Shown here piece by piece: positions 1-64,000 of a stretch of DNA of 64,000 nucleotides; within the stretch, counting starts at the first letter, position 1; the number at the start of each line of letters is the position of its first letter. Source of the stretch: Cristatella mucedo (taxonomy: Eukaryota > Bryozoa > Phylactolaemata > Cristatellidae). Made by a program: the position numbers and the translations under genes. The stretch spans positions 560,001 to 624,000 of the forward strand of contig WPIO01000082.1 of the NCBI GenBank assembly GCA_009760855.2, written 5' to 3'. The notes under the pieces are model-generated. The model was not told where the DNA came from, ran no database searches, and saw only the letters and a program-made list of their open reading frames with translations.

Positions 1-1010
1 GGAGGAATGGAAAAACTAATTTATTGTCCATACGAGACCTGAGGGCACGAGGAGGCTGAAACTGGTGCAGCAGTTCAGCTAGGTATGGAGGAGCCAAGCC
101 GTGGCAGGTATTGTGGGTCTGGTAACACACTGCTCTGTATCCGTTGATCAACCCGGCAGCCATCTTTTAGCAAAGTGGTCAAACCTCTGGGATTTGCAAA
201 CTAGCCTTGCAGCCATATTCATAGCCAGCTGCAGTAGCTTAGTGGCTTTTTTTCAGTATCCCAGCCAAATGGGAATTACAATAATCAAGCCGAGACAGAA
301 CTAGGGAGCTAGTTAATTTTTTGCATGCCACTGTGGAAGACAGCTCCTAATCTTAGATAGGGATTGGAAGTGATCACAAGCTGTAGAAGCAGTCTTCTGA
401 ATGAAGCTTTCAAAATTTAGGCAGCTGTTGAAAGACACCTACATTTCGAGCACGTGGTGATGGTCGCACGACAGCATCACTGATTAGAAGAGAGAAGCTT
501 TTTAATCCAGCCACACGCTTACGGTGTCCTATGAGCAGCAGTTCGGTTTTATCGTCATTTAGTTTCAAGAAGTTTTCCGACATCCAGGATCGAATGTCGG
601 CAAGGCAAGCATTCAGTTTCTCAGTGGCTGCAGCAGATTCCGACGGTTTGAATGACAAATACAGATAATTATCGTCAGCATAAAAGTGATATCCTATTCC
701 ATGGGCCAGAATCACTTTTCCGAGAGGTTGAGTATATATGGAGAACAGCAATGAACCAAGGACGGACCCATGAGGGACTCCACAGGTGACTGGACTTGTG
801 GATGAGACCTGATTCCCACACGACATGGATTGAACACGATCAGACAAGAACGATGTAAACCATGCCAGTGCCTTGTCTTCCAGACCGATCGTTGGTCTTA
901 ATCGTTCAAGTAGGACATCACGATCAATGGTGTCGAAGGCAGCTGATAGATATAGTAGCGCTAGGGCAGCAAGATTCCCGTCAGGTTTGAGTCTTGCTGA
1001 TCAGTGCCAA
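1..1010 (-). mobile_element. LINE family 2, CR1/L2-like, RT and C-terminal part
   Basis: The reverse strand carries reverse transcriptase motifs at 410-847: GVPHGSVLG (domain 4), FYADDNYLYLSF (catalytic YADD) and FLKLNDDKTELLLIG. Further left are segments that also occur at 8100, 17650 and 45030 (the conserved gcagcagttcagctaggtat region). The copy runs off the left edge and has stop codons and frame breaks. Confidence 0.85.
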
Positions 1011-1784
1011 GTTTGCTAATAAAACACTTATGAAGGCACCACCGACGAGACTGCACTCATCGTATGTGCAAATGTAAAAAAATATAGAGTAGATGTGTCC
1101 AACAATCGAATAACTGTTTATGGTAAATTTCATAAGAAAAACACGCTATAAATGACACCTGAAGTTTTAACGATTTCCAAATGAAATAAATGCATTAAAA
1201 ACAACTAGGAAAACCATGTCTAAACCGCAAGTAAACCTGAAGCAGCATAACTACAAATAAAAATGTTACCGATCTCTGCATAATAATATGACTTGTGTTC
1301 CGACATGTTGAACCTTGGTACATGGATGATACATATAAATGCAATCAAACGTCATTGAATTTAATTATCTGCAATCGTGGACATTTACAGAAAAACTTAT
1401 CTAACCGAAATAAGAAATGAACTGAACAATGCATATGCACAAGCAAAGCGGAACTTATATTTGTAATTTCGAGTTGTTCTGTCAATTACTGGCCAAGTTA
1501 TGGAATTTACAAGGCAAGAAGCTACACTGTAAATGAAGCTGTCTAAAAGTGACAAGCATGTATCTCAACAAGCTGCAAACATATACCTCCATGTACCAAG
1601 GTTCAACAAGTCGGGACACAAGTCGTATATGATGCTGAGATCAGTAACATTTTTACATGTCTTTATCCTGCTTCCAGTTTATTTACATGTTAGACATAGT
1701 TTTTCTAATCGCTTTTTAATGCTCTCCTTGCATTTATAGGTGCCCCCTCTTCCACCTTCCACCTCCCCTGCCCGGATTCCAGAG
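1011..1784. other. AT-rich intergenic or intronic stretch
   Basis: No gene, repeat family or strong motif was recognised. Given the orientation of the p85 gene it is probably intronic, between the first nSH2 exon and an exon left of the window. Confidence 0.4.
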
Positions 1785-1887
1785 GGAGGAGAGAGAGAGG
1801 AAGAGGCAGAGGGAGAGGAAGAGGGAGAGGGGGAGAGCCAGACAGACAGACAGGGAGAGAGAGAGACAGGGAGAGAGAGACAGAGAC

Positions 1888-1983
<96 letters not shown>
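1785..1983. repeat. (GA)n microsatellite with imperfect edge
   Basis: A pure GA run of about 95 bp follows an imperfect GAGG/CAGA-rich lead-in. Open frames over it read as Arg-Glu or Leu-Ser repeats and are not genes. Confidence 0.97.
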
Positions 1984-1986
<3 letters not shown>

Positions 1987-2405
1987 GAGGCATCTCTTAC
2001 AGTAAGCAACACTTTAAACATGCTTCGAGAGCACGAGAAAAACCGACTTGGCCCTATCTACTATTTCAGTGCCTCGTGACAGCACAAACTGAGCTCACGA
2101 CACCAAATACAAGAAACTTACTGCAACGCTCACATACTATCAACTTCAACTGACTTGACTCAGTGATTAACGACAGATGATGAATCGAAGCTTCCAGATC
2201 GAAGCCTCAATCACTGGCATCCGAAGGTACCACCCACCAGTCCCCCCTCATCGGGCTGCTGTGGAACATTGCCTGTAGCCCCTCACGGCCACTCAAATCA
2301 CGTTAAGCAGCATTGCACCCTAAGCATGCAACGGAGCGGAAAGACAAGCGCTAATCGCTAGAGCTCGTCTACTAGAGCTGCGTAAGTGCGCACGCAGGCC
2401 ACCAC

Positions 2406-2625
2406 CTGAGTGTCAGTGTGTAGTCGCCGTGTGTCATATTGGTGGACGCCATGCGGACAAGGAACGACCCGTCGGCACTGTCGCTCAGCCGCTCGTTCAC
2501 TTCCTCCTTCGAGATGTCACCCCAGTACCATTCGGCATCTTCGAGCCTCATCGTGCCGGGGTCGAGCTGAATCAGTGGCTGCGGTGACATGGGCGGCCGC
2601 GGCACGGGCCTTGGGGCCTGTATAC
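2406..2625 (-). CDS. PIK3R1: p85 exon: proline-rich linker and first half of the nSH2 domain
   Basis: The 220-nt exon encodes [14 protein letters not shown], a linker rich in PxxP motifs, and then the nSH2 start [33 protein letters not shown] and HGDYTLTL. It is nearly superimposable on the p85 nSH2 signature [18 protein letters not shown]...GTFLVRDAS...HGDYTLTLR. The phosphotyrosine-binding arginine of FLVR is present. A two-residue NM-T-H insertion-like variation occurs before HGDY. The exon stops at CTCAG|GTGGTG, so the second half of the SH2, the iSH2 coiled coil and the cSH2 lie left of position 1. This exon gives the firmest family assignment. Confidence 0.95.
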
Positions 2626-3339
2626 CTGCGATCGATATCAAGATGCTGTAGAAAAAAATGGATACAGCAAGCAAAGAAAAATATACCTAGGTAAAAAATC
2701 AGTCCCCGCCCAGTGCAGATAAATGCAGCCACGCCAGGTCAGCTGGCCGGCGGCTACTAAAACATCACGTGGCTGACAGAGCACCTGCAAAAGTGGCCGC
2801 TGCTGCTGTTAGGGCAACAATCGGCTAGACGGCATGCAGACCCGGCTTGCACGAGCATGAGCTGCCACTACAAGAGTGGCTTCACACGTTCGGTAAGTGC
2901 CCACGACAGAATTTTAAGTCACGATCTTTGAATCATTTGCTTGAATAGGCCGAGCAATCCCACCCCTAAAAGGCAGACCGTGTGGCCGCAACGTTTTCAG
3001 TCTCCCTTGACAAAATTGGACCGATTAATGCTTCCGTGAAGCCATGGCCACCTGCTGCAAGTGAAGAGTCACAATCTGCAGCCTCCTTTAGGAAGCTTTT
3101 CAACTGAGATGCTCGGGTAGAATGACTGAGGCCAGAAAAATAAAGAGATAATCCTATGACAAACATTCTTCAGACTTCATGGATGGTAAGCAATAGACTA
3201 GCTGTAGCTCCAGCTTTTTATGCTTCATTCGAGCTTTTACAAGAGCCGTTCAAGAGTTCATCGTTGGACCAATACTCAATAAGCCACGATCGGATTATGA
3301 CGAACTCACACTGATTATAGCATAGCCAAGCCTCAACAG
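2626..3339 (-). other. p85 intron, unique sequence
   Basis: Intron between the exons at 4741-4814 and 2406-2625. This part has no recognisable exon or repeat until the LINE at 3340. Confidence 0.5.
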
Positions 3340-4480
3340 GCAATATAATAATAATAATAATAATAATAATAACACACTTGACAAAGCGCCCTCAGAGAAC
3401 TCAATCTCTTTCGAGGTGCTTTCATTTACTGCAACAAAAATACGATCGAATGGTTAGTGCTCGATAAAAAACAAGAATAACATGGTTAGGGGTGGCATGC
3501 ACAGGATCAGCATGCAAGTATGGTTAGTGGCAGCATGCAGTGTCAGCACGCATTAGCACATCAAGGACGAATCACAGGGACCCACTAAATGCTGTCATAA
3601 ATAGGTGCATTTTTAGTTTCTTTTTAAATGTGGTCAAGTCAGGGGCTGTCGTGATGCAAGTCGGGATTGAGTTCCATGCTTTGAGAGCATACAAACTAAA
3701 TGCACGGTCTCCAAAGGATTTGAGGTTTGTACGAGGTATAGATAAAAAGTTCGATTCTTAAAAGCAGGTGGTACGATGCTTAGCCTGGTGAAGCAGTAGA
3801 TCTGATTGGTAGGCTGGAGCCAAAGAATGATGAGACCTAAAAGTGAGTGACAAAACCTTGAAGTCGATGCACTGCTTGACTGGTAGCCAGTGCAGGTCGG
3901 CGAGAAGTTGTGTGATGTGGCAGCTGCGACGCTCATGACAGACAAGCCTAGGTGCAGAGTTTTGCACCAACTGTAAGTGCCTGATTGCACATGCTGGTAG
4001 GCCAGCAAGCAGTGAGTTACAGAAGTCAAGACAGGATTTCACAAATGCATGGACTAATTTGACGTGGAACCCCTGTCTAAACGAGCCCTAACTTTAGCAA
4101 TGTTATGTAGCTGAAAGTAGGCAGACTTGACTGTGCAGCTGATGTGGTCGTCTAACAAGAGGTCACTTTGGAACATGACACCTAGATTTCGTGCAGATTC
4201 AACAGGAGATATGCTGGCATAGCCGATTTTGATAGTTAGCTTCTTCAATTTCTGAATCACACTTGGTTTGCCCATAACTAGAAAGTTAGTTTTATCATCA
4301 TTCAATTTATGAAAATTTGCTGCCATCCATGTGTGGATGTCATCAATACATGCAGCAAGGGCGTTAAGAGAATTCGAACTGCTGGAGAGCTGGGAGAGAT
4401 CAAAGTAAAGGTACAACTGAGTGTCATCCACATAGAAGTGAAAGCCTATTCCCCGTCTAAGCCTAGGGTTAAGGTGCTCG
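3340..4480 (-). mobile_element. LINE family 1, 3' part (RT to 3' end)
   Basis: On the plus strand it begins with (TAA)n, the element's 3' tail read backwards, then the conserved 3' hairpin region, and then RT C-terminal fragments. Reverse-strand peptides include FHFYVDDTQLYLYF (variant of FYADD), HKLNDDKTNFLVMGKPS and ARNLGVMFQSDLLLDDHIS. The frame is broken near 4040 and the copy is 5'-truncated. Confidence 0.9.
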
Positions 4481-4740
4481 CTCTTTATGACGCAGATTTC
4501 TCTTATATCGTCTGCATGCAATCTAGGTGTCCTGCTGCTATGTGACCTTGCACAACGTAATCACGTCGGCCCCATACTTAAGCCCAGAATCGTACTGCTC
4601 AGACTGCCTCCATTAGAACCGCTCTCTTCCCGTGGTGTGACTAACGACATAGGTTCAGAAGTTCGGGTAGCTGAGTCTGAAATTCCGGTCGCAGCGTCGC
4701 AACAACAGTAAAAAAAATGCACCCTTGAGAAATTGCCTAC

Positions 4741-4814
4741 CTGCTCCCCAGATTCCCAGCTGCAGTAGTCGCTCGAACACTGCCTGGTGGAACTGAGCAT
4801 TCTTGACAATATTA
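4741..4814 (-). CDS. PIK3R1: p85 exon: end of BH domain
   Basis: The 74-nt exon has acceptor attcttttgcttttcag and donor GTAGGC (1+72+1 nt). It encodes INIVKNAQFHQAVFERLLQL followed by GIWGAG. It is consistent with the last RhoGAP helix, which follows LLRP in the preceding exon. Its phases fit both neighbours exactly and it is the only exon needed to link them. Homology at this end of the domain is weak, so the call leans on splice sites and phase. Confidence 0.75.
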
Positions 4815-5629
4815 CTGAAAAGCAAAAGAATTTCCTTCAAGCATTACTTGGCGATCCAACGGTCAAGCAGCGGGATCGGCGGCAGGGTCAAATGAATCCC
4901 GGAGAGGAGCGCAGAGTTGGCTGCAGCTTTCGCTCTGCCGACCCGAGCGCAGGGCAGAGTGCATTTCTTCAAACCAGCAAGCGGAACAGCAAAAGAGTCC
5001 AAAAGGCGGCCACATTGCAGCCCCACGTCGGTACAAGAAAATACAAATAATTGGCTCACGTGTCGGCAGAGGCCTTGCCAAGCCTTGTCACGGTCCCGTG
5101 AGCTGCTCGTCCCACCCCCCCACCGACCCACCCCGACGTCATACTGGGAAGCCGTCGAGAGTGGCCTTCTAGCATTGCCTATCATCTCGACCGGCTATCG
5201 GTGGCACAGATCTGTCGAAGGTCTCGAGCTGAGAGTCTGAGCGTACTCTGCCACACTCGTACCCGCCCAGCTTTGCCGCGCTGGCAATCTGACTGACAAA
5301 GACGTTTTAAGAGACTCGGTAGAGTCACAGTTCACTTCCTAAACAGGCCGTACGAGCGGCAACACCAAGGGCCGGCAGGAAGAATTCGTGTTCAGGAAGC
5401 CAGCGTCGTGGGCGGTCGATCAGCGCTTGCCGACGAAGCGCTGACGTAGGCGTCGCACGTTCAGCTTCATCGGAAAAGCCGGTCTTGTTTTCACTGACAA
5501 GACGTGGGAACGTGAGTGTGCACACTCGGAAAACGTGCGTGCACGAAATCGACGGCTACTTTGACGGCGGTAGCGGCCCCATACAGCCCAAGCCGCGCCC
5601 TCTCGCCCAAGCTTGGCATAGGCGCTCAC
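4815..5629 (-). other. p85 intron, GC-richer unique sequence
   Basis: Intron between 5630-5828 and 4741-4814. Several overlapping open frames occur on both strands, but none shows domain similarity or fits the splice phases. Nothing else was recognised. Confidence 0.5.
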
Positions 5630-5828
5630 ATGATCCGCTCACGAGCCGGTCGCAGGATGATGTGGCAAAAGACGGTGCCCAGCCGCAGCGGTCGGTCAGG
5701 CTGCGGCTGCGAGGAGCAGATCCGGCAGAAGTGCGCCATCATCAGCATCAGAACCGAGTGGTGGTGCGGTGGCAGCTCGTTGACCAGGCGCGAGAGCTCG
5801 GCGCTGCTGCGCGCTCTGTCGTCCACAC
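5630..5828 (-). CDS. PIK3R1: p85 exon: C-terminal RhoGAP/BH segment
   Basis: The 199-nt exon has acceptor gcatgcttgtag and donor GTGAGC. It encodes ELSRLVNELPPHHHSVLMLM and then MAHFCRICSSQ, a linker, and LGTVFCHIILRPARERI. It aligns with the RhoGAP stretch LLxxLPxxHxxxLxxLxxHLxxV followed by NLAxVFGPxLLRP. The asparagine of the NLA motif, important for catalysis in active RhoGAPs, is not evident here (RLGTVF). Vertebrate p85 also diverges at this site. It enters with 2 nt (completing Arg) and leaves with 2 nt (completing Ile). Confidence 0.88.
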
Positions 5829-6519
5829 CTACAAGCATGCAGCTGCACGCACTAGCCAGACCCATGTCATTCGGTCCAAATCGACAGGAATCGGAACCGA
5901 GGTCGCACTGCTGGTGAACCTCATGCTCCAGAATAGTGCCAAATCAGCAAGGCAGCTTTGCAAACTCTCGCAGCTGCACAGCAGCTGCACGGCATGTGCG
6001 CAACGCCCGACTCACACCGGTAGTAAATGTATGCAGCACTGGCTTACCGTGGACATGCACCAGGCAAACTCCTCTTGCTTTCTCTTTCCATCCCACTATC
6101 CCGCTCCCTCTTCTCTCTGATCCACTCCTAGCACTAAGCAGGCATTCAGGCAGGAATAGCAAGCATTCGTACCACGGCAACCGTTCTATCATGCCCACTT
6201 TGACAAGTGACAGGGATGATTTCTACAAGGTACACATCGTTGCCTCAGCGATTCTTATTCTCACGATTTTTTACTCTCAAATCAGGATGTCCTTCTGGTC
6301 ACCTCATACATATACTTTCAACAGCAGATACCAAGCTGAAAGGTCTCTTAAGAAGCCTCATGGTCGAAATCCAATTTTCAAATGCACCCCATGCTGATAC
6401 AAGGCACCACTACTAACAATGATGCAGCAGCATATTCAAAGAAAACTAAGATTATGACAGCTTGCAGGTAAAAAACTGTGCTCATGAAGTCTATTGCTTC
6501 TAGATCCACCAAATACAAC

Positions 6520-7730
6520 CCCGTGGGCCGTCCTTAACATTTGCCTATGGAATGCACATTCCAAGTCCAACAAAACCCAAATCATACGCACAATCAATGA
6601 TTGTTGACAACGCCTCGACCAAATGTCTGACTATAACCAAAATCTTTCTTTCACACCCAGAGGTCAACTAAATCAGGTGGTAGAGGAGCAATTCATGCTA
6701 GTTCCTTGTTGATTTTAAGCAATTTGCAGTTCCCTCGAAGCAGTCTTTCAAATATATTGCATTGAGACACCCGCCCAACCGTAAGCTACCAAAAGTGGCA
6801 ATCTTCTATCACCCACTGAGTATAGAAACTTGCTTTATTTCAGATTTTTTCATATGTCACTTCTACCATATGTCCAGAAATCGCCCTTCCTAGTATCGGA
6901 TTATTTTAACACTCATTTTGATAACCCTGCTGGCTTATTTATATGCCACATTTTGCTCATTGGCTAATTCAATTTCTCTTGAAACTCACGTGCATGGCCC
7001 CACTATCATCAAAGGACACACTGTCGATGAGATATTCTCTTGCGATTGCATGCTTTCAACTTCTACTATTAACAAAGCCTGCAATCTGACAACACGGGAA
7101 TCTCTATTTCTCTGCAGTATGTATCTTGGTCGGCATCGAAAATTGCCTGCAAATCATAAAACCTAAAGAATGTTGATATATCGAAGCTGTCTGCAAAAAC
7201 ATCTTCATAAATATATGAATGCAATTTATTTGCATAGCGCCCTAAGAGAACTTAATCTCTTTCCTGTGCTTTACAAATGCCGCAGGGCTCAAGCCTACGA
7301 CCTAGATCGTTGAAGGTGAGCACCATACCCATGGGCCAAACCAGGGCGACTTCCTCAAAATTCTCCATGTAACCTACTGTCACTGATGGAACGTTTTAGC
7401 CTGATGCTTGCCGAAAGACATGGTTTACTACAGGTGTTTAACTAGTTGGGAATACTAAATGCAATCTTAAAAAAAACATACGGAAGATCAGATCGACTGG
7501 CCATCGATTGGCATGCGAGGACTATTCTAGGCCGCACCAATTCATCCTAGTTAAAGCTAAGTGTAGCTACTATAGGAGCATAGTGCAAATTACAGATGCA
7601 TAATTAAAAGAAATGTTGATGTCGACCATCACCACACTATCTCTCTAGCCACACCCAAGTCATCGCCATGCCTAGTGATCCTTGCAATCATCTAGCCAAT
7701 CGTTTTTCCTATTCCTTTGTAATGAAATGT
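6520..7730 (+). mobile_element. Degraded LINE family 1 on plus strand, endonuclease part
   Basis: Plus-strand frames contain LNICLWNAHSKSNKTQIIRT, typical of the start of an APE-type LINE endonuclease. Further on are DYFNTHFDNPA and VHGPTIIKGHTVDEIFS (GDFNIHVDDP and HVTGPTHxxGHTLDLVIS type). Multiple stops are present. A short reversed LINE 3' piece (about 7225-7290) is embedded. Sequence near 7670-7720 matches the pre-RT region of the 52.7-55.0 kb copy. Confidence 0.7.
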
Positions 7731-8280
7731 AATGCATCTCCGTCTGTAACTCCACAAAGACTTATTCGGGTGTTATGCAGGAGAGTTTTGTATATCGCAC
7801 TCACAGCCTAAGCGGCTTTCGGTACACATTCGGTAGCCAACAGACTTCATCTCACGCAAAAAAGAGAAAGTGGGAAGCATAGCAGGGTCAGGACAGCAGT
7901 TGAGGCAGTGAGTAGCATGGAAGTAGCATCTCAGGACCGTTGGAAAGGATGTGCCATAGTCGGCAGCATGAGAGTAGTTGTCGTTGCGTAAGAATTGTGG
8001 AAGCGAGTTCCACAGTCTAGGACCTGCAGAGTCAGGACAGCTAGGACAGCTGATGTCGCCAACGGTCTTTAAGCGGAGGAATGAAACAGCTAATCTATTG
8101 TCCATAAAGGACCTGAGGGCACGAGGAGGCTGGAACTCGTGCAGCAGCTCAGCTAGGTATAGAGAAGCCAAGCCGTTGTGGGCCTTGTGACTTGGCGTAT
8201 GAACTTTGTGAGTAAGATAGACAAAGGCAGAAAGTCCATCCCTAAAGTAACATCCTCCTTGAAGTATTCAACATATCTTT
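7731..8280 (-). mobile_element. LINE family 2, 3' end inserted in the plus-strand LINE
   Basis: It starts with the family 2 terminus (gtaatgcatctccgtctgtaac) and continues with the RT C-terminal end. Reverse-strand ORF 7773-8171 reads YLAELLHEFQPPRALRSFMD then RLKTVGD and GPRLWNSLPQFLRN, typical of CR1-group LINE C termini. It splits the plus-strand LINE 6520-9950. Confidence 0.85.
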
Positions 8281-9950
8281 CGGGCTCTAACTTGAATGTC
8301 CACCACAAAGCCGGCCCCTGATGCCTGTATCTCGAATTTTGAATCCCAGTCTAAGAAGACTGCTAGCCGTTTAGACCTCATGCCTACTGCTCTTTCTGGG
8401 ATGCCTAGACTGACTGGTACGACTTGCATAGCTAACAAGTACATTTGCCCTCAAATGCAGGTTCAGTACCACCATCTTTCAAAGAGGCTATTGTCAGGCT
8501 ACTCATTAAAAAGCCGACAACATACCAAGAGAACTTAATTAAAGCAACTTCCACCCAGTCCCCTCAATGCCGTTCATATCAAAGACAGTGTAACGAGTAC
8601 GGTCAGACCAGTTACAGACTTACATCAAAACTTCTAACCTAGAAATTTCTAGTCATGTTTTAGAGCTAATTACACCAAACAGTACTGCTGCTGGCATAAC
8701 TACCGACATTCACAGGAATGCTGACTTAGGTAGCCTTACTGCTAGATATGCTCGTATTGATATCATTGATCACCATGTCCTTCTTAAGAGCCTGCAGTCT
8801 CGCCTAGGACTGGTTTAGGTTACAAGTGAGATAATTCAGAAAGTAGATGCCAACGCCAACGGTCATATAGAGCCTTAAAAATTAAGGTGTGCCCCATGGA
8901 TCTGTTTTAGGATCACTCTTATTGACAATGTATACTCTTCCCCTTACCTATAAATTACCAGACTAAATTTAGGCTTTTTTAATGCAGATAACACACTGTA
9001 ACAGTGCTTCAATCCTTCTTTACCTTCCAGCATCTCAAACTCTCTCAGCTTGCAGCATGTATTGCTGACATTCGTGTTTAGATGACAGGAAACTTTCTCA
9101 AATTGAGTGATGATAAATAACTTACTAATTATGGGCAAACCTAAGGTCACTCAGAAATTGAATTGCCTAACCCTCTATAGTGGCTCGGCCAGCAAATCGT
9201 CTGCAGCCTCTGTATGGAATCTGGATGTCCTCTTCCAAAATGACTATTCACTAGAATGACTCGATGATCACATCAGCTCCACAGTCAAGCCTGTCTTCTT
9301 TTCACGAATGTAATATTGGAAAATTTGGGCTTGCTTAGATAAGGAGATCATAACCAAGCTGGTGCATGCATTTTTGACATCTGGCTAGGTTTCAGTAACT
9401 CACTTACTTATAGGTCTTCCTGTCTGCGCAATCCAATGCCTACAGTTGGTGCAAAATCTGGCAGTAAGCCTTGTCTGTCGTGCCACATGACATTAATCAA
9501 AACTGGCTCCCATTCAAGCAGCGCATCGAAATCAATCAATGGAAATAAAAAAAAATCACTCACCTTTAGGTCGCTCCATCTCTTGCTCCGGCCTATCTGT
9601 CTGAATTACTTCCAAAACCTGCTCTCTCCCCACCTGCTCTCCAGACTAGGGTCGTTACCTTGTGCATCTACCAAACTTCAAATCGCTCAGAGAACGTGCC
9701 CCCAGTTCCTATGCTTCCATAGCCTGGATATGACTACCGACTGATATCACATCATCTCCTGATTTGAAAGACATTCAAAAAAGCTAAAAACCTTCTCCGC
9801 ATGAGTTGCCCTTGGTGTGCCTAAGTGTTCTGAAATTGTGCATGCTATGACTAACCAATAGGCGTGCTTCTTTTTGCCTGGAAAAAGATTTGGTTCACTA
9901 CGGGTTTTCTATCAATTTTTAGTATCATTATCCATGTATGCCTGAACATT
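8281..9950 (+). mobile_element. Degraded LINE family 1 on plus strand, RT part and 3' region
   Basis: Fragments parallel the minus-strand copy at 53-55 kb: SQSKKTASRLDLMPT near 8340, a broken palm region near 8750-8830, and a C-terminal region near 9240-9730. There are many frameshifts and stops. It continues the copy interrupted at 7730. Confidence 0.8.
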
Positions 9951-10672
9951 TCTGTTCGTTTTTGACATGCCTCTGGCACTAAATTTCAAGTTGCTTCGGC
10001 GTGAACTAAGATGAATATCGTCATCTCCAGTTGTTTGATCTGCATTTACAGTATCGACTTTCCTCCTAAGTTGGCACCGACTTGACCCCAAATTCCTTCT
10101 GGTTTTAGCTTATTAAGTCACTAGATCTTGTGATGGAGCCAAATCGGCCGACTATTGAGCAGTAGGAGCTGCTCCTATTTAAAGCTTCCTTGTTGTACCA
10201 GGCAGCCAATAAAAACTGCAGAGGCGAGTTACACACGAACGCATGCACACACACACCCACCCGCCCGCTGGCCCGCTAGCCAAGCGGCAATGGCTACGCA
10301 TTGCTGACACTATAAGCCACGGATTGGCCGGCAGCCGAGCTGCTAAGAACAAAGACAGCACACTGAGTGTTACTGCTAGAAGCAGCACAGTGCAGTCTGA
10401 ATGTGCCACACTTTGACAATTATTGAAAAGACAAAGAGCCACCAATTCAATTAAGCCAAGATGTCAATAGGACTGTGTAAGCAGTGGCTGCATGTAGGTT
10501 TCCCTCCTCGATTCGGCCTCTACGGACATGTCAACAAATCCTGATCACTTATTGCTCGGTAACAGTTACAGTACGGCATAAGAGTTACAAGATGTATAGA
10601 CATGCAGAAGTACTGACAGCAACTGACCAAAGCCATAAAGCAGCCATGGCGACTGACGACGACAGTACTCAC
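9951..10672 (-). other. p85 intron, unique sequence
   Basis: Intron 3' of the exon at 10673-10804. No exon or repeat was recognised except a short CA/CC-rich stretch near 10245. Confidence 0.4.
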
Positions 10673-10804
10673 GGACAGCCTCGATGAAGTCCTCATACAA
10701 TTCTACAGGAATCAGCGGATTTGGAAGCTCACGCAAGTACTTCTTGATAATGCCGGCAATGGTGGGGCTGTCGTACTCGTTAAGATCGATCTCATATGGC
10801 GTTG
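10673..10804 (-). CDS. PIK3R1: p85 exon: RhoGAP/BH core (KKYLRELPNPLIP)
   Basis: The 132-nt exon has acceptor gtcttttcattgtag and consensus donor GTGAGT. It encodes YEIDLNEYDSPTIAGIIKK followed by YLRELPNPLIPVELYEDFI. This is the most conserved RhoGAP block (K-x-Y-L-R-E-L-P-x-P-L-I-P), including the lysine next to it. The wording LPNPxIP is the same as in vertebrate p85 BH domains. It enters with 2 nt and leaves with 1 nt. Confidence 0.93.
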
Positions 10805-11552
10805 CTACAATGAAAAGACATCAATATGGCATTTCTCCAGAATAAACTGCACAAACCAATTCTAGTTGCAGCAGCAGGCTGTTCATTCAGATCTATCTTA
10901 CCCGGCTTTGCCACAGTGACAAGACATAAAAAAGCATTTCTGTCTCAAACACCAATCTACTGCCTGGTAGGACAGTTTGGACCTGTATCGATCGTTATGT
11001 GAGCATGTTTACCCCAACCTATGGCAGTGCCACTGCCTAACTGTTGTCGCACGCCGGTACTAGGCTTGGCCCCTCACCCGACCTTAGCTAGAGAATCGCA
11101 GTGTAGCACTCCTGCTGCTAGGCGGGAGCCTAGACACTAGACAATCGGAGCAAAGCGTTCCTGAGTCCAGCTGACATTTCCTGCTAGAGGCAACGTCTGA
11201 CTTGAGTTAAAAAGACAGCATTGTCGAGTACTGTTTAGTACGAAAGTTTTCTAAAGTCGTTGCTATTCAGCAAGCCTACCTATTAAGCACACCTACGCAT
11301 ACAGCACACCTGTGCTACTAAGCAACGAAATGCATTCTACAGAACACGGTCTGGTTGTACTTGGACAAAGCATCAGTATATATCATATCATAAGTATATA
11401 TCATATGTCATAAGCATATACAGCATGCAAATAAGGAGAGCACGACTATGGTGTAGGCCGTGCAAATGAACCCTTAAAGCAACCATAAGCGCGATCTGAA
11501 CAGCCCAGACCAGACCAGACACTAGACAAACAGACAAGACAAGCAAGACAGA

Positions 11553-11553
<1 letters not shown>
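10805..11553 (-). other. p85 intron, unique sequence
   Basis: Nothing recognisable apart from a short duplicated catatca/tatatcat motif near 11380-11420. Confidence 0.4.

Positions 11554-11616
<63 letters not shown>
11554..11616. repeat. (TG)n microsatellite
   Basis: A pure TG run of about 62 bp abuts a LINE family 1 3' end, so it may have replaced or grown from the element's tail. Confidence 0.97.
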
Positions 11617-11620
<4 letters not shown>

Positions 11621-11720
11621 TTTATATAGCACCCTCAGAGAACTGAATCTCTTTCAAGGCATTTTACAGATGCTGTATAAAAAGCATTACCAAATGATTG
11701 GTAGTAACATCCGCAAGCCA
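11617..11720 (-). mobile_element. LINE family 1 3'-end fragment
   Basis: It contains the conserved 3' terminal block (tagcaccctcagagaactgaatctctttcaaggc read on the plus strand in two parts) and then decays. Confidence 0.75.
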
Positions 11721-12073
11721 ATGGTACAGCATAAGCAGACATATGCACATGAAGGACGAAACTGCTCCACCACAAATGCGTACGAACTGCAAGCACTGGC
11801 AAATGCTACCCGAGTGTGGCATCATAAATGGAGAGAATACACGTTCCGGTAATGCATACACAGACACTTGACCACCAGAGCAGTGGCTCATCAGCAGCAA
11901 AGACTGCCCACCAGTGTAACTCTAACTTTTAACCCACACTGGTTCTTCACTCATGGAGATTCTCTCTTGCATCTTCACAACGAGCCATACTTCCCCATTT
12001 ACAACCATGGCCCATTCTCTCGCCTGGGCATCTGCTGCCCAACTGCATGACTGTGTCTATGCACATTACTAGA

Positions 12074-12230
12074 TGATTCAACAGCCTCTTTTGCATAACG
12101 ATGGAAGAGCCTTTACGGCTATCACCATCGCTTGCAGCAGCAATAAAGGATCGCCCACCGTAAGATTCGAACACACGACCTCGGAACCGAGGTCGTGAAA
12201 GTAACGGCCATACCTAGTGTGCCATCACGG
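12074..12230 (-). mobile_element. tRNA-derived SINE, copy 1
   Basis: On the minus strand it reads ATGGCACACTAGGTATGGCC..., then the hairpin ACGACCTCGGTTCCGAGGTCGT, then TGTTCGAATCTTACGG (pol III B box like), GGGCGATCC, and a tail ending in GGCTGTTGAATCA. The same layout is seen in six other copies. Confidence 0.85.
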
Positions 12231-13357
12231 CTTACCGCATGCAACGAACGATCAAAGCACGTAGATGGTCATTCGGTAGCACCAAAGTGCACAATTTTTT
12301 TGCCGCATCAGCATGCCGATCACCCGGAGATTGATGCTCTGCTTAGTAGCCACCAAAAAGAGAGCCTTCTGTGCCAAGATGTGGATTGAGCTATCGAGTA
12401 CGATGTGAGAACTGCTTGCTCTCAAATTACGACGGTGCTCCAAAAAATGGAGAAATGCAAGCGCAACTTCAAGTTAAGAACAGCCTCAAAGAGTCTGTGA
12501 ACCGGTGGCTGTTTCAAGGAGACACCAGATGGCACATCAATGACCCCAGCACCAATCGAAGGCATGCACTGGTCTGGTGGCTGCTGAAAACCACTCTGTT
12601 GCTCTGTTGCATTGGCACCACAGACAACAGTTTCTTACATAGACTTCAAACTTCTTACAAACCTACACCTGCACTGCCTGCACTCCTGAATGTTCTGCCT
12701 ACCTGTTGGTGCTAGTAAATTCTCGGGCTGCCACAAATTCGTTCCAGACGTAGCCTTCGGTAAATCAGGCTTTTAGTTCGTAGGAATTTCTCAATGGGGC
12801 TAGCATGACAACACGAAATGCAAATGCACTGCTGCATATGCAGATTACAGACTAGGTTGGAAGAGGAAGTCAGAAGTAGTTGGGCTGCTGGTCACGAAAT
12901 TGTTCAACTGTCGAGACTAAAAAAGACGGCTGTGTGTGAGTGCAGCTGTCTCCCTCTCCCCCTCTCTTCTCCTCATAACCTTCTCACGGTGCTTGAATTG
13001 CTTTTTAATGATACAGTCGGGGCAAGCAGAGCAACCGAGCAGGCCAGGCACTTAGCTGAGAGGCAGGTGCTGTGGCTGCCCCACCTTCCTTACCACTAGG
13101 CTGCTACTACTGCACCTGCTACCACACATAGGGAAACCCACTCACCTGGAACAAATTACCCACGTAAGACTCAGTCTTCTGGGGGGGCGGCAGGCATTCC
13201 GAAATAGTGCACCAGATTATTTGGGCTGGGCAGCAGCAATAGCTTGTCACGGGCAAAAGAGGGCGGGGTCGAACGTCCGAACAAAAGGCACCAGATCGCC
13301 ATGCAGCGGCAGCCAAGATGGCAGCTCTGAGCACGGCGCAGCGACAAGCTAGCACAC
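12231..13357 (-). other. p85 intron, unique sequence
   Basis: Intron between the exons at 13358-13438 and 10673-10804. No exon was recognised and only short unsupported frames occur. Confidence 0.4.
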
Positions 13358-13438
13358 CGGTGACATCAAAAGCTTTCTTCAGTCTGTTGACCGCCTCGTT
13401 GGACGGCGTTGTCCTGTAAGCGTCGATCAGGTCGTACT
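13358..13438 (-). CDS. PIK3R1: p85 exon: RhoGAP/BH segment carrying the arginine-finger position
   Basis: The 81-nt exon has acceptor ctctgctttgtag and donor GTGTGC. It encodes YDLIDAYRTTPSNEAVNRL followed by KKAFDVT. The arginine in DAYR lies where RhoGAP domains carry the catalytic finger (GLYRVSG type) and human p85 has LYRTQ. It joins in phase to the next exon, whose first full residues are TPYEIDLNEYDS. The donor is weaker than the others (G|GTGTGC) but gives the only phase that preserves the domain. Confidence 0.85.
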
Positions 13439-13647
13439 CTACAAAGCAGAGGACGGCACGACGTAGGCAGCTGAACGATTGGGGCTGGGGGACGCTTCGA
13501 AAGCGAGCGATAACAGCACGGCAGGCGCGGGCAGTCGCAGCAGACCAGCGAGGACGATCGCGGGCCAGCCGGGCTGGAGTGGGGCACAGCCGGCCCCCCC
13601 CCCCGAGGCTTGGGGCGCAGCTGGGCAGCGCTTGGCGCCCGTCTCAC

Positions 13648-13761
13648 TGCTTTCCCTGATGCGCCTCTCCAAAACCTCCGTGCAGACGACAAGCACGGCC
13701 GGAGCTCGACTGTCAACCATTAGAGAGAACTGCTTGCCGAGCTCCTCTCCGAACATCGAAT
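13648..13761 (-). CDS. PIK3R1: p85 exon: start of the RhoGAP/BH domain
   Basis: The 114-nt exon enters with 2 nt after a cttcag acceptor and leaves 1 nt at donor GTGAGA. It encodes DSMFGEELGKQFSLMVDSRA, then PAVLVVCTEVLERRIRES. This is the usual opening of a RhoGAP domain: F-G-x-x-L, then x-P-x-V-V-x-x-C-x-x-x-L-E-x-R. The next exon continues KYDLIDAYRTT in frame. A much longer open frame runs through this exon and both flanking introns, but the homology stops at the splice sites given here. Confidence 0.82.
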
Positions 13762-14298
13762 CTGAAGCACACACACACAGCCTGCGTGCCACTAACGAAG
13801 CCGTAAATGAAGCACCGGAATGCTCTTGCACGTCGATGGCAACAATTAAAACGTCCGGCCATTGGCCAGGCACCGGAAACAGGCTAGAAACTACCACGGC
13901 CAGACACTCCTCCCTCACTTCCCGCACCGACGCCCGATCGACAGGAATCGGTGGCAGGACATGGCTTGCGAGCTCGATCTGCCCCTGCCCTGCTGCTGCT
14001 GCAGCTTCCAGCACGTCGGTCCATGGCCCGGAGCTCTCAGCAAAGCTCGGGAAGGGCGGTCGTCGCGAGACGGACAATGACATTTCACCAGTCGTCGTCT
14101 AACCCGAGGAGTGCCTGTCCCCAGCATGCAAAAGCAGTGGGCGGTTCGACGGTGCTTGCAAACCGGGCCGACTGGTGCGCCAGTCGAGGCGATGAAGGCC
14201 GCCCACAGAAGGCGAGGCGGTGCTGCGAAAGTGGTCAGCGACGCACACGCAGCCACCTCAGGCAGCACATTCGGCCGTTTGCATGTGCCACCACTCAC

Positions 14299-14397
14299 CG
14301 GAAACGAAGCTCGGCCTGCGCAAGTGCGGCAGCCGCTCAATGCTACACGACGGCAGCTTGCCAACCTTGCACTGGCGGTGAACACACAGGCCACAGA
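14299..14397 (-). CDS. PIK3R1: p85 exon: second half of the C1 zinc finger
   Basis: The 99-nt exon (2+96+1 nt) has a strong acceptor (cctcctttgcag) and consensus donor GTGAGT. Joined to the preceding exon it reads QCTVCGLCVHRQCKVGKLPSC, completing H-x12-C-x2-C-x13-C-x2-C-x4-H-x2-C-x7-C with all eight zinc ligands present. A short linker, ERLPHLRRPSFVS, leads into the RhoGAP domain in the next exon. A C1 domain directly before a RhoGAP domain is the arrangement of chimaerins. In p85 this position is occupied in vertebrates by a proline-rich linker. Confidence 0.88.
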
Positions 14398-14521
14398 CTG
14401 CAAAGGAGGAGTGCGAGTGCAAAGACTCATGCTGCAAAAACACAGGAGACACAGCCAACGTCGAACCCCGCTGAGGCAGCGAGTCGAGGCGGCAACGTTG
14501 CTGCTGCTGCTGCTGCTGCTT

Positions 14522-14523
<2 letters not shown>

Positions 14524-14594
<71 letters not shown>
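14524..14594. repeat. (GA)n microsatellite in p85 intron
   Basis: A pure GA run of about 70 bp lies in the intron that splits the C1 domain. The neighbouring gctgct run (14500-14520) makes Gln/Leu stretches in shadow frames. Confidence 0.97.
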
Positions 14595-14596
<2 letters not shown>

Positions 14597-14732
14597 GAGT
14601 GGGAGTGAGAGAGAGTGAGAGCTGTCGCCGGTAGAGTGGCTGTGGCTAAGGCAAGCAGGCATGACAAGCAAGGCCAGGCTAGGACGCTGCCGGGAGTGGA
14701 GAAATGAATGGGGGGAGGACGATGGCTCTGAC

Positions 14733-14871
14733 CGGTGCACTGCAGCCCCTGGTGAAGCAGGCCATAGAGTGGCTTCTCGCACACGTGGCACTGCTGCAGC
14801 GACGAGAACGAGTGCTCCTTCAGGCGGTGTTGTGATGCCTTGCTGTTCCTCGGCTCGCCCGTGCCTGACCT
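14733..14871 (-). CDS. PIK3R1: p85 exon: first half of C1 (DAG/phorbol-ester-type) zinc finger
   Basis: The 139-nt exon starts in phase 0 after gcattgcag and leaves 1 nt at donor GTCAGA. After a linker it encodes HRLKEHSFSSLQQCHVC and then EKPLYGLLHQGLQC. Spacing is canonical for C1: H-x12-C-x2-C-x13-C. The motif GLLHQGLQC matches typical C1 domains (LWGLxxQGxxC). The second half is in 14299-14397. C1 domains bind diacylglycerol at membranes in PKC and chimaerins, and other members have lost this ability. The Q-G pair in HQG that supports the ligand loops is present here. The intron after this exon contains the (GA)n tract at 14524-14594. Confidence 0.88.
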
Positions 14872-15274
14872 CTGCAATGCATCGAAGACGCAATAGTCAG
14901 CAGCCTGCCGGCCGGCTCGAAGATGCGGAAGCCACTGGGTGCAGCGTGCAACTCGGCGATCGATTGCAGCAGAGGTGCCGACCACTGCTACCATCGGTAC
15001 GAGCAACAAGCCGGCCTGTAGAAGTATAGAAGTGCTTATAGTAGTCATCAGCCGTGCCTATAAAAATGCCTACAAAACCCAGCGATGTCTGAGGCCTGCC
15101 TCGTTATGTGGTGCTGCTACTGCCGCAGTGCCTTTTATCACTGTGCAAGACGGTCAGCCGTTAAGCAGCTAGGCCAACGCTCCCACACAGCGCTGCCCAA
15201 GTGCTTCCCACAGAGCCTGCTGCTATTCCACACAGTGAGACTGCCTCGCACACAAGCACTCGCGTAAAACTGAC

Positions 15275-15355
15275 CTGGCCAGAATGCCGACAGCACAGTT
15301 CATCGACACAAGCCAAAATCGCCTTCTGATGGAAGTCATCTTTTATACCAAGCTC
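15275..15355 (-). CDS. PIK3R1: p85 exon: last part of the SAM domain
   Basis: The 27-codon exon is in phase 0 at both ends, with donor GTCAGT and an acceptor ending ccgatgaag. It encodes ELGIKDDFHQKAILACVDEL and then CCRHSGQ. This completes the SAM domain started in 18396-18530: the ELGI-x-x-x-x-H-x-x-x-I-L-x-x-I/V helix 5 signature is intact. It leads in frame into the linker before the C1 domain. The acceptor pyrimidine tract is only moderate, so the exact 5' edge could shift by a few bases, but the homology is clear. Confidence 0.83.
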
Positions 15356-15754
15356 CTTCATCGGAATAAAGACATGAAAGTCATGTTACGGTCGACCCGG
15401 CAATACGTGTCATGCTAAGAGGCCACCTTAACTAAACAATGCAGAAGTAAATTACGGCAGCTTTTGCATAGGGCTGTGAGACTGAAACAAGGAATGGCCC
15501 TGATAGGCCTCAACAGAAACAACAGAGCAATGCACGCGTGTGCCACGCTGCCGATCTGGCGCCGACGGAATTCTATAGCAAACGCCGGGAGAAGCTAAAT
15601 GAGCTGACAGTACAAGCAGCTCGTGCAAAAGGTGTTGCTTGGGTGCGAAGCATGCTCCCCTAAAAAAGGCTATCAAATGATGCAGCACAGGTAAAAACTA
15701 AACTTGGACAGAGTTGCGGTACAACCCTTTGTTCAATAACCGATAAAAAATTAT
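15356..15754 (-). other. p85 intron, unique sequence
   Basis: No exon recognised before the LINE starting near 15755. Confidence 0.4.
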
Positions 15755-17290
15755 ATCAATAACACATACATATAGCATCCTAAGAGAGCGTAATCTCTTT
15801 CTAGGCACTTTATGTATGCTGTAAAGAAAGCATGATCAAATGATCCGTGGTAATATGTACAATGTCAACATGCCTGACATGGTTAGAGGTGACATTCCCA
15901 AGTGTCAACACGTGAAACATGGTTAGTGGTAGCATGCCCAGTGTTAGCACGAAGAAGCACACAACGGACGAAACACAAGAACACTAAATGCTGTGATAAA
16001 CAAGTGCATTTTAAGCTTCTTTTTAAATGTCGTCAAGTCAGGGGATGTCGTGACATCAATCGGGAGTAACTTCTATGCTTTGGCAGCATACAAACTGGCA
16101 GCACGGTCTCCAAAAGATTTGTGATTGGTTCATGGCATAGCTAACCGATGTGAGTCACAAGAGCAGGTGTGCAATGACTAGCCTGGTGGGTGATAGGTAG
16201 GATGAAGCCAGAGAATGAAGCGACCTAAAAGAGAGTGACAGGACCTTTAAGTCGATGCGCTGCTTGTCTGGGAGCAAGTGCAAGTTGGTGAGAAGTGGTG
16301 TGATGTGGTAACTGTAACACTCAGGAAAGACAAGCCTAGCTGCAGAGTTTTGCACTAACTGTAATCGCATGATTGCAAAGACCGGTAGACCAGCATTCAC
16401 TGACGAATGCAGAGACAGCATGTCACACACAAATGCATGGCCCAATTTGGATCTAGTGTCCCTGTCTAAGCAAGACTGAATTTTTGCCATGCTATATAGC
16501 TGAAAGTATGCAGACTTGACTGTGAAGCTGATGTAGTCATCTAGTGAAGGAATGGGAGGGCTTGGAGGGATTAAAGCAAAGGTACAACTGAGTGTCATCT
16601 GCATAGAAGTGAAAGCCTAGATTGTGCTTGGCAATAACATCGGCAAGAAGGGGAGTATAATTTATGAAAAGAATTTTACCAAGCACAGAGCCCCAAGTAC
16701 CCTGTACTTCAGTGGTTCTTCGAATGACCTTTCTCTGTTGACATCAATACCCAGTAGTCTCCCACTGAGATAGGATCTGAACGATTGCAGTGTAGTGCCA
16801 GTGATTCCCAGACGAGACGAGAAGAAGCTCGAGAAGGACTTTCACGATCTATTGTATCAAACGCTGCCGAATAATCATCAAACCAAGCAGAGAGACTTTA
16901 CCTAAGTCTGCATACCTGAGACGGTCGTTAAACACCCTAAGCAATGTTGACTCCATTGAGTGACTAGCTATAAAACCAGACTGGAACTTACTGGCACTGT
17001 TTGAAGTTTCAATATAAGAGTTCAGCTGGTCTGCCACAACTTGCCGAAGTGTCTCTGATAGGAACTGTAGAAGGGAGACTGGGCAGAAGCAGTTCAAGTT
17101 CTCTTGGTCAAGTGCTGCTTTCTTAATTACTGGCCTAACAACAGCTATTTTGAAAGGTGCAGGGACATGATCTGAGGCTAAGAACATATTTATTGTGTTA
17201 TTTATGCATGGCAGTAGCAGGTCTACATATCGTAAAAGTAGGACGGTGGGAATAGGGTCTAGAGGACTAGTAGTCTTCTTTGACTGGGTG
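15755..17290 (-). mobile_element. LINE family 1, 3' half, interrupted by family 2
   Basis: Reverse-strand frames 16155-16604 ([33 protein letters not shown]) and 16849-17376 (SKKTTSPLDPIPTVLLLRY, ASKFQSGFIASHS) are RT fragments of family 1. Frames are broken. The element is continuous with 17733-17790 once the inserted family 2 piece is removed. Confidence 0.88.
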
Positions 17291-17720
17291 ATGTAATGTA
17301 TCTCTGTCTGTAACTCCACACAGCCATAAAGACTTATGTAGGTGTTACGCAGGAGAGTTTTGTATAGCTCACTCACAGCCTAAGTGGCTTTTGGCACACG
17401 TTCGGTAGCCAACATACTTCAGCTCATGCAACAAAGAGAAAGTGGGAAGCATAGCAGAGTCAGGAGAGCAGTTGAGACAGTGAGTAGCATGGAAGTAGTA
17501 GCTCAGGACCGCTGAAAAGGATGAGCCATAGTCGGCAGCAGGAGAGTAGTTGTCGTTGCGTAAGAATTGTGGAAGCGAGTTCCGACCTACAGAGCTAAAG
17601 CTTCTGTCGCCAACGGTCTTTAAGCGGAGGAATGGAACAGCTAATGTATTGTCAATACAGAACCTGAGGGCAAGAAGAGGCTGAAACTGGTGCAGCAGTT
17701 CAGCTAGGTACGAAGGAGAG
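17291..17720 (-). mobile_element. LINE family 2 3' fragment nested in LINE family 1
   Basis: This piece has the family 2 terminus at its left and is 5'-truncated at its right. The reverse frame reads SYLAELLHQFQPLLALRF, RLKTVGDRSF and NSLPQFLRNDNYS. It is flanked by tgactgggtgatg (17281) and tgactggtgatg (17721), a near-perfect target-site duplication. Confidence 0.88.
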
Positions 17721-17784
17721 TGACTGGTGATGAATTTCAGGATGAGGTCACTCGTAGCCTCCTTGAAAGTAGACATTGAGGTGC

Positions 17785-17790
<6 letters not shown>
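17721..17790 (-). mobile_element. LINE family 1, resumed after nested insertion
   Basis: Sequence from the duplicated target site onward matches 54437-54495 of the longest family 1 copy (the pre-RT peptide MSTFK-x-x-TSDL). Confidence 0.8.

Positions 17791-17868
<78 letters not shown>
17791..17868. repeat. (GA)n microsatellite
   Basis: A pure GA run of about 78 bp truncates the family 1 LINE. Confidence 0.97.
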
Positions 17869-18395
17869 AGACCTGCAGTAACAGTAAAGAGCTAAATATA
17901 CGCACGTGATAACCTAGTCAACCCAGGGAAGAAACGCCCATAGCATCCGCTGATCGACCATCGTGCCATCACAGTTCCCCTTCTCTTTTAGAAAGAGAAC
18001 AGGCGGCTCCAAGTTCTTCGGTTTCAAAGACAATCTGGCAGCCATGTTTAAGACTGACCATAGTGGTCTACCGACACGTTAAGCACCTCCACCCTAACAT
18101 ACCGAGCACCCGTCGAGCGACAAACAACAGAAGAGCAAGCAATGCACGAAGGTCATTGCTTGACCAAAGCCAGTGGTCAAATCAATCCCAGCCCATTGAT
18201 CTACAATCCCGCTTGATACTGGGCAGAAGACTCACGACAGATCCCTCGAATTGCACACTCGAATCCCACCAGCCCTACCCTGCCCAAAATCAGGGCGCCA
18301 CATCACCCGGGACGGTAGAGAAGATGGCAAGACGGCAGAGGAGGTGGCGGCAAATCAAGTGAAGCAGTCACATGGTGACGGCTTCCTTTACATAC

Positions 18396-18530
18396 CCTCA
18401 GCTTTTCTTCCGAAAACGCAGCCAGTTGCTCTCCTGTGGTGCATCGCTTTTTGAAAGGCTCTATGTATCGATACAGGTTAACCGTTGCCAGCCACTCTAG
18501 AACATTGACGACCGTCCACGAGCTCAGTGG
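18396..18530 (-). CDS. PIK3R1: p85 exon: first part of a SAM domain
   Basis: The 45-codon exon is in phase 0 at both ends, with a strong acceptor (gttttgtttttgtttcag) and donor GTATGT. It encodes PLSSWTVVNVLEWLATVNL followed by YRYIEPFKKR and ends EEKLR. This is the classic SAM start: W-T-V-x-x-V-x-x-W-L, then L-x-x-Y, then the loop with E-x-L-x-x-x-x-E-E-x-L. It continues directly into the next exon as LR-ELGIKDD. SAM domains mediate homo- or hetero-oligomerisation and sometimes lipid or RNA binding. Vertebrate p85 alpha, beta and p55 gamma have no SAM domain, so its presence here is unusual. It is supported by phase and homology continuity with its neighbours. Confidence 0.85.
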
Positions 18531-18759
18531 CTGAAACAAAAACAAAACCAGTCATACAAGCAGCTCGTCACGGCCGGGCTGCAGTTGAAGGGAAACAAGG
18601 CGGCACAACAAGCAGCAGATGCAGCCCGGCCGTGCGTAGTCCAAAGTAAAACCTGTGCACTTTCGAACAGCAAAAGCGCAACTGACTGCACACAGGGTCG
18701 TCTGCAGCATTCGCTATCGCAGTAAAACATTAGCACAGCATTAGTTGCAGGTCACTCAC

Positions 18760-18896
18760 GACTGGCGAAGGAAACGTCTCCATGCTTTCGGCCTCAGCCA
18801 GAGCGGCATTAGGAGCTGTACCGTGAGGTCCCGGACAAACTCTACCCGTAGAATCTTCTGCGTTAACGCACTCGTTGTGAAAGCACACCAGACAGA
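18760..18896 (-). CDS. PIK3R1: p85 exon with a C1-like zinc-finger C-terminal half
   Basis: This 137-nt exon has an acceptor ttgcag and a consensus donor GTGAGT. It enters with 2 nt and leaves in phase 0, exactly what the SAM exon downstream requires. It begins VCLVCFHNECVN, which fits the C1 pattern C-x4-H-x2-C. It resembles the start of the genuine C1 second-half exon at 14299-14397 (VCGLCVHRQCKV), including the same splice phase. The last cysteine comes ten residues later rather than the canonical seven. The rest is a low-complexity acidic/Pro linker ending METFPSPV. The first half of such a C1 domain would need another exon between 19 and 34 kb that was not found. If there is none, the exon joins the SH3 exon directly in frame and only a cysteine cluster is left. 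Confidence 0.6.
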
Positions 18897-19244
18897 CTGC
18901 AACGCCGGGTAGCAAAATACCGAACTACGTCTTGGCCGCATGCGGGTGTCGATGCACGCTATGCAGCTGACCGGATGCAATTTCTTCCGACCAATCGACC
19001 GACCAGCGCTTCTTATGCAGCAGCTCATGGGAGCTACGGAGTCTCGCGAGATACACTGCTGCCGGCCACGTGCTCAGGCTCAGACAATGTTTCCAAATCA
19101 GGGCAACATACCATCTGTAAATAGAGCCAGCAGTGGCGACACATGTGCCCATGCGCACACACAAACACACGTGACCACACACACGGGCGCACACGCACAA
19201 ACACATGCACGGTTGCTCGAGTGCATACGAGACACAGGCTATGT

Positions 19245-19585
19245 TTATGTGTATGTATCTCCGTCAGTAACTCCACAAAGTCATAAAGACCATGTGGGTG
19301 TTACGCAGGAGAGTTTTATATAGCGCACTCACAGCCTAAGCGGCTTTCGGTATGAATTCGGTAGCCAACAGACTTCGTCTCACGCAACAAGGAGAAAGTG
19401 GGAAGCATAGCAGAGTTAGGAGAGCAGTTGAGGTAGTGAGTAGCATAGAAGTAGCAGTTCAGGACCGCTGAAAAAGATGTGCCATAGTCGGCAGTTGGAG
19501 AGTAGATGTCGTTGCATAAGAATTGTGGAAGCGAGTTCCACAGTCTAGGACCTGCAGAACTAAAGCTTCTGTCGCCAACAGTCTA
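19245..19585 (-). mobile_element. LINE family 2 3' fragment
   Basis: Shares the terminus (atgtatctccgtcagtaactcc) and the RT C-terminal segment with the copies at 7731 and 44685. 5'-truncated. Confidence 0.85.
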
Positions 19586-19849
19586 CCCGGCTACACTAGC
19601 TGACTTTCGGTGAATATGGCTGCAATGCGGAGAATGCAGCTGCCATATGCTCGGATAGCCGAGGCAAGGAGAGCAAGCATGCATCCCACAGCAAGTAAAG
19701 CGAGATACAGTCTCACTTTCTTTTCAGAGAAGCTATCAGAAGTGCCAAAATGTACGGGGCATTGATGCATGACCTTCATCCAACACCTCTGCCGGCTGCC
19801 GTGTTTCTCCAAATGTATTGAGGATGATTAGACACAGAAAAAAACGCGA

Positions 19850-20350
19850 CTTCGAGACAGAAGAGCAGCTGGTACGATGCTAAGACTGACTAGGATGTAT
19901 TTCGAGCCAGAGAAAGAAAATGAATGGATATAAAAGTGGGTGATAGAATCTTCAAGTCGATAGGCTACTGGATTGAGAGCCAGTGCATGTGGGTAAGAAG
20001 TGGTTTAACGTGGCAGTGTTGAGGTTGACGACAGACAATAAATATTAGCTAATTTAACTAACAGCCTCATTCGTAAAGCAACAGGAGACTCTTAACGGCT
20101 ATCACCACTGCTTGCAGTTGGCAATTAAGGATCGCCCACTGCAGGATTCGAACAAACGACCTCGGTGGTGAGCAGCAAGCACCTTATACCTCCTGGGGGC
20201 TACCACGGCCCTAACAAGCCTAGCAGAAGAGTTTTGCATTAACTGCAAGCAACCTATTGCACGGGCAGGAAAACCTGCTAGTATTCGGCTACACAAGTCT
20301 GGAGCGAAGTAAAAATGCACGAACCAGCTTGGTTTCGGTATCCTTATCAA
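19850..20350 (-). mobile_element. LINE family 1 fragment hosting a SINE
   Basis: Matches the family 1 RT C-terminal region (acgatgctaag, gccagtgcatgtgggtaagaagtgg; then aagcctagcagaagagttttgc). It is split at about 20040-20213 by the SINE. A plus-strand family 1 fragment follows at 20355-20500. Confidence 0.78.
20062..20213 (-). mobile_element. tRNA-derived SINE, copy 2 (diverged, nested in LINE)
   Basis: Contains CTCTTAACGGCTATCACC, GGATCGCCCACTGCAGG and ATTCGAACAA on the plus strand, as in the other copies. The region expected to hold the A box is diverged. Confidence 0.78.
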
Positions 20351-20354
20351 AGCA

Positions 20355-20500
20355 AGCCCGAATGTCTGGAGACCGTGCCTTCAGTTCACATGCTCCCACA
20401 GCCTGAAAATCGCTGCCGACTGAACCGTGACTTCGCCTGACTTGACATTTAAAAAAAAAAAAACTAAAAACCCACCTGCTTCTAAGCCTGCACTTTAAAA
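20355..20500 (+). mobile_element. LINE family 1 fragment, plus strand
   Basis: Plus-strand copy of the SFGDHAFSSYAPKAWNSLPT-type segment (ctggagaccgtgcc... gctcccacagcctg) ending in an A-run. Confidence 0.65.
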
Positions 20501-20637
20501 GCCCACCCGTGCCGGTCGATTAGCTGGGAATCAACCTCCCATTCTCTTATTCTGGCTCAGCCTACACTACAGCCAACAATCGGTAGCTGTAACCGGTAGT
20601 CAGGGCACATCGTCACCAACAGATTAGCTCTTTGCTT

Positions 20638-20639
<2 letters not shown>

Positions 20640-20713
<74 letters not shown>

Positions 20714-20732
20714 CCCTCTCTCTCTCTCTCCA
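20640..20732. repeat. (CT)n microsatellite
   Basis: About 90 bp of CT repeat with one interruption (ccctcccc) near 20709-20718. GA on the other strand. Confidence 0.97.
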
Positions 20733-22470
20733 TGTTGCTCTCTTTTTCTCGAGCCCACTTGCTCACCAGACTTTGACCAAATGTAGAGCAGCCCGAAAGC
20801 GCCAGCGGCGAGAGCATCGATGGGCAGTCATGATGCCAACCGAGCATCGGACAACTCGAACGTCACCATTTTATTTGCGGCACGACGACGGCATCACTTG
20901 CCGTGCACCTCTGTAATCCTCCACCCCTGCCCCTCAACCACAGTGCCCTGCACCTCTACCGAAGCACAAAAACTCGCATAGTCCAAGGGAACGATGGGCA
21001 AAAAAGCATCGGGCAAGATTCGCAATAGAACTACCAGATTCGGTAGCAGTTCAGGTAAGTGAGCTCCTGCAAATCGACATTGACAACCATTCGTCCAGAC
21101 ATCGCTGCCAGCAGAAGGTCGGCTTGCACTACGGTTTAGTGGCACTTACTTTGGATAGCTAACGAAAATGGGGGCTCGCACGCGATCGAGCACGATCGTT
21201 GAATGATAACAAAGGCCACCAAGCAGCAGACAGAAACAACAAAACGCCAATGTTCGTCAAGCAGCTCGTGGCTTGACAAAGCCCTTAACAAAGAGATCGT
21301 AGGCCTAGTAAATAAAGCACAAGATAGCTCTCATGCACGGGCAACGAACGAGACAGCACTAGTACGGCATAGTACTTCTGGCGGCTGATTTCCTCTCAGA
21401 CCTGTTCAAGTGAATGTGGCAAGCTCAGGCAAAGCAAGGCATAGTGTAACTTGACATCTGCGAAAGCAACTGCATGTCTCACCTTGGCACCGAACACCGA
21501 CATCGCCTTGTCCCCATATGTAATCTGAACCTAGCAGGAAGAAAAACCAGGAATCTGTGAATCAGCAGCCGTGTCTTGGGGGGGGGGTAGAATCAAAGTG
21601 CAGCGATCTTTGTGATTAACTTGACGGACTTCATGATAGACATAAGGGCAAGGGTAAAGTGTTTGACACTAACTGCTACGCAAATAGCCTCCGCAGGGAA
21701 ATTACAAGCAAGCTTACAGATACGTGGACTGACCAAACAGCACCCATGTGATCAAACGGAAAATATGAGGTAATTGTCCATACGAGCTCAGATATCCATC
21801 AAGGTTGTGCTGAGTCAAGCAGCTCTCCCTTGACAAAACTGTAGTTGACATAGGCAGCCTGAACCACAATTGGTTCTAGGAAGGTGGGAAGCAACAACAG
21901 AATGGTCAGGGGAATGTTCGACACCGTAGTACTAGCAGTAACAAGTTCATAGATAGGGCACTGCACATCAGAACATAATCGGCAGCTGCCTTCTCCCTGC
22001 TGGCAAAAATTCGCCAAGCATAAATTGAATTGAGACCCTGCAACTTCATCGGGTGCCTGGCCACATAGCAGTCGTGTACATTCAATTAGCGATTACATGT
22101 CAATTAGCGATCATGTCGAGTGGTATGAGCTGCACGACAAGTGGGTGTGCTTCTGATTTTTTTGATGCATTTCTGTACACAGAAGATCATCGTATTCGAT
22201 GCCACTCGTGGTGCTAAACTCATATACCAGTGACTCCATAGATTATGATAAAGTTGGAGAGTCAGCTTCATAGCAATGCAACCCGACGAAATACCCGCGC
22301 CTCAATGCAAACTCATTCTTTCTGCCTACAGTAATACAGCGGTGCCAATTAAACTCCGTTATGGCGTGCATCATTATCAAGCAAATCAAATCTGGGCTCA
22401 GTCACATAATATCTTGGTGATACATCGCGAAAATGAGCTTCCACAAATATATGGCAGAATGTTTAACAAT
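20733..22470 (-). other. Presumed p85 intron, mostly unique
   Basis: An open reverse frame with a good acceptor (tgtcgatttgcag) at about 20905-21063 encodes HLPELLPNLVVLLRILPDAF and onward, but it matches no known domain and its exit phase does not fit the 18760-18896 exon. Reverse frame 21799-22017 (hydrophobic core) is also unrecognised. Nothing is firmly annotated. Confidence 0.35.
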
Positions 22471-22474
22471 GACA

Positions 22475-22800
22475 ATTGTAATAAATATATCCATAGCGCC
22501 CTAGGAGAACTAAATCTCTATCTAGGAACTTCTTGTAGACTGGAAAGAAAGCATATGAACCAATTGGTGACAATGAGGATATGCATAACTGAAGCATACT
22601 TGAGCAAATGTGCATGCTTACCCTGTGCATGTCACCCCTAACCATGTTATACATGTTATTTATCAAGCATGATATTATTCACCATTCAATCGTGTTTCTC
22701 TTTGCAGCAGATGTAAAGCGCCTAGAAAGAGACTGAGTTCTCTGACGGTGCTTTATCAAGTGCATTATTATTATAATTGTTGTTGTTATTATTAAATAAT
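22475..22800. mobile_element. Two LINE family 1 3' ends in inverted orientation
   Basis: A minus-strand 3' end (ccatagcgccctaggagaac...) runs to about 22620 and meets a plus-strand 3' end that closes at 22765-22800 with gtgctttatcaagtgcattatta. The pair forms an imperfect palindrome. A short minus-strand RT fragment follows to about 22960. Confidence 0.75.
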
Positions 22801-22990
22801 GAGGAAGGTTCGCACCGGTGAAGAAAACCCCTGCTTGAAATGCTGGCAGGTCTTTAGGCTTCCTTTTGAATGTCATCAAGTTGATGGGTACATCGTGATG
22901 TCAGCCAGTAGCAAGTTCCGGATGCTCGAATCGAAACATCGATTAGGAAGAAAAGAAATATGCTGGCCGACTTGTGTTCTACACTTATCA

Positions 22991-23150
22991 CACCGTGATG
23001 GCACACTAGGTAAGGCCGTTACTTTCACGACCTCGGCCCTGAGATCGTGGATTCGATTCCTTCGGTGGGCGATCGTTTATTGCCACTGCAAGTGGTGGTG
23101 ATAGGCGTAAAGGCTCTTCTGTCGCTATACAAAAAGAGGCTGTTTAATCA
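22991..23150 (+). mobile_element. tRNA-derived SINE, copy 3
   Basis: Reads GTGATGGCACACTAGGTAAG (A-box region), the clover-like hairpin ACGACCTCGGCCCTGAGATCGT, GGATTCGATTCC (B box) and GGTGGGCGATCG. The tail is GGCTCTTCTGTCGCTATAC...GGCTGTTTAATCA. One of the best preserved copies. Confidence 0.88.
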
Positions 23151-23794
23151 GCTAGGATTTTTTCATCACACGAAGTAAACCCAAATATCATTTAACCCCC
23201 CAGGCCCAGAGGCAAGGCTGGCATGTCATGTGCACAGCACGTGTGCTAAAAAGCTCAGGGTAGGGTAGCAGAGGTTCGGTTTGCAGAGCTCAGGCACCTG
23301 CTTCAGGCTGATGCTTCGGTTGCTGTGCTCCTTCTGCGACTGTATTGAAAGCACTGATTCATTTCACCGAACCCCTTATATCACCCATGACCCCAATCCA
23401 ACCAACATGCAAGATAATATCGCTGGATGTTTGTATAAAGCTCTACATGTGATGCTGGGCTCAGACTGCGGGCTACACCACTCGAAAAGGTGGGCATAAC
23501 CAATGTGGTTGGACTGGGGGGAAGCCATTAAAGCCGAGCACACTTGCTTCTGTCCCCCACATCGAGCTACCCGGACACCTACAAAGAAACACCTGGACGA
23601 CCAAACATGAATGCCCTGGTTGGATGGAGAGTGGCAGACAAGATGCAGCCAGTGAATAATGCTCGGCAGTAAGCTGTCGGGTTATTTGAATTAGGTTACC
23701 GAACGTGTGCCATGAAGACCCATACCTTTCAGAATTACACCCCACCAGGTCAAACATCGTACCACGCACTTCTCAGACTCATATCGTTTAGCTT

Positions 23795-24205
23795 AACCTC
23801 GTATGAGCTTCAAATCCTTTGGAGACCGTACCTTTAGTTAGTATGCTCCCAAAGCCTGAAACTCACTCCCAACTGATGTCACGACATCCCCTGACCTGAT
23901 GACATTTTAAAAAAGTAGCTTTAAACACATCTGTTTATCACATCATTTAGTGGGTCCTTGCAATTCACATTCTGTGTGCTTCTGTGTCCTCTCTTCTGTA
24001 CTGACACCGTGCATTCTACCACTAACCAATTTTTTTTAAATATTGGCACTGAGCACCTCACCTCTAACGATGTCATGATTGATGACATTGTGCATTATAC
24101 CACTTGTCATCTGTTCATGCTTTTCTTTACAGCACATGTAAAGTGCCTAGAAAGAGATCCGTTCTCTGAGGGCACTAAAAAAATGTATTATTATTATAAA
24201 ACAGG
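23795..24205 (+). mobile_element. LINE family 1 3' end, plus strand
   Basis: Runs from the RT C terminus (AFGSYAPK-like, gctcccaaagcctg) through the 3' UTR to gtaaagtgcctagaaagagat and (ATT)n at 24185. Confidence 0.85.
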
Positions 24206-26988
24206 ACATCGGTGCTTTTTTTCTTTAGGCCTGAATAGTGGTAAGCCGTAACCCATATAGCCACTACCAGACGTGACCTGCCGCCTTCCAATTGTGCACC
24301 AGCCTATCTATAAGCAGAATAGGGATGGTGAATACATGTACCTCAAATAAGTTAACACACACACATAAAGAGTATATGCATGCTGAACGTCAAAAAATCC
24401 TCACCCTATAGGCTAGCAATGAACCATTCAAACGACAGCATCTTGCGAATTCAAAGCTAAAAAAATGATGCCATGGCAAATTTTTTTTGGAAACGCAGGG
24501 ACTAGAGGTCATCAGCAGACTCGCGAAGTCTCGAGAACCCACTGCCCACAAATGCAACTGCCCGCAAGTAAGGTTTCACTGCTTTGAAGAAGCGATATCC
24601 CTGCTGTGCCACGAGTTCGGGCTGAGGGCAAACTTCAGTCAACAGCGACCAATAAGACATGGTGTACTGAGTGGTGGTATCGGATACACATACATACACC
24701 AGACTAAGAAGGTGCTGCATAAATCGGTCTGAGTCTGGTGGAGTGGACGTCTCGTAGCCGCTTGCACTTTGCAAGAGCTGCAACTGGCTAGGACAAACCT
24801 ACGAGATCACCCCACTGGCACGGCCACACCACTGCCACCGGCACTTCATTCCACTTATCGTGTCACCCACTCTTGTCATTTCTTTGCTACGATGATGCAG
24901 CCCCCTGCTGCACGCCAGTGCCAATCAAATACTGCACGACAAACACTTGCGTCTGCTTCGCCAAACCAAACCGTAACTGGATAATTGCACACTGACCCTG
25001 TCAGTCTGTTCGGGTCACGTCGGTCACATCCAAGAGCCTGCCTGCGGATGTGGAGCACTTTTTGGGTGGCAATGTGTCCTTTTGATCTGCAAGGGGGCCC
25101 TCCCCCAATTACTACCAGTCACACAGCAGCTGCCTAAAAAAGTGCTCAGTGCTGCGAAGCATGGCAGCTCTCGTAGACGCCCATTCCTGCAAGCACTCGT
25201 GCTGCTCATGTCCGTCGTGTCAGTGCATTCATTGTCTGTGCACGCGCACCTGCGTGCGTGGACGCTTGCCAGCTTGCAGTTGGCTTGCGTGGCGGAGTGT
25301 ACGTGAGCATGCATAACAATGCCCGGCATATCTCTGCACATGCATGCTCAGTGAGAGCCCCGGTCGGTGCACTTGTTCGTCGTGGCTCACGTTGCTTGCT
25401 AACCTCGAGCATGCAGCACAGCGCTACAGCAGATGCCCATCGTGACGACCAGCTGCTCGACACCCAGCACGAGCGATGAGCAGACGGCCAATCAAGGGAA
25501 AGCAAGCATCTGCTAACGGCGGTAGCCTCTGGACCCGGCTTTTCAGGATCGTTTTCTTTCCCTGCACCTCAGCCGTGATTGACTGGTGGTTCCCTTGCCG
25601 TCTGCTGGCCCGGGCAGGTCACCAAGAGCCTTCAGGCTGAGCTGTTTGCCACACGGCCAAGCTGCCGAGAATTGCACCAAGACAGAGCTTCAGGCATCGC
25701 GCTTAGTGAGAGGGTTAAGGTCACACCGAGCGGGCGCAGGTGCAAATGCTAGCTAGCTATTGCTGGTCAAGCAAGCTCCAACTAGCAGGCCTAAAACTGA
25801 ACTCGACACAGCTGCCACATGCTGCTGCCGGAAGGGGCCCTGCCTGCATCGGCATGCACCCCTAGTTGCATGAAAAGTGAAGAGCAGGTCAGCTGATTCA
25901 GCAGCCTGACTCACATACTGGCAGTCGGCCCACTCTCGCTCGGCCTCCAGCCAGCGTAATACACGATTGCCGGCACCGCAGGACCCGAAGACGGGTGGCA
26001 GCCATTCTAGCCTCTTCCCGTCAGAATTGAGTCAGCATGTTCTCTGGAGCGCCATCAGCACCATCGACTTTTCAGAATAAGCTGCCCAGCGCCTAGATGG
26101 GGGTGTGGTGGTCCTTCAAGTTCGGGCAGGTAGGCTGCACACTCGCTCCCACTCGACCGTCCACAATTTGGTAGTCTGGCAGTCTCAAGCAAGATTGCTG
26201 GATTTCCAATAGGAATGGTGAACGCACAACCTCGGTTGGCAAAGGCGGGCACCTTACCCTTAGGCCAAGCTTCCCAATTCGGAGTGTCACGCCTGCCAAG
26301 ACATTAGATGCCAGCTTTACCATCTTGCATAACTAAAGACATTGTAGTTATTAATTATCAAATGTCACATTTTTACTAGAGTTGCCTTATATGTTTGCCA
26401 TTTAGCCCAGAAGACTCCAACTTAAATTTGTAAGATAGGCCTGGATGTCAGCTGCCCAACATGGTGATAAACATTATGCTTCGACAGTGCAACGCTGAGT
26501 GTATTTCTGTTCCTTTGATTCTGTTCTTGTTGACCGTGATAGCAATGCAGAAATTCTTCACCCTTTCCTCTGTTTCGATGCTCTCCGTTGTTGCAAATTC
26601 ATTATTACCATTAAAGTTTGGTACTCTCTACTCACTTTCAGTGGTCTTTAACTTTTGGTTGGGTTCAAACGAAAATTAATTCTAAACTATCAAATATATG
26701 CTAACATCTGCATCTATATTCGGACCAGCTCACCTTGCATTGGTGACTTCCACTTATGGGACGTATGCATATGTACGCGACATACTTGACATTAGTACAG
26801 GACATTTCGTCAAAATTATGTAGGTCGATTTGCTTCCCATGCACACAAAAAATACTTACGGTCGACAGTGAGCATTTCTACAAAGAAATGCTATTGAACA
26901 GCAGCTAGAAAGCACTTCCGGCTTTTTTTTCGAATGACAGTCTTCCCATTCACTGTGGGTGGCAGCTACATATAGCAGAAAACAGACA
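24206..26988. other. Presumed p85 intron, no gene recognised
   Basis: Contains unrecognised open stretches on the reverse strand: 24502-24783 (YWSLLTEVCPQPELVAQQGY) and 25915-26030 (LEWLPPVFGSC... followed by a GTGAGT donor). Neither shows a known domain. Short ACGC/GTGC-rich sequence near 25240-25390. No repeat family seen. Confidence 0.35.
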
Positions 26989-27565
26989 TCAAGGACGGTG
27001 GCGTGCACTGTGAATTGTACATGATTTTCGATGAGAAGTGAAGCAGAATCTTTGATGCACCGACCGGCCGAAAGTACTCAGCAATAGGGCTGTGAGCAAA
27101 CTCATTTGGTCTCGAGTTAGGACCGATCCCACAACCCTTGGCTTTCTGAGCCGATGGTGCTCTGCGTTTACAAAATCAATATTCCATTGAAGCACAGTGC
27201 TTGCGGCCATATTGTGGCTAAGAATGCCAGCCTTGGAGGGCACAGCTGAGCTTAACAACCAAATCAGCCATACAACTATTTTCTGGTTAGGCATTTGATG
27301 CAGATATAAAAATGACAATATTTCTTGCTGCAAAGGAAGCTGCAAGATACGGGCATACTTTTTTCATAAAGAGTGAATTGAAAGACTCCATAGAAGATTG
27401 TGCAGTTTTGCCAAAATTAAATAGAACCGAACAAGCATCTGCTCTCAAATACCTGTATAATTGGGTCAGCATAGTGATACCACAACTCACGTGCATCGAC
27501 CGGTGGCAGCTGAAGCAGCCAACGGCAGTCAACACACCCGAGTTTGCACACAGTTTGCACATTCA
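26989..27565 (-). pseudogene. Transposase-like ORF remnant with zinc-finger motif
   Basis: Reverse frame 27287-27562 encodes CKLCANSGVLTAVGCFSC followed by HRSMHVSC, a C-x2-C-x10-C-x2-C-x4-H-x2-C array, then NFGKTAQSSMESFNSLFMKK. The ESFNSLFMKK segment resembles the ESFN/H-hydrophobic-x-K signature before the last helix in several animal transposase-like proteins. A second frame (26989-27345), shifted relative to the first, ends HRLRKPRVVGSVLTRDQMSL. The frame change suggests a degraded mobile-element gene. Family not identified. Confidence 0.45.
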
Positions 27566-28245
27566 ATGCACTTACACGATGCACACATCAGCGGCCTCAC
27601 AAAATAGACCCTCTTCAGTTGGTGATCGTGACGTGGCGGAGCTTTCGATGCGGCTGGAACAAAAACACCATCAGCTGTCATAATCTGATTGCAGCACCGA
27701 TTGCAGTGGCGCAGCGACAAGCGGATGCAAAGCCCCAAGAACAAACGAAGCCGGCCACGACAGCGCAGCACAAAGTGGTGGCTCTGCCTTCTCCATGCTG
27801 CCTTGTGCAGTGGCCGAGTAGGGGTAGCACAAACCAGCATGGACAGCACATGGATCGGCAGCACAGGCAGCCAGCGTTTTTCCCTAGCGCCCACACATCC
27901 CCCACCCGGCAGCCACTATCGGCAACCACTGAACAGCAATCAACTACATCACAAATAGCATTGTTGCAGATATGCTACGGATGCAACCACGGTAAGGTTA
28001 TCTTTCTGGCAGTAATTCGAAAGCAGTTACATGTAATATATCGAATCGAACAGAAATCGGCCCCAGAAAGAGCACAACAATAGCGGCCCCACACACGACA
28101 CAGCTTAGACGACTGTGGCTAAAGGGATTCTGATGGTTTTTCACACGGACAGTATGATACCATTGATGAGGCTTGGTGACATCTCCGGAGGGGGAGGAGT
28201 GGAGGGTCTCAGACGTTTCTGCAGCTGCTTCCTGGCTGGCATACC
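27566..28245. other. Unassigned stretch
   Basis: Overlapping frames on both strands, none recognised. It may be the 5' part of the transposase-like remnant. Confidence 0.3.
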
Positions 28246-28249
28246 GGAA

Positions 28250-28560
28250 CTTAATAATAATAATAATAATAATAATGCACTTGATAAAGTGCCCTCAGAG
28301 AACTCAATCTCTCTCTAGGCGCTTTACATTTGCTGCAAAGGGAAATGCAATTGAATGGTGAGTAATATCATGCTTGATAAACAAACAAAATGAATAACAA
28401 GGTTAGGGGTGACATGCACAGGGTCAGCATGCAAATGTGGTTAGTGGCAGCATGCACAGTGTCAACACGCATAAGCACGTGAAGGACGAATCACAGGGAC
28501 CCACTAAATGCTGTCCTAAATAGGTGTTTTTTTAAGTTCTTTTTAAATGGCGATGAATAT
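28250..28560 (-). mobile_element. LINE family 1 3' end
   Basis: (TAA)n at 28253-28277, then the full conserved 3' UTR block (gcatgcacagtgtcaacacg region) to about 28555, 5'-truncated there. Confidence 0.9.
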
Positions 28561-28993
28561 GGCGATCTCTAATCTGGTCGCGTTCCCAAGCAGCCAGGTC
28601 GACAGTGGACATTTACCGAAATAACAGCGAGTCCGCAGTGAAAGCTTTCCTCGATGGCCAGCCACTAGTCTGCCATCTATGAGCATGATGGCCAGCCACT
28701 AGTCTGCCATCCATGAGTCTCACCTGATGTTCGCCCTTTTTTTGTCTCCTGCTCATTTTTTCGGCTCAGCATCTGCGAGTAGCAGCCGAAGTGAGTAGCA
28801 CTGCAGCTAATCGAGCAAACACTTTGCTTACAGCTACTGCCTGCAGCTGCGGCCTGGACGACCAAACTCTCCCTCACAGTGGGCTTGCTTTGGGCCTTTT
28901 CTGCATGGCATTATGGCCTAACGATTCGCTTACGGGCGAAAGTGAAGAGTGCACGTACAGTGTATGCAGGCAGGCACACCTTGCTTTTGACAT

Positions 28994-29300
28994 AATAATA
29001 ATAATAATAATAATAATGTACTTGATAAAGCGACATGTGTAGGCCACGATCAGACGTCACCCTAAACCCTAAACCCAACATTAATCATCAGACGGCTAAA
29101 GTTATGAGCTAACAGCACACCGGTGGAGCCGAGCTAGACACTAGACTGACCATGTTTTTCTTGTCATTGAACATGCTTCTAACCATTCGATCGTGCTTCC
29201 TCTGTAGCAAATGTAAAGTGCCTAGAAAGAGGTAAGAGTTCTCTATGGGCACTATTACTAATGTATTATTACTATTATTATTATTGTTATTGTAGTCGAG
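28994..29300 (+). mobile_element. LINE family 1 3'-end fragments around (TAA)n and (ATT)n
   Basis: A (TAA)n run at 28994-29020 with cttgataaagcgac is a minus-strand terminus. A plus-strand terminus lies at 29190-29295 (gtaaagtgcctagaaagagg then (ATT)n). Between them is a short ccctaaaccctaaaccc sequence (29061-29077). Confidence 0.75.
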
Positions 29301-29427
29301 CTGAGGCCACAAGACAAGGCTATCCTCTCAGGGATGACAGCCTCGCCCTTGCTCCAGTCAAAGTGGTGCACGTTGGCTTCCAGTGCGACGCTGGAAAACA
29401 TGACAACATGTACTGAGGCAGAGCTAG

Positions 29428-29453
29428 TGTGTGTGTGTGTGTGTGTGTGTGTT
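29428..29453. repeat. (GT)n microsatellite
   Basis: Pure GT run of about 26 bp. Confidence 0.95.
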
Positions 29454-32400
29454 CGCGCGGAGCACCCGCGTTAACAAAGCTGCTCACAAAAATGCACAGC
29501 CGTTCGAATTGGAAAGCCGCACGTATCAAAACAACTACACTACAACAACTGTGTGTCTGCCACACGAACTGAGCTAGCATAGACATTGCAGTGGCACACC
29601 GAGCGCGCTTACACGTATTCCTTGTCCGTTGCAGAATTCGCCCGAAAAAACGAAGTTCTTGCGAGCATCCTATACAGAAACCGTTACAGCTAAGACCTGT
29701 TTAAAACTTATCTGATTTTTTTTACCAAAGCAAGTAAAAAACTACATCCTTATGGACATCTAAATGCTTATCGCTTCGGGCTGCTGGGTCTCCCAGGCCG
29801 GCATATCAAATGCATTATTATTATTATTTTTTATAGGATTCCAAGGTCGGCCATTTCATGACCAGGTCATGACCTCGGCATTAGGAATCCGGGCATTACG
29901 AATCCTCGGCATTAGGCATCCAGGCTGCTGCAGTGGCTGATTAGTGAGACTGAAACCAGGGGCAGCGCACGACAGCTCTCGCTGTGCACTCACTTCAACT
30001 TCTCACTTCAACGACAACTTCCCATAAGGTACAAAGCCAATGTTAGGCAAAACATCCGACAAGCTTAAAAGATCCCAACAACTGGCCTACGGCCTCTGGT
30101 CCCGACTCAAAAAGGTGACACTGACCGCCTTGCCGGTAATGACCAACCACTTGCTGATGGCAAGCACCTGTTTGTATTTGCAGGGGCCAGACAGCCCCTA
30201 CAAGCCAGTGACACTGGTGCTAGCTAAGGCTAGGCCTGCCAACCAAAACGAAGCCCACTAGGCACTGGGGCCACTAACTACAAGTAGGCCGCTGTTGCTG
30301 TCACTGCTGCTGGTGCCCAGCTGCTGCTGCCACTGCCGGCTGACTGCTGCCGCTGCTGCACCAGCTGGCGCTGCTGTTACTGTCCTCCATAATTGAGGGT
30401 GGCAGCAGTGGAAGTGAGCTCATCACCAACAAAACTCGGTAAGTCGGCACATGGAAAACATATAGAGGATTTGTCGATTTGCAGGAGACTTGCAGGGATG
30501 AGAGCAAACAAGCCTGTCCTGATCTTCCGACTGGGCAATCCAGGTCTGCTTTAAAACTGAAGCAAGCAGTCAGATGCTTTAAAAGAAAAGCAAACACGAA
30601 AGCAAAGCGAACTGAAGAGATGGTCGTTTGGGCTCCCAAAAACGACTTGGCACGTGTGGCATGCTCAATTGAACCGGCGCTCCTGCCGGCTCCCGAAGGA
30701 GATCAAAAACGGAGCAAACGAATGAAGGAGGAGGGTTAGAATGGATGCACCGAAGCATGGGTTTCGAAGCTTCGGAGGCTTTGAAGTGCATATGAAGATG
30801 GCCTGCCTTGCCTCCAGGAGCCAATCAGTAGCGAACGATAGACAAGAAACCAGGAAGAAAGCACTGGCTTATTAGTGCTCGACAATACACGAACTCCTTG
30901 CACAGGCAGCCGGAAGTGGCAATAAAAATCGATAGACTGAAAATTTGGAGTAGTTCATGGGTAGGCACTCCATCCAGAGTCTGAGGCACAGCTTGCTGGC
31001 AGATGCCAGCCAGGGGCACGAGGCAGCTCAGGGTTTCCGGCTTTCGGCTGCACCGATCCAGCAGCAGCAGCAGCAGAAGCAGCAGCACATGTAGTCACTC
31101 GACTACAGCATGTCGGTTGGACAGGTCGGTTGCCGTTGCAATGCTACCCAGACAAACAAATAGCAGGCACAGACCTCAGCAGCAAGGCTAGACCAGATGT
31201 CCACAGAGTTACCACCGTTTTAGCTACAGCTTACATTGCTGAACTAAGGCACTCGGGCAGGTGAGAAATCAACTGCAAGCTGACTGACTACAACGCCCGG
31301 ATTTGCTGCCCACATGCACAATCGAACAAGCCCAAACTGACGACGACCTCTCCGACGTGTCTGACGAAGAAGTATTCACAGTCGATTCGACTGTCACCGA
31401 TTCACCAGCAACCAAACGATCGATCTAGTGACAAAAGCATATTTGGGTCCAAATGTCTTCTGCCTAAGAATCCGACTCAGAAACTCTGTGGCTACAACGC
31501 CCTAGAACCCCTGCAGCAGGGGTGAGGGGTGGGGCTCAGCGAGGTGGAGTCGCTTCACCCCCACTGCATTTTCGACAAAGCAACAGCCTTAGCTTTTAAC
31601 ACCAAGGCATAGGCAGAGGGACGTCGGAAGCTTGGCCACCCGATAGGTCTTCTCAGCATTCCTATGATTGGCAGCCCCAGAAAAGGTAAAAGTCTGACCT
31701 GCCTCTTGGCTTAAACCCGGGGCTTTGCCTACGAATGCTGGCGACTGCATGGTGAGTCGGGTTCTACAGTTTCCACTTCTGCTGCTACCAGGGAGGCTGG
31801 CATGGCTAGTTTAGGGAAGCCGATAGGTGAGGCCCCACCTACTCATGACATGAGCCGAAAAACAAGAAGGCTAACAAAACATTGTGCAATCTACTGCCTC
31901 TCCTCCCCAGCCCAACTACCAGAGAAGAAATTGGACCATCGGGGTAGTGAGAGATGCAGCTAGCCAGCATGCCCGGCAGGCAAGCAGAGGCATGGCAGCC
32001 ACACCAGAAGCCGACCACCAGATCGCCAGCATGCAGTAGCACGGCAGCAGTCTCCTACCCCCCCCCCGACAGCCTGCATAGTACCCTTCACACCAACCAG
32101 TTGCATCTTACCCTTCGCACCAATCAGTTTGTGCAGCTAAACTGCCTCCCCACAGCGTGTCACGCCCAGCGATCAGGCGATGGCTACAGGGACGGCTGCA
32201 AGCGGTCAGGTGGCAATCCTCCCCGACTGGCATGCTTCCCCCATCCATCACAACCGGAAGGGCAAAGGGGGAAGGAAGGGGAGAGAAGGAAAAATTCAAA
32301 TTCGACTCAGGCACTCAAAATGAAGTCACAGATCATGAAACTGCATCAATTGCTCCTCACTCCCTGCTATGAGCGAATAGGGTGCAGGTGCAATCTAGAG

Positions 32401-32792
32401 TAAAATGGTCAAAGTCCCATCAAGCTCTGAAGAAGAAGCCGAATGCATGAAGGCAGAAATATCTTGGCACGCGTTAAGAAATACTTTTTTTTGTTTAAAC
32501 ATCGAAGATGCAGAACCACAAACGGTCAGCCTGATATCGCGCGCACAACTTGGACAGGTACAGGACCAGAGAACGACGAGGCTATGAGAGATTGCTGATT
32601 GGATCAGAGTGAAACCTGGTGAGTGTCTGCCTTTCGTTTGACGCCGCATGTGCCCCTTATTTTAACATTTTAACGATAGTACGACCGGCCACGAAGCATC
32701 AGAACAAATGATACAAGAAGCAGGAAGACACTAAGTGGACAAGACAAAAAGTCTGCTAACTAAGCCACAAGTGCATAACATGCACCCTACCG

Positions 32793-32795
<3 letters not shown>
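29454..32795. other. Presumed p85 intron, no gene recognised
   Basis: Contains GCT/CAG triplet-rich patches (30297-30380, 31055-31085) that make poly-Ala/Ser/Leu shadow frames. Two isolated open stretches exist (plus 31280-31430 acidic, LSDVSDEEVFTVD; reverse 30825-31088) without recognisable domains. No repeat family recognised. Confidence 0.35.

Positions 32796-32878
<83 letters not shown>
32796..32878. repeat. (GA)n microsatellite
   Basis: Pure GA run of about 82 bp. Confidence 0.97.
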
Positions 32879-32881
<3 letters not shown>

Positions 32882-34309
32882 TCAGCACCTCGGAAGACAG
32901 TCTAATTGCAGCCTCAGCATCCAAAACCGAATTGGGATCAAGGTAGTACGCAGCAGAAAATTAGCAGTAGCCTTTCAAAACCTGGCAGCACGGCCGGCGA
33001 GGCATATCGTACGTCGCAATGGCCAGGCGTAGCAATGGCCAGGCATAGCGTAGCAACAGGTCCTAGTTAGCTGCCGTATGCCAGAGGTCACGAGCTTTGC
33101 AAGACGAAAGACTCCACAGAGCCCACTCTCCTCCCACTGCACCAGCGTGGGAGGAGATTTGGTCAGCGCTCGAATCTTGCAAGGCAGCGATGTACTACGC
33201 GGTTTATTAGGTAGGGTCCTGCACTAAAAGCAGCAGCACTAGGCACCTCTACCAATCCAAGCAGTGCCACTCTGCCCCCGAAGGCAACCGAGTGCAGCTG
33301 CTGATGGCATGGTCTGTCAACAGCAGCACCTAAAGGTGAAGGCTGGGAAATTCAAATTGGACAGAACCAAGCAAGATGAGAGCTGAACCTTGACGCTGAG
33401 CCCTGTCGGTTGCCTTCACCGGGACTGCAACCCGGCATCCACCCTTCCACACGGCGCAGGCGAGCGTGGTGCACTTCGACCTTGCTATACAAGCCACGGC
33501 AAGTGACCGCTGGGAAGAAGTGTATACATCTGCCACAAATAGACCAACGAGAGACCAGCAGTGGGTGGAATTGGAGACCGTGCAGCGAACAGGGGGAGAG
33601 CCCGTGCTGCACAGCTGCTCAGCTTGAGCTGCCTCGTGGGCCCTCCCCCTCCCCCCTCCCCGTCACACACAATTTCGCGTGCTCTCCCTCGACCGGCCAC
33701 GTCGAAGTCCTCACCACACTACAGATGGCACTCGAATAGATGTAGCAAAATCGTAGATCTGTCCTCAATCTGAGCTCAAGAGATCGCTGCCCATGCCAGC
33801 CTGTGCTGCATCTGCCGGCCACTGCGTCTTTGCCACTGCCGACTGTTACATAGCCACCTGGTGAGTCTCTATTGCTGCAGCATTAACACACTGCTCCACC
33901 GGACCCATGCATCACTTGGAATTGCAGGGTACTGAGCAACCAAGTTACGGGAAGACACGAACCTTTTCGCAAGCCATGGCACGTGGCTGAGGATAGGAAC
34001 AGTAGCAGGTTCAGTCTGAGCCAACCAATACATTTAACATCTAGAAAAAGTGAGCATTGTGCTACGGCACCGTGTCAATAGCAGGAATATATTAATCAGA
34101 TGACACTGTCGATCAACCATCGCGGAATAACTTCCTGCAGTGGAATCAAGGGCAGTTCGACTAGTATTGTCTGTGTCTTGTCATCTCAATTCGATTCATG
34201 TACGACACATCGATGTAGACCTGTATGCATCAAGATGGCAAACCATGTCAATTCCCTAAGCACCTACAGCACGATAAGATACCTTATCCTGCAGCAGCGC
34301 ACTGCTTAC
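32879..34309 (-). other. p85 intron next to SH3 exon
   Basis: No exon recognised. GC-richer patch at 33400-33720 has frames on both strands but no domain. Confidence 0.35.
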
Positions 34310-34660
34310 CGATCGATTCATTGGTCGAGTAAATGTTGGATTCTGCTTGATGGACTTTCGGCTCCTCCTCAACTGGCACAATTTCAACATACGTGCCTGG
34401 GAACTCTCCCGTCTGGCCAGTTCTAAGGTTTTTTCCGGTCAGCCAGACCTTCGGTGACTTGTAGTCATCCAATGCCTCCAACTGGCTCCATTCGACTTCA
34501 ATTAGGTCTCCAACAGCTATGGCAATATCTCCAGGTTGAACTGGAGCATGATCATGTATGACTTTGTACATTACGACCAATGCCATGATATCTGCTGCTT
34601 GCTGACTGCCTTCCAGTGCTGCATTGGTCGAGACCTCATTGGTATCAAAGCACACACGGG
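34310..34660 (-). CDS. PIK3R1: p85 exon: N-terminal SH3 domain
   Basis: The reverse strand is open for 117 codons between an acceptor (pyrimidine-rich tract ending tgtttttag) and a donor GTAAGC, entering with 2 nt and leaving with 1 nt of a codon. The SH3 fold is recognisable: a start like ALYDY (LVVMYKVIHDH), an acidic RT-loop region, the conserved Trp in KVWLTGKN, and a C-terminal GEFPGTYVEIV that matches the p85 SH3 ending (GDFPGTYVEYI type). A likely start codon lies at 34584-34586 (MALVVMYK), which would put the SH3 at the extreme N terminus as in other p85 proteins. The 24 codons before it are open and could be coding or 5' UTR. SH3 domains bind PxxP motifs; the p85 SH3 is thought to help autoregulation. 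A SINE lies just upstream at 34756-34906. Confidence 0.85.
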
Positions 34661-34755
34661 CTAAAAACAGCAAGAAAATTAGTGAGACTTCTATGGCTCG
34701 AGCTACACTCGCGGGAGTCGGCGAAAAATCTTGTATAAACGCGCAATTCGAATGC

Positions 34756-34906
34756 TAGCTGATTGAACTGTCTCTTTTTTGTATAGCGACAGAAGAGCCT
34801 TTACGGCTATCACCACCGCTTGCAGTGGCGATAAAGAATCGCCCACCGCAGGAATCGAACCCAGACCTGACCTCGGGACCGAGGTCATGAAAGCAACCGC
34901 CTTAGA
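34756..34906 (-). mobile_element. tRNA-derived SINE, copy 4
   Basis: Minus strand carries the hairpin ACCTCGGTCCCGAGGT, GGTTCGATTCC-type B box (plus text ggaatcgaaccc), and the common tail. Lies about 100 bp upstream of the SH3 exon acceptor. Confidence 0.87.
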
Positions 34907-35860
34907 TTGTTATCGAACAGTCACAAACCCAATCCAAACACAGCGGCTGCTGCAGTCAAGAAAACGTGACTGGCGTGCAATGAGGCGAATTCTACATACA
35001 GTACGTGAGCATCGGCGATGTTGCGGCACTCCACGGACATAAAAAAGGCGTCCGCTACAGTGTGCTGCTGAGCTCACATCCGCAAGCGAAAGTTTAACAT
35101 CCTCCAGGCAAGCGTAAAGCGTAAGCTATCGATATCACTGGAAGGAGCCTTATTAAACACGGATTCGAGAACCACGGCAACTGCTAAAGAGCAACCAACT
35201 CGAGCTGTGGCAACGTTGCGGCTTCTCGGTGGTAGATACACTCACACTTGAAAAAAGCAAGGCTCTAAAATCCCTCCTAAAATATCTCAGTCCACAAAGC
35301 TGACTTGAGAGGCTGGAAATATGATCGTGCAGGCGCACCTGGACCTCCACTACACGGATCGTGCAGCCGGATAATTTCAGTCACATTTAAGAGGAACATC
35401 TTGGACAATATCCTGGAGTCACGTCAAATGAAGGCTACTAGCCGTTGAACAGCAGCAAACCACCATGCGCCCCGCGGTCCAGCGGCACTCGGTGCAAGCC
35501 GGCTGCGTGCCCTGAAGGCAGGAAATCAGCTAGGTGCCAAGCGACCGTACAGAGGCGCAACTTACACTCAAACGTGAGCTCCTAGACAGTGCGAAGAAGC
35601 GCGCCACATCTGAGGTGGCTGTCTGCACTACCTTAAATCCAACCCCGCTGGCAAACTATTTACGCCCTAGGCCGTGACGTCAAGGGCGGATGTTCCTGGC
35701 CTGATGCTTCCGGGTACTCCGGCTGAGGCCTGCGGAGAGCGAAGAACCATGGGTGTAGGCGGAGGAACTAAGAGGACATGATTCCACCCCAACGGTCTGG
35801 GTCAGAGCTTGGCCGAGTAACTACAGCCATTCATAAGCCCCCGCCCGCTTCCGTTCTAAC
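34907..35860. other. Unassigned stretch upstream of SH3 exon
   Basis: Could contain the p85 5' UTR or promoter: a GC-rich patch lies at 35455-35760. No core promoter motif is convincing. No gene recognised. Confidence 0.3.
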
Positions 35861-35864
35861 CGGG

Positions 35865-36185
35865 ACGTGTGCCCGTCGCAAGAGTTCCTGGCAGTTTACA
35901 ATGTTCCCAAACCCTGGAACTCACTCAACTGGAATATCGTTTCCTGATTTGACAGCAACCAAATGGAAGCTAAAAAAAAATAGCTGTTCCTCGCAGCCTT
36001 TGCTGCGCAAGAGCCAGTTGTTCTTCGCGAGCCTGTGTATTCTGACGTTGTTCAAGTTATGACTAACCAATCGCTTCGCTTCCTTTTGAGCTTACTTTAA
36101 ATGCCGAGAAGGAGATTTAGTTCTCTTTGGGTACTATGCAAATGTCGTATGAGGATGATGATGAGTATTATTATTATTACTATCG
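35865..36185 (+). mobile_element. LINE family 1 3' end, plus strand
   Basis: Diverged RT C terminus (gttcccaaaccctggaactcac), then agcttactttaaatgccgagaaggagat, ending in (ATT)n at 36167-36180. Confidence 0.78.
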
Positions 36186-36229
36186 TGAACTTTCACCTCT
36201 GGCCACCTCCTAGAGCCTGTTAGCCCGTT

Positions 36230-36905
36230 TGGGTGGCTACCGGTGTAACGGGCTAGAGTGTATCCCAGGCCGGAGTATCACCGGGCTTAAAACGGCCTAT
36301 GCCACTTTATACCCTCTAGGTCAAAGTATACACCGTCAATTCAATAGTTTTGAGCGATACACTCATGAATCTTTATGCGATGGCGCGTGAATCCACGCCG
36401 GAGCGCCTCTGGCACCGCGTTCTCTTCTCTCTCCCCCGTTCCTATCCTAAGGCACTCATTACTCCGATCTCTCACCAACCTCATCTTTTCTACAAACTGT
36501 TTCTCAAGTCGGAATGCTGACTACCGTATGCGTACCGAAAGCCCTCGTGCTCTGCACACACACACACACACACTGTGTACGCTGTAGAAATTCTTTAGCG
36601 TACCAATTAGGGTGCCTTTTCCGGTTATAACGACGGCTGCCTGAGTAGCGCTGCTGGTGCGGGATTTTCACTGTTCGGCTTTAAATCCACTGAACCGCAA
36701 TCTGCTTTCATATTTTTCTTTAGCTTCAGCTCGTATTTGTCGGCTTCATTCGAGTTGTGAGTGTCCCGCATTTCAAATTGAAGACCGTCGGCGATCGATC
36801 CTTCTTCTAAGTAGAAACAAGGCTCAGGAGTGAGCTTCCACATTCTCTTCGTGCCGGCGTCCTAGCCAGTAACGATATCGCTCATTGCACTGTTAAAGGT
36901 GACAG
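36230..36905. repeat. Unclassified dispersed repeat, copy A
   Basis: Shares about 0.6 kb in the same orientation with 42535-43235. Shared blocks: caatagttttgagc-atacac-catgaatctttacg; ctctcccc-ttc-tatcctaaggca; ttttccggttataa; tttcaaattgaagaccgtcgg; cgtgccggcgtcctagccagtaacgat. Left edge (36240-36330) also pairs as an inverted repeat with 40585-40720. No coding capacity seen. (CA)n at 36558-36573 is internal. Confidence 0.75.
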
Positions 36906-37199
36906 CAACTTCACGCTTTTTGACAGAGGGCCTCTTGGCTAATTTTTGGAGTTATGACAAAACATTGTTCACAGTCTTTTCAGTTGTTTTCAGCCTTTCA
37001 CATGTTGATGAACGTCATTTTTTATTTCTTTTCAACAGTCAAGTTCAGAGATTTTGGCCAATGTCTCATCTCGGCCAAAGCGACCACCGGAAATTAAATT
37101 CTCCTGACAGGCCTTCAATAAAGTTGGCAGTCGGCTTTTTGTGATAACTTCCTTCTCTCCGCGGTTAAAGAATCCCTCCATCAGCTCGATACGGCTTAG

Positions 37200-40100
37200 C
37201 TGCTTGTCTGAACTTAGACATGGCGATTAAACAATCGCGAACGTACTATCGAGGAAATGCATGGCAATCGACCACAATGGCCTGGCTTTGATTTCAATAT
37301 GTTTCAAATTGACTGTGAACTTGCTGCTCGAAGCTCTAATTGGTACGCCGTATTAGTACATTGTACATTCATGTGCTACCGCATGTGTACAACTTCAAGG
37401 ACTCTGTCGACTGACGTGGACGAAGGTACTATTTTACGGGCTCCAGGGCAGGAACTGTCGAAACTTCCCGTATTGTCTCGGGCCATTGCCATCGGTCGTC
37501 ATGTAGTGTCCATGGTTGAAGGCGCACAATCGGTTGACAGTATGTTCGCACCCAGTGACACGTAGGTGACGTGATAATTGGAACTACGAAAATACAATCT
37601 CTTGTCAATTTGAAACGGATTGCGGTAGAAAATGGGCCATTCCCGCCGATTGCCGTGCATTGCCCTCGATTGTACGTTCGTATTCGTTTTAAAGAATGCG
37701 GTTGCACTTTTAATGCAGTGTGCTACAAGAAAAGTTGGAGCTTCCCTTAGCAACTGTCGACCCATACTTAGTGAACCGTTATGAATTGGCGTATTTCCTC
37801 AGGCCATTGCCGTCGATCGTCATGCGTTGCCGACAATTGATCACGCACAATGGGTGCAAATTATGCGCTCGCGCAGTGAGATGCTGTGATGGCGCATTAG
37901 GAAAGACTGTTGCTTTTCACGACCTTTGTCTCGAGGTCGTGGGTTCGAATCCTGTGGTGGGCGATCCTTTATTCCCGCTGCAAATGGTGGTGATAGCCTT
38001 TAAGGCTCTTCTGCCGCTATACAAAGAAGGCTGTTAAATCTTTTTTATGCTACTTGGAATGAGAATTGGAGCTTGGTGCAGCCGATTTTTTGTTGCTTTG
38101 CCACGGATTGTGGTATTGGAACCTGCTATCCCTGTCGATAGCGGTGCATTCATGATAATTAACAGGTAAATAAAGCTTTTAAACTCTACGGTTTCACTTT
38201 TAACACAGTAAAATGTTATTTGCAATTACAATTGGACCTTCGTGAAGCCAATTTTGGTCGGTTTGCCACGGATTGTATAGATTGCTTCTTCAAGCTGAGC
38301 CATTGCCGTAGATTGCCATGAATTACCCGAGATTTGACGAGCGCGATTGGTCACAAATTATGCGGCTGCACTTTAAACAGGGCGCTTTGTAATATGCATT
38401 CAAAATTGCAGCATTAAGAAACCCATCTCCGAGCATTTTATAGCGGAATGCTGTCGGTTGCAACATTGGTCCGAGCCATTGCTGTCGATTGCCGTGCATT
38501 GCTGATGAGCAAAGCAGCTTGAAAATGCTATGGTTTCACTTTGGACGCAGCGGAATGTTATATGCAATGACAAATGGAGCTTCGGGTTGCCAATGTATCG
38601 CCGATTGGCCGCGAGTTGGGGTATTGGCGCGGGCCATTGCTGCCGATTGCCATTTAATCCATTGCAATTGTATGTGCATGATTGGTTGAATGGATGCGAT
38701 TGCACTTTAAACACGTTGCATTGTGTCGCGTCGGAAAAATTTGATCTTGGCCCAGCCACTTTCCGGTGATTTGCGATGGATTATAATCGATTGCCGTATT
38801 TTCTCGAGCAATTGCCGTCGATTGCTATGCACTGCCAAAGATTGAACGCGCAGAGTGGGTAAAAAGCATGCGTGTGCGCAATGAGATTTTAGGTGGAGTC
38901 AGAACTGGAGATTGGTGCAGCCAATTTCTCGACATTTGCGATGGTTGCGGTATTAGCCCTCGCCATTGCTGCAGATTGCCGTGCATCGTTGACAATTAAC
39001 GGGAAAATAAAGCTTGAAAACTCTACTGCTTCACTTTTAACACAATTAAATGTCAAATTCAATGACAACTAGAGCTCCGCGAAGCCAATTTGCTGTCGAT
39101 TCACCACGGATTGTAGTTGGTTGATGCTTCGAGCCGAGCCGTTGCCGTACATTGCTATGCATTGCCCGAGATTATGCGAGCGCAACTGGTTAAAATGATG
39201 CGTTTGACTTTAAAAAATATGCTTTGTAATTTGTATTCAAAATTGGAGCATTGAGAAACCAATTTAGAGGCATTTTGCATCGGATAGCTGTAGATTGCAA
39301 CATTGACCCGGGCCATTGAAGTCGATCGCAGTGAATTGCTGCAGAATGGTCGAGGCAAGTATATTGAAATTCAGCGAGTACGCAATAACTGATGAGTATG
39401 GAAGCGTGCAATCATAATTACAGCTTCTAGTGTACACATTCGGGTCGCTTTGCGGCGGATTGCGGTATGGGACCGGCCGTTGCAGTCGATTGCAGTGCAT
39501 TGCAAGAGAATGTGTAGGCACAACGGAGCGAGATTTTGTGGGTGCTCTTTGAACCTAGCCTAGTCTTATATGCAATTTAAATTAAGTTTCACGTTAGAGA
39601 TTTGAGCATAATTTACAGTGAATTAGAGTGGATTGCGGTATTTCCTCTGGTTATTTTGGGTGATTTCCGCTCGTTGCCAGAATGCATGGATGCACAATTT
39701 TTTTCGTGGGTGTGCACACAACGCAGTCCGCTTTCATATGCAATAAAAACTGGAGCTCGGCGCCATCTATTTCTAGTAGTTTTGCGATGAATGCGGCGTA
39801 TTGGAGTGGATTTCGCTACTGCCCCAGACTATTGCAGTCGATTGCACGAGAGAGCTGCCGTCCCAATGCAAGTGAAGCATCAGGAGTACGATTTCCGCTG
39901 AGTTTACTACCATATGCCTTATCGAAAAAGGAGCTTTTCGCCCAGGATGTCGTTCGTTGTCTACGGATTGCAGTGGATCGTGGTACTGGCCCGGGCCGCT
40001 GCAATACATTTCAGTGGACTTCGTGAGTTTTATATTCAAAACTTGTGGGAGCTTTTGCGCAGCTGATTTGAAGTCAATGTGAGGCGAACTAAAGTGGGTT

Positions 40101-40290
40101 GCGGTACAGGCCTTCGTCGTTGCTGCTCATTTGCATAAGCGGGCTTGCGCACAATGACTTGAAATTTGGTGGATAGGTAAAACCGAAGGTTTCCTACAAT
40201 ATCCGCCCAAACTTTGAGCTCAGCAACGCCCATATCCTGTCGATTTTAGCTTAATCAGAGGGATTGCGGTAATTCGTCGAACCCCAGTCT
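37200..40290. repeat. Diverged tandem satellite, about 167 bp monomer
   Basis: The motif GCCATTGC-x-GTCGATTGC-x-x-TGCATTGC recurs at about 37482, 37635, 37802, 38121, 38299, 38474, 38632, 38807, 38961, 39138, 39311 and 39475, with weaker copies to about 40110. After subtracting the SINE at 37881-38040, spacing is 154-178 bp. Between anchors each unit carries TGCACTTTAAACA, AATATGCAAT and a (C/T)CGATTTGCCACGGATTG-like block. About 17 units. No gene. Confidence 0.85.
37881..38040 (+). mobile_element. tRNA-derived SINE, copy 5, inserted in the satellite
   Basis: Well preserved: ATGGCGCATTAGGAAAGAC, hairpin CGACCTTTGTCTCGAGGTCG, GGGTTCGAATCC (perfect pol III B box), GTGGGCGATCC, and the tail ending GGCTGTTAAATC. 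Confidence 0.9.
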
Positions 40291-40584
40291 GCAGGCCGAG
40301 CAATCGGAGCTGCCGGCCCGGCACAGCTACTCAGCGCCGACAGCAGCCGCAAAGCAGAACATAACAATATCTTCGACTGCTTCGGAAAACTGCTTTTATT
40401 GATCAAATTAAAAATCTGACTTTCATTAATAAGCATTTTAGATATCGGTGCGAATTCTTTGTTGAATATCAGCGGAAATTTGTTGCGAATGTTCTCTGTC
40501 TGGATAATTATCACTGAACGATCAACAATAATTAAAACGGTTATAGTTAAAAAAAATAATGTGCTCTGCGTCATCTTTCAAATA

Positions 40585-40720
40585 GGGTATAGTCTGGCCT
40601 GGAGGGGTATAGTTCGGCAAAGCCTATTTGACATCCGGGTATAAAGTAGCCCAGGCCGTTTTTACTACGGGTATACTTTTGCCGCTTACACCGGGCTTCT
40701 GGCGGGGAGGCCGCCAGACT
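40585..40720. repeat. Inverted partner of the 36240-36330 sequence
   Basis: Read in reverse, it carries accgggct...ccgtagtaaaaacggcctgggctactttataccc, matching ggcttaaaacggcctatgccactttataccct at 36282-36318. A related GC-rich motif (gggtatactc) recurs at 46590-46615. The two inverted ends enclose the satellite. Confidence 0.6.
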
Positions 40721-42235
40721 TAAAAAGCTGTCGTAGAGGCTATTCGGGGGCGTCGACGGCCTTGCAAAGCTTCTCGGTATTTCTCAGGGAGGGCCACAGA
40801 CGGCCCTGGACGGCTTAGCGGAGGCTTCCTTTCAGCGACCCAGCGCTCTCGAGCTGACCTGCTGGCCAATGGGGGTTGCAGGCGTCTTGAATCCTGCGCA
40901 GTCGAGGAATTTATGAGAAATCTACCTTATTGAAATTAGCTCAGTTGGCTGCCGAACGAAATCCCTAGCAAGGAGTCCCACTCGGCGGAGTCGTGGCGGT
41001 ACCCGGAAGGTCTGCCGGGCTTTCGTTGGCGGATGCTAAAAGGCAATTCGGATACAGCTCCTCTTGCCGAGTTGCGATCGCATTTTAGAGCGGCCAGGCA
41101 CGACCTGGCTAAATGCCAACCTTCTTAGGCGACTTGGTACCGCTACGACCTGTGGCTCAGCGCTACTTAGCAGCCTTCTGAGAAGATTTCAAAATTTAAA
41201 TTGTACAGAATTTCTTAAAATTATCCAGAGAGTAAACGCCAAGAGACCAACTTAGCACTGTGGCGCTGAAGAGAGACCACAGAAAATAATAACAATCGTA
41301 TTGAGATATTTCAACAATGCCCTAAAATAAACAAGCCCCCTCTTGGCACTTTTGCTAATTTGAAGCATGCCCATTGGCTGACAATAAAAAATGCACCAGT
41401 TCTCAAGCAAAAGCCCACAAAGGACCCCTCCGATATACTGCTATTGTTATTACAAACAATATATTGTCGCTGTCATTGAAGTGAAAGTTATAAATCGTGC
41501 CAACCAGAAATGCTCCACGGACTTACACACTCCGCGATTCACAGAATTCGGTCAGTTTCAAGACTAGGGAAGGGCTGTTTAAACTTGAAACTTAAAACTG
41601 ATGAACTAAATTGTCCCGCAAGTATTGCATTAGCATAAATACTGTTCATCTGGACAATATAATATGTTGATATTGTTACGGCACATAACACGATGCATTT
41701 TTAACAATACAGTATAATATGTTGTCCCGTAAATATATTTTTGCGGACGCCTGAATCCGAGTATGCATTCCGAAGAGGTTATCGCCTCATTTTAAAAGAC
41801 TTTCCAGTCGGTCGAGGCAAAAATGAGGCAGGCTGGACGGTGAAACCTTAGACTTGGGTGCTGCTCCACTCTGCTGCCTCCGTCTCTATATGGGGCATAG
41901 GAATATACTGAAAGGGCATTTCGTGCGGGTACATCGCTCCAATTTCCATTCATCCCTCGCGGTTGGAGAACAACTAATAGTAGCATCCTCCCGTTGAGTA
42001 ATTGCAAGTAAAACCTTTTAGATCAGCTCTATAAGCTGCTATAAAAAGCCGTCTACAGATATAAACCGTCGCGTTACCCAAGCAACATTCTGTCATCTCG
42101 TTGCTGGTTGCTCCAGCACGGACTTCACTATTAGATCAAACGAGCAATATTGAAACACCGGCCGGTATAACTCATACCCTCATCATGGCCTCTAGGATCA
42201 GCGGTTCCTGAATTATAATGATTACAATTGCATTG
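40721..42235. other. Unassigned stretch
   Basis: GC-richer sequence at 40720-41060, then AT-rich. No gene, domain or known repeat recognised. Confidence 0.35.
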
Positions 42236-42239
42236 CCTC

Positions 42240-42372
42240 CGGGTCTTAGCACAGGGTTAAGGCGTTACTGCTTCACGACCCAGCAGGAAATTCATTATTG
42301 TTTACTGCAAGCTGAGGTGATAGCTGCTAAGGCTTTTCTGTCGCTATATAAAGGAGGCTGTCGAATCAGCTA
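42240..42372 (+). mobile_element. tRNA-derived SINE, copy 6 (diverged)
   Basis: Retains taaggcgttactgcttcacgac, a degraded B box, and gctgaggtgatagctgctaaggcttttctgtcgctatat then aggctgtcgaatcagct. Confidence 0.72.
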
Positions 42373-42534
42373 GCATTTACTATACGTATCACAGCCCTCT
42401 TACCTTAAGCATTACTATTCGTTATTTTGTAGGTCATCCGGAAGTTCAGGTTTCTAATGATTAAATTTGACTTTCGCTCGTATGACCGACTTTAAGCTCA
42501 TGGGCTTGCTCATACGGAATTTACGTTCTTGATT

Positions 42535-43235
42535 CCCCTCTAGGCCAAATTATACCCCGCTGCATCAATAGTTTTGAGCAATACACGCATGAATCTTTAC
42601 GTGATGGCTCACAAATCCGCGAAGGCTCAGACCCTGGCATCTCATTCTCTGCTCTCCCCCATTCTTATCCTAAGGCAATAATTACTCCAATCTCTCACCT
42701 GCCTAGTCTTTTCTAAGAACTTTTTCGTTAGTAGAAATGTTGGCTAGCGTATACGCACCGAATGCCCTTGGAGGCTGTTAACGCCACAGAAAACTTTCAG
42801 CATCGCAATGCGCCTGCCTAGTCATTGTGACTCTGCGCTATTACAGATGGCGAAATGAGTACATACTGCGTAATTCTGAGCGGACCTCGATTTCATGAGG
42901 AATCTTGAAAAATCCAGGATGCATTTTCCGGTTATAAGGCGGCCGCCTGTGTCGCCCTCCTGGTACGAGATTTTCCCTGTTCGACTCTAAATCCACAGTA
43001 CCGCAAGCTATTTTTATATTTATCTTTTGATTTGATTAGCTTGTATTTTTCGGCTTAATTCGATTAACAAGTCCCCCATTTTTCAAATTGAAGACCGTCG
43101 GAGATCGATCCTTTTGCTCATACGGACCAAGGCTCAGGAGAGAGCTTCCACACTCTTTTCGTGCCGGCGTCCTAGCCAGTAACGATGCCGCTCCTGGCCG
43201 CACTGTTAATCGTGGCAATGAGTTCACGCTTAAAC
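42535..43235. repeat. Unclassified dispersed repeat, copy B
   Basis: Direct copy of 36296-36905 with many substitutions and an extra segment at about 42780-42900. Ends in the same block (cgtgccggcgtcctagccagtaacgatg... gttcacgctt). Confidence 0.75.
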
Positions 43236-43249
43236 CAGTTGTTGTCTGT

Positions 43250-43805
43250 TAATAATAATAATAATAATGCACTTGATAAAGCGCCCTCAGAGAACTCAAT
43301 CTTTTCCAAGGCGCTTTACATTTTCTGCAAAGGGAAACGCGATTGAATCGTGAGTAATATCATGCTTGATAAACAACCTGAACAACGTAGTTAGGGGTAA
43401 CATGCACAGGGTCAGCATGCAAATGTGGTTAGTGGCAGCATGCACAGTGTCAGCACGCAAAAGTACATGAAGGACGAATCACAGCGACCCACTAAATGCT
43501 GTCCGAAATAGATGTGTTTTTAGGTTCTTTTCAAATGTGGTCAAGTCAGGGGATGTTCTGACGCAAGTCGGGAGGGAGTTCCAGGCTTTGGGAGCATACA
43601 AACTAAATGTACGGTCTCCAAAGGATTTGAGGTTTGTACGAGTTAGTAGTAAACTGTTGGATTCCAAAAAGCGGGTGGTACGATGCTTAGCCTGGTAGGG
43701 GAGTAGATCTGATAGATATGCTGGAGCCAAAGAATGAAGGGACCTAAAAGTGAGCGACAAAACTTTGAAGTTGCTTGACTGGTAGCCAGTGCAGTTCGGC
43801 GAGAT
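43250..43805 (-). mobile_element. LINE family 1 3' end
   Basis: (TAA)n at 43250-43267, the conserved terminus, 3' UTR and RT C-terminal peptide (AKHRTTRFLESNSLLLTRTN, LYAPKAWNSLPT). It ends abruptly at about 43803. Confidence 0.92.
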
Positions 43806-44680
43806 GAACAGGTACGGTCGCAATTGGATTATTCTCTGCAGCTGACGCACAAGTCCAATCCGGACGCAGCCTGTTTAAGTTTCCTCGCACAGGTCTAGTG
43901 CGTTTGGAGGAATGCCCCTTGGAGTCACTCCGCTTGCATGCAATGGTTGTACTGAAGTTGAACTAATTGCCCGAAACTTAAATAACAAGTCGCGTCGGTT
44001 TGAAGCTGCATGGTTTCCAAATATGGACTGAAATTGGATTACACAGTTTCTGGAACGTGCTGTCCCAATTTTCATGATATGACGCTAGAGCCATCTCGTC
44101 CGATTACCGCCAGCGTGCCTTATCAGTGAAAAATAATTCAATTGTATTCACACTTGCTCAAAACGCTCAAGATCCGCATAGTATGAGCGATTTAAAGCTA
44201 TCAGCCTGGAAAGCTGTAACCAATCATCAATCCAGACTAGTCTGCTTGTAAAATTATTTGCTGGACGCTGAACAAAGAATACTACTGTATAGCTGCTCTT
44301 TAAGCCTGCAGTACCCCGTAGGGCTTTGGGGGAGACTAGAGACTCAATAGATTTGGTTAAAAACGGGATGTGGCGGCTTCGACGTGCGGACAGAACTAGG
44401 CCGAAAACCAGCCCGCGGAGCAGTGCTAGCCCTAGCCGACACGCGACGAGTATCGGTGACACGCTATGCATTTTATCACGGCTAGCGAACCGTAGAAGCT
44501 GCACAAATCCACACAGCTATGCTGACAGTTTCAGAACACGGCTGTGATAAAGAGCGCCAATAGCTTATTTTTAAAGTCCGTACCTACACTGTAAATAAGT
44601 CGATTCCACTGTGCAGGAGGTATACAGGCGTCCAATACCAGACGCGGCATACAGCAACTTTCGTATGGCTCAAAGCTTAT
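43806..44680. other. Unassigned stretch
   Basis: Reverse frame 44148-44504 (118 codons) is open but shows no known domain. No repeat recognised. Confidence 0.3.
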
Positions 44681-44684
44681 GTAA

Positions 44685-45435
44685 TGTATATCCGTCTGTA
44701 AATTCACAAAGCCATATTGACTATGTGGGTGTTACGCACGAGAGTTTTGTATAGCGCACTCACAGCCTAAGCGGCTTTCGGTACACATTGGGTAGCCAAC
44801 AGACTTTATCTCCCAACAAAGAGACAGTGAGAAGCATGGCTGAGTCAGGAGAGCAGTTGAGGTAGTGAGTAGCATGGAAGTAGCAGATCATGACCGCTGA
44901 AAAGGATGAGCCATAGTCGGAGTAGTTGTCGTTGCGTAAGAATTGCGGATGCGAGTTCAACAGTCTAGGACCTGCAAAGCTAAAGCTTCTGTCGCCAACG
45001 GTCTTTAAGCGGAGGAATGGGACAGCTAATTTATTGTCCACACAGGACCTGAGGGCGCGAACAGGCTGAAACTGATGCAGCAGTTCAGCTATGTATGGAG
45101 GAGCCTACCGTGGCGGGCCTTGTAGGTCAGCGTAAGAACTCTGCTCTGTATCCGTTGATCAACCGGCAGCCATCCTAGCTCTTTTAGCATAGGAGACACG
45201 TTCTCAAACGCCAGAGACTTAGAAACTAGCCTTGCAGCCATACTCATTGCCAGCTGCAGTGGCTTAGTTGCTTTTTTCTATAGCCCAGTTGGAATTCCAA
45301 AGGGAATTACAGCAATCAAGCCAAGATAGAACTCAGGAGCTAGTCATTAAATTATTTGCAAGCCGCAGTGGAAGACAGCTCCTGACCTTAGATGGGGATC
45401 GGACGCGATGGCTAGCTGCAAAAGCAGTCTTCAGC
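44685..45435 (-). mobile_element. LINE family 2, 3' part
   Basis: Terminus gtaatgtatatccgtctgtaa, RT C-terminal peptide (DNKLAVPFLRLKTVGDRSFS) and upstream RT sequence matching 1-400. Confidence 0.88.
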
Positions 45436-45604
45436 TTCTAGAGTACGACTCTCGTACAGCACGAAGAGTTGAGCGAAACTCTCGTGTGGCTCTAAGCCTA
45501 GAGCATAACGCTCATCGTGCCTGAAATATACCAGTACCTATGCACGCAGGCATGCCAACGGTAGTGGAACAAGGCCGCACCGACCGAAGCGAAGAGCGCC
45601 CCTA

Positions 45605-46555
45605 CCTTAATAATAGTAACAATAATAATGCATTTGATAAAACACCTTCAGAGAATTCAATCTCTTTTATAGGCTCAATTTCTTTTCAATCTGTTCTCAA
45701 TCTCTTTTTAATCCTTTTTCCCTTTCTTTACATTGTTGCAAAGGAAGCACGATCGAATGGCTAGTAGTTGCATGCTCAATAAACATCAAGACTAACATGG
45801 TTAGGGGTGATATGCACAGGATCAGCATGCAAGTTTGCAAGTGGCACCATGCACTGTGTCAGCACACATATGGCACATAAGGAACGAATCACAGGGACCC
45901 ACTGAATGTTGTCATAAATATATGCGTTTTTAGTTTCTTTTTAAATGTGATCAAGTCGGAAGATGTCGTGACGCAAGTCGGTAGTGAGTTCCAGGCTTTA
46001 GGAGCATGCGAACTAAATGCACGGTCTCCAAAGAATTTAAGATTTGTACGAGGTATATGTACACACTTCTATTCGGAAAAGCGGGCGGTACGATGCTTAG
46101 CCTGGTGAGGCAGTAGATCTGGTAGCTAGGCTGGAGCCAAAGAATGAAGGAACCTAAAAGTGAGCGACAAAACCTTGAAGTCAATCCGTTGCTTGACTGG
46201 TAGCCAGTGCAGGTAAGCGAGAAGTGGTGTGATGTGGCAACTGCGACGCTCACGACAGACAAGCCTAGCTGCAGAGTTTTGCACCAGCTGTAAGCGCCTG
46301 ATAGCACAGGCCGGTAGACAAGCAAGCAATGACTTACAGAAGTCAAGAAGGGATGTCACAACTGCATGGACCAACTTAGATGTGGTATCCCTATATAAAC
46401 AAGCCCGAATTTTAGCAATGTTATGAAGCTGAAAGAAGGCAGACTTGACTGTGGAGCTGATGTGGTCGCCTAACGAGAGGTCACTTTGGAACATGGCACC
46501 TAGATTTCGTGCAGATTCAACAGGAGATTTGCTGGCAGAGCCGATTATAAATTGG
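45605..46555 (-). mobile_element. LINE family 1, 3' part
   Basis: (TAA/TAAT)n at 45608-45628, the 3' end with an extra local duplication (aatctcttttaatcc..., 45660-45710), and RT fragments ([40 protein letters not shown]). Truncated at about 46555. Confidence 0.9.
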
Positions 46556-46844
46556 CCAAGGCGTTTTAAAGCCCGGGTATACTCCGGCGGCGGGGGGGGG
46601 GGTATACTCTAGCCTGCTATGCCGGGACACGCTCGCTAATAGCAGTAATTTGACTTACTCCGGACGAGGTTTAGTTCAGTATAACAGCTCCATCAGGCCA
46701 CGAGGAACCGTTATTTTAGCACCTGTGTTCGCTGCAATATCGTCTCCTGAAGAGCGAAATCTACAACGGAGCTCCGTTTAACTTTGTAGATTAATGCTCT
46801 CACAACAGCATGTATGCAGGAGCAGGCAGAACCCCGAAGCTGGC

Positions 46845-47130
46845 TTACAGCGACGTGTATTTTCGCAGGCGCCTGCAGCCCTCCCCAAAGCAGCCGTTCT
46901 TCCCTCGGGGCCACTGCTCCAACTTCCCTTTACTCCCTCCCAGCCACAGTAGATCCTTGAGGGTCGGTGATGAGGACAAAGCCGGCGTGCGGTCAAACAA
47001 ACCACAGCCGCCAGACCGCAGCTTAGCGCTGGCCCGTTCCCCAGGCCACATCCACCAGCTGTTCGCCACTGGGCTGGTGGAGGTCACTACCGGTTTGCCT
47101 GCACCGGCCGAGTGCTGGCGTGCCTGGCGA
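46845..47130 (-). CDS. Possible last exon of an unknown gene
   Basis: A strong acceptor (gtttgtgtttctctgtatgtgcacgattctag read in pieces) opens a GC-rich reverse frame of 94 codons that ends at TAA 46845-46847. It encodes SAGAGKPVVTSTSPVANSWW, SSSPTLKDLLWLGGSKGK and NGCFGEGCRRLRKYTSL. The frame also stays open upstream to a Met at 47204. The plus strand is open over the same stretch, so coding strand is not certain. No family recognised. GC content is well above the AT-rich flanks. Confidence 0.3.
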
Positions 47131-47910
47131 CTAGAATCGTGCACATACAGAGAAACACAAACCACAAACTTTGTCATGTATTTCTTTAAATCGTACTTTA
47201 GCACAAAAACTTCAATTCAAAACTAGAGCAGCAAAAAATTTCTTGATACTCAGACGTTTAAAACTCAAGCGAACACTGAATGTTACGGATATTGAACTGA
47301 AGGTAGCAGTGAATTTATAACTGGAAATCGAGTGGGCTTGAACATTCACAATTCTACAAAGCGAAAGCATTCGGCGACAGCAATGTAGAAGACTCGTGCG
47401 TACTATGAATGGATAAACCTCTTGAGCATCTCTAACGAAGTAAACGTTACTTCAAGAAAATAATTTCATGTTTGGCCATCGCTCTCTGCGACATGTCAGG
47501 TTTACAGCTTTGTGTTGAAATCATAAACTTGTAATGTGATGGAAATATCTCAGTGCTTTGTTCGTGTAGAGGATCAAAACAAAGTTGGCACAAACCAATA
47601 GTTCAACCCTTCTCAGTGATCGAAATGTTAGCTTTCAAATGGCACCTGCTAGGGTCAAGATAGGCCCCATAGATATTTTTGGCCAAGTCCGTTTCGATCC
47701 GTTCCAGCTAACATTGCATATCCTATAACTGAATTGATAAATCCGTTACATGCATTTTTTAAATACGTGCCTTGTGCCTAGTGCTGTTTTCTGTAATATA
47801 CAATCGTTGATAAAGGTTTGCTCGTAGCTGTGCAAGTGCATAATAGTAAAGTAAGGACAGATTAGTGGCTTGGCCAATAATAACATAAAACTATGAGAAT
47901 AATAATAAGA
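47131..47910. other. AT-rich stretch
   Basis: No gene or repeat recognised. Confidence 0.4.
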
Positions 47911-48556
47911 TAATGGCGTTGCACCTTGAGAGAACTAAATCTCTTTCAAGGCAATTTAAACACGCTGGAAAGAAAACAGAACCGATGCCGCCCTGGTTTG
48001 GTAAAAGGTATATATCTCTGTAGCTGCAACGTCACGATCATCATCGTCAGCATGCTGATTATGGAACAGTTCTCACCGGCGGATATGAACTAGAGCTCGC
48101 GTATAGCACGTTCGCAAGTCTTGAAAAGTTCCTATGCTTGCAAGCAAGGGTATGAGTTATTTCTCACCTTTGCCTTAACTCTGCCAAGTGATGGTAGAAT
48201 GTATTGTGTTTGCTCCCAAAGCCTGGAACTCACTCCCGACTTGCGTCACGATATCTCCTGACTTGCACATTTAAAAAGAAACTAAAAGCGCGTCTATTTA
48301 GCATAGCATTTAGTGGGTCCCTGTGAGTCTTTCTTGTGCGCTTATGCGTGCTGACACTGTGCATGCTCCCACTAACCTTACTTGCATGCTGAGCCTGGGC
48401 ATGTCACCCCTAACCATAGTATTCTAGCTGTTTATTGAGCATGCTTCCACTGACCATTCGATAGTGCTTCCTTTGCAGCAAATGTAAAGCGCCTTGAAAG
48501 AGATTGAGTTCTCTGAGAGAGCTATATCAAATGTATTACGATTATTACTATTATTA
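47911..48556. mobile_element. Two LINE family 1 3'-end fragments, opposite orientation
   Basis: Minus-strand terminus at 47911-47985 (ccttgagagaactaaatctc). Plus-strand 3' end at 48200-48556 (gctcccaaagcctggaactcac ... gtaaagcgccttgaaagagattg then (ATT)n). Confidence 0.82.
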
Positions 48557-50414
48557 ACAGACCAAACAAAGTACATTAGTGTCCTATCGTTTAGCACTCA
48601 TGAAGTGGCTGGCTTGAGCCCTGTACCTCGGCGGCGCTGTGTCCTCTCAGACGATTCGTTCCCAAAACGGCTGCAGTGCGCTAGCCGCGATATTGGATTG
48701 ACGGCTTCATATCCATCTATCTCACTGACTAAGTGTACCACCGCCGTAGGACCGGGTGAGGGCACGGAGCTCCAGGCTTCCGCCAGAAACCGACCCGGAA
48801 GTGGCTTGCTACTCGGCAAACCCGATTAGTCGCTCCCTGAAAGTATGGCGGCCTCATAAATTGAGAGGGGTAGCGCATTAGAGCAGGACTCGAGAGGCCG
48901 GGCAGGGTGGTGCTCTGGACTTGTTCCGCTTCGCTTGTTCCGTTGGCGTATAAATTGGCCGTGCATTTGCACTTTCGGCTATTCCGGCCACTGTCGGTCG
49001 GGGTCAGTTTTTAGCAGTCGCCTAAACAAATCCTGGCTACCGGCAAAGTTGAAAGCACAAAACCTTGTTCAGTGTATTAATGTAGAGTTTCTAAATGTTG
49101 AGCTTGGCTCGAGGATATCCAACCGACGCTACTCCCATAATTTGTTCCGCTTTAGTGCGAAGACGCCGCTCGATATGGTCAATAACCGATGTACGAGCAG
49201 CATTTGCAAGGCACCGCTGTAGGGCTCGCATGGGAGGAAGAATCAACATGAACAGGAAGAAGAACAAGCCGATCGGATGAGAAGGCTAGCGAGATGGCTG
49301 AAGAGCGCTGGGTGGCACTGAAAAGGTAGCCTACTTGTCTAAATGTGCCTCATGACCAACTCATCAGGTTTCGAGCTTAAATAGTCGTCAAGCGATATTC
49401 TTTCCTTTTTTGCATAGCCGATCAAAAACTTGCAACGCGTCTCCGCTGCGATAGCCCAACCTATAAACCTGTAACCGAGTTCTAGGGGTCAAAGGCTAGT
49501 TCCCCCCAAACCCCGCCATACTCTGGCCACGCTGCTGCTCGCCATGCCGCCGAGCTAGGGTAAGACAAGCGGCCGTCACGGTAAACCTCTTTATAATAAC
49601 GCATGCGCCAACAACAACAGGGGAACTAAGCAAGTCTACAGGAAGGGTTCTATACACAGTACACTATGGGGGCGCAAGACGACGCAGCAAGCGCGAACAA
49701 ACGTGTTAGTTGGGGTCAGTCGGCTTCTGCAGTCCTGTCGTTGTACCGACTCCGAATCCAACAGTACGAGCGTACGCCGTCCAAAACCCGGCTGGCTGAG
49801 TAACTGCTTGGCTAGTCCGAGTAGGCAGCTACCACAGTCGTAAGCTTCCAGCGAAAGACGCCCACACACGGGGGGGTTACGAACACGCTACACGGGGAAT
49901 GCGGAATATACGTCAACAACGAGCGAGCTATCCAGCTCCGCTCGGGCCTTGGGTACTCGTTCCCTTGCGTGCGTAGCAGCATCGCCGGAGCACGCCTGCA
50001 CGAATCCAGGTGCATAACTCGGCGAGACCGGAAGCCTCCCACACCACGACTTACTTGGCCAACTTCCCGTACCCAAGAGCCCCGGTTACCTCTCGTCACC
50101 ACACATCCGGCAATGCATAGGTCCGACCCCGGCCTAGCCGGTGATCCTCATTACAGCCGCCTGGTCCCAGCCAACCGAACCCAGCCTGGGTACAAACCAA
50201 CGTTTAAGTCTGTAGTCTATGCCTCATTGTTGATTAGCATTACCTGTGCTGCTGGCTTTTCACAATTTACTAGTGGGAGAATCAAATCAAGTCAAAGATA
50301 CTGGAATGCGGCAAAAGGTTGTAAGACATTTCCTTCTAGCGTTTCTCCGCCCCCGGAAATTTCTCCCCCCCCCCGTGGACCCTAGGATATTTCCCTTCCG
50401 GACATTCCCCCGGG
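48557..50414. other. Unassigned, GC-mixed stretch
   Basis: Several frames of 60-140 codons on both strands; none recognised. A C-run-rich patch at 50360-50420 resembles the core of the foldback element (ggacatttccc motif). Confidence 0.35.
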
Positions 50415-50551
50415 GTAGGACATTTCTCCCCTGTGTTGATGAATGCATAACTAAGAATGCAGATATATATATATATATATATATATACATGATTAAATGA
50501 AGTTAATGCTCTATTAAAATGAAATCAACTCAGAATAGTTAGAGGAATGAA

Positions 50552-50785
50552 TTGATTGGAAGGACGGTTTCTAATGAAGCGAGCAACGGCGGTGGTTGCG
50601 GCAGCTGCGGTGAGCTATGCGACTTGGTCCCGCGCAAGTTGGGTCCCGATCGACGCCGCCAGGCACTTGTTCGTACCCGTCAAAGCGGGCGCGCTACGGC
50701 GTGCCGCGCGTTCCTGCAAATGAACGCTAAGCCTCAGAGGTCTACCGAGTATAACTCGACTTCGAGAGATCTAGTTATGCCCTAA
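50552..50785 (+). other. Small ORF in left arm of foldback element
   Basis: 77 codons, ending LGPDRRRQALVRTRQSGR, ...CRAFLQMNAKPQ, YNSTSRDLVMP. The right arm carries the same ORF on the opposite strand (51729-51941) with few changes, so the reading frame is preserved in both arms. No known domain. It may be an exon captured by the element or a chance open frame in a conserved arm. Confidence 0.4.
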
Positions 50786-51728
50786 TACGTGCTAATTAAA
50801 GCGCGGAATGTGTGCAAGGGTGGATTTAGACGGCGGAGGCGCCACCCGCTCTAAAACCTAAACCATAAACACTAAACCTAAAACTCTAAACGCTAAACCC
50901 CAAAAACCCTAAATTCTAAATTCTAAACGCTAAATCCTAAACACTAAACCCTAAAAACCCGAAACCCTAAGAACCTAAACCATAAACAATATACCGGGGG
51001 AAATGTTCTGCCCCAGGGGAGAAATGTCCGGGGGGGGACGTCCAGGTGGGAATTGTCCGTACCCCCAATCTTGCACCTTGGTGATCAGTGCACCGAGAGT
51101 ACAATCTCAGGAAGCTAAGAGATCTGTACGTTCCATAGCTTTTACGTTTTAATCTATAGTACGCGCAGTATATATCGGTCGAATGAAATATAAAGTAGAT
51201 AACCATTTTTGAGGCTTTGTTTATGACCTAAAACACTGTAGTGCTGCCTTGCAACTCTTAGGCGAGCCAGCGATTTTTACGACGACCAAACCAGCTGCAC
51301 TCCCTCCGAACATTCGCACTCTTAAGGTGACATTACAGCCTCGAGGCCGACTTAATGTTGCTTTGGCCGGTCAATAAATTCACGGAATACCGCAGTATAT
51401 TTGGCCGCGGGGTAAGGACATTTCCCACCTGGACGTTCCCCCCGGACATTTCCCCTTGGGGTAGAACATTTCCCCCGGTATATTGTTTATGGTTTAGGGT
51501 GTTCAGTGCTTAGGGTTTTTAGGGTTCGGTGTTTAGGGTTTAGCGTTTAGAATTTAGGGCTTTTATGCTTTAGGGTTTAGTGTTTAGGTTTTAGGGTTTA
51601 GGTCGGGCTGCGCCTCCGCCGTCTAAATCCACCCTTGCACGTATTCCTCGCTTTAATTAGAGCGTATTAGGGCGCCTCCGCCGTCTAAATCCACCCTTGC
51701 ACGTATTCCTCGCTTTAATTAGCGCGTA

Positions 51729-51941
51729 TTAGGGCATAACTAGATCTCTCGAAGTCGAGTTATACTCAGTAGACCTCTGAGGCTGAGCGCTCATTTGCAG
51801 GAACGCGCGGCACGCCGTAGCGCGCCCGCTTTGACGGGTACGAACAAGTGCCTGGCGGCGTCGATCGGGACCCAACTTGCGTGGAACCAAATCGTATAGC
51901 TCGCCGCAGCTGCCGCCGTCGCTCGCTCCATTAGAAACCAT
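51729..51941 (-). other. Small ORF in right arm of foldback element
   Basis: 70 codons, mirror copy of the ORF at 50552-50785 (CGELYDLVPRKLGPDRRRQA). Lies just inside a 64-bp tandem duplication (51609-51735, cctccgccgtctaaatccac unit). Confidence 0.4.
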
Positions 51942-52098
51942 CCTTCCAATCCATTCCTTTAATCATACTGTTGATTTCATTTTAATAGAGCGCGAACTTA
52001 ATTTAATCAGGCATATATATATATTTATATATATATATGCATATATATATATATATATGTATTCTTAGTTATATACATTCATCAACAATATGTCCTAC

Positions 52099-52650
52099 AA
52101 CCCAAGATTGAGTAACAGCAATGAAAGTTTCAAAAACTGCTATCGAGTGGCCAAAACTTGACTCCAAAACTTGAGTTCGTTGCTTATCCGTTGCTTAGCC
52201 GTTCTACATTCAGCATTAGAGAAGGCTCCATATTCATACCGTGGGCAATTGAGCATATTGAGCTGCAGCTCAGCTACTCACTTAAAAGATGCCACGCCTG
52301 AAGTGTCCGATTGTGGCTCAGCAACTGCTAACTGCACGCAGCTTGATGAGGACGCATGTCAAGATTAAAGAAGTGAATTTATGCAAGCTCACTTCGGATA
52401 ACTTCACATCGTATAACTTCATATATTCTTAGCTTCAGAGGACCTCGAAGTGGACCATAAAAAGAATTTGGATGGATTGCTGAATTCGTGAAGCCAGCTT
52501 TAAAGGCAGCCAGTAAACAGAAATAGTAAATGCATAAATATTTTCTTCTATGTCTTACTGATGGCCCAATTGAAGCTCAGTTTGTCCATTTACGACCTGA
52601 CTATTTTTGTTTAAGGACCTTGCTGCCACTTCCGTGCTATACGTGTATGT
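52099..52650. other. Unassigned stretch
   Basis: No gene or repeat recognised. Confidence 0.35.
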
Positions 52651-52654
52651 CACG

Positions 52655-52655
52655 T

Positions 52656-52686
<31 letters not shown>

Positions 52687-54995
52687 GCACTTGATAAAAC
52701 GCACTCGGAGAACTCAATCTCTTTCTAGGCGCTTTACATCTGCTTCAAAGGGAAACGCGATTGGTGAGTAATATCATGCTTGATAAACAACATGAATAAC
52801 ATAGTTAGGAGTGATATGCATAGGGTCAGCATGCAAGTGTGGTTAGTGGCAGCATGAACAGTGTCAGCACACATTAGCACATGAAGGACGAATCACAGGG
52901 ACCCACTAAATGCTGTCTTAAATAGGTGTTTTTAAATTCTTTTTAAATATGGTCAAGTCGGGGTATATTGTGACGCAAGTCGGGAGTGAGTTCCAGGCTT
53001 TGGGAGCATACGAACTAAATGCAGTCTCCAAAGAATTTGAGGTTTGTACGAGGTATTGGTAAACTGTTGGATTCCGAAAAGCGGGTGGTACGATGCTTGG
53101 CCTGGTGGGGGAGTAGATCTGAGAGATAGGCTGGAGCCAAAGAATGAAGGGACCTAAAAGTGAGCGACAAAACCTTCAAGTCGATCTGTTACGTAACTGG
53201 GAGCCAGTGCAGGTCGGCGAGAAGTGGTGTGATGTGGCAACTTTGATGCTCACGACATACAAGCCTAGCTGCAGAGTTTTGCACCAGCTGTAAGTGCCTG
53301 ATTGCACATGCCGGTAGGCCAGCAAGCAATGAGTTACAGAAGCCAAGACGGGATGTCTCAAATGCATGGACCAACTTAGACGTGGTATCCCTATCTAAGC
53401 AAGCCCAAATTTTAGAAATGTTATATATCTGAAAGTAGGCAGACTTACTTGTGGAGCTGATGTGGTCGTCTAACTAGATGTCACTTTGAAACATGACACC
53501 TAGATTTCGAGCTGATTCAACTGGAGATATGCTGGCAGAGCCTATTTTGAGCGTCAGACTTCAATTTCTGAATCACACTTGGTTTGCCCATAACTATTAA
53601 GTTGGTTTTATTATCGTTTAGTTTAAGAAAATTTGCTGTGATCCATGTGGGGATGTCATCAGTACATGCAGCAAGTGAGTTGAGAGAATTCGAGGTGCTC
53701 GAAGGCTGGGAGGGATCAAAGCAAAGGTACAACTGAGTGTCATCCGCATAGAAGTGAAAGCCTAGATTGTGCTTGGCAATCACATCAGCAAGAGGGAGAG
53801 TATAAACCGTGAAAAGAACCAGACCTAGTACGGAGCCCTGAGGTACCCCATATTTCGGAGGTACCTCGGATGATCTTTGTCCAAATCACGTTAATACTCT
53901 GGAGTCTCCCACGGAGATAGGACCTGAACCATTGCAAAGCAGTGCCAGTGGTGCCCAGGCGATATGAGAGGCGCTCTAGAAGAACTTTGTGATCGATAGT
54001 ATCAAAAGCTGCCAAAAGATCGAGCAAAACAAGCAGACAAACTCTACCCATGTCTGCATTCCTAAGTAGGTCGTTGTACAACATGTACAGCAATGCTGAT
54101 TCAGTGGGGTGATTAGCTTTAAAGCCAGACTGGAACTTACTAGCAAGGTTTGAAGTTTCAGTATGTGAGTTCAGCTGGTCCACCACGACCCGTTCCTGTA
54201 TCTTTGGTAGGAATGGTAGAAGGGAAACTGGGCGGTAGTTGCTCAAGTTCTCTTGGTCAAGTGTCGCTTTCTTGAGAAGTGGCCTGACTACTGCTTTTTT
54301 GAAAGGTGCTGGGACATGAACTGAGGCTAATGACATATTAATGATGTTAGTTATGCATAGCAGCAGTAGATCAATGCAACGTAGGAGCAGGACAGTGGGA
54401 ATAGGGTCCAATGGACTTGTTGTCTTCTTTGATTGGGATATGAACTTCAGGACGAGATCACTAGTGACCTGCTTAAATGTAGACATTGAGGTGCAGCCAG
54501 GAATCAGGGGACAGCATTCTAGGGAGGATGCTGTCATCACTGGGATAGACTCCCTGATCTTGTATATCTTCTGGACAAAGAATTGAGAAAAGCGATCGGC
54601 TAAATCGTCACAAGGATCATCAGCTAAGGAGCTAATCTGGGACAACAGCATTTTTGGATTGTGCATCTGTGACTCAACAATGTTTTTATAGAAGCTAGAC
54701 TTGGCCTTTGCTAGGATCGATTGGTACGGCCTACAATAGTCCTCGTATGCCTGTCGATGGACAGTCAGTCCTGATCTTGTGTATGCTTTTCAAGCTTTCG
54801 CTTAGTAGACCTAGCTAGTTTAATGTCTGTGGTAAACCATAGGCCGTCTGGGCAAGGGCGCACAGTGCACTTTGTCAGAGGTGCAAACTCATCATGCGTG
54901 TCAGCTAGTATCGTGTTGTAGCAACCTACCAATGATGATAGATCGGAGGCAGGACTGAGCAGCAGAGGCAAAGCAGATATTCTCGCACGGACAGC
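52655..54995 (-). mobile_element. LINE family 1, longest copy (RT to 3' end)
   Basis: (TAA)n at 52661-52686, conserved 3' end, then the RT. Reverse frame 53785-54666 (293 codons) contains SKKTTSPLDPIPTVLLLRC, NYRPVSLLPFLPKI (RT domain 1-2), SKFQSGFKANHPTESALL and LDLLAAFDTIDHKVLLERL (domain 3 aspartate). A frameshift follows near GxPQGSVLG, and 53517-53783 continues with [15 protein letters not shown] (YADD) and [17 protein letters not shown]. Frame 54765-54971 holds the pre-RT region (LADTHDEFAPLTKCTVRP). The endonuclease domain is missing. Jockey/CR1/L2-type organisation. Confidence 0.93.
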
Positions 54996-57528
54996 ATGGA
55001 TGTCAAGGGTCTTGAGGTTTCACAATTCACAAGTTATTTTAGAGGAGGCGGGCACACACTGTAGACTGAATAAGATCTGTGGCATTAGATCTAACGGCAG
55101 CAACAGCTTTGCAGGGATTGCAAGCATTAAGCTTCACCATGAACTTCGATAAACTATTTCGCTCAGGCTTTGCCATATCGCGACAGCTGGATGTCTAATC
55201 AATTGCCTTACCGTCTAATTGACTGTATTACCAGTTTTATCAGACAGACTATCTTCAGGATGCATTTACCGACTTTTTCTGGATTGCTTACGGTAGTCCA
55301 CAAACACACGCGTGCACGCACACACGAGCTCACACATTAAATAAGTCAAAATAGGTAGACAAAATATAAAATTAAGAAAACCAGAGTGCCCTTTGTCTAA
55401 CACTGGCTGACAATGCCCACGTGGCTTTGTAGAATTAAACTTATCTGTAAATGATGCCGTGCAAGGTGCCAGGGTACCGATTGGTGGCCGTACCATTGGG
55501 GTTCAGAATAGATCCGAATCACCATTCTCCTACTCATTCCGACAAGGATACAATTCGTTTCATACTCTTTGACACCTTGAATAGCCATCTAATCGTCATC
55601 AGTTACTTGCTGCCATGGTTTCGCCCAGGAGTGAAGGTGCTCAGCTTCGACGACCGAGGTCGGCCTCGAGCCCTGCGGCATATGTGAAGCGCCTGGATGA
55701 AGTTCTCTAGGGCACTATACCAATCAATTTTTTATTTATTTATGTTTATTTATTTAGTTTAGTGGCTTAGCCTCATCCACAGAGCTCTTGGACAATATAC
55801 TATAAGTGTGGCAAGTGGCCATTTGGACTGCAGACTTCTGGAAGTTGCCGGTTGGCAGACCGGCTGATAGCAAATCAAGGAACCCATAAAGTAGCTTAAC
55901 TTCTCCAGACGTGGTCCTGAGCTATTAGTTGAGCATACTGTGAGAAAAAGCACAACGACGGCCGAGATGATTCGGATAGTACTGCATGCTAGTTTAGAAT
56001 TACCTATCCTGCGCTGAAACTGATGTGACACGTTACAGTTACATGGGTAACTAGATTTAAAACATCAAGAGTCTAAAGCCCATTCGACTGAGACTGCAAC
56101 CTACCCGATAGTCCAGTCAAAAAACGGAAGCCAACCAGACCACCAGTACAGGGTCTGATGTTAGCTGCTGACCAGAAACTGAGCAACAATAAACTCACCT
56201 CAAGTTAAAAACTCACAATAATGTGCCAATTTAATTATCTGGAAACTTAATAAGTCAAGTACAATATAGCTTAGTCCACGAGCGAGGGGCCTTCAGGTCT
56301 CACCAATCATGCTAAGACGTTGTGCCGTGCACCCCAGTCACACACAACTGAGCAATCAGCTACAGAGACACAGCTCAACCTCAAACGCTCGAGTAGCCGG
56401 CCGGAGAATGTGAAACCATTGCAAGTCACACTGATATGCAGGATCGCACTGCACGCACGGAATTGTGGGGCACACACTTGAGAGCCAGGGGACCAAAAGT
56501 CAACAATGTCAGAGAGAGCTGAGATAATCCACAACATGCACCCACCCGACTATCGTGCATCGATGATTGTTGATTGCAGCCGAGCTCGAGGAAAACAGCC
56601 GGAGCGCTGCCGGTATGCCACTGAACCAACGTCCAGAGGTAGAAAGTTGCTGACAAGACGACAGTGCTCGCAGCCACACTAAAATAATGTCACCGACAGC
56701 ATCAAGCGTAACGAGGCGAGGGACAGATGCACGGACACAGTCGTTGGGAAAGACCTCCAGCATAGAAGAGGGCACGGACATGCAGCTACGTTCGGCTGGA
56801 CAGGCAGGCGTGTGTGCCTCACTGCCCCGACACACAGCCAGGCATCAGCCGAGCTACCGTGGCACCCACCACGTGACTTTCACAATACATCGCGAGTTTC
56901 CCCGGCTATGACAGATGATTGCCAGCCCAGTAAGGACTGGTTGCTACCAATGCTCAGAGCAGCAGCCGACGAATCAGCGGCCAGGCAAAGCAGCAGTCAC
57001 CGAGCAGAGAGCTGCAGCAACCCGCTAGCTCCTCCCCTACACTCGCCCCCTCCGGTGGATTGCGGAATCGGCCGTGCTTGGTTGAACGGAGGAGCCGGTC
57101 AAAGAAGTCGGCGTTTGTCGATTGATTGGGCAACGTGCAGTGCACTCTGACGTGGCAGTATGCAACGGAACCGAGCTCCCAACGAATGGCTGGAGCTCTC
57201 TCACGTGCTCCTCCCCCCACCCAGAAAAACCGCTCTCCTGGGCGCCCACTCGGCACGCCGCCCATCAGCGGCTCAACGTGCAGCAGTGCCTGCTCTCGTC
57301 GCCGACGCGATTGGTCGTGACGTCAACGAAGCGAGACGGAGGTGGTGGTGATGGCGGTGGGCAGGTGCGATGTCACAGGCATCGGCAGGAAATGAGGCGG
57401 GCCAACGCCGCCTCCAGCATTGCTGCTGCTGCTGCTTCTCCCGCGACGGCATCGTTCCTTCGATGACGATGAACAGCGAGCGAGCGCAGCCGAGGCACGA
57501 CCGGGTTGGAAGCGCTGCCGCCGAGCGG
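54996..57528. other. Interval downstream of CNNM
   Basis: Probably holds the CNNM 3' UTR near its right end. A LINE-like 3' end may lie at 55640-55735 (gtgaagcgcctgg...agttctctagggcac). AT-rich ATTT repeats at 55725-55760. No gene recognised. Confidence 0.35.
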
Positions 57529-58442
57529 CTAGCAGCTGCCGTCTGTCCGACTGTGCGGCAGCAAAGCAGGATCCAAGAGTGCAACCGCTTCCGAATAATC
57601 CTCTCTTACTGCTGCTACTGCAGCGGTCGCATACCCTTGCGGCAGGCTCGCGCCTGCCACAGCCGAGCCGCCCTCGCTGGAGGCAGCTGCAGCAGCAGCA
57701 GAAGCGGTGCTGTGCTCTGGGGCGGCGGCCCGTGGCAGCAGCAGCAGCGGCACCACCTCTGCCGACGTCCTGTCGGGCAAAGGCGAGCGGCCAGTCCTGC
57801 GCGGAAACGTCACCTGCTTGTAATGTGGCACCAGCGGGAAGCCGTCGAGCGTGGTGACGAAGGAGGCCGACGGGTGAGCGCACCCGTCTATCAGATTACC
57901 CGACGAGTAGTTCCGGTGGCTGTAGAAGCGCCTGCGCAGCGGAGGCCTGCCGACGCCGCCACGGCCGGCCCCGAGGACGCCGTCCTTGCCGTCTTCGCCC
58001 TCGTCGAGCGAGTGGTGCCACTCGGTGGCTCCGAGCCGATCGTCATCCTCTTCCGGGTCGCCGCGATGCTGCTCACCATCGCTGTCGGCGGCCGGCGCAC
58101 CGCCAGAAAGCAGAGCGGCTTCGGAGGTCACTGGCAGAGCGACCGCGCCGAGCTGCCGATCAGCATGCGGCGAGTCCCTCGCCTGCCCGTTCAGAGAGGT
58201 GGCCGCCGCCGCGGATGGGCCATTGCTGCCTCCGCCGCCGCCGCCGCCTCGAGGCGTGGTCTTCGGCTCGCGTTCGAGCAGTGTGGCCTGTACGGCGGAA
58301 ATGTACTGAGCCCGCTTCACCTTGATGTACTGCACGTCGTCGACAGCCTTCACCGTGAAGTCGGGCACATAGGTGTGGTGCTTCGAGTAGGACAAGTCGG
58401 AAAGGCACAGCGCCGACGCTCGTGTGGAGCTCTCTCGGCCGC
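57529..58442 (-). CDS. CNNM: CNNM-family metal transport protein, last exon (C-terminal cytosolic tail)
   Basis: After a probable acceptor (gcctgtttttgaag) the reverse strand is open for about 304 codons to a TAG at 57529-57531. The first segment, SYSKHHTYVPDFTVKAVDD then VQYIKVKRAQYISAV, matches the conserved segment of CNNM proteins just after the CNBH domain ([28 protein letters not shown] type). Entry phase (2 nt) fits the upstream CNBH exon. The remainder is low complexity: Gly run, Ala/Ser-rich stretches, an acidic segment EEDDDRLGATEW, and a conserved-looking stretch RRRFYSHRNYSSGNL with SFVTTLDGFPLVPHYKQVTF. It is much longer than the tail after this motif in vertebrate CNNM2/4. An unseen intron in the GC-rich half, or another acceptor at 58458, is possible. 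Confidence 0.72.
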
Positions 58443-58599
58443 CTTCAAAAACAGGCAGGCGCACAGCTTCCGGAAGAGAGCCATACACAGCGTCCGGGGC
58501 CAACTCACACAGCATCCATGCTCCTCCCCCTCCCCCACAGCGCCCGGAGCTACTGCAAGCAGAGCAACGACGAAGAGACTGTGTCAGAGGCAGTTGCAA

Positions 58600-59395
58600 C
58601 GGTAATAATAATAGATATACATTTATATAGCGACCTAGGCAAACTACCAAGTTCCTGTCTAGTTACTTTACACATCCGGCAAAGGAAGCACGGCAATCGA
58701 TTAGTGATGACATAAGCAGCGTCAGCACGCATATGCACATAAAGAACACGTCACACAAACCCAGCAAATGCTGTCAAGAATAGGTGTTTTCAGCTTCTGT
58801 TTAAATTTCGTCAATTCGGGGGATGTTTTGACGTCAGTCGAGAGCAAGCTCCGGACTTTGCTAGCATACGAACCAAAGGCACAGTCTTCATAGGATTTGA
58901 GGTTGATTAAAAGCACAGCTAAACGACTTGAGATAGAAAAGCAGGTGGTGCGATGCCTGACCTAAGATTAGGAAGCAGGTCGGATAGGTACGCTAGAACA
59001 GGCAAGTCAAGGGACCTCAAAGTGAGTTACAGAACTTAAAAGTCTATATGCTGCTTGAAGGGGAGCCAGTGCAGGTCGGCTCGAAATTTGGAATAACAAT
59101 TATGTGGCAATTGCAACGTGTACCATATACAAGCCTGGCTATTGAGTTTTGCACCAACTGCAAGTGCCTTTTTGCCCAGGCAAAAATACCTGCAACTAGT
59201 GAGTTACAAAATCACAAACGCATGGGCCGGCTTAGCTGTGGTGTCCTTGTCTAAGCAGGTCAGCGATTTTTCAATACTATATCGCCGAAAGTAAATAGGC
59301 AAGCACATTTGACAGTGGGGCTGGTGTGGCCTTCTAGTACAAGGTGACTTTGAAACAGGCCGCCTAGACTTCGTGTAAATTGTACAGGAGGTATA
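58600..59395 (-). mobile_element. LINE family 1-related 3' fragment (diverged)
   Basis: Starts with ataataatag... and a diverged terminus (gcgacctaggcaaactaccaagttcctg), then RT C-terminal sequence (LKSYEDCAFGSYASKVRSLL) and gccagtgcaggtcggc. Ends at the SINE. Confidence 0.82.
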
Positions 59396-59556
59396 CTAGC
59401 CGATTCAACAGCCTCTTCTGTAGAGGGACAGAAGAGCCTTTATGGCCACCACCAACCCCTTGCAGTGGCGATAAAGAACTACCCACCACAGGATCCAAAC
59501 CCACGACATCGGGACTGAGGTTGAGAAAAGCAACCGCCTTACCTAGTGTGCCTCCC
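59396..59556 (-). mobile_element. tRNA-derived SINE, copy 7
   Basis: Plus text shows gattcaacagcctcttctgtagaggga, taaagaactacccaccacaggatccaaacccacgac and accgccttacctagtgtgcc, the inverse of the SINE consensus. Confidence 0.85.
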
Positions 59557-59654
59557 TTATCTGACCAGGCATAGAGGCCACCAGCTTCTGCATTGTGTCT
59601 TCTGCTGTAGCACATTCCACATAGCCTGATTAGGACTAAAAAGGTTGGCTACGG

Positions 59655-59840
59655 GTTTAGGCCAAACATTTTGCTTCGCCTCGCTGCCTGTCTGTATCCT
59701 TCCACAGTCGATCCATAGGGTTCAAATCAGATGACTGGCTGACTGGGTCACTGCACCGGCACCAACAACAAGGATTATTCAAAAAGTACTTGGCTGGCCT
59801 GGCAATGTGCATAGGGTCGTTGTCTTGCGGCCAAATGTAA
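59655..59840 (-). mobile_element. Tc1/mariner transposase remnant, minus strand
   Basis: The reverse strand encodes WPQDNDPMHIARPAKYFLNN, then SDPVSQSSDLNPMDRLWKD. This is the Tc1-family C-terminal signature: QQDNDPKHTSK, then SPDLNPIENLW. Only this C-terminal part is preserved. Confidence 0.75.
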
Positions 59841-59904
59841 CGATTCCCAAGCAGAGTATTTGAGTTGAAATTAAACTTGCTTCACCAACAATAACTCAAA
59901 GAAA

Positions 59905-59995
59905 GTATTTTTTGACGAATCCTTGTTGTTGGTGCTGGTAGGGGGGGGGGGGCTCAGCCAGTCGCCTGATTTGAACCCCCCCCCCCTAGAATGAG
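59905..59995 (+). mobile_element. Tc1/mariner remnant, plus strand, inverted to the previous one
   Basis: Plus strand ttttttgacgaatccttgttgttggtgctgg (read in parts) then agccagtcgcctgatttgaaccc repeats the same transposase stretch (SQSPDLNP) in opposite orientation. It includes G and C runs at 59941-59953 and 59987-59996. Confidence 0.7.
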
Positions 59996-60082
59996 TATTG
60001 AGAGGTGCCACAGGCAGCTGAGGCAAATGTGTTTGGCCTACACCAGTGGCCGACCTTTTCAGTAAAACTCAGGCTATATGGA

Positions 60083-60825
60083 ATGATGATAATAATAATA
60101 ATAATAATACAATTGATAAAGCACTGTCAGAGAACTCAATCTCTTACTAGGTGCTTTACATTTGCTGCAAAGGAAACACGATCGAATGGTGAGTAGTATC
60201 GTGCTTGATAAACAACATGAATAACATGGTTAGGGTGACTTGCACAGGGTCAGCATGCAAGTGTGGGTAGTGGCAGCATGCACAGTGTCAGCATGCATAA
60301 GCGCATAAAGGACGAATCACAGGGACCCACTAAATGCTGTCCTAAATAGGTGTTTTTAATTTCTCTTTAAATGTGGTCAAGTCAGGGGATGTCGTGACAC
60401 AAGTCGGGAGTGAGTTCCAGGCTTTGGGAGCATACGAACTAAATGCATGGTCTCCAAAGGATTTGAGGTTTGTACGAGGTATTGGTAAACTGTTGGATTC
60501 CGAAAAGTGGTTGATATGATGCTTGGCCTGGTGAGGGAGTAGATCTGAGAGATAGGCTGGAGCCAAAGAATGAAGGGACCCAAAAGTGAGCGACAAAACC
60601 TTAAAGTCGATGCGTTGCTCGACTGGGAGCCAGTGCAGGTAAGCGAGACGCGGTGATATGTGGCAACTGCGGAGCTCACGACAGACAAGCCTAGCTGCAG
60701 AGTTTTGCACCAGCTGTAAGCGCCTGATTGCACATGCCGGTAGGCCAGCAAGCAGTGAGGTACACCAGTCAAGACGGGATGTCACAAATGCAAGGACCAA
60801 GTTAGATGTGGTATGTGCTGCAGCA
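60083..60825 (-). mobile_element. LINE family 1, 3' end
   Basis: (TAA)n at 60085-60108, conserved terminus and 3' UTR, and an RT C-terminal frame at 60342-60881 with few breaks ([52 protein letters not shown]). One of the least decayed ends, 5'-truncated. Confidence 0.92.
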
Positions 60826-61079
60826 AGAGACAATACAGAAGCTGAGGGGGTCTCTATGCCTAGCCAGACAATGGGGGTCATGAAGAATCGTGGTGGGACG
60901 ACGTCACACTAAATGCATACATACCAGCAGCATATGTATTTGTTTTGGGGCTGTCAATAAATACTTTCCCGTGTTTTGCATAACTTTAGTATGCCTGGCA
61001 CTGAAGAAAACCCTCTCATTACCCGAATGAATTTACAGCCACAGCCTCGGCAGCCATACTTCGAGGATGTTTTGCTCCT

Positions 61080-61640
61080 GAAGCCGGGTTTACACTACGA
61101 GTCTTGCTTTCAACCTATTCTGTGCTAATTCGGTCTTACTTTTTGTGTAGTAAGTTTACAAGGTCAGTCTTTCTCTAAGTCTTGCTTCCTAACTGTTCTG
61201 CCCCCGAGTGTTTATGAAAAATTACTTTTTTTTGGGAGTAATAAAAAGGCCTTTCTCGCTTCACCTCAAGGTAAATTTTAACCTTCCACGATTGCTTTTA
61301 TCGCCTGCCATCTCACTATCTGATTCTTTTGTGACTAGATCGTAGATTCCCATAAACAAGGATTCTCGTGGAACGCCTCGATGATTTTGCCTTCGAGTCG
61401 TCTGCCATGCTTTTCAAAGCAATGAAGAAGGCATGCTCTTGACGGTGCTTATCATTGGTTGTTTGCCTGAGTCTTGCTTGAGTCTTGGCCAAGAAGTAGA
61501 ACCACGTTTGGCTGCTAAGTCTTCGTTAAGTCCTCCCGAAGTCTTGGAACACTTCCCCAGCATTGGTGACGTATACACCGAAGACTCAAGTAGGTAGGAT
61601 GCAGGTAGGAAGCAAGACTCACTGTGTAAACACCAGGCAG
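61080..61640. mobile_element. Probable MITE / non-autonomous DNA transposon
   Basis: Imperfect terminal inverted repeats: left gccgggtttacactacgagt and cttgctttcaacct; right, in inverse, gcctggtgtttacacagtga and gtcttgcttcctacct. About 35 bp each, about 560 bp apart. Internal subterminal repeats of aagtcttgctt. No ORF with similarity. Target-site duplication not clear. Confidence 0.65.
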
Positions 61641-62624
61641 TGCATATTTGTATGTTCGACAGGCAACAAATTCGGATGGCCGATACAATTTTTCAAAAGA
61701 CGTTAGGGCAAAGAGCGTGTCCTACGGATCATGATCAATCAGTTCAGAAGTAAAGTCCAATATGGACGTCTAAAAATGACTACCACGATATGGCTATCAT
61801 ACAAACGCGTTTGATCCGGCTCAACCATGGGCTGGCCAGGCCAGCCAGAGACCGAGCCAGGATTTTCATCTAGGAGGGGGCAATACTCGTAAGACTTTCA
61901 TTTTTAGGGCATGACCCACAAGCAATGAAAAATTATAGTGCACGATCATAGCATTTATTCGAAGCAAACTCGGCAGTTGCTCATCGAGTGGAAGCTGCAC
62001 TAATTTCGTCATTGGTGACAGTCAAAGGGGAGATGCGTAGGACTAGTAGGCGGCCTAGGTCGCTACCCGCTATGGAATCAAATATCTGCCTACTCCCTGC
62101 TCCACCACTGAGGCCAGCAAGCAGCCAAAAGGGGCCCAGTGCGGCAACAGAGTAATGTTGTCACCAGTAAGCCGGCATGTAACAATTACAGACAGGGACC
62201 ACATACCAACAGCCCCCCCCCCCCGACCTCCTCTGCGATCCAGCATCAGGTGATCATACCCACGGATAGGAGGAGCTCTGATAATTGGCAATACCCCCTT
62301 TTTCCCTGACCCAACGTAACTCGCTGACCTATTCAATAACTGCACCGCTTTAATAACCCAAAAATTGACACACCAGACGGTTAGCCGACTTCGGTTTCAG
62401 GGCAGAGACAGAGACGGGGGAAATCAGTAGCGTACCTCAGCGTGAAGCTTTTTCCGCTCTATCGGTTTGCAGACAACGGCCGAGCCCGAACTGATGTGTG
62501 CGGTAGAAGCAAGCTCGCACGACCGCGGATGCACGCACACGTGGCACCACACGAATCGCACGTGCTCGCCTTGGGGAGCCACTAGCAGAAACGGCGGTGG
62601 CGCCAGCAGAGACCGAGAGCTCAC
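61641..62624 (-). other. CNNM intron, unique sequence
   Basis: No exon or repeat recognised. A C-run at 62212-62224. Confidence 0.4.
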
Positions 62625-62873
62625 CTCCCGTGAGCAGCGCCTGACAGCCGAAGAACGTGAACGGCCCGCCCTCGAACGTCATGCAGTCTTTGCCCACCTC
62701 CACCAGGCAACGGCCCTGCAGTATCATGACGAAGTAGTCGGCCGGCTTGCCGGCGATGTAGATCAGGTTGTCAATGGACATCTCCTCGAACTTGTAAGTT
62801 ATGAAGATGTCCTGCTTGAGCAGCTTTTTCAGGACAGACGTCGAGATTAGCTCCTCCTTGAACGGCTCGACAC
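62625..62873 (-). CDS. CNNM: CNNM-family protein exon: cyclic-nucleotide-binding-homology (CNBH) domain
   Basis: The 249-nt exon has acceptor cctcgtacag and donor GTGAGC (2+246+1 nt). It encodes VEPFKEELISTSVLKKLLKQ, then YKFEEM, then LIYIAGKPADYFVMILQGR, LVEVGKDCMTFEGGPFTFFG and QALLTG. This is the diagnostic CNNM CNBH sequence (EPF...LLRLLKH...ELKFDE...[38 protein letters not shown] type). CNNM proteins are plasma-membrane or basolateral proteins linked to Mg2+ transport and regulated by PRL phosphatases. The CNBH domain dimerises and supports the CBS pair. The DUF21 membrane domain and the CBS domains were not seen up to position 64000 and must lie further right. Confidence 0.92.
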
Positions 62874-64000
62874 CTGTACGAGGGTGGAAGCTTGCCACTG
62901 CAGGATGAGCAAGACACCGCTCCGGAGCATGCTGCTCGGCAGCAGCTGCTTCGGCAGATGGCACAGACGCCAACAAGCGCTGTTCCAACCGGCAAGCCAC
63001 TGCCGCTGCCGATATGGCGGCTGCAAGACAAGCTTGGAAGGTGGCCAGTGGTAAAAACAAAAAATGTGTTCGCTCGGTCCACAGCCATATCGATACAGGG
63101 AGAGGGGGCCGGCAGTGGCACTGCCACAGCCGCTGCGCTTGGTTGGTCCGAGGCCGTTACACTAAGTTAGGGAATCTCAAGCTATTACCACCATCGGGTT
63201 TCAGCTAACGCCAACTCACACCGTTCGTATGCAACGACTACAGCCAACTGCAATTGATTGCCAAGTGCTTTTGATCCCAGCCAATTCGCATACAGCGAAA
63301 GCATTTTCGGCTGCTACCTGCTTCTCGATGCCCAACGATCGGAGCTGCTATGTGGCTGTCCCCTGCCGAAATCCAGCTGGTGGCAGAAATGCTGGCTTCT
63401 GGCTTCGACAGTCCCGGACTTGGCGATTGAAGTTGATACTTCGAGACGCATTGTCCCTCTCTCTAATTCACCTGTCTTGCAATCTCCTCCATTCACCTTA
63501 GGTGAGAGCCTACCACAGGGCTGCACGAGTGCACGTCCGGAGGAGTGGCTGACCTGGTGACTGACCTGCTGCACACCAACGCTCACAGGCACGAGCAATC
63601 AACAGCGTTTTATAGCTCCAGCGCTTCATTGCGCCAGGTAGGCAAACCATACTCGCCGGGCAGGCAGGCCTGCTGCCTTCACGAAGTCTGCTAGCCAAAA
63701 TGTATACAAGCGAATCCTCCAGCTCGGCTGCACGTGCCCCTAGGGGTTCAAGGGTCATGCTAGACTGCCAGACGGACTTTGCAGCCCTAGGTTTTTGGTG
63801 CAAAGGAGGCTTGATTAAGGCTGGAACCGGTGAGTGAAAAACTAGGACGAAAAGCTGAATCTCACAGCGATATAAAGTGCTCACCAAAACATTGTGTCCC
63901 AAATATCCATTCAGAAGGCACTCCGATCTGTATCGTTATCAGTCGGTATCACCAGGTACACACCACTTTCGGCCGTTCGGTGAGTCTGAGAGCTTGGGTT
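62874..64000 (-). other. CNNM intron, right edge
   Basis: The frame of the CNBH exon stays open upstream to 63060 but the homology stops at the acceptor (62874). No CBS or membrane-domain exon seen up to the window end. Confidence 0.45.

Follow-up and report, generated by a model that had tools for sequence, protein, structure and literature searches.

Locus, gene model and exons

The window analysed here is a stretch of 64,000 nucleotides from the bryozoan Cristatella mucedo (contig WPIO01000082.1, positions 560,001 to 624,000), and its minus strand carries a single predicted gene for a p85-type PI3K regulatory subunit, for which homology-guided splicing gives 20 exons and 951 residues. The domain order of the predicted protein is SH3 - C1a - SAM - C1b - RhoGAP - nSH2 - iSH2 - cSH2. 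The gene begins with the SH3 at 34586, earlier than the SAM exons, and was traced to the left beyond the window to a stop at contig base 551827 (window position 1 being contig base 560001). All 19 introns are GT-AG with matching phases, an agreement that is not independent because the splice sites were picked with homologues at hand. Introns reach 6.7 kb, and retroelement fragments lie inside the gene. The exons are given below in window coordinates, with the number of relatives, where counted, that match each exon or the cluster around it.

34310..34586, minus strand: exon 1, start codon and SH3, residues 1-92; donor GTAAGC, phase 1
27576..27653, minus strand: exon 2, first part of C1a; 54/120 relatives match in the cluster 27859-27482 (E<=0.5)
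21483..21530, minus strand: exon 3, middle of C1a with the DYIWG segment, phase 1-1; 76/120 match in the cluster 21597-21403 (E<=0.5)
18760..18896, minus strand: exon 4, remainder of C1a including its last zinc ligands, then linker; weak alone, 3/120
18396..18530, minus strand: exon 5, first part of SAM; 119/120
15275..15355, minus strand: exon 6, second part of SAM, phase 0-0; 115/120
14733..14871, minus strand: exon 7, first part of C1b (Pfam C1_1, residues 267-309); 120/120 match the cluster
14299..14397, minus strand: exon 8, second part of C1b; 80/120 match the cluster
13648..13761, minus strand: exon 9, start of RhoGAP/BH; 29/120 alone
13358..13438, minus strand: exon 10, RhoGAP including the site of the arginine finger (YR, residues 377-378, aligned to chimaerin YRVSG), phase 1-1; 4/120 alone
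10673..10804, minus strand: exon 11, RhoGAP, KKYLRELPNP; 119/120
5630..5828, minus strand: exon 12, RhoGAP, VFCHIILRP; 119/120
4741..4814, minus strand: exon 13, end of RhoGAP, phase 2-1; 14/120 alone
2406..2625, minus strand: exon 14, proline-rich linker and first half of nSH2 (FLVR); 63% identity to human p85α, Pfam SH2 match G000:C668:562396-562530
contig 558201-551827, left of the window, minus strand: exons 15-20, remaining nSH2, iSH2, cSH2 and stop

An earlier, sequence-only reading had described SAM exons (18530-18396 and 15355-15275) and C1 exons (14871-14733 and 14397-14299) in phase with an nSH2 exon. All of these coordinates, including the nSH2 exon's end at 2406, proved exact; the exons lie on the minus strand, are bordered by GT-AG and keep an unbroken phase through SAM, C1, RhoGAP and nSH2. 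The three exons of C1a (27653-27576, 21530-21483 and 18896-18760) were absent from that list. The further claim that all of these belong to one gene, an orthologue of p85, is upheld by the reading frame, the phases, the Pfam domains and relatives that hold the same domains in one protein.

Domain content and distribution among relatives

The Pfam iSH2 profile (PF16454) matches residues 673-825 of the spliced protein at 110.8 bits against a cut-off of 31.5. The curated cut-offs are also exceeded by SH2 (107.2 bits, in two stretches, with FLVR and FLIR in the sequence), RhoGAP (89.3 bits), C1 (53.7 bits, in two stretches with E<=1 each) and SAM_1 (41.8 bits, residues 184-245, profile positions 2-63 of 64). 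SH3_9 reaches 21.6 bits, below its cut-off of 30; the SH3 is 34% identical to that of human p85α, with an i-Evalue of 3.7e-4 in a separate match to the human protein. An iSH2 coiled coil with two flanking SH2 domains bearing the FLVR-type arginine identifies a class IA p85, and the N-terminal SH3 (sub-cut-off in Pfam) and RhoGAP-like BH domain indicate a p85 rather than a p55, p50 or p60 form. Among solved SAM domains, those of liprin-beta-1 and CNK2 are nearest. The SAM-to-C1b segments of 123 relatives were also searched against 94 kb of DNA at E<1e-4; all 123 matched, with 377 of 377 matches on the minus strand, while in control DNA made from the same stretch (one copy reversed, one with its bases shuffled inside 50-base blocks) 0/123 matched at this threshold and the best E was 0.017. 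One of the six matched places, at 33.6 kb, holds no exon and is probably a stop-containing match that was seen with one query.

The sequence-only reading had taken the layout to be unusual and had proposed a domain survey of p85 orthologues. Among bilaterian invertebrates such a survey finds SAM-C1-RhoGAP-SH2 to be widespread, and the idea of an unusual layout is not supported: SAM, C1, RhoGAP, SH2 and iSH2 occur together in 117 of the 120 best relatives listed (counted from the table), a list tilted to SAM/C1-bearing proteins because the query contained both. The relatives listed come from molluscs, annelids, brachiopods, nemerteans, arthropods, echinoderms, hemichordates and amphioxus, and every one of these phyla has members with SAM and C1 ahead of RhoGAP/BH. 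Condylostylus, a fly, has a p85 (P0230) that retains SAM, C1 and RhoGAP. Of the alignment columns that the Cristatella protein occupies, at least 70% are filled in 122 of the 123 relatives for SAM, 123 for C1b, 122 for RhoGAP, 102 for C1a and 75 for SH3. The gene tree tracks the animal tree, with the Cristatella protein among Spiralia and the human protein with amphioxus and Ambulacraria; the position within Spiralia is unsure because of a long branch (1.04). Since protostomes and invertebrate deuterostomes have the order in common, SH3-C1a-SAM-C1b-RhoGAP-nSH2-iSH2-cSH2 is probably ancestral for bilaterians, as judged from a comparison of protostome, echinoderm, hemichordate and amphioxus proteins with human p85α as the sole vertebrate. 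A profile search with ten deuterostome proteins, aimed at cnidarians and sponges, returned RhoGAP proteins without iSH2 after the first 15 rows, because only the 7992 candidates sharing most words were scored, and a search with the C1-SAM-C1 stretch of amphioxus gave 4 matches from 305 candidates scored.

Two other accounts of the N-terminal half are a separate upstream gene and an independent gain. If the SAM and C1 exons formed a gene of their own, chimaerin-like or SAM, that preceded a short p85 gene, the apparent fusion would be an error of annotation, and the long introns and retroelement fragments noted above are what such an account would draw on. However, one predicted protein holds all of the domains in nearly all of the best relatives listed, and blastp aligns the top relative, P0002, to residues 1-948, with all junction phases in agreement. 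Several relatives lie on contigs of 3.6-5.6 kb, each with an intronless coding sequence for 850-1050 residues; these are therefore probably transcripts, and some of them encode all of the domains. A separate upstream gene is thus rejected as very improbable, given the one-protein layout, the phases and the full-length match to P0002. Independent gain of the C1-SAM-C1 module in the Cristatella lineage is more improbable still: nothing was found in its favor, the order C1a-SAM-C1b-RhoGAP recurs in protostomes, echinoderms, hemichordates and amphioxus, and the zinc ligands and Q27 of C1b are kept nearly without exception. It is rejected on the order shared across bilaterians and on the gene tree.

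C1 and RhoGAP domains

The claim that the listed C1, here C1b, has all eight zinc ligands at canonical spacing stands: its HX12CX2CX13CX2CX4HX2CX7C fits the C1 pattern HX12CX2CX13-14CX2CX4HX2CX7C exactly. C1a (HX12CX2CX13CX2CX4HX2CX10C) also has all eight, but with 10 residues rather than 7 before the last cysteine. Pro11 and Gln27 are important for DAG binding in the PKC literature, and a typical DAG- or phorbol-binding C1 has both; here C1a has P11 and V27, C1b has L11 and Q27, and neither has the pair. The split recurs among relatives. In C1b, proline occupies position 11 in 0/123 while Q27, G23 and G28 are found in 123/123; in C1a, the alignment gives P11 in 95/98 and Q27 in 2/95. A regular-expression count for residue 27 of C1a is at odds with this (19 Q in 94), and the alignment count is preferred because the expression covered the first 260 residues and may catch an early C1b; that of Lingula starts at position 158. 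In most DGKs, according to an excerpt of PMC5067486, DAG is not bound by the C1 domains.

In the RhoGAP domain, the stretch from C1b through RhoGAP scores 88.7 bits against beta2-chimaerin, chimaerins being closest among solved structures, and the RhoGAP part alone scores 56.2 bits against N-chimaerin (2osa) and 37 against the BH domain of human p85 (1pbw). Catalytic RhoGAPs have an arginine finger and a GP-N/T-L motif. The finger is present in Cristatella as R378, which would allow GAP activity; the position is arginine in 61 of 123 relatives and otherwise mostly His, Ser or Cys, and the stretch that reads GPT in chimaerins reads CHI here. The chimaerins (PDB 1xa6, 3cxl) likewise have C1 followed by RhoGAP, with 88-89 bits over the pair, but they retain P11 in that C1 and the GPT motif, both of which the C1b-RhoGAP pair of Cristatella lacks. 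Chimaerins have their SH2 in front (SH2-C1-RhoGAP) and lack SAM, iSH2 and a second SH2. The Cristatella protein is therefore not a chimaerin: its SH2 domains come after RhoGAP, and iSH2 is present.

These features bear on whether the protein could be a DAG-responsive PI3K regulator, in which C1b or C1a would bind DAG and bring PI3K to the membrane while a working Rac-GAP is disinhibited as in chimaerin. The intact zinc ligands, the invariant Q27, G23 and G28 of C1b, the chimaerin-like C1b-RhoGAP pair and the finger retained in the Cristatella protein agree with this, but C1b lacks P11 throughout, C1a almost always lacks Q27, the finger is arginine in only about half of the relatives, and CHI replaces GPT; such a regulator is considered unlikely. 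With the two classical groove residues split between C1a and C1b, DAG sensing, which the sequence-only reading had proposed as an alternative to membrane sensing, is doubtful and docking on PI3K is likelier; weak membrane contact is kept as a proposal.

Ancestral layout, proposed function and known systems

The sequence-only reading had left undecided whether the C1-RhoGAP unit was ancestral and lost towards vertebrates or a gain, and the former is supported by the order shared by protostomes and invertebrate deuterostomes and by the match of C1b-RhoGAP to beta2-chimaerin. Human p85α (PDB 7myn chain B) aligns to residues 5-70 and 340-945 (439 bits in total), so that 269 residues of the query (71-339) face 41 of the human protein. 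In the many-sequence alignment it fills 2% of the C1a, 0% of the SAM and 30% of the C1b columns, its letters in the latter being linker without cysteine. With the human protein grouping with deuterostomes, the simplest reading of these alignments is that the C1-SAM-C1 block was lost on the line to human p85, where the SH3 would have been retained, along with a diverged RhoGAP fold as the BH domain. Human p85 thus appears to be a derived, shortened form.

The reading preferred overall, with a probability of roughly 85%, is that the gene is the spiralian counterpart, by orthology, of p85, the regulatory subunit of class IA PI3K, and has the layout common to protostomes and invertebrate deuterostomes, the layout itself being shown by the sequence. 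By analogy with the p85 family, iSH2 in the C-terminal half would bind and restrain p110, and the SH2 domains would release it on binding phosphotyrosine motifs. That the N-terminal half is a docking module, and neither responds to DAG as a switch nor works efficiently as a GAP, has about even odds. In such a module the RhoGAP fold could provide a contact for a Rho-family GTPase, the two C1 domains could act as zinc-stabilized adaptors or make weak membrane contacts, and the SAM might bind itself or a partner and so concentrate PI3K at membranes. More tentatively, and at less than even odds, the complementary C1 split across the sampled bilaterian p85 proteins, if selected for, may mark an ancestral platform for docking, C1-SAM-C1-pseudoRhoGAP, that was separate from DAG sensing and that vertebrates gave up. 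If this is true, models of PI3K control based on vertebrates describe a stripped-down form.

Human p85α (PIK3R1) shares SH3, RhoGAP/BH, nSH2, iSH2 and cSH2 with the Cristatella protein and differs in having no C1, SAM and C1. Drosophila p60 is SH2-iSH2-SH2 without SH3, C1, SAM or RhoGAP, and shares that portion with Cristatella p85. The literature consulted on p85 domains and evolution yielded no test of what the C1 and SAM parts do for PI3K; in the excerpt of PMC8797975, SAM is named for SHIP2 and C1 for PKC, and neither for p85. An arthropod protein, Penaeus vannamei PI3Kp85α, is described in the available part of a 2025 paper (PMC12817958) as having two C1 domains and one SAM that are absent from human p85, the same extra domains as in Cristatella; the SAM is there termed N-terminal, and the extra domains are speculated to aid viral protein binding. 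The layout is thus already known, and the finding itself is of little import, the Cristatella gene being an ordinary invertebrate p85, correctly read. Invertebrate proteins named PI3K regulatory subunit alpha by NCBI (Octopus, Limulus, Apis, Branchiostoma) have the same domains in the same order; identity to invertebrate relatives is 41-50% in nine pairwise alignments, and the one distinctive feature of the Cristatella protein found among them is its long branch.

Gene model and domains

The p85 pieces were first located with human p85-alpha as query, and exon limits were refined by tblastn with 120 relatives and by reading of exon borders. The window (bases 560001-624000 of contig C668, from an assembly of 572 Mb) was extended by 30 kb on its left, so that 94 kb were analysed in total. 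The joined exons comprise 2856 coding bases and encode a 951-residue protein, with the stop codon at contig base 551827. The 19 introns all have GT...AG borders and compatible phases, with lengths from 209 to 6656 bases. The SAM, C1, and nSH2 exons of the sequence-only reading translate as it had described.

Pfam matches of the Cristatella p85 protein
SAM_1: 41.8 bits
C1_1: 53.7 bits, two stretches
RhoGAP: 89.3 bits
SH2: 107.2 bits, two stretches
iSH2: 110.8 bits

The SH3 domain is under the Pfam threshold, yet matches the SH3 of human p85-alpha. The C1 domain between SAM and RhoGAP (C1b) is accompanied by a second one, absent from the domains initially listed:

Window 18760-27653, minus strand: C1a, located after SH3 and upstream of SAM and split across three small exons, of which the second is 48 bases long

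SAM-to-C1b segments from all 123 aligned relatives match the minus strand of the 94 kb at E<1e-4, while none reaches this value (best 0.017) against a copy of the 94 kb shuffled inside each 50-base block and a reversed copy. One non-exon site, at 33.6 kb, was also matched by these segments at E<1e-4.

Reverse-transcriptase fragments lie on the minus strand at window 53520-53885 (PF00078, E 1.5e-9) and, within an intron of the p85 gene, at 4057-4560 (PF00078, E 0.003, below the cut-off); both are likely LINE remnants. Four ORFs (16852-17379, 16158-16616, 43482-43874, and 60345-60908) resemble more retroelement pieces by eye, but Pfam matches none of them at E<=0.01.

Distribution and probable loss of the SAM/C1 module

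A protein search with 722 residues from the joined exons, scored on residues 1-460, found 1591 proteins, the best 120 of which were tabulated. A p85 with SAM and C1 before RhoGAP is present as described but is not unusual: by the domain table, 117 of these best 120 combine iSH2, SH2, RhoGAP, C1, and SAM, a count that measures taxonomic breadth rather than the share among all p85 proteins, since the query itself contained SAM and C1 and thus biased the listing toward proteins bearing them. The exceptions are two relatives without a C1 call (P0050 and P0118) and one without RhoGAP (P0071). The best 120 include protostomes (molluscs, an annelid, a brachiopod, nemerteans, chelicerates, myriapods, a crustacean, and insects) and deuterostomes (echinoderms, hemichordates, and amphioxus), and many are labelled "PI3K regulatory subunit alpha" by NCBI. 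A study of shrimp PI3Kp85-alpha describes two additional C1 domains and a SAM, both missing in human p85 (J Virol 2025, PMC12817958). Because this layout is published and the relatives are so named, the initial finding is correct yet ordinary.

Later searches added the bryozoan Watersipora (P0124) and the fly Condylostylus longicornis (P0230), whose p85 retains SAM, C1, and RhoGAP; Drosophila p60 is not known to have any of these; the loss therefore occurred inside flies. The alignment comprised 123 relatives (the best 120 plus P0122-P0124), with all eight domains at least 70% filled in 69. Most often missing were SH3 (filled in 75) and C1a (filled in 102), perhaps in part due to short isoforms.

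A quick-method tree, rooted at its midpoint, combined 50 relatives picked out of the best 120 with the window and human sequences (52 rows in total). It has the window as a long branch and three groups with SH-aLRT of 100 each: arthropods, deuterostomes including human, and spiralians including the window. The interval separating the matched SH3 and RhoGAP stretches spans 269 residues in Cristatella and 41 in human p85-alpha; the few human letters in the C1b columns are linker without cysteines. Parallel gains of a module with identical domain order do not account for the pattern, whereas a single loss on the human line explains the 41 versus 269 residues.

Domain function and likeness to chimaerins

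Diacylglycerol (DAG) binding by C1 domains generally needs two groove residues, Pro11 and Gln27. Zinc ligands are complete in both C1a and C1b, but among relatives P0002-P0124 each is without the opposite half of the classical groove: C1b has Gln27 in 123/123 and Pro11 in 0/123, while C1a has Pro11 in 95/98 and Gln27 in 2/95 of those with a residue at that position. The arginine finger is Arg in Cristatella and variable in the 123 relatives (Arg in 61, His in 25, Ser in 16, Cys in 10), and the GPT stretch of chimaerins is CHI in Cristatella, with Cys in 116/123 and His in 118/123. Taken together, these residues argue for an N-terminal C1/RhoGAP part that would serve in docking rather than as a DAG-switched GAP. 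The closest solved SAM domains, those of liprin-beta-1 and CNK2 (33-34 bits), are compatible with self- or partner-binding alike.

The C1b-RhoGAP stretch resembles beta2-chimaerin (1xa6, 88.7 bits) and N-chimaerin (3cxl, 88.3 bits), a share of both scores stemming from the C1 domain. With Cristatella p85, the N-chimaerin RhoGAP domain alone (2osa) scores 56.2 bits, the oligophrenin/GRAF-like RhoGAP entry 1f7c (titled RHOGAP PROTEIN) 58.1 bits, and the human p85 BH domain (1pbw) 37 bits.
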